From positions 1-32,585 of the IMG/VR virus record IMGVR_UViG_3300034037_000023: a stretch of DNA of 32,585 bases. One strand, 5' to 3'. This DNA comes from a virus. Positions 1-32,585 of this stretch are shown here, one piece after another; positions within the stretch are counted from its first letter, which is position 1; each line of letters starts with the position of its first letter. Under the pieces are notes generated by a model. That model searched no databases, was not told where the DNA came from, and worked only from the letters and a program-made list of their open reading frames with translations. The translations under genes were made by a program, and so were the position numbers.

Positions 1-92
1 AATTTTTCTAGAAATTATTATAAAATATTCTAGAATATATAATAAATAAAATAAAATATTCTAGAATTTTTCTAGAAATTATTATAAAATAT
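1..92. repeat. AT-rich direct repeat with four TTCTAGAA palindromes
   Basis: A 28-base unit at 1-28 recurs exactly at 65-92, a period of 64 bases. Within the region the 8-base palindrome TTCTAGAA occurs at 6-13, 28-35, 59-66 and 70-77. This is non-coding sequence upstream of the first gene. It could be a protein-binding array, a replication-associated repeat or a simple intergenic repeat. The function is not known, and the left edge may lie outside the window. Confidence 0.75.
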
Positions 93-116
93 CTTAGGGC
101 ATATAAAAAATAAAAT

Positions 117-138
117 AATCTATTATTATTAATAGATT
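117..138 (+). terminator. Perfect 9-bp hairpin in the leader, possible terminator
   Basis: AATCTATTA (117-125) pairs perfectly with TAATAGATT (130-138) around a 4-base TTAT loop. A run of T follows about 18 bases later rather than directly, so it is not a textbook intrinsic terminator. It may end a transcript entering from the left or structure the leader of the next gene. The stem is nearly all A/T, so chance occurrence in this AT-rich genome is a real possibility. Confidence 0.3.
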
Positions 139-221
139 TGGGGATAGTATATTCTATTTTTTTTTATATGAAAAAAATAAAAAATTATAAGAAAAAAAAC
201 AGTATTTTTAAATAAAAAAAT

Positions 222-1766
222 ATGATAACATTTGGATTTAGTACTAAAAAAATTGATGAAAATTTTATATCACATGTAAAAAAGACATCTGGTATAAAAA
301 ATATAGAAATAATCCCAATAGAAAATGATGGTAGTAAATCTTTAACAAAAGTATATAATGAAATATTACATAAAGCAAAATATGATATTATTTGTTTCTC
401 ACATGATGATATTGAATTTACTACAAATAATTGGGGTAGAAAAGTAATAAAATGTTTTAATAAAACAAATTATGGTATCATTGGATTTGCAGGTACTTCA
501 AAATTAATTAGTGGTAAATGGTGGGAAGTACCTGAAACTTCTTATAAAAATGTCATTCATAAAATAAATGGAAATTTGGAAAAAGTATTTTATTCTTCTC
601 CAACATATACTGATATTATTGATACTTGTATTCTAGATGGTCTATGTTTTTTTGTAAATAAAAATAAAATAAAAAAGAACTTTGATGAAAGTTTTGATGG
701 ATTCCATTTTTACGATATTGATTTTACTTTCAATAATTACATAAATGGTGTTAGAATAGGATGTTTTACCAAAATAGATATTATACATAAATCTCTAGGT
801 AATCCAAATGAAGAATGGGAAAAAAACAAAAGGAAATTTGAAGAAAAATATAAAGAATATCTTCCAATAGATATGGATATTGATATTTTTGTTGAAAACA
901 AAAAAATAAATATTAAAAATAAAAAATCAATATCAATATTGTCATATATCTCCAAAGAATTTGATGAAAATAAAATAAATGATTTTATATCAAATATTAT
1001 TGATAAAACCAATTATGAGAAATATAATATATTTCTTGGAATACATAATAGTATTGATATAGATAAATTACAAAAAAATGATAAATTAAATATAATTGAA
1101 TATAATGATGAAAATGAATATGAATTTTATAATAGTACTATATCAAAAATAGATTCTGAATATATTTTATTTACCTCACCAAAAATAAATTTCTTAAATG
1201 ATGTAGTTTCTATTATTATGTATAATATAGAAAAAATAAATAAACCTGTAGGTATAATATCTCCAAGAGTTCATTTTAAAGATAATAATATATGTTATAG
1301 TGGTGAATATCTTAGAATTATTAATGCCAAAAATAATATATTATTATTAAATCTCATGTATGGTTTTGGTAGTAAATATTATTATTATCATTATAATAAA
1401 GAAACTTTATTTGTAGATTCTCCAATTTTTCTTATGAAAAAAGATTTATTTAAAAAATTAAATGGTTTTGAACTAGAATTGAACAAAGATATTACTATCA
1501 AACATGATATATCTCTAAGAACCATAAATAATGGTTATGTAAATTATGTATGTGGTGAAGCAGTTGCTAAATATAATGAAGATTTTGGTAAAATAAAATC
1601 ATATAAATCAAATATAATTAATTCTAATGAATATAAAGATAAAATAATTAAAAGATGTTCTGTAAATATACTTATTGCAAAATATGTATTTGGTGCTAGT
1701 AAGAAAATAATACAAAATATTATGTTAAACACCATTAAAAATATTAATGAAAAAATGAAATCATAG
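222..1766 (+). CDS. Tandem-domain GT-A (family 2-like) glycosyltransferase
   Basis: The protein (514 aa) looks like two glycosyltransferase folds in a row. Domain 1 (about residues 1-215) has an acidic HDD motif at 61-63 after a hydrophobic strand, in the place of the nucleotide-sugar and metal-binding DxD motif, then DGLCFFV (about 141-147) and FYDIDFTF (about 164-171), typical of the acceptor half of GT2-like enzymes. Domain 2 (about 235-480) repeats the layout, with SPIFLMKKDLFKKLNGF near 400-416 and a following HDISLR. Its DxD position reads TSPKINF, without acidic residues, so it may be inactive or only bind substrate. The gene converges on the gp25-like gene and overlaps it by 6 bases. 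It may glycosylate a virion protein, modified DNA or the host surface. The fold is fairly sure and the substrate is unknown. Confidence 0.75.
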   Translation: MITFGFSTKKIDENFISHVKKTSGIKNIEIIPIENDGSKSLTKVYNEILHKAKYDIICFSHDDIEFTTNNWGRKVIKCFNKTNYGIIGFAGTSKLISGKWWEVPETSYKNVIHKINGNLEKVFYSSPTYTDIIDTCILDGLCFFVNKNKIKKNFDESFDGFHFYDIDFTFNNYINGVRIGCFTKIDIIHKSLGNPNEEWEKNKRKFEEKYKEYLPIDMDIDIFVENKKINIKNKKSISILSYISKEFDENKINDFISNIIDKTNYEKYNIFLGIHNSIDIDKLQKNDKLNIIEYNDENEYEFYNSTISKIDSEYILFTSPKINFLNDVVSIIMYNIEKINKPVGIISPRVHFKDNNICYSGEYLRIINAKNNILLLNLMYGFGSKYYYYHYNKETLFVDSPIFLMKKDLFKKLNGFELELNKDITIKHDISLRTINNGYVNYVCGEAVAKYNEDFGKIKSYKSNIINSNEYKDKIIKRCSVNILIAKYVFGASKKIIQNIMLNTIKNINEKMKS

Positions 1767-2144
1767 ATTTATTTCAACAAAATCCGTTTTTTCAAAAACA
1801 CTATCTGTTATTACATATTCTATTTTTACATTTGCTTTATATATATCAAATTCACCAATATTTACTTTAATATCTTTTATCTTTAGATTTGGTATATATT
1901 TGTTAATGGTGTTTTGAATATCTTCTTTCATTAAATTAAATGTAATATTATCATTAGGTTCAAATATATATTTCAATAAATATGTTCCATAATCTGGATA
2001 ATATATTCTTTCACCTTTATTTGTAAGTAACAATAACATTAAATCAGATTTGATTGCATCAAAATTTGTTTTAGTTAATTCAACAAAACTTCCATTTTTA
2101 CTTTCAGTAAACGGGAATTTTACATTAATGTATTCACCTGCCAT
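1761..2144 (-). CDS. gp25-like baseplate wedge protein (GPW/gp25 family)
   Basis: At 127 aa it matches the usual length of T4 gp25 (132 aa). The family signature is clear in the first half: a stretch of leucines, then TNKGERIYYPDYGT (about residues 41-54) and LLKYIFEP, corresponding to the conserved T..GER...PdfG....lFe pattern. In contractile tails this protein sits in the baseplate wedge next to the sheath and helps start sheath assembly. The start is an ATG whose reading begins MAGEYINVKF. It is the only structural gene here on the minus strand, divergent from the gp6-like gene and tail-to-tail with the glycosyltransferase. A phage or a contractile injection system could carry such a gene. 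The endolysin, methyltransferase-like and resolvase genes nearby favour a phage. Confidence 0.92.
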   Translation of the reverse strand: MAGEYINVKFPFTESKNGSFVELTKTNFDAIKSDLMLLLLTNKGERIYYPDYGTYLLKYIFEPNDNITFNLMKEDIQNTINKYIPNLKIKDIKVNIGEFDIYKANVKIEYVITDSVFEKTDFVEINL

Positions 2145-2202
2145 ATTATATTAAGTTATAGTAATTTATTTTAATTTTCAGAAAAAAATATTAATTAAAC
2201 AC

Positions 2203-2217
2203 CTACAATATAAATAT
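2203..2217 (-). promoter_or_regulatory. Candidate late promoter motif between divergent baseplate genes
   Basis: Read on the minus strand this is ATATTTATATTGTAG, ending 58 bases before the gp25-like start codon. A 13-of-15 match occurs on the plus strand at 20889-20903, 62 bases before another virion gene. On the plus strand the same spot contains TATAAATA (2209-2216), the T4 late promoter octamer, 71 bases upstream of the gp6-like gene. Both readings rest on short AT-only matches in an AT-rich genome. Confidence 0.3.
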
Positions 2218-2287
2218 CCATAAAAATATTTTTGATTATATTTAAAATAAGAAGTTCACATAATAAATTCAATGAAAAATTTATGAT

Positions 2288-4108
2288 ATGTCAAAACAAA
2301 TAAATTATTATAATAGAGATTTTCAATCAATACGTTCAGAACTTGTTGATTTCATTAGACAATATTATCCTGATATATTGAATGATTTTAACGATTCTTC
2401 TGTTGGTATGTTGTTTCTTGAATTAAATGCTGCGGTTGCAGATATGTTATCATTCCATACAGATAGAATGTTTCAAGAAACACAAATAGATTACGCAAAA
2501 GAAAAAAAATCATTGCTTTCAATTGCAAGAACATTTGGTGTAAAAATTCCTGGAAAAAGACCATCTGTTACTATTGCAGATTTTTCTGTTACTGTACCTG
2601 TTAATGGTGATAAATTTGATATAAGATATGCTCCTGTAATAAAAAGCGGGGCGCAGGTGTCTGGAAACGGTAAAATATTTGAAGTTTTAAATGATATTAA
2701 TTTTGCTTCACCTTTTACTACTGGTGGGATACCAAATAGATTAGTTATACCAAATTTTGATTCAAATGGAAATCTAATAAATTATACTTTAACCAAAAGA
2801 GAATTTATTGTAAATGGTGTAACTAAAATTTTTAAAAAAGTAATTACTTCTGAAGATGTTGTTCCATTTATGGAATTATTATTACCTGAAAAAGATGTAT
2901 TATCGGTAGAATCTGTTATTATAAAAAATGGGACTAACTTTAACACATTACCTTCATCAGATGAATTTTATGATGAAGATTTGAAATGGTATGAAGTTGA
3001 TTCGTTAGCTGAAAGTTTGGTATTTGTTGAAGATACTAACACCTCTTCTGGTTCTGAAGCTGGAATAAAAAATGGTACGTGGAAAAAAATAACAAAAAAA
3101 TTCATTACCGAATATACAGATAATGGATTTATGAAATTGATTTTTGGTGGGGGGAATGTTGATGTAAGCAATATGTGTGATTTTTATGATGATAAATCTT
3201 TAATTGATAAAATAGGCAATATTATAAATAACAAATCACTTGGGGAAATACCACCACCAAATAAAACAATTTTTGTTAAATATAGAGTTGGTGGTGGAAA
3301 ATCTTCAAACGTTGGTCCAAATACAATAAATTCTGTAGTAAGTGCTGATATTATTGTTAACGGACCAAATCAATCAGACAATAATTTAGTTAAGCGTTCA
3401 TTAAAAGTAAATAATCCAATTCCTGCAATTGGTGGTAAAGATGAAATGTCTCATGAAGAAATAAGAAATCTAATTAAATATAACTTTTCTTCTCAAAACA
3501 GATGTGTAACATTAAAAGACTATCTGGTAAGAATATCTTTAATGCCAGGTGAATTTGGTGTTCCGTTTAGAGTTAATGTTATTGAAGAACAAAATAAAAT
3601 TGCTGTTTATATTTTAACATTAAATTCAAGTGGTAAATTAAGCACAAAAATATCTAGCACAATTAAAGAAAATATTTCAAGATATTTATCAGAATTTAGA
3701 ATGATAAATGATTATGTGGTTGTGAAAAATGGTAAAGTAATAAATTTATCCTTTGAAATTGATTTGTTTATTGATAAAAATGTTCCACAAACTGAAATTA
3801 TTTCTAAAACAATAAATGAGGTGAAAAACTATTTTGATATAAATAAACATTATATGGGTGAAAACATATATATATCCCAACTTATTGAAAGAATAAATAA
3901 TATAAATGGGGTTTTAAATATTGTGGACATTAGAGCATTTAATAAAGTTGGTGAAGGGAAATATTCAATGGATGAAATTGCTCAACCATATATTGATGAA
4001 GAAAAAAAACAAATTGATATGTTGGGTGAATATACATTGTTTGGTGAACCTAATGCCATGTTTGAAATAAGATACCCAGAAATTGATATTAAAGTAAGAG
4101 TAAAATAA
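2288..4108 (+). CDS. gp6/Baseplate_J-like baseplate wedge protein
   Basis: The N-terminus has the typical opening of gp6-like wedge proteins: a tyrosine-rich start, YPDILNDFNDSSVG (about residues 27-40), then a helix with LELNAAVADMLSFHTDR, then KKSLLSIARTFGVKIPGKRPS. The C-terminal part has the Baseplate_J-type sequence LIERINNINGVLNIVDI (about 534-550). The length, 606 aa, is close to T4 gp6 (660 aa). In T4 this protein forms the ring of the baseplate that joins the wedges around the hub. It is the first gene of the long plus-strand structural block and is divergent from the gp25-like gene. In many contractile systems the gp25- and gp6-like genes are neighbours, which supports both calls. 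Confidence 0.9.
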   Translation: MSKQINYYNRDFQSIRSELVDFIRQYYPDILNDFNDSSVGMLFLELNAAVADMLSFHTDRMFQETQIDYAKEKKSLLSIARTFGVKIPGKRPSVTIADFSVTVPVNGDKFDIRYAPVIKSGAQVSGNGKIFEVLNDINFASPFTTGGIPNRLVIPNFDSNGNLINYTLTKREFIVNGVTKIFKKVITSEDVVPFMELLLPEKDVLSVESVIIKNGTNFNTLPSSDEFYDEDLKWYEVDSLAESLVFVEDTNTSSGSEAGIKNGTWKKITKKFITEYTDNGFMKLIFGGGNVDVSNMCDFYDDKSLIDKIGNIINNKSLGEIPPPNKTIFVKYRVGGGKSSNVGPNTINSVVSADIIVNGPNQSDNNLVKRSLKVNNPIPAIGGKDEMSHEEIRNLIKYNFSSQNRCVTLKDYLVRISLMPGEFGVPFRVNVIEEQNKIAVYILTLNSSGKLSTKISSTIKENISRYLSEFRMINDYVVVKNGKVINLSFEIDLFIDKNVPQTEIISKTINEVKNYFDINKHYMGENIYISQLIERINNINGVLNIVDIRAFNKVGEGKYSMDEIAQPYIDEEKKQIDMLGEYTLFGEPNAMFEIRYPEIDIKVRVK

Positions 4109-4128
4109 TAATTTATAAAATTATAATT

Positions 4129-4392
4129 ATGGGATGTCAAAGCTGTAAAAGAAAGAAAAAAAATATAAATTCTAATTTGAATAATATTGATTTAATTGAT
4201 AAAAAAGAAAGTAAAATTAAATTTACTTATATGTTATTCATAAGAATATTATTATATTTAATTTTAACACCATTTTCTATAATAATATTCTTACCATTAT
4301 CAATCGGATTTATTTTTTATTCATTATTTGTTACTATTGTACTGAATGATGAGGTTAAATTTGATTTTTCACCATCTAAATTATTTGAATAA
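4129..4392 (+). CDS. Small cysteine-containing membrane protein
   Basis: This 87-aa protein starts MGCQSCKRKKK, a CxxC pair followed by a basic patch, then a polar linker rich in Asn and Asp. Two hydrophobic segments follow (about residues 34-55 and 57-72) and a short polar tail. It would be an inner-membrane protein if expressed alone. It lies 20 bases after the gp6-like gene and 11 bases before the 1335-aa gene, so it is co-transcribed with baseplate genes. I do not recognise a family. It might be a chaperone, a membrane-linked assembly factor or a small virion part. Confidence 0.6.
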   Translation: MGCQSCKRKKKNINSNLNNIDLIDKKESKIKFTYMLFIRILLYLILTPFSIIIFLPLSIGFIFYSLFVTIVLNDEVKFDFSPSKLFE

Positions 4393-4403
4393 AAAAAAGT
4401 TTA

Positions 4404-7400
4404 ATGGACAAAACCATAAGAATAAGAACAACACCAAATAGTTTTAAAAGTTCTAGTATTAGAGTAAATATTGAACAAGATTTTGATTTTATACAAATTT
4501 TATCTCTTAATATTTCTCAAAATGAGGCTTATAGAAGGTTTTGTTCAGATTATGGTGTTGTAGTTGGTAGGGTGATAATGAATGGTGGTGTTGGTGTTCC
4601 TAATGCAAAAGTTTCTATATTTGTAAAGGCATCTGAATATGATGATTTGGATGATGAAATAAAAGAACTTTATCCATATGAAACCCCTTTAGATAAGAAT
4701 GATGATGGAATCATATATAATTTGTTACCAAAAAATCAAAAATTTGAATGTCATACTCCAATAGGCTCATTCCCCGATAAAAGAGAGATTTTGGATGTTG
4801 ATAAATATTCTGATGTATATTGTAAATATTATAAATATACTTCCGTAACAAATGAAGCTGGTGATTTTATGATATTTGGTGTTCCTGTAGGGGAACATAA
4901 TATTGTTTTTAACGTTGACATATCAGATATTGGAATTTATTCTCAAAGACCTTATGATTTAATAAGGGAAGGTTCACCAAAAGAAATTTTTGAAGGTACA
5001 ACTCAATTTAAAAGCTCAAAAGAATTATTGACATTACCTCAATTCAAATCAAATATAACTTCTGTAAATGTAATTCCTTTTTGGGGTGATAAATCAAATT
5101 GTGAAATCGGTATAACAAGAATTGATTTCGATACAAAAATAAAAATACAACCAAGTGCTTTATTTATTGGTTCTGCAATAACAGATAGTCATAAAAATTC
5201 AGTAAATAAAAGGTGCAGACCAAGAAAAAAAACAGGTTATATATGTGATATGACCACTACACCTGGAAGTATAAATATTTTAAGAAAAACTGTTGATGGT
5301 GGTGTTGAAGAAATATCAATAGATGGTGGAAGGGTTATAAATGATGATGGTGTTTGGGCTTTCCAAGTTCCAATGAATTTGGATTATATGGTAACAAATG
5401 AATTTGGTGAATTAGTTCCAAGTGAATCGCCGAATAAGGGAATACCTACAAGGGCAAAGGTTAGATTTAAAGTTGGTTTGGATATGGATGGTGGTGATGG
5501 TAGATTAAGAACAAGAGCATCTTATTTAGTTCCACATAATCCTAATACCATAAATGATGTTGATTACAATTTTAATGAAGAAACAAAAGAAGAAAATTTT
5601 AGAGATTTATATTGGAATAAAATATATACTGTTAAAAATTTTATACCAAGATTTCAAGCCACATCAGGTCATAATAAAAGAACTTTTATTGGTATAAAAG
5701 ATGTTGATGATTGTGTAGGAACAGCAAATCCATTTCCGTTTAATAGGATAGATTCAAAATTAAACCCATTGTTTTTAATACTTTGTATTATAATACAGAT
5801 AATATCATTTATTATTGTCTTTTTAAATTCTGTTATCTTTAAAATAATAAACTCTGTTTTTAAAGTTATAAATGATATATTAAAAGTAATTTGTAAAGTA
5901 ATATGGTTCATTGGTAAACTTGCTTGTTCAATTAAAAGTGGTAGTAAAAAATGCAATTGTAAAAAAAAGGCTTGTATAGGAGATGCTAATTGTGATTGTG
6001 GTGGTAACAATTCATGTGATTGTGATTGTAATAAAGATTATATTGATTATATAGGGTGTATTATAGTAAAATGTAATGATGAAACTTATGGTCCAGGATG
6101 TGAAAAGAGTTCGGATAAAATATCCCCATACAGAAATACAGACGACAAACCACAACATTATCCTGATGATGGACATCCAGGACATGGTGCAAATGAAACG
6201 TCTCCCAAAAAAGACGCTGGATGGGCATTTTGTTTATCAATACAATTAGCAGAAATTTTAGATGTGTGGAAATTTGATTTTTATAATGATTGGGTAAATG
6301 GGGTATTATATTTTCCTTTATTCAAGTATAAGAAAAATAAAAAGGGTAAAGAAAAGTTTTGTGAAAATAATTGTAGTGATTATGGTGATGGTGTAGATGG
6401 TAATAATGATAACATAGGAGATAATAAATGTAGAAATAATTATTTAGTTGACACTTGTACATCAGATGGTGCGGATTCAAATTTAAGCGATTTAATAAGA
6501 GATGGACTAATAAATAAACATAACGATACTTTATATTATTCACCAATATCACATAATGATAATTATAAATTATTAGCTACTGATTTAGTTATATTAGGTA
6601 GTATGTATGATTGTGATTGGCAAAATATATTAAAAATACATGACAGATTAAATATAACATCATATAAAACACCTGATTTATTAGATGAATATGATGGCAA
6701 TAAAGTTATAGTTAGTGGTTATGATTCAGCAAGCAATGATATAGCAGATTCCTTGTTTTTTAATTTAACATGTACAGGTATTGAAACAAATGCAAGAACC
6801 TGTGAGAATATTAAAAGAATTTGTGAAATTGGTGTAGGTCTTGATGAAGATAGAACAGACGAACCACCAAAATTAGGGTGTAATGGAAGTATGGGCATAG
6901 ATAGAGTTATTGATAATTGTGATGTTGATGATTTATTGATTAGAGATTATTTTGCATTACTTAATGAACCAAATTCAGGCATTGATTTATTAAACTTTAC
7001 TGATAGCAATAAACATGCATTGTTTAATTCTGTTGCTTATGAATTATACAGAGGTGTTAAAATAGGTATTATAAATCAACCATCAAATTCATTTTATTTT
7101 TATTTCGGTTTAAGACCAGGAAAAAGTGCATTGGATTTAATGAAAGAAAAATATTTTAATGATTGTAAGAGTCAAAATAAAACCAATATAACTGTTAATG
7201 CAGATATAAATCATGCAACTTCATCAACTTCTTGTGATGGTTCAATTTCATTAGAAATTATATATAGTTCAGGTTCTTATGATATTTCATGGGAAGGACC
7301 TGGTGGGTTTACATCAACTTCACAAAATATATCAAATTTATGTGAAGGTACTTATGTTTTAAAAATAATTACAAGTGATGGTAAGGTATTTACATATTCT

Positions 7401-8411
7401 TATTATATAAATGGTGGGCTACCATTATATTGTTTTTTAACTCCAGTTAATATAAGCAAACATGGTTTAAATGATGGAAAAATAATTGTTACAGATATTA
7501 GTGGTGGTGATGGTGGACCATATACATTAGAATTAAAAGATTATAATAATGGTAACATAATAAATACTACTACAGTTTCAAATAGTAATTCTTATACATT
7601 CACTAATTTACCAGCAGGAAATTATGAAGTAAATATTTATGATGTTAATAATAATTCTGTAAAATGTTCTCCAGCATTAGTTACAATAATAGAACCTGAT
7701 GAATTGATTATTGATGTCCAAAAAACAGATATAACGTGTTATGGAGCTAATGATGGTGAAATTTATTTAGATTATACAAGTGGTAATCCACCTATAACTT
7801 GGTCTATAACTGGACCAAATGGTTTTTCAAGTTCAAATACAAATTTATATGATTTAGAAGGTGGAACATATACAATAACAGCAACAGATTCTTTAAATCA
7901 AACAGTAACTCAAACAGTAAACATATCAGAACCACAACAAATTTCTCCTACTATTACATTTACAGATGTAACCTGTTATGGTAATAATGATGGTACAATA
8001 ACAATAAGTAATATAACAGGAGGAGTTCCACCATATACAATTGTGTTTGATTTTGGTCAAACCGAAACATTTAATGGAAGTCCTGTAGTATTTGATAATT
8101 TGGAACCAGGTGAATATGAAATTACAATAACAGATGATAATGGATGTGAAATCTATGCTACAATACCAATAAATGAACCTGGTCCAATATCTCCAGGTGT
8201 TACTACTAGTAGTGGAGATATAACAATATCCCCAAGTGGTGGACAAGCACCGTATGTGGTAAAAATATATGACAGTAGTAATAATCAAGTATATAGTAAA
8301 AACATTTATTCTGGTGGTAGTGATACATATACACCAAATTCAATCGGAACTTATACTGTAGAAGTAACTGATAATAACGGCTGTTCAGAAACAGTAAGTA
8401 TAATTGTATAA
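4404..8411 (+). CDS. Large tail/adhesin protein with carboxypeptidase-regulatory-like and SprB-like modules
   Basis: The protein (1335 aa) is modular. Near residues 48-70 and 150-175 it has the two halves of a carboxypeptidase-regulatory-like β-sandwich (GVVVGRVIMNGGVGVPNAKV; TNEAGDFMIFGVPVGEHNIV). Around 452-510 lies a strongly hydrophobic, helix-like stretch, followed by a dense cysteine patch (about 515-545) with CNC, CDC and CDCDC motifs. From about 925 to the end there are roughly five SprB-like modules. Modules 3 and 4 are the clearest, opening with TCYGANDG (C1112) and TCYGNNDG (C1191), then GGxPPYT, GxYxITxTD and ending in EP. SprB repeats are known from flavobacterial surface adhesins. 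The gene sits in the structural block, so a tail fibre or baseplate role is inferred. There is no obvious signal peptide. It overlaps the next gene by one base. Confidence 0.75.
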   Translation: MDKTIRIRTTPNSFKSSSIRVNIEQDFDFIQILSLNISQNEAYRRFCSDYGVVVGRVIMNGGVGVPNAKVSIFVKASEYDDLDDEIKELYPYETPLDKNDDGIIYNLLPKNQKFECHTPIGSFPDKREILDVDKYSDVYCKYYKYTSVTNEAGDFMIFGVPVGEHNIVFNVDISDIGIYSQRPYDLIREGSPKEIFEGTTQFKSSKELLTLPQFKSNITSVNVIPFWGDKSNCEIGITRIDFDTKIKIQPSALFIGSAITDSHKNSVNKRCRPRKKTGYICDMTTTPGSINILRKTVDGGVEEISIDGGRVINDDGVWAFQVPMNLDYMVTNEFGELVPSESPNKGIPTRAKVRFKVGLDMDGGDGRLRTRASYLVPHNPNTINDVDYNFNEETKEENFRDLYWNKIYTVKNFIPRFQATSGHNKRTFIGIKDVDDCVGTANPFPFNRIDSKLNPLFLILCIIIQIISFIIVFLNSVIFKIINSVFKVINDILKVICKVIWFIGKLACSIKSGSKKCNCKKKACIGDANCDCGGNNSCDCDCNKDYIDYIGCIIVKCNDETYGPGCEKSSDKISPYRNTDDKPQHYPDDGHPGHGANETSPKKDAGWAFCLSIQLAEILDVWKFDFYNDWVNGVLYFPLFKYKKNKKGKEKFCENNCSDYGDGVDGNNDNIGDNKCRNNYLVDTCTSDGADSNLSDLIRDGLINKHNDTLYYSPISHNDNYKLLATDLVILGSMYDCDWQNILKIHDRLNITSYKTPDLLDEYDGNKVIVSGYDSASNDIADSLFFNLTCTGIETNARTCENIKRICEIGVGLDEDRTDEPPKLGCNGSMGIDRVIDNCDVDDLLIRDYFALLNEPNSGIDLLNFTDSNKHALFNSVAYELYRGVKIGIINQPSNSFYFYFGLRPGKSALDLMKEKYFNDCKSQNKTNITVNADINHATSSTSCDGSISLEIIYSSGSYDISWEGPGGFTSTSQNISNLCEGTYVLKIITSDGKVFTYSYYINGGLPLYCFLTPVNISKHGLNDGKIIVTDISGGDGGPYTLELKDYNNGNIINTTTVSNSNSYTFTNLPAGNYEVNIYDVNNNSVKCSPALVTIIEPDELIIDVQKTDITCYGANDGEIYLDYTSGNPPITWSITGPNGFSSSNTNLYDLEGGTYTITATDSLNQTVTQTVNISEPQQISPTITFTDVTCYGNNDGTITISNITGGVPPYTIVFDFGQTETFNGSPVVFDNLEPGEYEITITDDNGCEIYATIPINEPGPISPGVTTSSGDITISPSGGQAPYVVKIYDSSNNQVYSKNIYSGGSDTYTPNSIGTYTVEVTDNNGCSETVSIIV

Positions 8412-10114
8412 TGGAAAATAAATTTAAATACATATTTGAAAGTTCAAAATCAAAGGAAAAAAGTGATATAAGCAAAAAGAACAAAATTATATTATCTTCA
8501 AAATCAAAATTATTACCATATTCTGAAATTAATAAAATAATAAGTCAAAGTGAACAATTTAATAAAGAAAGACAAGAATCATATAAATATAGGTTTACTT
8601 TTGATGTAACAACAATATTTTCAAATTGTTTAATGAACATTACTGGTGATAATAGTTTTGAGACTTTTATGGTTAATCCCTATTTTAGGGATAGGTCATA
8701 CCCACCAAATACAGTTGATTTTGATGAGGAAGAAGATATTACTTATAAAGAAGCAATAGAACAAAATTTAAAAGAAGTTGATGGGTGGTTTGGTTATCTA
8801 GACCCAAACATAGGATCAACAGATGGTTGTAAATGGAACGACATGTATCCATCTAGAAATCATTTTGAAATAAATCCAACAAATTGGGATTTGGCTATCA
8901 CATATCCCGATTATAACAAAACAATTGATTTAATTGATGGTGGAATAATAATTATTGAATCAACACAATTAGAGATAGGTGGGAAAACAGTATATCAATT
9001 TGCAACGCCAATAAAACATAATTTATTACCTGGAGATACTGTGAGATTGAAAAATTTACTTGATAATAGTAAAGATGGTATTTATACTGTTTTTAAAATA
9101 GGAAATGAAAAAAATGAACTTAGTGATTATTTCTTTTCAATTGAGATGGAAGGTGGTGAAATATCAAACAACTCAAGAATGGTTAGAATTTTTAGAGGTG
9201 AGGAATCAACATATTATGCCAGAATGTTTAAAAAAATACCAATAGTTAACGGATATGTTGATACTGATAAATTTTTAATAAATAAATTATCTTTTTCAAA
9301 AAATATTTTTAATGATGTAAATTATCATTTTTTATTAAATTATGATATTGATTTAGCTAATATAAGAGATAATTTAAACAGACCAATTTCAGAATTATAT
9401 TTTACATTCATAAAAAAAAGAAGTAATTTTAATGATGGTAATGGTGATATGTTTACGGAAATAAAATCTGGTATTGAAGCACCATATATACCATCAATGA
9501 TAAATTTTCCAAATATAATACCTGATATACATAGAATACATAATGGTTCATCACCAATTCCACATGTGTCATTAGAAACAAATGTAGATATAAGTAACAC
9601 ACACTTTTTTGGTGATATTGTAGAATATAACAGGTTTGAGGTTAAAGAAACTGTTTTGGCTGAAGTTATGCATAGATTTAACACAAATAATAGAATACTT
9701 GGTGGAACTATTACTGATCTTACAGGTGCTGAAAGCTCAATTACTGTATCACCAAGATATGAAGGATATTATTATAAACCTCATCATTTAATTAAAATTA
9801 GAGAATTTTCAAATTATGTGGAACAAGGTGATGAATCTACATATGGAATACCTGATTATGCTGAGGACTTGGGAGATGGTAGATGGTTATGGAGAGATTT
9901 ATTAGATTTAGGTATATCTGACACTAGCAATAAACCATTAGATTACCCATTTATAAATGGAAGGCATTATATACATAAAAAAATATGTTTATTATTAAAA
10001 AGACAAGACCCTAATGGATTATATGGGTTATATTCAGATGAGTTTCCATCTGATCCAAGAGGATATGTATTAAGTGATAAATTTAAAGTAAATAAAAGCA
10101 GTGAAATATGTTAA
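8411..10114 (+). CDS. Hypothetical virion structural protein
   Basis: I do not recognise this 567-aa protein. The first 70 residues are lysine- and serine-rich and look disordered or helical. From about residue 60 it is a globular sequence rich in aromatic residues, Asp and Asn, consistent with β-structure, with no signal peptide or membrane segment. The start codon overlaps the stop of the preceding gene (TAATG), and its own end overlaps the next gene by 7 bases, so it is translated with its tail-gene neighbours. By position it could be a baseplate wedge or connector protein. That role is inference only. Confidence 0.6.
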   Translation: MENKFKYIFESSKSKEKSDISKKNKIILSSKSKLLPYSEINKIISQSEQFNKERQESYKYRFTFDVTTIFSNCLMNITGDNSFETFMVNPYFRDRSYPPNTVDFDEEEDITYKEAIEQNLKEVDGWFGYLDPNIGSTDGCKWNDMYPSRNHFEINPTNWDLAITYPDYNKTIDLIDGGIIIIESTQLEIGGKTVYQFATPIKHNLLPGDTVRLKNLLDNSKDGIYTVFKIGNEKNELSDYFFSIEMEGGEISNNSRMVRIFRGEESTYYARMFKKIPIVNGYVDTDKFLINKLSFSKNIFNDVNYHFLLNYDIDLANIRDNLNRPISELYFTFIKKRSNFNDGNGDMFTEIKSGIEAPYIPSMINFPNIIPDIHRIHNGSSPIPHVSLETNVDISNTHFFGDIVEYNRFEVKETVLAEVMHRFNTNNRILGGTITDLTGAESSITVSPRYEGYYYKPHHLIKIREFSNYVEQGDESTYGIPDYAEDLGDGRWLWRDLLDLGISDTSNKPLDYPFINGRHYIHKKICLLLKRQDPNGLYGLYSDEFPSDPRGYVLSDKFKVNKSSEIC

Positions 10115-10932
10115 ATAGATATAAATTAAATTTAAATAAATTAAAAAGCGATTATATAAACTTTAAAATACCAATAATTCAAAATGAAGATTGGTATGGT
10201 CAAGCTGAAATATTGGAAAAAGATTTTATTTCAGTAGAAGTTGAAAAAGCAATAAATCCTATTGTTGATTATGAAAAATATAGGTTTATACCAACAAATA
10301 ATAATGGTGATGTAGATAAAATATCGTATTATTTAAATTTATTAGACGATAATGGTAATTTAATAAACCACACCACATATGACATTGAAGGGTTTACATA
10401 TGGGGATTTAAGATATAATAAAAACAAATTTAAACGTTCTTTTTTAAGATTAATGTTTTTTGATAGTGATGATGTAACAAATCAAAACTTTTTATTTCAG
10501 ACAATAATATATTGCAGATTATATGATTCAGATATTATTAAACCACAGCAAGGAGTATTGTCATCAGCATTGGATTCAAATAAACCAAAACCATTGCAAC
10601 AAATACCAATAAGATTTATTGTTGGTGATTCAAGTAAAAATAGTGATTTATTATCTGATGGATATTATATTTTATATAATAAAAAAGATTTACCATTGGA
10701 TTTATTTATGAGAGCAACATGGAATAATGCATCAAATGGTAAAACAAAAAATTTATCTACAAGTAATACGAAACTTGAAATAAATGAAATAAACAAGTCA
10801 TTATTTATGAAATTTACTTTAAAAGAAGATAATAATAAATTATATTATTTAATTGATGAAACATATTCAAATAATATAACATATTCCAATAATGAATATA
10901 TTATTGAATTATACGAAGTTCAAGTTAAATAA
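10108..10932 (+). CDS. Hypothetical virion structural protein
   Basis: The 274-aa product has no family that I can name. It reads as a soluble, mostly β-rich protein with no membrane segment or signal peptide. A line such as ISYYLNLLDDNGNLINHTTY suggests paired strands. It overlaps the preceding gene by 7 bases and shares one base with the next start (TAATG). This places it in a translationally coupled set of tail genes, probably as a baseplate or adaptor component. Confidence 0.55.
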   Translation: MLNRYKLNLNKLKSDYINFKIPIIQNEDWYGQAEILEKDFISVEVEKAINPIVDYEKYRFIPTNNNGDVDKISYYLNLLDDNGNLINHTTYDIEGFTYGDLRYNKNKFKRSFLRLMFFDSDDVTNQNFLFQTIIYCRLYDSDIIKPQQGVLSSALDSNKPKPLQQIPIRFIVGDSSKNSDLLSDGYYILYNKKDLPLDLFMRATWNNASNGKTKNLSTSNTKLEINEINKSLFMKFTLKEDNNKLYYLIDETYSNNITYSNNEYIIELYEVQVK

Positions 10933-11738
10933 TGGATATAAAACGTTATAAAATATCAATAGAAGATTTAATCACTCGTGAGGGTGGTGGATTTTATGGT
11001 TCAATTGATAAAGAATATGTAACATTTAAAATTTTATTAACACAAAATATAAATGATGTTGGTTATTATTCTCATGATAATTATTTAACAACACAAGTAA
11101 ATTATGATGTTTTAATTGATAAGTTATCTCAAAGTGGTATTACATTTGGATTTTTTAACAATCCAATATATGTTTTTAATTATAGTGGTTTTACAGGTGA
11201 TACTAGAATAGATTTTTCAACGCCGCAAAAATATTTTGCTGAAGGTGATGAAATAGCATTAACAAGTGAGAGTAGATTATCTGAAGTAAGAACAATAAAA
11301 TCAAATTCACCATATATTGTTGGTTTCGATGTTAAAAAAGAAGTTTATTATAATTATAAAAATGATTTAATAAACGGTGTAAATAGAGTTATTTCAATAA
11401 GTGGTGATGTAATAGAATATGTTATTGATGCCAATGATGATTCAAATATCGGAACTGACCAACAAAAAGGTGGGTTTAGACTGGTAAAACTTGATGATGG
11501 AACAACAATAATAAGATACAAATCAGAAGGTTGGAACGATACAAATACAGATATTAAAGCAATTTTTAAAGAAGAATATTTAATGAATATAAGTGAAGAA
11601 CCAGAAGTTAAAAGTGATGTATTTATAGATAGAGGTGAGAATAGTGTATTTGAATATCACTTATCATTAGTAGATGTTAAGAGTTTAGAACATTTAGAAT
11701 TATTTGGTAACGGTTTTTTTAATATAAATAAAACATAA
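10932..11738 (+). CDS. Hypothetical virion structural protein
   Basis: This 268-aa protein is unrecognised. It starts MDIKRYKISIEDLITREGGG and continues with alternating hydrophobic and polar residues and many Gly, Asn and Asp turns, as expected of a β-rich virion protein. No catalytic motif, signal peptide or membrane segment is visible. The start overlaps the preceding stop by one base, and the next gene begins only 4 bases after its stop. The function is inferred only from its place between gp6-like and fibre-like genes. Confidence 0.55.
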   Translation: MDIKRYKISIEDLITREGGGFYGSIDKEYVTFKILLTQNINDVGYYSHDNYLTTQVNYDVLIDKLSQSGITFGFFNNPIYVFNYSGFTGDTRIDFSTPQKYFAEGDEIALTSESRLSEVRTIKSNSPYIVGFDVKKEVYYNYKNDLINGVNRVISISGDVIEYVIDANDDSNIGTDQQKGGFRLVKLDDGTTIIRYKSEGWNDTNTDIKAIFKEEYLMNISEEPEVKSDVFIDRGENSVFEYHLSLVDVKSLEHLELFGNGFFNINKT

Positions 11739-11742
11739 AAAT

Positions 11743-12639
11743 ATGGCAACAGGAACATTTGGAACAGTAAGACCAGCAGACGTTGAGTTAACAGACGTTG
11801 AGGTTATTGTATATTATACACCATCAAGAACCTCTACAGAAAGTCCTACAATAACAAAATTATCTGGGGATCAAGTTTTATCAAAAATAGAAAACCCCAA
11901 TGGAAATGGTATTGAATTAATGGGAGGTTTATATGATTTGAAAATACCAACCACAATATTTAATGCTATTGGAATTTATAATATCTACATAAGACCAGCA
12001 GAAATAAGAACAAGAATTGTTGATTGTGGAGTATTAGCAACATCTCCTAATGTTAAAGGTCTAGTATTTGATTTAAATGAAATACCAAATAATTTTGTGA
12101 ATAAATTCCAAAATGGTAATTTGGTTGGATTTAGAATAGAATACCTTAATGGAGAAGGATTAAAAATACCAAATCTTTTTAGAATTGTTACAAGTAATAA
12201 TAAATGTGAACCAGTAAATCAAAATTTAACAAATAGCAACCAAAAAGCAATAAGGTATAGATTTAATGATAGTTCTTCATTGGTGTTTTGTACTTTAACA
12301 CCTTCTTCTACAAGTAATGTAAAGCCAAATGCAGTTCCTTTTATTGGTAATCCTAATCAAGATGTTATAATAACAAATACATATTTTAACCCATTACTTC
12401 TTGAAGTTGAAATAGTTGAACATGATATTGAAACATTGGCATATGCCTTATATGGAAATCAAACTAAATCTCTTGAAGATGGAATATATACAATATATAA
12501 TTTTGACAATGAGATTTATAGACAATATAATTTATATGAAATAAAAGATGAATTTACAGGAAAACCATTGTTTGAAGTTAAAGAACAAAAATTAGATATT
12601 GACTTTAATAAAGGTTTTGATGATATTACAAATGTTTAA
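11743..12639 (+). CDS. Hypothetical virion structural protein
   Basis: A 298-aa protein starting MATGTFGTVRPADVELTDVE. The N-terminal half looks like an Ig-like or fibre-type β-domain (strands around EVIVYYTP and YNIYIRP). The C-terminal part is more acidic and ends near KGFDDITNV. No enzyme motif, signal peptide or hydrophobic segment is seen. It lies 4 bases after one structural gene and 6 bases before the 1098-aa protein. It could be a tail-sheath-end, wedge or fibre-adaptor protein, but I cannot decide between these. Confidence 0.55.
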   Translation: MATGTFGTVRPADVELTDVEVIVYYTPSRTSTESPTITKLSGDQVLSKIENPNGNGIELMGGLYDLKIPTTIFNAIGIYNIYIRPAEIRTRIVDCGVLATSPNVKGLVFDLNEIPNNFVNKFQNGNLVGFRIEYLNGEGLKIPNLFRIVTSNNKCEPVNQNLTNSNQKAIRYRFNDSSSLVFCTLTPSSTSNVKPNAVPFIGNPNQDVIITNTYFNPLLLEVEIVEHDIETLAYALYGNQTKSLEDGIYTIYNFDNEIYRQYNLYEIKDEFTGKPLFEVKEQKLDIDFNKGFDDITNV

Positions 12640-12645
12640 TAGGTA

Positions 12646-15600
12646 ATGGGAAAAGTAAAAATAGTAGGATACGCACAAAGAGTTTTTTTTGATGATGGTA
12701 TAGAATATAGAAATTTTTCTGACGATTTAGTCGGAAACCAAATATCATCAAAAGAAAGCCAATCTTTGTTTACTTTTGGAAATTTTTTGATTGTCCCATC
12801 ACCTACTGAAAAGACTGAAAAACAATATCTTACAAGGAAATTTAGCAGTTTTGTAACTTTAAGTGATATTAATTTAGATGAGAAGTCAATTGAGATAGTA
12901 AATAATGAATTTTCTTCAGTAAAATTAAATTACGATAATTCAATATTAACAAATTATTCTTATTTCAGCTCAATGGCTGAAATGGTAAGAGTTTCATTGG
13001 AAAATATAATAATAAATTATCCTGCATCTTTATATATAAAAAACACCAATGATTTTACTAATCAAACATATCAAACAATAGAAGATTATAATTATGATAT
13101 AACTACTAATAAATCTACTTTTAAAATAAATGTCGGGGCAATATCAAATAAATTTTTAATAAGTTATTTGGAAAATGGCAATCCATTAGCTAAGTATAAT
13201 GAAAATAATGAATTAAGAAATCTTAAATTATCATATGGTAAATTTGTCGTAGATTATAGTGGTAAAACATATAAAATTCTTTCGTTTACAGGATCAAGTG
13301 ATGCATCATCTGGTTATGTATATTTTGAGGTTGAAGGAAATATTAATGATGGAAATATAAATAATACCTTAAACTATCATATAAGACCAAATGATGTGGA
13401 AATAGATAAATTTTTCATGTCATTAAATGATTTTGAAGCTACCTTATTAAATAGGCATACAATTCCAAAATATACAGCAGAATTTAATATATTAAAAAGG
13501 TCAAATGATGGTAGAATAATTAGAAGTAAAGAAAAATTAACTTGGAATACAAGTGATGGGTATAATATTGACTATGATTCTCCTGAATATATTTCATATG
13601 TTAAAAAGTTAATGGAGATTTCAGAAAATTATGATTCATTTAAAACAGATTTAATAAAAAGATTTTTAGTACCAAAATCTATAACTGAATTTGATAGTAT
13701 AAGAACTTGTGATGGTGAAGTAATAATTTCAGAAAGTCAAAAAATAAATAAATTATTAAACATTTATGGTGTTGAATTTGATAAAATAAAAAGATATATT
13801 GATTCCATATCTTATGCTTATACTGTTACATATAATAAAAAAGATAATGTTCCCGATAAATTTATAAAAAACATATCAAAAGCTCTTGGATTTTATAATA
13901 TTAACTTTTCAAATGAAAATAATTTATTAAATTATTTGTTTAATAGAGAAGAACCTGAATTTTCTGGACATTCGGTTGGATATACTTTAAAAGAAAAGGA
14001 AATTGAATTTTGGAGAAGATTAATATTAAATAGTAGTTGGTTGTGGAAATCAAAAGGAACAAGAAAAGCAATTGATTTTATATTAGATTTTTTTGGGATA
14101 CCAAGAGGGTTAATTGAGTTTAACGAATATGTATATAAAGCCAAAAATAAAATAGATATTGATACTTTTAAAAAAGTTTTATCTGAATTAAAATTAAACG
14201 ATGATTTAAATGATTATTTTGTTGATGATGAAGGTTACCCTAAATTAAAATCAGATTCAATTGACGATTATTTCCAAAATAATGGTTTATGGTATAGAGA
14301 AACTGCTGGAGATAATACAAATTTTAATATACTTGAAGGTAATAACCCCCATGTGGGAGAATATGATGGTGGTTATAAATATTTTGAAAAATTGAGATGT
14401 TTAATAAATGATTTTTCTCCAGTAATGATAAAAAATGAGGATATTGAAGAATATTCTCAAAATATTTTTGTAAATTATAATAGTGGATATGTAAATGATA
14501 CTTCATCAACAGATGTATATTTAGATGTAGTTAATACAGATGGTGTTGATTTATCTGATGTTGTGTTGGTAAGCGGTGAAATAATAGATGATCCGAAGCC
14601 AACTGTGGAAACAACGGATTGTGGGTGTGAAACTGGTTCAATAGACAGGTCTATTAAAATAGATGTTGTTACAAAAAAAGAAGATATAAGTGAAGGTGTA
14701 AATGATTGTCCATATACTGGTTTCACGTTTGATTCAAATGGTTATGTAATATTTAATTTATATGATGGTACAAACACAACTTTTATATCAAATCCACAAT
14801 GTTGTGAAGTTTTGGGATTTACATATTTTGCTGAAAGTGATACTTCTTGTTGGTGGGATGAAAATATGATACCTACTGGACCTTGTAGTGGATTATCTCC
14901 ATCATCAATTGATGAAAAAGGTTTTGTTATTTGGGTTGATGAAAACAACACAAATACATATATAGTTGATAGTAGTGAATGTTGTTCTAAAAATGGATAT
15001 TTAACATTTGTTGATAATGGTCAAACATATTGTTATGTTGGTTGTGATTCTTATAAACCAGTATCCGTAGATAAAGAAACAGGTGTGGTTACGTTTGTTG
15101 ATCCTTTAGGTAACACAACAATATATATTAGTAGTGAATGTTGTTCTTATGGTGGATATAGTTCTGCTAGTGATGACAATGGCAATTATTGTATAGATAC
15201 TTCAACATTAACAGGTTCAAAATGTGGAACATTAGTACCAAGTGATGTAAGTAGCGATGGAATTATATTATTTATGGATACTACAAATAAAGCAACAACA
15301 AATTATGTTATTAATGCTGAATGTTGTGGAGAGTATGGATTTGATGTTGATTATACTCAAAAAGCAGGAATAAGATGTAAATTATCTTGTAATCAATATT
15401 CTGTTGACAGTGTAGATCCGAATACTGGTATTGTAACTTTTGTAGATATATATAAAAATAGTTATGATTCAATTCCTTCGGAATGTTGTACAGCTAAAGG
15501 TTATTCAGTAACAAATGTAAAAGGAGTTGATTATTGTGTAGACGATACTGTTGTTGTTAATCAAGATGGAGATGGGAGCGGAGAACCACCACCATCCTGT

Positions 15601-15942
15601 GGAAATTATGTGGCATATGGTTCAGATGAACAAGGTTTAGTATTTTGGATAGATAATTCAACAAAAAATGTAACAGAATTTGTTTCACAAGATTGTTGTA
15701 ATTCTAATGGATTTATAGCTGGTAATACTGGTGGTGGTAATTTCGTTTGTAGTTTGGATTGTAAACATTATACTTATTATTCTACTGATCCAAACACGGG
15801 TTATATAACGTTTATTGACATTTTTGGAACAAGAAGAGAAGAATTTACTCCTGAATGTTGTTCTTACTTTGGATATAATTATGAAACGGATGAGTTTGGA
15901 ATAACAAGATGTAAATCAAGTACTGGTAATGCAGCATTATAA
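12646..15942 (+). CDS. Large tail protein with a gpI-like segment and seven C-terminal Cys-Cys repeats
   Basis: The protein (1098 aa) has two parts. Around residues 455-493 a segment containing SSWLWKSKGTRKAIDFILDF and then FGIPRGL resembles the conserved helix of tail protein I (P2 gpI-like) baseplate proteins. This is a weak family match. From C688 to C1089 it carries seven units of about 55-60 aa, each with the spacing C-x(30-32)-CC-x(14-16)-C. Inside each unit a strand such as GVVTFVD or GFVIWVD lies before the CC pair, and GY or GF follows it. Four cysteines per unit suggest disulfides or metal binding. An eighth copy opens the next gene. The role is probably baseplate-to-fibre attachment or receptor contact, inferred from context. 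Confidence 0.7.
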   Translation: MGKVKIVGYAQRVFFDDGIEYRNFSDDLVGNQISSKESQSLFTFGNFLIVPSPTEKTEKQYLTRKFSSFVTLSDINLDEKSIEIVNNEFSSVKLNYDNSILTNYSYFSSMAEMVRVSLENIIINYPASLYIKNTNDFTNQTYQTIEDYNYDITTNKSTFKINVGAISNKFLISYLENGNPLAKYNENNELRNLKLSYGKFVVDYSGKTYKILSFTGSSDASSGYVYFEVEGNINDGNINNTLNYHIRPNDVEIDKFFMSLNDFEATLLNRHTIPKYTAEFNILKRSNDGRIIRSKEKLTWNTSDGYNIDYDSPEYISYVKKLMEISENYDSFKTDLIKRFLVPKSITEFDSIRTCDGEVIISESQKINKLLNIYGVEFDKIKRYIDSISYAYTVTYNKKDNVPDKFIKNISKALGFYNINFSNENNLLNYLFNREEPEFSGHSVGYTLKEKEIEFWRRLILNSSWLWKSKGTRKAIDFILDFFGIPRGLIEFNEYVYKAKNKIDIDTFKKVLSELKLNDDLNDYFVDDEGYPKLKSDSIDDYFQNNGLWYRETAGDNTNFNILEGNNPHVGEYDGGYKYFEKLRCLINDFSPVMIKNEDIEEYSQNIFVNYNSGYVNDTSSTDVYLDVVNTDGVDLSDVVLVSGEIIDDPKPTVETTDCGCETGSIDRSIKIDVVTKKEDISEGVNDCPYTGFTFDSNGYVIFNLYDGTNTTFISNPQCCEVLGFTYFAESDTSCWWDENMIPTGPCSGLSPSSIDEKGFVIWVDENNTNTYIVDSSECCSKNGYLTFVDNGQTYCYVGCDSYKPVSVDKETGVVTFVDPLGNTTIYISSECCSYGGYSSASDDNGNYCIDTSTLTGSKCGTLVPSDVSSDGIILFMDTTNKATTNYVINAECCGEYGFDVDYTQKAGIRCKLSCNQYSVDSVDPNTGIVTFVDIYKNSYDSIPSECCTAKGYSVTNVKGVDYCVDDTVVVNQDGDGSGEPPPSCGNYVAYGSDEQGLVFWIDNSTKNVTEFVSQDCCNSNGFIAGNTGGGNFVCSLDCKHYTYYSTDPNTGYITFIDIFGTRREEFTPECCSYFGYNYETDEFGITRCKSSTGNAAL

Positions 15943-15953
15943 AATTTTGTAGT

Positions 15954-18800
15954 ATGGCAAATGATTGTAAAGACATATTTGGAAATATTATAGAAACAGT
16001 ATCTTTTGGTGAAGATGGGATTGTTTATGGAATTGATTCAGATGGCAACAATAATCCCATTGGTAAAGAATGTTGTAATTCATTAAATAAAAATTGGAAT
16101 GAAGCTACTGGTAGGTGTTATTGGTCTGATGTTTCAAATAATTTTCCATATAAAATAAATGTAAACTCTACATACAACGATGGTTCTTTGTTCGATGTTG
16201 ATGAAAATGAAGATTGTTATTTGGAAATTTCTTTTGATTTTATGGTTTCTATAGATTGTAATAATATTTTGAATTATGATAATTGTTTAGAGGCTTTAAA
16301 TGATATAAAAATATCATCAACAGTAGATTTATATAGAGAACCAAATGAAGGGGAAACACCTATAGGAAATTATGTAGTAGAAGAAGTATATGAAGAAGAA
16401 ATAATAAATACTGGTATTTTTTCAGAATATATTATAGACAATTGTGAAACTGGAATATTATTAACAGGAGATACTAATTGTATTAAGAATGTAAAATCAT
16501 GTATAAAAAATGAATTAGGTGAAAATTGTAAATATTTAGAGGATTGTACATTAAATTCTGAATGGATTAGTAAAACATTTAAAATTTCAGATAAAGGAAT
16601 AATTGATAAAATTAAAAATAATAAAATAAAATTATCATTAAAAGTTTATAATTCAAATATTGATATTTCCATTTTAATAGATAAAGTTGTTATTGAAAAA
16701 AAATGCTTAGTAGATAATAGTACTACAAATTTTATAAGTAAATGTATTGGGTTTGAATTAGAAAAGACTGTTGATAACAAAAAATCTTGGGTAGATGTTG
16801 ATATTAAAACAATAAGAGATTATGATTTTATAAATAGAGAGACAAAATATACATTAAACAATGAGAAACAAATTCTAAACAGTAAAGAGATTGATTTGGT
16901 TTTATGTGGGGCTAATGGTATTGAATATGATTTATATTGTTATGTTTTGGAAAATAATGATTTAATCGGTTGTTCATTGGGATATAAGCCTGGATGTATT
17001 GTTGGTGAATTATCCCCTGAAAAAACAGAATGTTTATATATTGAATCAACAGACCCGACATTGAATGGGACCCCATATCTTGCAGTTGATGGTGATAAAT
17101 ATTCACAATATAATTATTATGGTGCAGTTTTTTTAGGCAATATAACAGAAAGACCAAAACCATTAAAATTTAGTGGATATACAGGTCAAGCAGGTTCTTA
17201 TTCAGGAACTAATTTTGTGGTTGATGGAAATCTTGAAGTTGTAAATGCTGTTGTTGGTGGACCTGGAACTGGTAGTACTTATTATGGACCACCCACAATA
17301 AGAAATTCCTTATGGGGAGATGGGTTATCAGTTAATCACGGTAGATTAAACGCTGCTGGAATAAAAGCACAAGGAAACCCAACTCAAGAATGGATTGGAT
17401 TTTCTTTTTGTATTGATTTACCAAAAACTGGTGTATATAATATTGCATTGTCTGCGGATGATAGATTTAGGTTAAAAATAAATGGTGAATTGGTATTTGA
17501 TTCATTACCACATTCAAGATTAGCACCATATACATCACCAAACTTATCACTTTTTATGCAACATGTTTGGATATTTGAATATTATCTTAAAAGTGGTAAG
17601 AATATTATTGAAATGGAATATTATAATGTAACTTCTATTGCTGGAATGTGTGCTGAAATATATGATGCTACAATAGATCAATTATCTGGAATGACAAGCG
17701 AATCAGAGTTATCTGGAGTAACAGTATTTAGCACAAAAGACTATATAAATGATTATTTTCAGTTAGGTAGTGTTAACGGATATTCTTGTCCTACTGGTTA
17801 TTCATTGGACACTTGTGATCCGAATGATTTTAAATGTACAAAAATAATAAGAGATGATGTTGATTTAATAGCATCTGATTGTAATGGATGTAATGAAGGA
17901 TATTGTGGAGATTCTGGGATTGATTTATCCAAATTATTGGAATTTGAAATTAATGATATAACTAATTTTTATGAATTTAAAGAAAACATAATATCCAATT
18001 TAATTGATGTTAGGAATAGGAAAACAATAAAATCATATCCAACCATTAAATTGTTATATGAAAGATATTTAAATAGTTTTTCTGGAACTGTGGAAAGTAA
18101 TGCATTTACTTATGAAAGTATTGAAAAAATTATTGATAAAATTAATAATAATTGGATTGATTTAGTTGAGGAAGTAATGCCTTCCACTGCAATATGGAAC
18201 TCTGTAATAAAATATAGAAACGGATTTTTTGATTCACCTAAATTTAATTATAAAAAATATACAATTTTTACATGTGAAGAAAGTGATTATGTAGAATATC
18301 CAAGTAGTTTAACAGGTGTTACTACTGGTGTTACCACATATGTTTATGATGGAAAAATTATAGATGTTTGTGATGAAGAAAAAGAAATACCAAGCATATG
18401 TGAAGAAATAAACATTAAACAATTTAATGTTGGTTCTGAATTTATCGGAAAAATTAGAATATTGAAAAATGGTGAAGGGGTTTTAAATGAATGCGATTTA
18501 TTAATATCTGATTATAAAATTAATTCAGATATATCAAATGGTAGCATTGATTTAACACCAACATATGTCGGAGGTACAGCACCATATTCATTTAATTGGT
18601 CAATAAATTCAAAAACAGGAAACTTTAGTGATTGGGAAATTGTAAGTGGCACTGAAAATAATGAAACTGTTACTATTAGTGGAACATCATTTACTGAAAT
18701 AACTCAATCAGATTCTATTGAAATAGAAGTAACTGTTACAGATACCAACAATTGTACATCTAATAAAATAATAACTATTGATTCAAATACACAAATATAA
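15954..18800 (+). CDS. Tail fibre/adhesin-like protein with Cys-Cys repeat, PA14-like region and SprB-like end
   Basis: The 948-aa product begins with one more copy of the Cys-Cys repeat of the previous gene (C5, C40-C41, C55). The middle (about residues 400-585) resembles a PA14-type carbohydrate-binding β-barrel: a long glycine-rich lead-in, then GVYNIALSADDRFRLKINGE near 485-505 and LKSGKNIIEMEYYN near 542-555. The last 100 residues look like a PKD or SprB-like module (GGTAPYSFNWSI). It has many cysteines overall. No signal peptide is present. The gene lies between two structural genes and its stop overlaps the next start by one base. I infer a receptor-binding or fibre protein, with PA14 likeness judged by eye only. 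Confidence 0.65.
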   Translation: MANDCKDIFGNIIETVSFGEDGIVYGIDSDGNNNPIGKECCNSLNKNWNEATGRCYWSDVSNNFPYKINVNSTYNDGSLFDVDENEDCYLEISFDFMVSIDCNNILNYDNCLEALNDIKISSTVDLYREPNEGETPIGNYVVEEVYEEEIINTGIFSEYIIDNCETGILLTGDTNCIKNVKSCIKNELGENCKYLEDCTLNSEWISKTFKISDKGIIDKIKNNKIKLSLKVYNSNIDISILIDKVVIEKKCLVDNSTTNFISKCIGFELEKTVDNKKSWVDVDIKTIRDYDFINRETKYTLNNEKQILNSKEIDLVLCGANGIEYDLYCYVLENNDLIGCSLGYKPGCIVGELSPEKTECLYIESTDPTLNGTPYLAVDGDKYSQYNYYGAVFLGNITERPKPLKFSGYTGQAGSYSGTNFVVDGNLEVVNAVVGGPGTGSTYYGPPTIRNSLWGDGLSVNHGRLNAAGIKAQGNPTQEWIGFSFCIDLPKTGVYNIALSADDRFRLKINGELVFDSLPHSRLAPYTSPNLSLFMQHVWIFEYYLKSGKNIIEMEYYNVTSIAGMCAEIYDATIDQLSGMTSESELSGVTVFSTKDYINDYFQLGSVNGYSCPTGYSLDTCDPNDFKCTKIIRDDVDLIASDCNGCNEGYCGDSGIDLSKLLEFEINDITNFYEFKENIISNLIDVRNRKTIKSYPTIKLLYERYLNSFSGTVESNAFTYESIEKIIDKINNNWIDLVEEVMPSTAIWNSVIKYRNGFFDSPKFNYKKYTIFTCEESDYVEYPSSLTGVTTGVTTYVYDGKIIDVCDEEKEIPSICEEINIKQFNVGSEFIGKIRILKNGEGVLNECDLLISDYKINSDISNGSIDLTPTYVGGTAPYSFNWSINSKTGNFSDWEIVSGTENNETVTISGTSFTEITQSDSIEIEVTVTDTNNCTSNKIITIDSNTQI

Positions 18801-19027
18801 TGGCTGTATTTATAAAAAAAATAGAAAGTAAAATATTAGAAACAATAGATAGTGAACTTGATTATAGAGAATCGCTATCTGGAGATGTTGGTTATGGTAG
18901 ATATTTTAAAATAATGTCATTTGAAAAGAATGGGATTGAATTAAAAAATGCTATTAGTTTTTATGATTATAAATTAGTTAATAAAAACAATGGAATAAAA
19001 TACATTGAATATAAAATTGATTATTAA
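18800..19027 (+). CDS. Small hypothetical protein in the tail operon
   Basis: This 75-aa protein (MAVFIKKIESKILETIDSEL at the start) is unrecognised. It has no membrane segment and looks like a small mixed α/β protein. It is held between two large fibre-type genes by one-base TAATG overlaps at both ends, which supports it being a real, co-translated gene. It could be a small baseplate linker or a fibre assembly chaperone. Confidence 0.6.
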   Translation: MAVFIKKIESKILETIDSELDYRESLSGDVGYGRYFKIMSFEKNGIELKNAISFYDYKLVNKNNGIKYIEYKIDY

Positions 19028-20859
19028 TGAGATTTCAAGAAAAAATATATAATAAGACAGGAATCTTTAATAAAAATATAGAAATAAACACAGTTAATAC
19101 CAGTTCTGAAATTTGCTCATTTATTGAACCAATAATAACTTCTGACAAGTTATATAAAATTATAAAAGGATGGGATAGTGATGATATAAACAATTTATCA
19201 TTTAGCGGTATCGTAACTTCTTCCGAAACATCTGGAATTTTTTATGGTTTAAACGGTTGTTCAATCCCAGTTTCTGCCGTAACTAAAACAAAATATAATT
19301 ATGTGTTAGAAGATGATAATAATATTTTAAGTGGCACAATATCAACTCATACTTTTACAGGAACTCCATCTGAAAATACAATTAAATTATCATTAAGTCG
19401 TGGTTTTAAAACTTTGGGTTATAATTATTATTTTGATGGTAGTTTAATATATATTGAAAAACCAAATGGGGTTTCTTACATCTCCATAAATTTATTACCT
19501 GAAATAATTGATAATAGTAATAATTCTTGCATTTTAAGTGATAATAGTTGGTTAAACTATTCATTCAGTTCATTAACAGAAAATGATTCAAATGTTTTTA
19601 TTATAGACAATAAATCTGATACTATTACATTTGATTTACAATTTCCGTTAAGTCAATATCTTATTGATGATTCAAAATATAAATTTGAAATATATAAATA
19701 CAATAAAGATAGTAAACAATTTAATAAAATACCAATATATACATCAGAATATGTATTAGCATCAGAAATATATAAAACTGGTGTTTTAACTGTAGAATTA
19801 AGTGGTGAAGAATTAGATTTTGATGGTGATTATTTATTAAAATCTTATTATGATATACCACATTGTAATAAAATAATTTCATTAACTGGGGATAGGTTAA
19901 TTACTGATAAATATAAAAATGGAAAAGAATATGGTTTATATACTAAGGAAAGAGATTTATATTTTGTGGGTATTGTTGAACCATTAGAGCCATTATTTAA
20001 CAAAAATACAATTGATGAAGACGTTTCGACAGGCTCTCTTTATTCTACAACGAAAATAATGGAAGAGGGTGAAACATCAATTATAATAAATAATGAGATA
20101 AATGGTGATGTTTTGGTTTATTTAAATGGTTTGATGTTGTCTAAAGACAATGATTATACCTTCTCATCTAACACAATAACATTTAATGATACCATATATG
20201 AGGGAGATGTAGTTACTTTGGTATATGTGTCTAACCAATCATTAAATTCACCATATAGCGAAACCATTATAGCACCAAATCCAATATCCTCTGGACAAAC
20301 AAATATGGAAGGTGATAATAAAGTATATTATAATACAGACACGTCAAAATACGAAATATTTATTGAATATTATCCAATATCACCAAACGATATTATTGTA
20401 ACCTTAAACGGTGTTACATTATCAAATAATATTGATTATTATCAATCAATATCCAACCCTAAAAGGATTATATTAGAAGGTAATTTATTACCTAATGATG
20501 TAATAAATGTAATATATGTACAAGCACCAGAATATGTAGGAGAAGTATATACAAATACCCCGACAATATCATGGTATGTTTCAAGACCTATAGATACAGA
20601 TAGCGGTGAATTTGTTGTGGAAGTATCTAATGACATTTCATTTAATAATATTTTATATACAGATTCAATACCATATGTTAAAGGTAAAAGTGGATATAAT
20701 ACCAAATTATTGGTAAGTGGTTCAATTGGTGATATTTTATATTATAGAGTTGTAAATAAAAAAATACATGAAACAGTTAATGGAGATAAGATAATTAGAA
20801 CTAAAAATAGTGATACAGTTAAAATAACAATAATGTCAAATGCAATAAATTCATATTAA
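19027..20859 (+). CDS. Tail fibre-like protein with two LNG repeats and an FnIII-like end
   Basis: The 610-aa protein has two related modules, at about residues 342-403 and 431-501. Each has a strand leading to VYLNGLML or VTLNGVTL, then NDYT or IDYY, then a strand and a GDVVTLVYV or NDVINVIYV ending. This pattern (LNG, DY, GD.v.v.Y) is common in phage tail fibres. Residues about 511-605 look like a fibronectin-III-type domain, with PTISWYVSRP and VEVSNDISF. No signal peptide or catalytic motif is seen. It is the last gene before a 106-base gap, after which a new fibre gene begins. I infer a fibre or fibre-connector role. Confidence 0.7.
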   Translation: MRFQEKIYNKTGIFNKNIEINTVNTSSEICSFIEPIITSDKLYKIIKGWDSDDINNLSFSGIVTSSETSGIFYGLNGCSIPVSAVTKTKYNYVLEDDNNILSGTISTHTFTGTPSENTIKLSLSRGFKTLGYNYYFDGSLIYIEKPNGVSYISINLLPEIIDNSNNSCILSDNSWLNYSFSSLTENDSNVFIIDNKSDTITFDLQFPLSQYLIDDSKYKFEIYKYNKDSKQFNKIPIYTSEYVLASEIYKTGVLTVELSGEELDFDGDYLLKSYYDIPHCNKIISLTGDRLITDKYKNGKEYGLYTKERDLYFVGIVEPLEPLFNKNTIDEDVSTGSLYSTTKIMEEGETSIIINNEINGDVLVYLNGLMLSKDNDYTFSSNTITFNDTIYEGDVVTLVYVSNQSLNSPYSETIIAPNPISSGQTNMEGDNKVYYNTDTSKYEIFIEYYPISPNDIIVTLNGVTLSNNIDYYQSISNPKRIILEGNLLPNDVINVIYVQAPEYVGEVYTNTPTISWYVSRPIDTDSGEFVVEVSNDISFNNILYTDSIPYVKGKSGYNTKLLVSGSIGDILYYRVVNKKIHETVNGDKIIRTKNSDTVKITIMSNAINSY

Positions 20860-20888
20860 TTTTATATAACAAAAAAAATACAAATTTT

Positions 20889-20903
20889 ATATTTATATTA
20901 CAG
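20889..20903 (+). promoter_or_regulatory. Candidate late promoter motif upstream of a fibre gene
   Basis: ATATTTATATTACAG ends 62 bases before the next start codon. It matches 13 of 15 bases of the minus-strand motif at 2203-2217, at nearly the same distance from a gene. It lies in the only long gap (106 bases) of the structural block, which is where a promoter would be expected. No TTTG/TAnnTTTG host promoter was seen here. Confidence 0.35.
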
Positions 20904-20965
20904 AGTATAGAACCTATTTAAATAATTAAAAATATTAAAATAAAAAGAAAACTAAAAAATATATT

Positions 20966-23077
20966 ATGTCATTTATAATAAACAATTCAGACCCATATAT
21001 TAGCACAAAGTTAACAGAAAAGGGTAGAGAAAGAATCGCATCTGGAAATTTAAACTTTAAATATTGGGCTATTGGAGATTCTGAAATAAATTATGAAAGA
21101 GAATTTTTAGTAGAAAACAACACATCTGATGTTACATTATCTGCAACTACAAAATTATTAAGACCAGTTGATGATAACAATGATTTCGTATCTTATGTAT
21201 ATGATGGGAATAGCTCTTTAAATCCTTTTAATGAAATAGGTACTGATGAATTTAAAACATTAAAATTAGTTGTTAGTAACAAAGCTAAAGAAAGAGGTTT
21301 TTTTACTGGGGACACTACAAGTGGTTGGAATATATTAAGTGGTTCGTCTTATGAAATGGAGTATGGAATATTACCAGCTTCTGGGTTTACCGGTACTAAA
21401 ATTTATTCTGGGTTTAATGGTAATGCAAATGTTAATGATTATATCTTAATAAGATTTACAAACGATACAGCAGGATTATTACAACCATTAGATGCAACTA
21501 CTCCCACACCAACATTATGGTATAAAATAGAAGGTATTACTGGAAACACAATAGAAGTTGATAGGGCATTTCCTAATTTATCTGGTGAAAGTGTTGATGT
21601 GGAATATCATTTATATCCTAACGATTTTTATTCAACAATATATAGTGGAGACACAACTGCTTATTGGGATAGTGGAACATTATCTTTTGACGCCATATCC
21701 GAAGTAACTTGTAAGGATATTCCAATATGGAACATGAATAATATATGGTGTGAAGATTTAGCAGGATATTCAGGTAACACTCATGAAAATTATGAATATT
21801 TTGGTTCTTATCAATATTTAGGCGAAAAATATCCATTTTTAAATTATAATTGTTTTGATACATTTATAGACACATCTCCTAAATGTGATGGTGAAAGTAT
21901 TATAGACCCTGTACGAAAAAGTATATCTATTATTCATTATACCAATAATTTGTTGTCTAATGTATATGGTGAATATTTTAATATTGACCATGATAATAAT
22001 AAACATTTTGAATTGTATTTACCTACAATAATGTATCATAGAAGATATTTTTCTGGTGGTAACGGAACAGGGGATGAAATGGGTATGTATTTTATATCTA
22101 CTGGTGATGTAAAAACAATAGAAAATACTAATATTGAATATTATGATTTAATTGAAAATCCGAATTTTATAGATCCAAATAAAGAACCAAAAGTTGTTGG
22201 TAAAGTATTTAATAAATTAAAATTTGTGGTAATTGATGATGATGAAATTGTTATGGCAATGTCATATAAAAGTAATAGAAATTGGACATTACCGCCATTG
22301 AAAGCAAATCTATCATCTCCAACATCAACTGGAGTTTTAGAACAAAATAAAACAATGTATTTAACATATATCTTTGAAAATACCATGTCTAGTGGACATA
22401 CTACACCATTACATTGTCAATATTATACAAAAATTACCAATAAAACATCAACATCAAGAGATGTGTTATTTACTTTTGAAGATTTGGAGTTATTCCCATA
22501 TATGAGAAAGATTGAATATCCAACATATGATGGGCTTGGGTTTTATGCAGATAAATTTAAAATTTTATATCAGATTGTTGATGATGAAAATGATAGACCA
22601 GATCCTTCTTCATGGAAGGTTGCAGATTTCACATCAACAGGAATAACAGTTAATGCAAATGAAACAATTGATCCGAATTTGATTGAAGTTCAAGACCCGA
22701 CAGTAAACGGTTTTATTATTGATTCTACGGTTGATTTATCTGCTACAACATATAATTTGTTTAATTTATTTGATTTGCCATTATTAACAGAACCTGAAAG
22801 ATTGCAATTTGGTGATGAAAGAATATTTTATGGTAATATAAATACTCATATTGGAGCTACAATTTTTAAAAGTATTTTTGATATAAGAATTAATTCAGAT
22901 AAATTTATTGCAACGACAAATAAAACATGGTCAAGTGATTTAGATACTAATATTAGAGTTAGTGAAATTGGTATTTATGATGATGAACAAAATTTAGTTC
23001 TGTTGGGTAAAACAAGTAAACCAATAGAATTAGAACCAGGTAGTACAATAATGGTTGAATTATCAATAGATTTTTAA
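20966..23077 (+). CDS. Tail fibre/collar-like protein
   Basis: The 703-aa protein opens with STKLTEKGRERIASG and YWAIGDSEINYE (about residues 13-45), a start often found in phage tail-fibre and collar proteins (T.LT..Gr..i..g, then a.GDs.i.Y). The C-terminus has VSEIGIYDDEQNLVLLGKTS, followed by a last strand ending in ELSIDF. The next gene repeats both the N- and C-terminal patterns, so the two are likely paralogues. The middle is long, β-rich and has few cysteines. The start codon is preceded by an A/T-rich AATATATT leader with no Shine-Dalgarno site. It is probably a baseplate-attached fibre. Confidence 0.7.
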   Translation: MSFIINNSDPYISTKLTEKGRERIASGNLNFKYWAIGDSEINYEREFLVENNTSDVTLSATTKLLRPVDDNNDFVSYVYDGNSSLNPFNEIGTDEFKTLKLVVSNKAKERGFFTGDTTSGWNILSGSSYEMEYGILPASGFTGTKIYSGFNGNANVNDYILIRFTNDTAGLLQPLDATTPTPTLWYKIEGITGNTIEVDRAFPNLSGESVDVEYHLYPNDFYSTIYSGDTTAYWDSGTLSFDAISEVTCKDIPIWNMNNIWCEDLAGYSGNTHENYEYFGSYQYLGEKYPFLNYNCFDTFIDTSPKCDGESIIDPVRKSISIIHYTNNLLSNVYGEYFNIDHDNNKHFELYLPTIMYHRRYFSGGNGTGDEMGMYFISTGDVKTIENTNIEYYDLIENPNFIDPNKEPKVVGKVFNKLKFVVIDDDEIVMAMSYKSNRNWTLPPLKANLSSPTSTGVLEQNKTMYLTYIFENTMSSGHTTPLHCQYYTKITNKTSTSRDVLFTFEDLELFPYMRKIEYPTYDGLGFYADKFKILYQIVDDENDRPDPSSWKVADFTSTGITVNANETIDPNLIEVQDPTVNGFIIDSTVDLSATTYNLFNLFDLPLLTEPERLQFGDERIFYGNINTHIGATIFKSIFDIRINSDKFIATTNKTWSSDLDTNIRVSEIGIYDDEQNLVLLGKTSKPIELEPGSTIMVELSIDF

Positions 23078-23087
23078 ATTAAATATT

Positions 23088-24278
23088 ATGGGATTTATAA
23101 CAGAACCACCTAAAACAATTGTTACAAGACTTACCTCATATGGTAGAGATTTTTTGTTAAGTAATACAATTAATGATATTAAAAAATTTGCAGTATCTGA
23201 TGAAGGAATTGATTATTCATCAGATTTAGTATTACCTAATGGGTATGTCCCATCAATATCTGGAAAATTAGATTTTGTTGGTAATATAAGCAATAATTCA
23301 GCTTATGATTATAAGATACCCAAAAGTATTTTAAAATATAAAGATGATAAATATTATCAAGAATTAAATGAAGAAGATATAAAAATATCTCAAACAAACA
23401 AAAAAATACCTACACAAACATTATCAAATTCAGATTTTTCTTTTTTATCAATTGACAGAACAAATACTTCAAACCAATATATTGGTATTTTACAATATTT
23501 AAATTTTCCATTGACAGATAATCAAAAAAGTTATTATATATTAGATTATAAACGTGGTGGTTATTATAATACAGCATTAGAATTTTTGAATGTTGATAAT
23601 GTTATTGTAATATCTATAGATGATAGTAAGTTTGGAAATATTATATCGGGTAGTGAAATTAAATTAGAATTATTTGGAAATTTAAATACGTATACATTAT
23701 ATGGGACACTTCAAAACAACCTTACCAGACGTAAATTATTAGACAATAAATTATATGACGATTCTAACAATGTTGTTAATGCTTTAGGTGAATATAAAAT
23801 TTTATTATTTTCAGATGAAATTCAACCACCAAACAATGATCCTACAAAATCATGGGGAGATGGATATGGCAAAATATATCCATACTCAAAACATGGTAAA
23901 CCATTATATAATTATATAGATGTTCCAAATTCAGGAATTGTTAGAGATAAACCTGTAGGATATGTGGATTTATTAAGCGGTTTGGTTGTTATAACAGACC
24001 AGACAATTGTTAGCGATTTAAATTTATCAAGTACATCTCATAATGGAGTATTAACATCTTATGAATCTGCTGTTGAATGCATTATACCGATAAGAATAGA
24101 ACAAAATTCTTTTAATACCTCATTAAATCCAACATATAATGAAAATGAATATACTTATATAACTTCAATATATTTGTTGGATGAAAAAGATAATGTAATT
24201 GCAGTTGGGAGAGTTAGTGAACCAATTAAAAAAACAAAACTTGACTTTATTTATTTTACTATAAAACTGGTTCTATGA
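23088..24278 (+). CDS. Tail fibre-like protein, paralogue of the preceding gene
   Basis: The 396-aa protein is a shorter relative of its upstream neighbour. The N-terminus has TRLTSYGRDFLLSN and KKFAVSDEGIDYS, matching the T.LT..GR / aiGDs.I.Y start. The C-terminus has ITSIYLLDEKDNVIAVGRVS, matching the other's EIGIYDDEQNLVLLGKTS region. The middle is unrelated or strongly diverged. In the start motif the GDS of the longer protein reads SDE here. It overlaps the next gene by four bases (ATGA). It is probably a second short fibre or a partner in the same fibre complex. Confidence 0.65.
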   Translation: MGFITEPPKTIVTRLTSYGRDFLLSNTINDIKKFAVSDEGIDYSSDLVLPNGYVPSISGKLDFVGNISNNSAYDYKIPKSILKYKDDKYYQELNEEDIKISQTNKKIPTQTLSNSDFSFLSIDRTNTSNQYIGILQYLNFPLTDNQKSYYILDYKRGGYYNTALEFLNVDNVIVISIDDSKFGNIISGSEIKLELFGNLNTYTLYGTLQNNLTRRKLLDNKLYDDSNNVVNALGEYKILLFSDEIQPPNNDPTKSWGDGYGKIYPYSKHGKPLYNYIDVPNSGIVRDKPVGYVDLLSGLVVITDQTIVSDLNLSSTSHNGVLTSYESAVECIIPIRIEQNSFNTSLNPTYNENEYTYITSIYLLDEKDNVIAVGRVSEPIKKTKLDFIYFTIKLVL

Positions 24279-25324
24279 TTAGAATTTTTATAATTCAATT
24301 ATTATTATTTATATCCATTTATGGTTTTTCTCAAAATGTGGTATGTTCAAGTCCAACAATATATATTAAGAATAAAGGCATAGATTTTAACAATTCATTA
24401 GCATCTCAAGGTAACAACCTGTCATCATCAGACAATGATTATAATTGTATAGTATTAAATAAAAAGGAAAAGATAGATGGTTATTTTGTTGGATTTAATT
24501 TTTCAATCCCAAATAATGCAATCATAACAAACATAGATATATTAATAGAAGGTTATTGGTTATTAAATAATGGTTGTAAAAAATCAGAAATACGATTATA
24601 TAATAATGGTATTAATGGAATAAAAGAAAGTGGTTGTTCAATAATTGGAAATAATGGTATTGATGATACTACAATTTATACTGATAATTCACTTTCATTG
24701 ACACCTTCTGATGTAAATGATTCAAATTTTGGTTTAAAAGTTAAATTTGAATCAAATTTAAATAATAATGTATTATGTATAGATTATATTGAAATATGTA
24801 TTACATATGACTTTCCATTACCAACAAAAATATTGGAAAAAGAAATTTATGATAATGGCGATTATTTAACATTATATTTTTCAACATCAGATGAAAGTTC
24901 AATAGAAAAATATTACATATATAAATTTATAAATGGTTTAGTTAATTATGGGACAATAACGCCAAAAAAACGAACATTAAATAAATATTATTTTAATGAT
25001 TATAATATAAAAAACGGTTTAAATTATTATGTTTTATATGAAAAAGATGTTAATGGTGATATTAATAAATTAACAACATTTAAATTTAATAAAAAAGATA
25101 ATGATGATGTTATTTTTAATATAAAAAAAAAGAACTCATTTGTTGAAATTACAACCAATAATGATGTTAATTACATTCTTTATGTTTATGATATTAGCGG
25201 TAAATTAATTATAAAATCAAATATAAACATAGATAAATTTACATTTAAACTTAATGTTGGTTTGTATATATTCACATTTATATATGATAATAAAATAATC
25301 ACATTTAAAGAAGTTATTTATTAA
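24275..25324 (+). CDS. Exported protein with type IX secretion (T9SS) C-terminal sorting domain
   Basis: The 349-aa protein begins with a good signal peptide: a basic start (MIR), a hydrophobic core, and a probable cut after GFS before Q20. Residues about 35-180 form a β-rich domain with LTPSDVNDSNFGLKVKFES and IDYIEICITY. The last 70-80 residues match a T9SS type-A sorting domain in pattern: VEITTNNDVNYILYVYD, ISGKLI, then GLYIFTF and a final strand ending EVIY. In Bacteroidota such tails direct proteins across the outer membrane through the PorV/SprA machinery. The start overlaps the upstream fibre gene by four bases, so it belongs to the phage structural operon. It may be displayed on the infected cell, perhaps to block receptors, or form part of the virion. 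The sorting tail was judged by eye. Confidence 0.8.
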   Translation: MIRIFIIQLLLFISIYGFSQNVVCSSPTIYIKNKGIDFNNSLASQGNNLSSSDNDYNCIVLNKKEKIDGYFVGFNFSIPNNAIITNIDILIEGYWLLNNGCKKSEIRLYNNGINGIKESGCSIIGNNGIDDTTIYTDNSLSLTPSDVNDSNFGLKVKFESNLNNNVLCIDYIEICITYDFPLPTKILEKEIYDNGDYLTLYFSTSDESSIEKYYIYKFINGLVNYGTITPKKRTLNKYYFNDYNIKNGLNYYVLYEKDVNGDINKLTTFKFNKKDNDDVIFNIKKKNSFVEITTNNDVNYILYVYDISGKLIIKSNINIDKFTFKLNVGLYIFTFIYDNKIITFKEVIY

Positions 25325-25328
25325 AGAA

Positions 25329-25964
25329 ATGGATAAAAAAAAGTATATAATGGGACTTGATGTTTCAACCAGCACAATTGGTGTTGCAGTTTTTGAAAAT
25401 CTTGGAAATGAAGGAAAACTAATATTATTAAAACATGTTAAATTAATTGTAAAACCTAAACCAGAAAATAAACTTGAAGAATTATTTAGAAAAGTAGAAA
25501 TTTTTGAAAATCAATTTTTAGTTAAATTCGTTGATCTTGATTTTGAAAAAATAATAATAGAAGAACCATTATTAAGATCAAACAATATAAATACCGTTGG
25601 CTTATTATTAAGATTTAATTCATTAATATCAAAATCGTGTTATGATTATACTGGAGTAATACCAGATTTTATATCATCATACGATTCAAGAAAATATGCA
25701 TTTCCTGAACTAATGGGGAAAAGAATATATGATTCAAATGGTAATAAGAAAAAAAATATTGATAAAATAAAACCTACCTTATTTGGTGCATATGATAAAA
25801 ATGTTGATAAGAAAAAAATAATTTGGGAGAAAGTTAATGAAAAGGAAAATGATATTCAATGGATTTATAACAAAAAAGGTGAATTAAAAAAGGAAAACTT
25901 TGATATGAGTGATGCATATACTTGTTGTCTGGGGTATATGAAAAAAAACGGTTTCTGGAATTAA
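25329..25964 (+). CDS. RuvC-like Holliday junction resolvase (RNase H fold)
   Basis: The 211-aa protein has the acidic residues expected of RuvC-type resolvases: D11 in GLDVSTSTIG, E78/E79 in IIIEEP, and D192/D195 in FDMSDAYTCC near the C-terminus. Phage enzymes of this kind cut branched DNA during recombination and before packaging. The start codon is 4 bases after the T9SS-type gene, so it is at the end of the same transcript. The IS element begins just after its stop codon. An insert-like region between the second and third motifs (about residues 120-185, with many lysines) is longer than in bacterial RuvC, which is 173 aa in E. coli. Confidence 0.85.
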   Translation: MDKKKYIMGLDVSTSTIGVAVFENLGNEGKLILLKHVKLIVKPKPENKLEELFRKVEIFENQFLVKFVDLDFEKIIIEEPLLRSNNINTVGLLLRFNSLISKSCYDYTGVIPDFISSYDSRKYAFPELMGKRIYDSNGNKKKNIDKIKPTLFGAYDKNVDKKKIIWEKVNEKENDIQWIYNKKGELKKENFDMSDAYTCCLGYMKKNGFWN

Positions 25965-25970
25965 AAAAAA

Positions 25971-26100
25971 TGTGAACTACCCACCCACGCCAGAGGCGAT
26001 GGGTTGGGCTTCAGGAGTCAACACTCCCACCAACGTGGGCAGTTCGTCCTGATTTTTCCTATCCGTTCCAGATAAGATATTTTTTAAGGCAAAAGATTTT
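25971..26100 (-). ncRNA. Probable ωRNA (reRNA) at the tnpB 3' end
   Basis: In TnpB systems the guide RNA comes from the 3' end of tnpB and the element's right end. Here that stretch holds the right-end hairpin (25980-26008) plus two short perfect stems, GGAGT/ACTCC (26014-26027) and CCCAC/GTGGG (26026-26039), both with CAAC loops. The two share bases and cannot form together. The guide would be the flanking minus-strand sequence just beyond 25971, which starts with a run of T and then AATTCC. The 5' boundary is a guess. Confidence 0.5.
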
Positions 26101-27149
26101 ATGTTACAAGCAGCTAAAATATCTCTATCGTGTGTAGTTCCACAAGACTTACAAGTCCACTCTCTGTCGGATAGTTTTAAGTCCTTGTTGATTACTCCGC
26201 AGGAGCAAGTCTTTGATGATGGTGCAAATCGCCCTATTCGTAGGATATTTTTACCATACCATTCAGCCTTGTATTCTAACATAGAGACAAAAGTTGACCA
26301 ACTTGCATCACTAATAGATTGTGCTAAATTGTGGTTTTTAACAATATTCTTTACAGCTAGAGTTTCAAGTGCTATCGTTTGGTTCTCACGAATTAGTTTA
26401 GTTGAAACTTTGTGTAAAAAATCTTTGCGCTTGTTTACTACATCTTCGTGTAGTTTGGCAAGTTTCTTTTTAGTACGCTTACCTTTGTGTTTTGAATATT
26501 TACGTTGTACATATTTTAATTTACTTTGTGCTTTACGTAGGTATTTTGGATTTTCAAAAACTTCACCTTTTGATGTAATTGCAAAGTCTTTAATTCCTAA
26601 GTCGATACCAATAGTCGTACTTTCGGTTATTGATGCTTTAGTTGGTATTTCTTCTTTAGTATCACAAAGAATAGAAACAAAGTATTTACCTGTTGGTGTT
26701 CTTGATATAGTTGCTGATTTAATTACACCTTTGGTTTCTCTATGTAATACAATATCAATTCCCTCTTTAAATTTAGGAATGATTAACTTCCCATTCTCTA
26801 CAATTACATTTTGTGGGATATGGAATGATTGTTTACCGCTTCTTTTAGATTTATATTTAGGAAAGTTCCCTTGTCCTTTGTAAAATCTTGTGAAAGCATT
26901 ATCCAAATTTCTTATTGGTGCTTGTAATGATTGAGAATTAATTTCTTTTAACCAAGTACATTCTTTCTTTAAATCTGGCAATTGTTTGATTAGGTCAAAA
27001 CAAGATAGGTTTATTTGATTACCAGCGTAAGCCATTGTTTTGGTCTCCAACGCAAGGTTATACACAAACCTTGAACTACCAATATGCTTATTGATTAGTT
27101 CGGCTTGTGCCTTCGTAGGTGAAATTCTATATTTAAATGACTTCAACAT
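25977..27149 (-). CDS. tnpB: TnpB, RNA-guided endonuclease of IS605 family (OrfB)
   Basis: The 390-aa protein has the full TnpB layout. The N-terminal part opens with FKYRISPTKAQAELINKHIG, typical of the OrfB helix-turn-helix region. The RuvC nuclease residues are D183 (GIDLGIKDFA), E262 (IALETLAVKNIV) and D341/D343 (THDRDILAACNI). A zinc ribbon lies between the last two, with C315, C317, C333 and C336. Length agrees with known TnpBs (about 400 aa). TnpB cuts the empty donor site guided by ωRNA and so helps keep the element in place after TnpA excises it. All motifs are intact, so it may be active. It is divergent from tnpA, and its last codons overlap the presumed ωRNA. Confidence 0.95.
   Translation of the reverse strand: MLKSFKYRISPTKAQAELINKHIGSSRFVYNLALETKTMAYAGNQINLSCFDLIKQLPDLKKECTWLKEINSQSLQAPIRNLDNAFTRFYKGQGNFPKYKSKRSGKQSFHIPQNVIVENGKLIIPKFKEGIDIVLHRETKGVIKSATISRTPTGKYFVSILCDTKEEIPTKASITESTTIGIDLGIKDFAITSKGEVFENPKYLRKAQSKLKYVQRKYSKHKGKRTKKKLAKLHEDVVNKRKDFLHKVSTKLIRENQTIALETLAVKNIVKNHNLAQSISDASWSTFVSMLEYKAEWYGKNILRIGRFAPSSKTCSCGVINKDLKLSDREWTCKSCGTTHDRDILAACNIKSFALKNILSGTDRKNQDELPTLVGVLTPEAQPIASGVGG
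25980..26008. repeat. Right-end hairpin of the IS element
   Basis: CCCACCCACGCC (25980-25991) pairs with GGCG-A-TGGG-T-TGGG (25995-26008), leaving single-base bulges at 25999 and 26004 and an AGA loop. This gives 12 base pairs in a GC-rich stem within AT-rich DNA. It is the imperfect counterpart of the left-end hairpin and should be the structure bound by TnpA at the right end. Confidence 0.85.
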
Positions 27150-27229
27150 ATATTATTAAATACGTACAAATATACAAAAAGTTGCTTTCATTTTAAAGTT
27201 TTTTTATTTTTTCTGTAAAATGCCGTTCA

Positions 27230-27278
27230 ACATATTGTAAAAGTTTCCGTCTTCGGGTAAAAAACTTCCACAATATGT
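27230..27278 (+). promoter_or_regulatory. Long inverted repeat that buries the tnpA start codon
   Basis: ACATATTGT (27230-27238) pairs with ACAATATGT (27270-27278), and inside it AAGTTT (27241-27246) pairs with AAACTT (27262-27267), separated by a 2x2 internal loop. A small CCG/CGG stem can form in the apical part. The tnpA ATG (27275-27277) lies in the outer stem. Translation would be blocked unless the stem opens, as is known for IS200 tnpA, whose mRNA leader hides the ribosome site. Confidence 0.7.
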
Positions 27279-27676
27279 CTCACTACATCAGTACAAATCG
27301 TTCAAAACATTACTTAAAATGTCATTTAATCTTAGTAACCAAGTATCGTAGAAATATCTTAGTCGGTCAGTTAAATGATGATTTAAAAGATATATTCAGT
27401 TCCATAGCTGATAATTCAGATTTTGAAATTGAAGTTATGGAAAGCGACATTAATCACGTACATTTCTTAATTAGGTATATACCACGTATATCTGTTTCTC
27501 AATTAGTCCGTAGGTTAAAACAAGAATCTACTCGTCAGTTATGGCTGTTACATCATACTACATTACGTCAATATTATTGGTATCAGCGTCTCTTATGGAG
27601 TGATGGTTATTTTGTCTGTTCAATAGGTGAAGCATCACCAGAAACAATACGTCAGTATATCTTATCACAAGGTTAG
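27275..27676 (+). CDS. tnpA: TnpA, Y1 HUH transposase of IS200/IS605 family
   Basis: The 133-aa protein is of normal length for the family. It has the HUH metal-binding motif H61-V-H63 (HVHFLI) and the catalytic tyrosine Y128 in SPETIRQYILSQG near the C-terminus. CHLILVTKYRRNIL near residue 16-29 is the usual N-terminal strand and basic stretch, and RRLKQESTRQLW is the helix following the HUH core. It cuts and joins single-stranded DNA at the hairpin ends, moving the element without target duplication. It is divergent from tnpB, with 125 bases between the two start codons. Its start codon lies inside a stem, so expression is probably kept low. Confidence 0.95.
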   Translation: MSHYISTNRSKHYLKCHLILVTKYRRNILVGQLNDDLKDIFSSIADNSDFEIEVMESDINHVHFLIRYIPRISVSQLVRRLKQESTRQLWLLHHTTLRQYYWYQRLLWSDGYFVCSIGEASPETIRQYILSQG

Positions 27677-27689
27677 TGGTCGCTTACAT

Positions 27690-27713
27690 CCCACCCACGT
27701 TCTGATGGGTGGG
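27690..27713. repeat. Left-end hairpin of the IS element
   Basis: CCCACCCA (27690-27697) pairs perfectly with TGGGTGGG (27706-27713) around an 8-base loop. It stands 13 bases after the tnpA stop codon and shares its arm with the right-end hairpin at 25980-26008. It is the expected TnpA recognition structure and might also stop transcription, as a short T-run follows it. Confidence 0.85.
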
Positions 27714-27747
27714 TTTTACGCTCCGTCATATAAATTTGATTTTCATT

Positions 27748-27927
27748 ATGGAAGAAACTTTTAAAAAGATAGTGTGGAATATTCCAATAATAGGTATTAT
27801 ATATTTGTGTTTGTGCATTATCAATATTGATTTTTGGTTTAAAGATGAAAGAAAAATACCGCTTTTAACTGGTCTTTTGGTTCAGGTTAGCACTGTTTTT
27901 TATTTAAAATTTTTAAATTTTATTTGA
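27748..27927 (+). CDS. Small membrane protein next to the IS element
   Basis: From the ATG at 27748 the product is 59 aa (MEETFKKIVWNIP at the start) with two hydrophobic segments (about residues 10-25 and 40-55) and a charged DFWFKDERK loop between them. A GTG at 27709 would add 13 residues, but it lies inside the left-end hairpin of the IS element, so the ATG is preferred. The insertion sits just upstream and may have cut this gene off from its original promoter. I know no family. Such small phage membrane proteins can be holins or exclusion proteins, but nothing here decides it. Confidence 0.55.
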   Translation: MEETFKKIVWNIPIIGIIYLCLCIINIDFWFKDERKIPLLTGLLVQVSTVFYLKFLNFI

Positions 27928-27953
27928 TAATATAATTTTTTTTTATATATTTG
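27923..27953 (+). promoter_or_regulatory. Bacteroidota-type σ promoter (TTTG-N19-TATATTTG)
   Basis: TTTG at 27923-27926 is followed after 19 bases by TATATTTG at 27946-27953, matching the Bacteroidota housekeeping promoter consensus TTTG-N19-22-TAnnTTTG. The start codon of the next gene lies 24 bases downstream. It would drive the cluster of small genes from 27977 on. This suggests early expression by host RNA polymerase. Confidence 0.75.
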
Positions 27954-27976
27954 CATTAAATAAAAAAAATAATAAT

Positions 27977-28189
27977 ATGTTTGAATTAAAAATAAATGGT
28001 TTTGTAAATGATAATGGTGAATTTGATGACATTTCTTTTTGTATAGATTCACCACATTCAACCATTGATTTAGTTTATGATGATGTTTTAATTGCAAGAT
28101 TTGAACCAGATAGTTTTATTTCATTAGCAAAAGCAATAGAAGATTATTATATTCGCAAAAACAAAAAAATAGAAGAAAATGGAAAATAA
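27977..28189 (+). CDS. Hypothetical small phage protein
   Basis: A 70-aa acidic protein starting MFELKINGFVNDNGEFDDIS. It looks like a small α/β protein with strands at the start and a helix (SFISLAKAIEDYYIRKNKK) at the end. It is the first gene behind the promoter at 27923-27953 and overlaps the next gene by 11 bases. Promoter position and size suggest an early accessory protein, such as an anti-defence or host-takeover factor. There is no direct evidence for that role. Confidence 0.6.
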   Translation: MFELKINGFVNDNGEFDDISFCIDSPHSTIDLVYDDVLIARFEPDSFISLAKAIEDYYIRKNKKIEENGK

Positions 28190-28367
28190 AAAAATTGAAA
28201 AAATTTTTGTAATAGCTAAATTAAATGATGGTAATTTCCATCAAGTTGTGATAGATAGTGTAACTGAAAATATTATATATTCAGCAATATATAATTTTAG
28301 TGGAAAAAAAATAAACTTGCTTGAAAATCCAATTAATGGCTTGAAAGCAGTTGAAAATAAAAAATAA
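28179..28367 (+). CDS. Hypothetical small phage protein
   Basis: A 62-aa protein (MENKKIEKIFVIAKLNDGNF at the start) with a β-rich first part and a basic end. It overlaps the preceding gene by 11 bases in another frame, and the next start is one base after its stop codon. This spacing supports it as a real member of the early operon. No family is recognised. Confidence 0.5.
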   Translation: MENKKIEKIFVIAKLNDGNFHQVVIDSVTENIIYSAIYNFSGKKINLLENPINGLKAVENKK

Positions 28368-28368
28368 A

Positions 28369-28731
28369 ATGTATATTATGTGTTCTTCTTTAGTCGAAAA
28401 ATTTAAAAATTTAGGATTAAAAGTCAAAGAACATAATTCTTATATTAGCATTGAAACTACATCTGAAACTGATATTATTTATTTTAATTGTGATAATTTA
28501 TTTTTTTATACTGGTGAAAAAGAATTGACATCTTATAATATAACTGGTGATATTGTTAAATTTTGTTATGAAAATGACCTTATGGTTGAATTTTCAGATA
28601 ATAAATTTATTTTAAAATACAATGTTCCTTTTTATAATGATGATGATTTATCAATTATAAAATATTTTTTTATTTTTGAAAAACTTATTGAAAATATTGA
28701 TATTATTTTAACAAAAAAATTTTTACTATGA
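28369..28731 (+). CDS. Hypothetical phage protein
   Basis: From the ATG at 28369 the product is 120 aa (MYIMCSSLVEKF at the start). A TTG at 28351 would overlap the upstream gene and is less likely. ATG at 28378 is another option. The sequence is α/β: a helix, strands around SYISIETTSETDIIYFN, and a hydrophobic helix near the C-terminus (IKYFFIFEKLI). It overlaps the next gene by four bases (ATGA), so the two are probably co-translated. I do not recognise it. Confidence 0.55.
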   Translation: MYIMCSSLVEKFKNLGLKVKEHNSYISIETTSETDIIYFNCDNLFFYTGEKELTSYNITGDIVKFCYENDLMVEFSDNKFILKYNVPFYNDDDLSIIKYFFIFEKLIENIDIILTKKFLL

Positions 28732-29114
28732 GCCGTTTTGATAATGCCCCTGTAGAACCTACATGTAATACTATAGATAAAATATTAGATTATTTGAAAG
28801 AAGCAAAGGAAGAAATAAAAGATATATTAATAAAAGAAAATGACATAGAATACGAATATGAACTAAAATCTTCACTTGAATATATAGAAGATGCAGTTGA
28901 TTATATTGAAGAAGTTCGCAATGCAAATAGCATACTCAGAGATTGGGGTAATGAATTATATGAAACCGTTGATGATTTAAAATCTCAAATTAACCAATAC
29001 GAATCAATAATTGAAGAATTGAGATATGAAAAAAACAATCTTGAAAACATTGTAAATGAAATGGAATTAAAGATTTTAGAATTAGAAGAGAGAATATTAC
29101 GTTATAAACTTTAA
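28728..29114 (+). CDS. Acidic coiled-coil protein
   Basis: The 128-aa protein is rich in Glu, Lys and Leu and almost entirely helical. From about residue 75 the heptads are clear (DDLKSQINQYESIIEELRYE, then NNLENIVNEMELKILELEER), so a coiled-coil dimer is likely. The N-terminal part has one Cys (C13). It overlaps the preceding gene by four bases. It may be a scaffold, a regulator or a protein inhibitor. No DNA-binding motif is apparent. Confidence 0.6.
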   Translation: MSRFDNAPVEPTCNTIDKILDYLKEAKEEIKDILIKENDIEYEYELKSSLEYIEDAVDYIEEVRNANSILRDWGNELYETVDDLKSQINQYESIIEELRYEKNNLENIVNEMELKILELEERILRYKL

Positions 29115-29142
29115 TAAATAACAAATTTTAAAATTATAAATT

Positions 29143-29643
29143 ATGAAAAAAGAAGAAATTTTAAATTTAACTGATTTAGAATTAATAAAAGAGATTAAAA
29201 AATATTTCTGTGTGGAAGAGTTTGTATCACCAAATGTATATAATAGATATGGGGAGACTTCTTGGCAATTTATATGTCCAAGATTGTTGAAAACTATTTT
29301 ATGGATTAGAACAAATCTTGACAAGCCTATGACAATTAATAATTGGAAATGGGGTGGTAATTTTTCACAAAGAGGTTTAAGAGAAAATACATCTGATATA
29401 GTAAGCAAAAAAACCAAGTCTGGTAAAATGTATTTATCTGCTCATACTATGGGCAAGGCAGTGGATTTTGATGCAAAAGGAATGAGTGCTGAAGAAGTTA
29501 GAATGTGGCTGAAGGAAATGGAAAATGAATTGCCTTACCATGTAAGATTAGAACATAATATGAAAGGAAAACCAATTTCTTGGGTACATATTGACGTGTT
29601 TTTTAATCCATCCAATGATAAAGTTTATTTATTTGATGTTTGA
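29143..29643 (+). CDS. M15-type peptidase, probable endolysin (D-Ala-D-Ala or L-Ala-D-Glu peptidase)
   Basis: The 166-aa protein carries the zinc-site residues of the M15 peptidase family: H101 and D108 in SAHTMGKAVDFD, and H149 in SWVHIDV, with E137 (VRLEHN) as the likely catalytic base. The N-terminal part (FVSPNVYNRYG, then ICPRLLKTILWIRTNL) fits the family's substrate-side helices. Such enzymes cut peptide cross-links of the cell wall and serve as endolysins. There is no signal peptide, so release would need a holin or similar. Neighbours include a small unknown gene and a lipoprotein, which may be part of a lysis group. Confidence 0.88.
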   Translation: MKKEEILNLTDLELIKEIKKYFCVEEFVSPNVYNRYGETSWQFICPRLLKTILWIRTNLDKPMTINNWKWGGNFSQRGLRENTSDIVSKKTKSGKMYLSAHTMGKAVDFDAKGMSAEEVRMWLKEMENELPYHVRLEHNMKGKPISWVHIDVFFNPSNDKVYLFDV

Positions 29644-29670
29644 TTCATTAAATATAAATAACTAAATATT

Positions 29671-29922
29671 ATGAAAGAAATTATATATGTGGTTTGTCTG
29701 AACATTTCTGATTCTTATGATATTGTGGATAAAAAAGTTTTGTTTGCCACAAGAGACAAGGAAAAAGCAGAAAAATATGTTGAAAAAGCAAACAACACTT
29801 TTATTAAATTAAACACATGGAGAAATTGTGGAGAGTATGTTAAAATGTGCAATGAAATTGGTTATCTTGATAATGTATATAGGAATGTAGAATGTGAAAT
29901 TATTAAAACTAATTTGGAATAA
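29671..29922 (+). CDS. Hypothetical small phage protein
   Basis: An 83-aa protein starting MKEIIYVVCLNISDSYDIVD. The pattern of a first strand, then KVLFATRDKEKAEKYVEKAN, is typical of small phage proteins that combine a β-hairpin with a helix of the KAEKYV type. It contains four cysteines (CLN, NCGE, KMCN, VECE). It follows the M15 endolysin by 27 bases. No function can be assigned. Confidence 0.55.
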   Translation: MKEIIYVVCLNISDSYDIVDKKVLFATRDKEKAEKYVEKANNTFIKLNTWRNCGEYVKMCNEIGYLDNVYRNVECEIIKTNLE

Positions 29923-29945
29923 TGATTTTAAATTGGTATTTTTTA

Positions 29946-30003
29946 TATATTTGTAATGATATTTTTTACATAAACTAAAGGTTTATATTGTTATCAACAA
30001 TAT
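29946..30003 (+). promoter_or_regulatory. Possible promoter and perfect 8-bp inverted repeat upstream of the lipoprotein gene
   Basis: TATATTTG at 29946-29953 matches the Bacteroidota -7 element, but no TTTG stands at the expected distance upstream, so the promoter is weak or unusual. Downstream, ATATTGTT (29985-29992) and AACAATAT (29996-30003) form a perfect inverted repeat with a 3-base ATC centre. It lies 19 bases before the lipoprotein start codon and could be an operator or an mRNA hairpin. Confidence 0.4.
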
Positions 30004-30022
30004 TAAAACATAATATGAAAAA

Positions 30023-30316
30023 ATGTTAACAATGAAATATATTAAAACATTTATTTATATTAAAATTTTTATTTATATTTTTATTTTATTATACTTAAAT
30101 ATCTTATCTTGCAAACAAGAATCATCTTATACCATAACTAAAGAGGTTATTATTAATAAAGAGACAATTTATTTTTATAATAGAGAACCTGTTCACAAAT
30201 TTGCTTTTAGTGATGGTTCTGAAATGAAAGTTTCTTTTGGTTTATATTCAAAATTTAATATTGGTGATACAGTTTTAATAAAACATTATATAGGTTTTTC
30301 AATAATTAGTTTATAA
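30023..30316 (+). CDS. Small phage-encoded lipoprotein
   Basis: The product (97 aa) starts with a hydrophobic signal sequence (MKYIKTFIYIKIF from the second Met, then IYIFILLYLNILSC) ending in the lipobox ILSC. The mature protein starts CKQESS and is about 65 aa, β-rich, with no further membrane segment. The ATG at 30032 is an alternative start and gives the more standard signal sequence. It would be anchored in the inner or outer membrane. Phage lipoproteins of this kind may block superinfection or act as outer-membrane spanins, and the endolysin two genes upstream fits the latter. The sequence lacks the proline-rich look of Rz1, so this is open. Confidence 0.7.
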   Translation: MLTMKYIKTFIYIKIFIYIFILLYLNILSCKQESSYTITKEVIINKETIYFYNREPVHKFAFSDGSEMKVSFGLYSKFNIGDTVLIKHYIGFSIISL

Positions 30317-30321
30317 TATTT

Positions 30322-31272
30322 ATGTATATGTTGAACACAATAACAAAATTTTTATTTAAAACTTTTGGAAAAAAAATATCTGGTGAAGAATATTCATTTG
30401 AAAAAATGTGCCATACTTGTTATGGTGATGGTTTTATTCGCATAGTTGATGGTGAAAGAATCAGGTGTTTGGATTGTAATGGAAAAGGTTTTAATTATAA
30501 ATTCATAACAAAAATAAATAATTATAAATTATTTGGAAAAGTTTTGGAAATAAAAGAAACATATAAGAAAAAATATGGAAATAATATTGGAGATAAAGAT
30601 ATTAATAGAGATATAACTTTATGGTTGGATGATAAAATAAATCCAAGAAGATATTATAAAAAAGCAAAATTTTTTACTAATACAGTAGTTTGGGTTAATT
30701 CATATACTCAATTTGTCGATCATATAAAAACCAATGGAATCCCTGAATACGTTTCATTTGATTATGATTTATCAAATAATAATATTGATAATAAAAACGG
30801 TTACGATTGTGCTGTATGGTTAATTAAATATTGTATAAAAAATAATATTGAAATACCTGAATGGGATGTTCATTGTGAAGAAGAACATTATAAAAATCAC
30901 ATTAAAAATTTATTTAAAAATTATGGTATTGTGTTGATAGAAGAAAAATTAAAAAACTATTTTTATACCCAAATTAGTGATGGTGTAATAAGATTAGATA
31001 GAAAAGATGTTTCTTTTGAATATCATTTTCACAAAAATAAACTACAATCATTTGAATATAATATTTCAGACTTTAATATTGGAGAGGTAGTTAAATCATT
31101 TAAATCGGATTATCCAGATGAAATAATTATAAGTGGTTTGCAAACATTTTTAATAAGAATGGATTTAAACAAAGATGAAGATATAATTGATTCTTGTAAT
31201 AGATTTTCAAAATTATTAATTAACTTATCAAAGTTAAAAGAGAATGGAGAAAAAAGTAACACTATGGCTTGA
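30322..31272 (+). CDS. cREC-domain protein with N-terminal zinc-ribbon-like CxxC motifs
   Basis: The 316-aa protein has three parts. Residues 30-55 carry CHTCYGDG and CLDCNGKG (C30, C33, C49, C52), like a DnaJ-type zinc module. Residues about 97-200 match the cyclic-phosphate-processing receiver (cREC) pattern: ITLWLDD (D103, D104), YVSFDYDLS (D147, D149), a GYDCA helix and WDVH (H184). Compared with the intact copy in the next gene, the FDHDLG motif reads FDYDLS and the HSANSVG segment reads HCEEEHY, so its chemistry may differ. The C-terminal 115 residues are unrecognised. cREC domains are predicted to act in RNA-end metabolism. The gene overlaps its paralogue by 29 bases. Confidence 0.7.
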   Translation: MYMLNTITKFLFKTFGKKISGEEYSFEKMCHTCYGDGFIRIVDGERIRCLDCNGKGFNYKFITKINNYKLFGKVLEIKETYKKKYGNNIGDKDINRDITLWLDDKINPRRYYKKAKFFTNTVVWVNSYTQFVDHIKTNGIPEYVSFDYDLSNNNIDNKNGYDCAVWLIKYCIKNNIEIPEWDVHCEEEHYKNHIKNLFKNYGIVLIEEKLKNYFYTQISDGVIRLDRKDVSFEYHFHKNKLQSFEYNISDFNIGEVVKSFKSDYPDEIIISGLQTFLIRMDLNKDEDIIDSCNRFSKLLINLSKLKENGEKSNTMA

Positions 31273-31591
31273 TGATGTGAGAGATCCTTATCATTGGATT
31301 CCTTTCAGTAGAGCAATTAGAAATAAGGTTTATTGGGCTAAATCTTATGATGAATTTGTTAATTATATAAAAAAGAATGGTCTCCCAGATTTCATATCTT
31401 TTGACCATGATTTGGGAGATTATAAAAATGGGAAGGAATATACTGGTTATGATTGTGCCAAATGGTTAGTTAATTATTGTTTGGACAATAATTTGGATTT
31501 GCCTGAATATAATGTACATTCAGCAAATTCTGTTGGAAAAGAAAATATTGAAAGATTGCTTGAAAATTTTAAAAAAAACAGAAATAAATGA
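31244..31591 (+). CDS. Stand-alone cREC-domain protein (cyclic-phosphate processing receiver)
   Basis: The 115-aa protein is essentially one cREC domain: VTLWLDDVRDP (D10, D11), then FISFDHDLGD (D54, H55, D56), GYDCAKWLVNYC, and YNVHSANSVGKENI with H92, N95 and G98. These are the conserved acidic and His/Asn positions of the family, so the fold and site look complete. The family is predicted, by genome context, to process RNA cyclic-phosphate ends or related nucleotides. Its start lies 29 bases inside the preceding cREC gene, in another frame, suggesting coupled translation and a joint function. Confidence 0.8.
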   Translation: MEKKVTLWLDDVRDPYHWIPFSRAIRNKVYWAKSYDEFVNYIKKNGLPDFISFDHDLGDYKNGKEYTGYDCAKWLVNYCLDNNLDLPEYNVHSANSVGKENIERLLENFKKNRNK

Positions 31592-31612
31592 TGTTTATTC
31601 TTATTTTTTTTG

Positions 31613-31620
31613 TATATTTG
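31613..31620 (+). promoter_or_regulatory. Possible promoter -7 element before the methyltransferase-like gene
   Basis: TATATTTG lies 28 bases before the next start codon in the 57-base gap between two genes, a sensible place for a Bacteroidota promoter. The TTTG element expected about 20 bases upstream is not present, so the site would be weaker than that at 27923-27953. Confidence 0.45.
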
Positions 31621-31648
31621 ATAATGTAAACCAATTTAAAAATATATT

Positions 31649-32176
31649 ATGAAACAAGCATTAATAAACTATTCAAAAAACGAAATTTCTGATGAAGTAT
31701 ATACACCAGATTATGCTATATTTCCATTACTAAAGTATATTCCTAAACATGCAAAAATTTGGTGTCCATTTGATACTGAAGATTCAAACTATGTCAAGCT
31801 GTTAAAAGAAAACGGAAATGATGTTATACATACACATATAAACTATAAACAAGACTTCTTTGAATATCAACCAAATGATTTCGATATAATAATAAGCAAC
31901 CCTCCGTATTCTATTAAAGACAAGATTCTTGAAAGGTGTTACGAACTTGGCAAACCATTCGCACTGCTACTTCCGATTACAACTCTTGAAGGGATAAAGA
32001 GAAACAAACTGTATAGAAAGTATGGTTTACAGCTTATTGTTTTAGACAGAAGAATTGAGTTTTATGACGTGACACCAGGTAAGGAAACAAAAACAGGATG
32101 CTGGTTTAATACAAGTTATTTCTGTTGGAAACTGTTACCAAAAGATATAATATTTGAGAGTATAAATAAACAATAA
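31649..32176 (+). CDS. NPPY-motif methyltransferase-like protein
   Basis: The 175-aa protein carries IIISNPPYS (N84-Y87), the catalytic motif IV of amino-methyltransferases acting on adenine or similar bases, preceded by a DFFEYQPNDFD strand. Motif I, the SAM-binding glycine-rich loop, is not seen in standard form. In its place is KIWCPFDTEDSNYVKLL. This short form with DEVYTPDYA, CPFD and SNPPYS is often found in phages and is usually annotated as a DNA adenine methyltransferase. It may protect DNA from restriction. The gene uses more AAC, CTT and CTG codons than the structural genes. It is followed by the structured element at 32187-32246. Confidence 0.7.
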   Translation: MKQALINYSKNEISDEVYTPDYAIFPLLKYIPKHAKIWCPFDTEDSNYVKLLKENGNDVIHTHINYKQDFFEYQPNDFDIIISNPPYSIKDKILERCYELGKPFALLLPITTLEGIKRNKLYRKYGLQLIVLDRRIEFYDVTPGKETKTGCWFNTSYFCWKLLPKDIIFESINKQ

Positions 32177-32186
32177 ATAACACAAG

Positions 32187-32246
32187 CTCTTGGCTGAAGT
32201 GTCGTCTTATTATTAAAACAGAATCCTGGCGATGCCTAACCAAGAG
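32187..32246 (+). ncRNA. Candidate structured RNA element (two-stem fold)
   Basis: The 7-bp outer stem CTCTTGG (32187-32193) with CCAAGAG (32240-32246) encloses an asymmetric internal loop CTGAA/CTAA and an 8-bp inner stem GTGTCGTC (32199-32206) with GGCGATGC (32228-32235), including G-U pairs. The apical loop is 21 bases. An A-rich side precedes the fold and a T-rich stretch follows. It lies between the methyltransferase-like and DUF4326 genes, 18 bases before the latter's start. I do not recognise a known riboswitch, ribozyme or tRNA. It could also be a terminator for the upstream gene. Confidence 0.5.
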
Positions 32247-32264
32247 ATTTAATTTTATAATTCT

Positions 32265-32558
32265 ATGAAAACAAAAGTAGTACATTGCAAAAAAGAGAAG
32301 TACGACGTATATATTGGGAGACCAAGTAAGTGGGGAAATCCGTTTACCCACATAAAAGATAAAAAGACTAAAGCGGAATACGTCGTATCTTCAAGAGAAG
32401 AAGCTATTGAGAAATACAGAGAATGGATTACAGAAGGAGATGGTAAGCACCTTCTGAAAGACCTTCATGAACTAAAAGGCAAAACACTTGGTTGTTGGTG
32501 CAAACCAAAACCTTGTCATGGCGATATTCTTGTAGAATTGATAAACAAATATTTGTGA
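32265..32558 (+). CDS. DUF4326-family protein
   Basis: The 97-aa protein matches the DUF4326 pattern well: YDVYIGRPSKWGNPF near residues 13-27, then EEAIEKYREWI, then LKGKTLGCWCKPKPCHGDIL with C77, C79, C84 and H85. The family is common in phages and bacteria. Its function is not established, and the Cys/His cluster suggests metal binding. It sits just behind the structured element at 32187-32246, which may lie in its mRNA leader. Its codon use is less AT-rich than that of the tail genes. Confidence 0.88.
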   Translation: MKTKVVHCKKEKYDVYIGRPSKWGNPFTHIKDKKTKAEYVVSSREEAIEKYREWITEGDGKHLLKDLHELKGKTLGCWCKPKPCHGDILVELINKYL

Positions 32559-32579
32559 AAATTTTTAAAAATTAAATTT

Positions 32580-32585
32580 ATGAAA
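32580..32585 (+). CDS. Probable start of the next gene (partial)
   Basis: An ATG AAA at 32580-32585 follows an A/T-rich leader like those of other genes here. The window ends after two codons, so nothing can be said about the product. Confidence 0.3.

Follow-up and report, generated by a model that had tools for sequence, protein, structure and literature searches.

The gene at positions 4404-8411 of the viral DNA analysed here (IMG/VR record IMGVR_UViG_3300034037_000023, 32,585 nucleotides; this whole stretch is called the window) encodes a probable tail-base protein that ends in five tandem Ig-like modules. They belong to the SprB repeat family, a type of module found on the surface of gliding bacteria, an indication that the phage may hold on to its host by means of borrowed adhesin parts. 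Little is known about the recognition of gliding Bacteroidota by large phages, and a conserved, modular and fast-diverging array on a baseplate-block protein represents a concrete candidate for host recognition in an uncultured clade.

An SprB-type array on a baseplate-block protein

The gene is a single, uninterrupted reading frame of 1335 aa, and its tail comprises the last ~407 residues (929-1335, nt 7188-8408). The features discussed below are the following:

2288..4108, + strand, gp6-like baseplate wedge protein (PHROG 6 / 219), in the block directly upstream
4129..4392, + strand, small membrane-like protein of 87 aa
4404..8411, + strand, baseplate-block protein of 1335 aa: conserved core of ~928 aa plus SprB-type tail of 407 aa
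4404..7187, + strand, conserved core, residues 1-928 (AlphaFold pLDDT 86.6)
5766..5936, + strand, hydrophobic predicted helix, residues 455-511, a single helix of 57 residues
7188..7421, + strand, module 1, residues 929-1006, degenerate; clusters with phage position-1 modules
7422..7697, + strand, module 2, residues 1007-1098, ends in IIEP; origin ambiguous
7698..7943, + strand, module 3, residues 1099-1180, TCYGANDG; clusters with phage position-3 modules
7944..8192, + strand, module 4, residues 1181-1263, TCYGNNDG and GGVPPYT; the most SprB-like of the five
8193..8408, + strand, module 5, residues 1264-1335, C-terminal, degenerate
8411..10114, + strand, partner gene of 567 aa, directly downstream
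15954..18800, + strand, protein of 948 aa in the same block, whose C-terminal end bears a single weak SprB-like stretch
24275..25324, + strand, protein of 349 aa with a signal-peptide-like N-terminus and a T9SS type A sorting domain (TIGR04183)

A preliminary description of this DNA had proposed five SprB-like modules carrying TCYGxNDG, GGxPPYT, GxY...D and EP motifs, and the sequence of the gene confirmed them: TCYGxNDG occurs in two copies (modules 3 and 4) and GGxPPYT in one (module 4), a GxYxxxxxD-type strand is found in modules 2-5 with a looser version in module 1, and EP closes modules 2, 3 and 4. The assignment to the SprB repeat family likewise stood when searched with profile HMMs. 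SprB (PF13573) was the best Pfam family for the whole protein (59.1 bits, E 3.1e-16, three stretches; curated cut-off 28 bits), and for the tail alone it ranked far ahead of the generic PKD and Ig families (SprB E 3.9e-17, then Y_Y_Y 2.9e-9, SdrD_B 7.7e-9 and PKD-like 1.3e-3). A six-frame search with PF13573 placed 7950-8042 (module 4, 44.9 bits) and 7722-7820 (module 3) above the cut-off and 8205-8258 (module 5) under it, and gave no signal in any of 14 control genomes. The SprB-like stretch of the 948-aa protein (18534-18602) reached 20.8 bits by hmmscan, under the cut-off of 28.

In the AlphaFold model the tail forms five beta-sandwiches (pLDDT 94.5), including modules 1 and 5, which are degenerate by sequence. 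The solved structures closest to this model are fragments of GhpA (grappling hook protein A) of Aureispira sp. CCB-QB1 (PDB 9flw, 9flv and others; Foldseek E 5.5e-14; VIA-align Z 13.0, rmsd 8.4 A, 362 aligned, 16% identity). GhpA is also a chain of Ig-like modules, but it comes from a Bacteroidota bacterium, spans thousands of residues and shares 15-19% identity with the tail. Weak PHROG matches of the 1335-aa protein were to Hoc-like head decoration proteins (E 4e-4, 9e-4). The Hoc-like and T5-like decoration proteins have an Ig-like fold on the phage particle in common with the tail, but the matches are weak and these proteins belong to the head, not to the baseplate. By sequence, no PDB entry proved related to the core, and Foldseek with VIA-align revealed no clear relative there either; the best rows spanned the core just in part and stayed at Z <8 throughout. 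The BFVD model of A0A8S5LA66 from Myoviridae sp. ctPuP5, named 'uncharacterized protein', matched the core over its whole length (E 1e-84, TM 0.73, 31% identity).

With SprB, the gliding adhesin of Flavobacterium johnsoniae, the tail shares the module family (PF13573), the tandem layout and the EP-closed units. Unlike SprB, the window protein has only five modules, fused to a phage baseplate-block core; reading its N-terminus by eye revealed no hydrophobic leader of a Sec signal peptide, and among T9SS sorting domains TIGR04183 scored 17.9 bits, under its cut-off of 23, and TIGR04131 was not listed. Lacking a signal peptide and a T9SS domain over cut-off, the protein is therefore no SprB-type adhesin. 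The BACON arrays of crAss-like phages, which presumably belong to a different carrier protein and a different phage clade, are built of a different module family. They too are reported to be tandem Bacteroidota-associated surface modules on a tail-associated phage protein and to be partly distinct from the bacterial copies (PMC6949934). The window protein resembles them in carrying tandem surface modules of the host phylum, its tail association being given by gene neighbourhood only.

The gene order around the core is conserved. A gp6-like wedge gene lies upstream of the core gene in 75/75 loci of relatives, a short ORF containing a hydrophobic stretch adjoins it in 75/75 loci, with a Cys-rich start (MGCQSCK, MGCNCK and similar) in the examples displayed, and a homologue of the 567-aa partner gene was present in 60/60 loci. 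Flavobacterium phage immuto has a related wedge, but the core gene does not come after it. From these gene neighbours we infer that the 4404-8411 product, which the preliminary description took for that of a large virion gene, is a virion protein.

Recurrence, divergence and origin of the array

In IMG/VR, 211 relatives of the core were counted, belonging to an uncultured large-phage clade with contigs of up to 362 kb; no core relative was found among deposited phages or in bacterial genome contigs. The best 80 of the 211 were fetched and yielded 89 ORFs, of which 19 run off the 3' end, leaving 70 complete and 61 distinct proteins. An SprB-type tail is present in 57 of these 61 and absent from four, and the array is therefore dispensable in some phages. 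After exclusion of five identical or near-identical tails, PF13573 matched 50 of the 52 distinct tails scanned. A scan with the single tail of the sister phage L020 recovered only its own contig. Membership of the bS21-encoding Bacteroidetes phages, as described in PMC9723584, was considered and rejected, no ribosomal S21 being found in 20 records, which are partly fragments.

The core shares 46-57% identity with the 56 other distinct homologues aligned, and the array diverges faster: median core identities of 0.63 and 0.53 pair with module medians of 0.38-0.44 and 0.33-0.37, respectively, as would be expected of a surface-contact part. Among phage modules with >=55 filled columns, and with other-phage matches of >=85% identity set aside, 165/178 matched best a module occupying the same tail position and 159/178 were closer to another phage module than to any bacterial one. 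Since the modules are mostly positional orthologues, the array appears to be an old phage part and not a recent capture. The preliminary description had spoken of mimicry of a gliding adhesin, and mimicry by capture is not supported, the modules being mostly nearest to phage modules of the same position and window modules 1 and 3 grouping with phage modules.

That the window phage recently captured the end of a host adhesin is accordingly very unlikely in our view, even though the score of module 4 resembles those of bacterial modules (81.0 bits against the bacterial-module model, where bacterial modules have a median of 69.4 and an upper quartile of 78.1 and phage medians are 43-49) and the module tree places modules 2, 4 and 5 nearest bacterial rows. 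The tree and the model tests used modules thinned to 132 from phages (five of them the window's), 159 from bacteria and 10 from LR756502. Against capture, the tree puts modules 1 and 3 with phage modules and is poorly resolved (2/116 inner branches starred), and no window module exceeds 44% identity to a bacterial one. The lean of the distal modules towards bacterial models was set aside as evidence of origin and is mostly uninformative, since the held-out phage position V3 leaned likewise (only 11/42 phage-leaning, bacterial versus phage models). A module also occupies the place of module 4 in the sister phages L016 and L020.

Host contact and competing explanations

As a whole, we consider it reasonably probable that the array is an outward, anciently recruited part of the baseplate that contacts a Bacteroidota host. 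The product of 4404-8411 would belong to the baseplate region of a large, contractile-tailed Bacteroidota phage, with the conserved core built into the tail base and the C-terminal 407 residues projecting as a chain of five SprB-family Ig-like modules, which would touch the host envelope either first or as a secondary contact. Such an array might have been recruited long ago from the surface-adhesin module pool of Bacteroidota and then inherited by position within the phage clade, diverging faster than the core. Its putative ligand would more likely be a surface glycan or capsule-like layer than SprB itself. Several observations speak against this explanation: the four tailless homologues, the immuto wedge that lacks the core gene behind it, the absence of core relatives from the deposited phages and bacterial contigs searched, the lack of a PDB relative of the core by sequence, and the conserved hydrophobic helix.

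It is possible, although we rate it as unlikely, that the tail is no more than a generic spacer or decoration of Ig-like fold, comparable to Hoc or the T5 decoration protein, with weak or non-specific stickiness and no role in host recognition. By sequence the tail profile matched the phage decoration proteins 5lxk (E 2e-6) and 8zvi (E 9e-6) in the PDB and not GhpA, the PHROG matches point to Hoc-like head decoration, and some homologues lack the tail; however, PF13573 stands far above every generic Ig or PKD family, and the array is carried by a baseplate-block protein and not by a head protein. The hydrophobic helix bears on yet another explanation, according to which the protein is not part of the virion but is anchored by this helix in the host envelope and displays SprB modules during infection, for example to block superinfection. 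The Kyte-Doolittle 19-residue maximum is at least 2.26 in 57/57 distinct cores; in the model the stretch is one helix, unusual in a baseplate protein, which allows a membrane role, and the small membrane-like ORF is an invariant neighbour. Given the missing signal peptide (by eye) and the invariant position inside the baseplate block, we find such a host-envelope protein highly improbable, and the baseplate array contacting the host remains the preferred explanation.

The preliminary description suggested that the modules could bind directly to the gliding surface, via SprB filaments or T9SS components. The receptors of flavobacterial phages are described as probably belonging to the gliding machinery, and adsorption of these phages has been tied to gliding proteins (PMC7345892; PMC13288928). 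Strong SprB modules occurred in 22/118 sampled Bacteroidota genomes, and all 22 had a match to the gliding marker GldJ, whereas none of the 63 genomes with SprA but without a GldJ match had such modules (Fisher p 9e-19 over the 118 genomes, an association confounded by phylogeny and counting partial GldJ matches); when GldJ had to exceed its cut-off, the modules were present in 12/13 genomes versus 10/105 others. The link of the phage modules to gliding is thus indirect. The downstream 349-aa gene, with which a joint system had been proposed, matched TIGR04183 weakly (24.0 bits, cut-off 23) and among 20 records was found only on the window virus's own duplicate contig; a joint system is therefore unsupported, and the lack of conservation in relatives also speaks against direct engagement of the gliding surface. 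The IS605 TnpB of the window had matches at E <= 1e-120 in 1/247 genomes of the order to which a genome titled Bacteroidales belongs, and in 0/249 and 0/250 genomes of two other orders, which may give a faint hint of the host order. Altogether, direct engagement of the gliding surface seems improbable to us.

SprB modules in other phages

In the literature collection searched for SprB repeats, or SprB together with phages, no work listed was on phage SprB repeats by title or abstract start, and a term check of the work on Jug phages (PMC12363816) met neither SprB nor Ig-like. Some phage proteins are already labelled 'SprB repeat' in databases; therefore, the module in phages is no novelty as an annotation. 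Polaribacter phage P12002S and Tenacibaculum phage JQ were considered as cultured flavobacterial phages already carrying the modules and were rejected, their tblastn matches containing no Pfam SprB at E 0.01; the other tblastn matches listed mapped mostly to the query's cadherin portion, outside SprB.

A broader, doubtful reading would take SprB modules as an adhesive alphabet common to Bacteroidota phages and their gliding hosts, in which one clade's baseplate protein both attaches to the gliding surface layer and, via the 57-residue helix, penetrates the membrane, and other large phages export SprB-module proteins through the host T9SS and remodel the cell surface. In favour of the preferred explanation, a baseplate array contacting the host, SprB modules on other contigs occur in other large ORFs adjoining homologues of the window's baseplate genes (best 80 of 102 fetched, 74 distinct loci), and four of the six such ORFs scanned match PHROG 26672, 'virion structural protein'.

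SprB-type modules in the tail of the 1335-residue protein

The preliminary description had claimed that about five SprB-like modules close a large virion gene in mimicry of a gliding adhesin. Indeed, five such units with the motifs named there (TCYGxNDG, GGxPPYT, GxYxITxTD, closing EP) were found in the AT-rich window (32,585 bases, a viral record in IMG/VR), and the observation of SprB-type modules is confirmed. The gene and its neighbours are:

Upstream of 4404-8411: gp6-like baseplate wedge (PHROG 6 and 219)
4129-4392: ORF of 87 aa, membrane-like and Cys-rich at its N-terminus, separating the wedge from the core
4404-8411: 1335-residue ORF, core (residues 1-928) and tail
Residues 929-1335 of this ORF: five consecutive units of 72-92 residues each
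Downstream of 4404-8411: genes of 567 (the partner), 274, 268, 298, 1098 and 948 aa, all in the same direction

SprB (PF13573) was the top Pfam family for the whole protein (59.1 bits, E 3.1e-16, cut-off 28). For the tail alone, SprB (E 3.9e-17) was followed by Y_Y_Y (2.9e-9) and SdrD_B (7.7e-9), and the HMM comparison proposed beforehand between SprB and a generic PKD or Ig family favours SprB, the PKD-like family reaching only 1.3e-3. Since no leader peptide was seen in ORF 4404-8411 (N-terminus judged by eye) and the T9SS sorting domain scored 17.9 bits in this protein, under the cut-off of 23, the protein is not a secreted SprB-type adhesin. The gene recurs at 100% identity on the 64,152-base contig IMGVR_UViG_3300034039_000011, as does the 349-aa gene at 24275-25321.

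Relatives of the core and the baseplate block

Searching IMG/VR by profile brought up 211 stretches that code for relatives of the core; the 80 best of them, on contigs as long as 362 kb, were retrieved. None was found in a bacterial collection of one genome per species (84,980 species), and among deposited phages the SprB part alone was matched, in LR756502, the core being without a match. Among the best 80 of the 211, 61 distinct proteins are complete at the 3' end; 57 of them carry a tail, and PF13573 matched 50 of the 52 tails scanned. The four tail-less proteins (loci L007, L018, L028 and L061) end at the core; three of them are in the core alignment, where the core tree requires three separate changes for them. 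For 19 IMG/VR records (the window's own duplicate contig and 18 relatives), most of the SprB matches listed fall within the ORF of the core gene; a match was missing in four, those of L007, L019 and L061, which are tail-less cores, and that of L079, where the tail is present yet gave no PF13573 match in that search.

In all 75 relatives' loci of sufficient length, the wedge lies upstream of the core; between the two, 75/75 have a small ORF that bears a hydrophobic stretch and, in the examples examined, begins with a Cys-rich motif. The partner gene follows the core in 60/60. By gene neighbourhood only, this supports a tail-base role of the 1335-aa protein. The AlphaFold model of the core (pLDDT 86.6) matched one uncharacterised phage protein over its whole length and contains a predicted 57-residue helix (residues 455-511, window 5766-5936); the stretch that holds it is strongly hydrophobic in 57/57 distinct cores.

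Just upstream of the baseplate block, the product of 222-1766 resembles glycosyltransferases (Glyco_tranf_2_5, E 9e-25). In the C-terminal part of the protein at 12646-15942, Cys-rich units recur (ECC...GY pattern, by eye), and such units were also noticed by eye at the start of the following one. An IS200/IS605-type element at 25977-27676 encodes TnpA (Y1_Tnp, E 3e-33) and, on the minus strand, a TnpB-like ORF recognised by sequence; it lies in a higher-GC stretch (0.33 at 26001-27000), and TnpB shares 71% identity with a protein from a single genome, whose order is that of a genome titled Bacteroidales.

Origin and possible role of the modules

The comparison covered 178 phage modules and 281 bacterial ones, the latter taken from Bacteroidota loci. 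Another phage was closer than any bacterial module for 159 of the 178, and the best other-phage match stood at the same tail position for 165; divergence is faster in the modules than in the core. The phylogeny of viral and host repeats, proposed as a check for capture from a host, gave a divided answer in a poorly resolved tree: window modules 1 and 3 group with the phage modules that occupy the corresponding place in the tail, which speaks against recent capture, whereas the nearest rows of modules 2, 4 and 5 are bacterial. Module 4 reached 81.0 bits on the bacterial-module model (bacterial upper quartile 78.1, phage medians 43-49), a lean that should not be over-read, because a phage position held out as a control shows a bacterial lean too (11/42 phage-leaning) and 2 of 116 inner branches are starred in the smaller module tree. 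It would be a fair statement that the tail is an old phage array whose distal half, in the window, appears closest to bacterial SprB.

AlphaFold, with an alignment of 52 tails, predicted five beta-sandwiches (mean pLDDT 94.5). Of the solved structures, Aureispira grappling hook protein A came nearest (Foldseek ranks 1, 2, 4 and 5; VIA-align rank 1, Z 13.0, rmsd 8.4 A, 362 residues, 16% identity); fibronectin fragments come next in VIA-align with Z near 12, so that it leads other Ig-like chains by a narrow margin in Z. In a sequence-profile search, the top PDB matches of the tails are phage decoration proteins, not grappling hook protein A.

Our preferred reading, which we consider fairly probable, is that the tail of this tail-base protein is an adhesive array facing outward, parallel in kind to the BACON arrays of crAss-like phages (PMC6949934). 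Binding specific to the gliding surface is also conceivable for the SprB-type tail. In 118 Bacteroidota genomes, SprB modules (E 1e-8) were found in 22, the T9SS translocon protein SprA in 91 and a match to the gliding marker GldJ (1e-30) in 28, of which 13 were above the GldJ cut-off. All 22 SprB genomes fall within the 28, and of the 63 genomes that have SprA and lack a GldJ match, none showed SprB at E 1e-8; strong SprB modules therefore track gliding-type genomes and not T9SS as such, a relation that lineage confounds and that leaves weaker matches uncounted. PMC7345892 calls receptor information for F. columnare missing but phage receptors likely part of the gliding machinery, and PMC13288928 states that SprB and RemA may act as phage receptors; together they support gliding proteins as phage adsorption factors. 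For the window's tail itself, gliding-specific binding nevertheless seems to us improbable.

SprB modules in other phage genes

A scan of IMG/VR with a SprB-module profile gave 74 distinct loci (from the best 80 of 102). Crude N-terminal patterns assign 8 of their ORFs to the core gene, 35 to a second family of large ORFs and 7 to a third; a leader peptide marks another 10, and 14 are of other kinds. The second family (L141-L192 and L206) shares the N-terminus M.R.F...SGT..GPY.IYYD and carries SprB and, in some members, cadherin modules. Of 8 ORFs sampled, 7 gave SprB in Pfam, and 4 of 6 scanned ORFs matched PHROG 26672 (virion structural protein). Thus, SprB modules recur in several large phage genes; at 28 of the 74 loci they lie in an unrelated ORF adjoining a homologue of a window baseplate-block gene.

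In a 642 kb phage record (LR756502.1), L014 8834-13846 encodes a protein of 1670 aa that begins like a leader peptide and contains 13 PF13573 stretches, PKD and a T9SS sorting domain of type B (50.1 bits, cut-off 35), which amounts to the whole architecture of a SprB-type adhesin in a huge phage. Similarity to SprB-module proteins also led to three further large phage records, each coding for a protein that has a leader and a T9SS domain of type B above the cut-off (L133 5077-7275 in LR745206.1, 635 kb; L135 4038-6734, 385 kb contig; L203 3829-7446, 281 kb contig), and L138 combines SprB, PKD_6 and a type A T9SS domain. Putative T9SS surface proteins encoded by phages are thus a recurrent feature.

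Follow-up and report, generated by a model that had tools for sequence, protein, structure and literature searches.

A cysteine-rich repeat domain as a candidate adjustable strap between a baseplate protein and its adhesin in large uncultured phages

In known baseplates, receptor-binding proteins are attached to the BW3 subunit, exemplified by T4 gp7 and P2 gpI (PMC10811340). In the Agrobacterium phage Milano, disulfides cross-link baseplate and receptor-binding proteins, and these bonds must be broken for contraction (PMC10811340). The locus described here, in which an array of cysteine-containing units lies between a putative baseplate protein (p1) and a putative adhesin (p2), was compared with both systems. 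The DNA analyzed (hereafter the window) is a 32,585-nt stretch with 25% GC; it comes from a large phage with a T4/P2-type baseplate gene and covers part of its tail module. The same phage is represented by a 64,152-base IMG/VR contig, with 100% identity over the 19,294 bases compared. The upstream anchor of the tail module is a gp6/gpJ-like baseplate wedge protein (2288 to 4108, + strand), and a glycosyltransferase gene (Glyco_tranf_2_5; 222 to 1766) is found just upstream of the module. A second Cys-rich structural protein (4404 to 8411; 1335 aa, 41 cysteines, no CC) carries SprB repeats and ends in a weak match to a T9SS sorting domain. Further along, a complete-looking IS200/IS605 unit (25977 to 27676; 33% GC versus 25% for the window) has been inserted in this large phage and encodes a Y1 transposase (+ strand) and a TnpB-like protein with a Cas12f1-like TNB domain (- strand). 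A protein matching the cyclic-phosphate processing receiver domain (cREC_REC) is encoded at 30322 to 31272.

No Shine-Dalgarno site was found for any of the 26 genes in the window. The absence of such sites points to a Bacteroidota host; the window phage and its relatives probably infect Bacteroidota. For other large aquatic phages, too, hosts of this phylum have been predicted (PMC9723584, PMC12619734). The sole match to the family in genome_contigs was a Prochlorococcus single-cell assembly (QCKH01000004.1, locus L205); this phage may have been co-sorted with the cell or infecting it, and its host is uncertain.

The protein p1 is encoded by an open reading frame of 1098 aa (12646 to 15942). 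Its core (residues 1 to 619; 12646 to 14502, + strand; WRRLILNSSWLWKSKGTRKAIDF) belongs to a conserved tail/baseplate protein and contains a segment resembling P2 gpI. At the profile level, this core is clearly homologous to protein WWT39511 of the Microcystis phage Mel-JY01 (probability 96) and weakly similar to a 1265-aa protein of the Flavobacterium phage immuto (probability 22). These two proteins occupy a similar position downstream of gp6, and with 5 and 9 cysteines, respectively, and no CC, they are cultured relatives without the array. Against a nine-member P2 gpI profile, the p1 core gave a sub-threshold match (probability 40, E = 3e-4, reversed control 0.3), and the alignment fell exactly at the conserved segment R-x2-I-x2-...-KGT-x2-A. 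The conserved segment of the BW3 proteins P2 gpI, T4 gp7, and pyocin PA0619 thus aligns with the p1 core, but below significance; P2 gpI used alone as a single sequence gave no match to p1, and Tail_P2_I was not among the reported Pfam matches. The gene order, with a gp6/gpJ-like gene upstream, then p1, and an adhesin-like gene directly downstream, is similar to J-I-H of P2, except that six extra genes separate the gp6-like gene from p1. Moreover, P2 gpI is several times smaller than p1, and the Cys-repeat tail is a feature of p1.

The downstream gene encodes p2 (15954 to 18800; 948 aa). Residues 60 to 253 (16131 to 16712, + strand) are predicted to form a beta-sandwich similar to carbohydrate-binding modules (CBMs), with a middling score (Z of ~6). 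Further downstream on the + strand are a PA14 match (17418 to 17504; 25.4 bits, cut-off 24) and an SprB-repeat-like stretch that scored below the cut-off (18534 to 18602). In the p2 proteins of the relatives L011, L034, and L052, a coiled-coil-like insertion of ~150 residues, absent from the window, was seen in the predicted beta-sandwich region. Given the PA14 match and the CBM-like sandwich, we infer from sequence and structure prediction that p2 is a putative adhesin paired with p1. The gpI match, the gene order, and the attachment of receptor-binding complexes to BW3 together favor a reading of p1 as BW3-like and p2 as the adhesin, and p1 is thus probably a baseplate-periphery subunit of the P2 gpI/T4 gp7 type.

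The C-terminal end of p1 is made up of exactly seven Cys units with the spacing C-x(30,31,31,32,31,31,31)-CC-x(14,15,15,16,15,16,16)-C, and the first-pass annotation, which had described seven units of C-x(30-32)-CC-x(14-16)-C ending a 1098-aa protein and an eighth opening the next, was exact to the base. All units are on the + strand and start with their first cysteine: unit 1 at 14707 to 14850, unit 2 at 14884 to 15033, unit 3 at 15043 to 15192, unit 4 at 15223 to 15378, unit 5 at 15388 to 15537, unit 6 at 15598 to 15750, and unit 7 at 15760 to 15912. A CGC motif (residues 659 to 661; 14620 to 14628, + strand) precedes them, as it precedes the array in most relatives. The family pattern in the window comprises C-x~31-CC-x~15-C with four near-invariant cysteines per unit, a G-[VI]-x-F hairpin, and CC-x3-G-[YF]. 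When the 439-residue tail of p1, with its 29 cysteines, was shuffled 20,000 times, no shuffled version contained more than one unit, compared to the seven observed. Similarly, the DNA motif for CC-x3-G-[YF] occurs seven times in the window, always inside the array, against 0.13 occurrences expected.

The units of p1 are unequal, and the linkers between them alternate between long and short, with CC-to-CC distances of 60, 53, 61, 54, 70, and 54 residues. By alignment scores, units 2, 4, and 6 form one class (class 2) and units 3, 5, and 7 another (class 3), a grouping that ranked first among ten possible splits (difference 28.4, against 7.6 for the runner-up); unit 1 stands apart in a class of its own. 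Unit 1 of the window matches, and is orthologous to, unit 1 of relatives with three units, units 3, 5, and 7 match their unit 3, and units 2, 4, and 6 match their unit 2, with the exception that unit 4 aligned best with one unit 3. From these alignments, the window array reads as 1-(2,3)-(4,5)-(6,7)|8, and the simplest history would be that of a three-unit array in which the 2-3 pair was duplicated twice.

Nothing significant was found for the units in profile and sequence searches of Pfam, PHROGs, NCBIfam, and the PDB, which bears out the earlier statement that no family was known for them. A match to a named family or relatives lacking the cysteines had been put forward as findings that would speak against the array; neither occurred, and close relatives keep the cysteines. 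Judged by its sequence, the unit is a real family without a name or description in the databases searched. AlphaFold2, run on 19 aligned arrays, modeled units 1 to 3 with a pLDDT of 89, and each of these units was predicted to open with two strands and a bridge strand, followed by a short helix that starts at the CC and by two more strands. No fold stood out when the array was searched against the PDB (best Foldseek E-value 0.21; best VIA-align Z-score 2.2). In BFVD, there were weak matches to phage proteins of ~1000 aa, some of them nameless, and two of these (A0A516L644 and A0A6J7X1V0) probably belong to the same family. Weak matches to DUF903 (PF06004), diapausin, LTP_2, and WW were rejected as short, confined to a single member, or driven by composition. 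For diapausin (PF08036), the profile matched only 2 of the 19 array members and 1 of the 7 p1 members, and the short local likeness presumably lies at CC-x3-G...C; DUF903, which scored below the cut-off, shares one beta-hairpin stretch with the unit. Neither of the two agrees with the unit in fold or over its full length.

The gene boundary (15940 to 15956, + strand) consists of the p1 stop codon TAA (15940 to 15942), 11 bases, and the p2 start codon ATG (15954 to 15956). Unit 8 (15966 to 16118, + strand; C-x34-CC-x13-C) opens p2. Its relationship to the array was evident when the p2 N-termini were compared with three-unit arrays (profile-profile probability 96, E = 5e-9), and residues 1 to 57 of p2 are predicted to have the same secondary-structure elements as the array units. 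The opening unit is near-universal among relatives, with one unit at the start of 90 of 93 distinct p2 N-termini, and it is an orthologous class of its own. A programmed frameshift at the boundary was also considered; p2 lies in a different frame from p1, and this frame is open back to ~15930, but no slippery heptamer was seen before the p1 stop.

A DNA search pattern made of two CC motifs in succession first brought up relatives in IMG/VR; many of the loci that it picked up were chance matches. Profiles of p1 and p2 subsequently identified at least 471 p1-encoding and at least 529 p2-encoding loci in IMG/VR, many of them on contigs of 100 to 369 kb. Among cultured phages, no match to the p1 or p2 of the window was found, and only Mel-JY01 matched a relative. 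Layout classes were counted over 101 non-redundant p1 relatives. The majority (75/101), L054 with its one typical unit among them, end p1 in a Cys-rich stretch equivalent to roughly two diverged units; this majority tail aligned weakly with the array profile (probability 70). Two to seven typical units end p1 in seven relatives (the window, L011, L024, L037, L052, L137, and L145), and in another ten the units are borne by a separate gene between p1 and p2. Three relatives (L181, L187, and L192), forming one clade with a support of 100, have no p1 tail, three (L162, L163, and L164) have p1 and p2 fused, and the remaining three (L021, L101, and L205) fell outside the automatic classes, with L205 being fused on reading. 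In L108 and L110, p1 ends in a long low-complexity TPTPTRTP repeat followed by a small domain (L110, 9974 to 13120).

Both cores were found in one open reading frame in L161/L163/L195, L162, and L205. The single protein of L162 and L163 contains the p1 core, three units, and the p2 core in that order, and L205 is similar with longer spacers. The L205 protein (5950 to 14043 of QCKH01000004.1; 2698 aa) also has one unit inside its p2 part. Because the units run continuously between the cores in such fused relatives, the array and unit 8 can be regarded as parts of one p1-p2 linker, and on this comparison of sequences the stop and start of the window fall inside that linker. These fusions are also what could favor a recent break of a single, longer gene through newly arisen stop and start codons, as the first-pass annotation had suggested. 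Fusion in related phages, which it had proposed looking for, was indeed found in some relatives; nearly all others keep the boundary, however, and since this boundary and the distinct class of the opening unit are old, present in nearly all relatives across a deep tree, and p2 has its own start in each relative, we regard a recent break as hardly tenable.

Loss of the units was also informative. The L181/L187/L192 clade has a p1 tail of only ~57 to 60 aa with two cysteines, and its p2 starts without the unit; the fused L164 has neither the p1 tail nor the p2 unit. On the p1 tree of the relatives, which is unrooted and places the window p1 on a long branch, the p1 tail and the p2 unit appear to have been lost together in two events (the clade and L164). 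A further relative, L129, retains a degenerate p2 unit. Such joint loss, seen in two lineages, would fit an interlocking of p1 and p2 through like domains, the other suggestion of the first-pass annotation, which is possible.

We then considered the state of the cysteines. In the diverged tails of 62 relatives, the two cysteines of the pair A4+1/cgc1 were both present in 59 and both absent in 3, and never occurred apart. Four losses of the cysteine cgc2 fell on well-supported branches; in these, B2 was lost as well in 3.6 of the 4 on average and never changed the opposite way. With so few independent events, the sign test on paired loss gave p = 0.125. These data concern the majority tail, and the cysteines of the window's own units never vary. 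In the p2 unit of L129, C1 and the first cysteine of the CC were lost together and the rest of the unit was kept. Pairwise loss fits disulfides, since a metal site made of four cysteines should lose all four, and we infer two intra-unit disulfides per unit, tentatively joining C1 to the first cysteine of the CC and the second cysteine of the CC to C4. Alternatively, the four cysteines of a unit might serve as metal ligands, for zinc or an iron-sulfur cluster, which would fit their near-invariance and the assembly of virions in a reducing cytoplasm. Metal binding is distinctly unlikely given that relatives lose cysteines in pairs and not in fours, that two can go with the rest of the unit staying in place, as in L129, and that a unit, with its CC and far-off single cysteines, shows no CxxC knuckle of the usual kind. 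Any disulfides in the virion would form late, because synthesis is cytoplasmic. Thioredoxin was encoded in seven and glutaredoxin in all of the eight records examined; such genes are usual for large phages and hence carry no weight as evidence for disulfides.

The searched records, of 64 to 369 kb, had units in three places alone: p1, the gene between p1 and p2, and p2. This confinement to the p1-p2 junction, together with the natural fusions, the conserved boundary, and the correlated loss, argues for a linker, and we consider it more probable than not that the array and unit 8 form a modular, disulfide-stabilized linker between a baseplate-periphery protein and its adhesin. Each unit of ~50 residues would form two beta-hairpins around a short helix, held by the two intra-unit disulfides, and a string of units would give a stiff, protease-resistant strap whose length could be tuned by the copy number. 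The last unit sits at the start of p2 and the remainder at the end of p1 or on the small protein between them. Like units, such as unit 7 on unit 8, would probably stack across the chain boundary and thus form the p1-p2 joint, and in fused relatives units of this kind run unbroken from core to core. The fuller proposal, that of a new disulfide-stabilized repeat domain serving as an adjustable baseplate-adhesin strap, in which like units of two proteins stack across chains, which is lengthened by duplication of unit pairs, and which exists in fused, two-gene, and three-gene states, is one we put forward tentatively and hold to be more doubtful as a whole. The array could itself be the host-binding adhesin, made of stacked disulfide modules that differ in copy number and surface from host to host. 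Its two to seven copies, the strong sequence divergence between units, and its location in a part of the tail rich in adhesins, where a PA14 match occurs, would suit such a function, but the units lie between the p1 and p2 cores in every layout and never at a free end, growth in the window was by duplication of an internal pair, and better candidate binding domains are present in p2, so that we find this rather unlikely.

The repeat is a building block common to hundreds of uncultured phages and offers a testable account of adhesin attachment, with naturally fused, split, and relocated versions allowing a comparative test of the linker role and paired cysteine loss predicting specific disulfides. 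It also adds a likely example of disulfide chemistry in virions built in a reducing cytoplasm, a feature of which Milano is among the few known cases. By analogy with Milano, the units might act as a redox-released lock, in which disulfides hold the tail shear-proof or safe and reduction at the host surface permits contraction; in Milano, the disulfide cross-links of the baseplate and receptor-binding proteins have to be broken for the tail to contract (PMC10811340), and the Cys-rich part of the window is likewise at the presumed baseplate-adhesin junction. However, most bonds of the Milano network link separate chains of sheath and baseplate proteins, whereas self-contained repeated modules here point to intra-unit bonds, which makes such a lock quite improbable. 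With Milano, the locus shares a contractile tail, a cysteine-rich attachment between the baseplate and the receptor-binding proteins, and, presumably, virion disulfides despite cytoplasmic assembly. It differs in that no repeated modules have been described for Milano, where the cross-links join sheath and baseplate chains, whereas the window has a repeated domain of ~50 residues, in variable copy number, between two tail proteins. The baseplate-adhesin junction is a place of a known type, and virion disulfides were already known from Milano; what is new here is the repeat domain.

Follow-up and report, generated by a model that had tools for sequence, protein, structure and literature searches.

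The DNA analyzed here, referred to as the window, is a stretch of 32,585 nt that spans positions 1 to 32,585 of the IMG/VR record IMGVR_UViG_3300034037_000023. A baseplate wedge protein gene, a match to a tail-fibre PHROG and long tail-module genes all lie in one direction in this window, from which we conclude that it belongs to a phage. Downstream of these genes, and directly in front of a ruvC-like resolvase gene, is a gene that we named P0001. Its product combines a predicted N-terminal Sec signal peptide with a predicted C-terminal sorting domain of the type IX secretion system (T9SS), an export machine that is specific to Bacteroidota. The positions of these features are given in Table 1.

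Table 1. Positions of P0001, its predicted domains and the flanking genes in the window.
Feature	Position	Strand	Remarks
Tail-module gene, 703 aa	20966..23077	+	48-50% identity with counterparts in five other contigs
Upstream tail-module gene, 396 aa	23088..24278	+	In relatives conserved immediately 5' of ruvC
ATGA stop/start overlap of P0001 with the upstream tail-module gene	24275..24278	+	
P0001 ORF, 349 aa	24275..25324	+	ATG start; predicted phage-encoded T9SS type A cargo
Predicted Sec signal peptide, residues 1-19	24275..24331	+	From the sequence and a rule-based scanner
Jelly-roll/beta-sandwich passenger domain, residues ~47-178	24413..24808	+	Family also known from tail proteins of phages and from giant adhesin-like proteins of Bacteroidota
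FN3-like module, residues 182-264	24818..25066	+	Detected by HMM; precedes the sorting domain
Predicted T9SS type A sorting domain, residues 280-349	25112..25321	+	
RuvC-like resolvase gene	25329..25964	+	3' boundary of the insertion

The preliminary description of this DNA had coupled P0001 to a tail fibre gene by an ATGA overlap. The stop codon of the 396-aa gene does overlap the ATG of P0001, but a family search gave no match of its own for this upstream gene, which can be read as a tail fibre gene only from its conserved place behind the tail genes; the only tail-fibre PHROG match in the window is located at 19027-20859. At the other end, 4 nt separate the stop codon of P0001 from the start of the ruvC-like gene. 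The P0001 reading frame is intact over positions 24275-25324, and its GC fractions at the three codon positions (0.26/0.24/0.09) are within the range of those of the adjacent phage genes. In addition, a 64-kb IMG/VR contig covers the window and is 100% identical to it in every stretch compared, including P0001 itself.

Several other genes were identified in the window. A glycosyltransferase gene (PF13712; 222-1766) is present at its start, just upstream of the baseplate genes, and positions 4404-8411 encode a tail-region protein of 1,335 aa containing two SprB repeats (PF13573, E 3e-16), which are modules known in gliding adhesins of Bacteroidota. A cREC_REC-domain protein is encoded at 30322-31272 and an Eco57I-like methylase fragment at 31649-32176. 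A tRNA scan of the contig stretches examined did not detect any tRNA. Directly behind ruvC, at 25977-27676, is an IS200/IS605 element with TnpB on the minus strand and TnpA on the plus strand. The third-position GC of its genes is 0.24-0.26, versus 0.09 for P0001, and the best matches of its TnpB are Bacteroidota proteins, with 78% identity to a protein of a Bacteroidota MAG in a scan of genome contigs. Because of this GC value, which is unlike that of the phage, and the similarity of TnpB to the MAG protein, the element is probably a recent arrival. It probably also hints at the host, an indirect indication since IS605-type elements are mobile.

The N-terminus of P0001 consists of MIRIFIIQLLLFISIYGFS followed by QNVV, and the predicted cleavage between the two exposes Gln20. 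This corresponds to the Q-rule of Bacteroidota, according to which signal peptide cleavage leaves a Gln as the first residue (PMC5837995). Signal peptides were called with our own simple heuristic. When the related phage loci were scanned for ORFs of 80 aa or longer, 858 distinct ones in all, this crude rule-based scanner assigned a Q-rule signal peptide, as found in T9SS type A cargo, to P0001 alone.

At the other end of the protein, in the region that includes YVYDISGKLI and GLYIFTF, the curated NCBIfam model TIGR04183 (Por_Secre_tail) matches residues 287-346 with 24 bits (E 2.7e-5), the curated cut-off being 23 bits. A Pfam-A search of P0001 gave no match. Because the TIGR04183 score is marginal, a separate, independent HMM was built from 29 bacterial sorting domains. 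It gave P0001 a score of 13.9 bits; when the last 99 residues were shuffled 5,000 times, the highest score was 10.4. The YPNP motif in the N-terminal part of the sorting domain is missing, and the TIGR04183 match begins at model position 8. This motif is present in almost all of the 29 bacterial domains and is common rather than defining; the phage protein P0003, described below, also lacks it and yet scores above the TIGR04183 cut-off, and no sequence motif is strictly required in T9SS sorting domains (PMC11285876). The near-invariant C-terminal Lys, whose role has been described (PMC10994853), is present as K345, which is invariant in alignment A6, and the conserved loop Gly is present as G309. 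Judged by the TIGR04183 score barely over the cut-off, the low score in the independent model and the lack of YPNP, the predicted sorting domain of P0001 is divergent.

We also predicted the structure of P0001. The AlphaFold2 model contains seven strands within residues 281-348, with a mean pLDDT of 76-86 per ten-residue block. In a Foldseek search, the predicted sorting domain aligned with 8gl8_D with a TM-score of 0.74, at 2.2 A and 28% identity; 8gl8_D is the sorting domain of RemZ, solved inside the T9SS translocon of F. johnsoniae (PMC10994853). Unlike P0001, RemZ and RemA (PDB 8gl8) are homologues of bacterial gliding adhesins and are far larger. The top Foldseek ranks for the whole P0001 model were generic FN3/Ig chains with an rmsd of ~20 A; these were disregarded, the local match to 8gl8_D being the informative one. 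P0001 therefore has the C-terminal properties of T9SS type A cargo: a match to the curated model at the extreme C-terminus, a predicted seven-stranded beta-sandwich and the near-invariant Lys. The signal peptide and the type A sorting domain proposed in the preliminary description, as well as its view of P0001 as a phage gene for T9SS type A cargo that is coupled to a tail operon in a phage of the kind infecting Bacteroidota, are supported by these results, and both the TIGR04183 search and the structure prediction that it had suggested came out in its favour.

The first weak match of the jelly-roll domain between the two terminal signals was a podovirus tail tubular protein, and relatives with 26-34% identity are encoded in seven IMG/VR contigs. 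Most of the phage tail homologues have no signal peptide. A profile of this family gave matches in three out of 247 Bacteroidota genomes, two of them adhesin-like frames of 1,750 and 3,682 codons and one an apparent prophage tail gene. The protein of 3,682 aa begins with a signal peptide, and its tail is of the T9SS type B (TIGR04131, 36.9 bits; cut-off 35). The presence of the jelly roll in tail proteins and in this T9SS protein suggests that it serves as a passenger domain in tails as well as in T9SS adhesins of hosts. The FN3-like module, for which the HMM score is 20.4 bits (maximum of 5,000 shuffles, 9.5), is shared with five further phage T9SS proteins, where it likewise lies ahead of the sorting domain. 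The model of the middle domain has a pLDDT of 65, which is of moderate confidence, and its similarities to the furin P-domain, CBM4, CBM6, CBM11 and TNF-like lectin folds are weak (TM below about 0.5); for this reason we assign no ligand to the jelly roll. Searches against Pfam-A, NCBIfam and PHROG did not reveal a recognizable catalytic domain in P0001, and no sequence match was found in the PDB.

We then analyzed the tail gene/ruvC junction in 62 other related contigs, which were gathered through the RuvC neighbour. A tail-module ORF is located directly before ruvC in 49 of them, a GIY-YIG endonuclease gene lies in between in eight, and the synteny is absent in five. The GIY-YIG genes occur in L025, L038, L045, L052, L055-L057 and L072; two of them were tested and both matched Pfam PF01541. 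A T9SS gene was not found at this site in any of the 62 contigs seen. Likewise, in the five contigs reached via the 703-aa tail gene, the tail-module gene adjoins ruvC directly and no T9SS gene is present there. Since P0001 is absent and a GIY-YIG gene is sometimes present, the junction is an insertion hot-spot, and P0001 is an accessory insertion and not a needed part of the virion. Homologues of P0001 were also sought more widely. With tblastn, 50,697 phage records yielded a single weak match (E 0.7), a scan of IMG/VR returned only the 64-kb contig containing the window, and phmmer against all related loci found P0001 itself only, so that a single sequence variant is known.

Phage-encoded T9SS cargo is already known, although little studied. 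For Cryophage, three genes that encode type A sorting domains were reported in 2020, together with the proposal that they hijack the host T9SS and serve superinfection exclusion (Bellas et al. 2020; PMC7468147), and T9SS sorting domains had been noted in crAss-like phages in 2019 (de Jonge et al. 2019; PMC6949934). In view of these reports, the statement in the preliminary description that this is not a described phage strategy was wrong, while its reading of the sequence was right. Like the Cryophage genes, P0001 is present in a phage genome among phage genes, occupies a variable accessory locus, has a predicted type A sorting domain and would depend on the host T9SS. The Cryophage (76 kb) cargo, as described, consists of an endoglucanase, a GH39 protein and a PA14 protein (PMC7468147), whereas P0001 belongs to a phage with a T4-like baseplate of a jumbo-type clade and carries a non-enzymatic jelly roll. 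The crAss-like proteins, also from phages of Bacteroidetes, have sorting domains beside adhesion-like domains, but these are BACON repeats near head genes and the passenger is unrelated (PMC6949934). Phages of Porphyromonas gingivalis encode Q-rule secreted proteins, whose signal peptides conform to the Bacteroidota rule like that of P0001; unlike for P0001, no T9SS sorting domain was reported for them (PMC10367356).

Our searches indicated further phage proteins that are predicted T9SS cargo. Two other contigs of the same clade encode proteins that score above the TIGR04183 cut-off (P0002 and P0003), and the same holds for Flavobacterium phage immuto, an isolate, and for four large uncultured phages (462-642 kb). 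P0003, encoded on a 345-kb phage contig (L185, 3001-4206), is a predicted polysaccharide lyase (PF14099, E 3e-19) that also carries a signal peptide and a sorting domain of the T9SS. It is therefore a candidate for a phage enzyme that the host exports. The immuto protein is gp15 (L168, 1006-1734; MW353176.1, QQO91933.1), which matches TIGR04183 with 45 bits; its annotation is limited to cohesin domain-containing, so its predicted character as T9SS cargo had gone unrecognized. Gp15 shares with P0001 the Q-rule signal peptide, the TIGR04183 sorting domain and a comparable location, 1 nt behind a gene that itself follows a lectin-type gene. It differs in its cohesin-type passenger, which has no detectable sequence similarity to that of P0001, and in coming from an isolated phage with a known host. 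According to our scanner, seven out of the nine other phage T9SS proteins have a Q-rule signal peptide, and an eighth, in L165, has an arguable site between FFG and Q. In the BFVD database, some proteins of uncultured Caudovirales already carry the name "Secretion system C-terminal sorting domain".

Taken together, we consider P0001 likely, with a probability of about 0.6, to be an accessory gene of the phage whose T9SS-exported product most probably binds glycans and alters the infected cell's surface. Judged from established T9SS biology, export by the host T9SS is highly probable. P0001 would be made alongside the late tail genes through translational coupling. It would then cross the inner membrane through Sec, and cleavage by signal peptidase I would expose Gln20. 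The folded C-terminal domain would dock on SprA/PorV of the host T9SS (PMC10994853), and the passenger would be moved outside the cell; in it, the jelly roll weakly resembles carbohydrate-binding domains and the FN3-like module would serve as its stalk. There, P0001 would be attached to surface LPS or released into the medium, as is known for type A cargo (PMC10994853). The passenger would then most likely bind the surface glycans of the infected cell itself and thereby change the cell surface; for example, re-adsorption of progeny or rival phages may be blocked. That receptor masking, or another surface change such as altered adhesion, is the purpose of P0001 is plausible and is put forward tentatively.

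The exported protein might instead be displayed or released for another purpose, such as the loosening or binding of extracellular polysaccharide for the spread of progeny, host-cell clumping or nutrient capture, a possibility that is plausible and that we put forward just as tentatively. The predicted lyase P0003 and the Cryophage endoglucanase and GH39 protein (PMC7468147) point in this direction; with such glycan-directed enzymes among the cargo of other phages, a role in surface polysaccharide is plausible and purposes may differ from phage to phage. The release of type A cargo into the medium (PMC10994853) would also fit, but P0001 lacks a recognizable catalytic domain, and the data do not distinguish a released from an attached P0001. 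We consider it unlikely that a tail-type receptor- or glycan-binding domain was moved onto the host T9SS, with the displayed lectin occupying the very glycans that the tail recognizes; given its position in the tail operon, such a protein would be expressed late, and the coat would be in place before progeny release.

Readings in which P0001 is not functional T9SS cargo have less in their favour. Its place in the tail operon with a stop/start overlap, and the occurrence of the middle-domain family in phage tail proteins, would suit a virion tail protein; the resemblance of its start to a signal peptide and of its end to a sorting domain would then be incidental or serve assembly only. However, such a protein would be a conserved part of the tail module, and none of the relatives that share this module has P0001; moreover, a Q-rule signal peptide and a sorting domain occur together in P0001 as in other phage T9SS proteins, and most tail homologues of its middle domain lack a signal peptide, which makes this explanation improbable. 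If P0001 were a former T9SS gene in decay, with a sorting domain that has lost its function, the low model scores and the missing YPNP would be explained, but this is slightly less probable still in view of the intact frame with its coding-like composition, the retention of the predicted fold, Gly309 and Lys345, and the same lack of YPNP in the phage lyase P0003. Finally, the lack of a P0001 homologue in any related phage contig might suggest an assembly chimera or a very recent host gene. The exact fit between the tail gene and ruvC, including the overlap, argues against this, and we rejected it as extremely improbable on the basis of the identical copy in the 64-kb contig and the phage-like third-position GC, which is well below that of the adjacent IS605 element.

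P0001 as an accessory gene for exported cargo has implications beyond this phage. If phages use the T9SS of their hosts, the appearance of infected cells could change, whether to one another, to grazers or to other phages. That phages use it in this way is an idea that came earlier from one metagenomic phage and from crAss-like phages, and predicted cargo genes now recur in several lineages of large phages, with passengers that differ and include one predicted polysaccharide lyase. One of these phages, the Flavobacterium phage immuto, has been isolated and its host, strain LMO8, is known, which opens the question to bench work.
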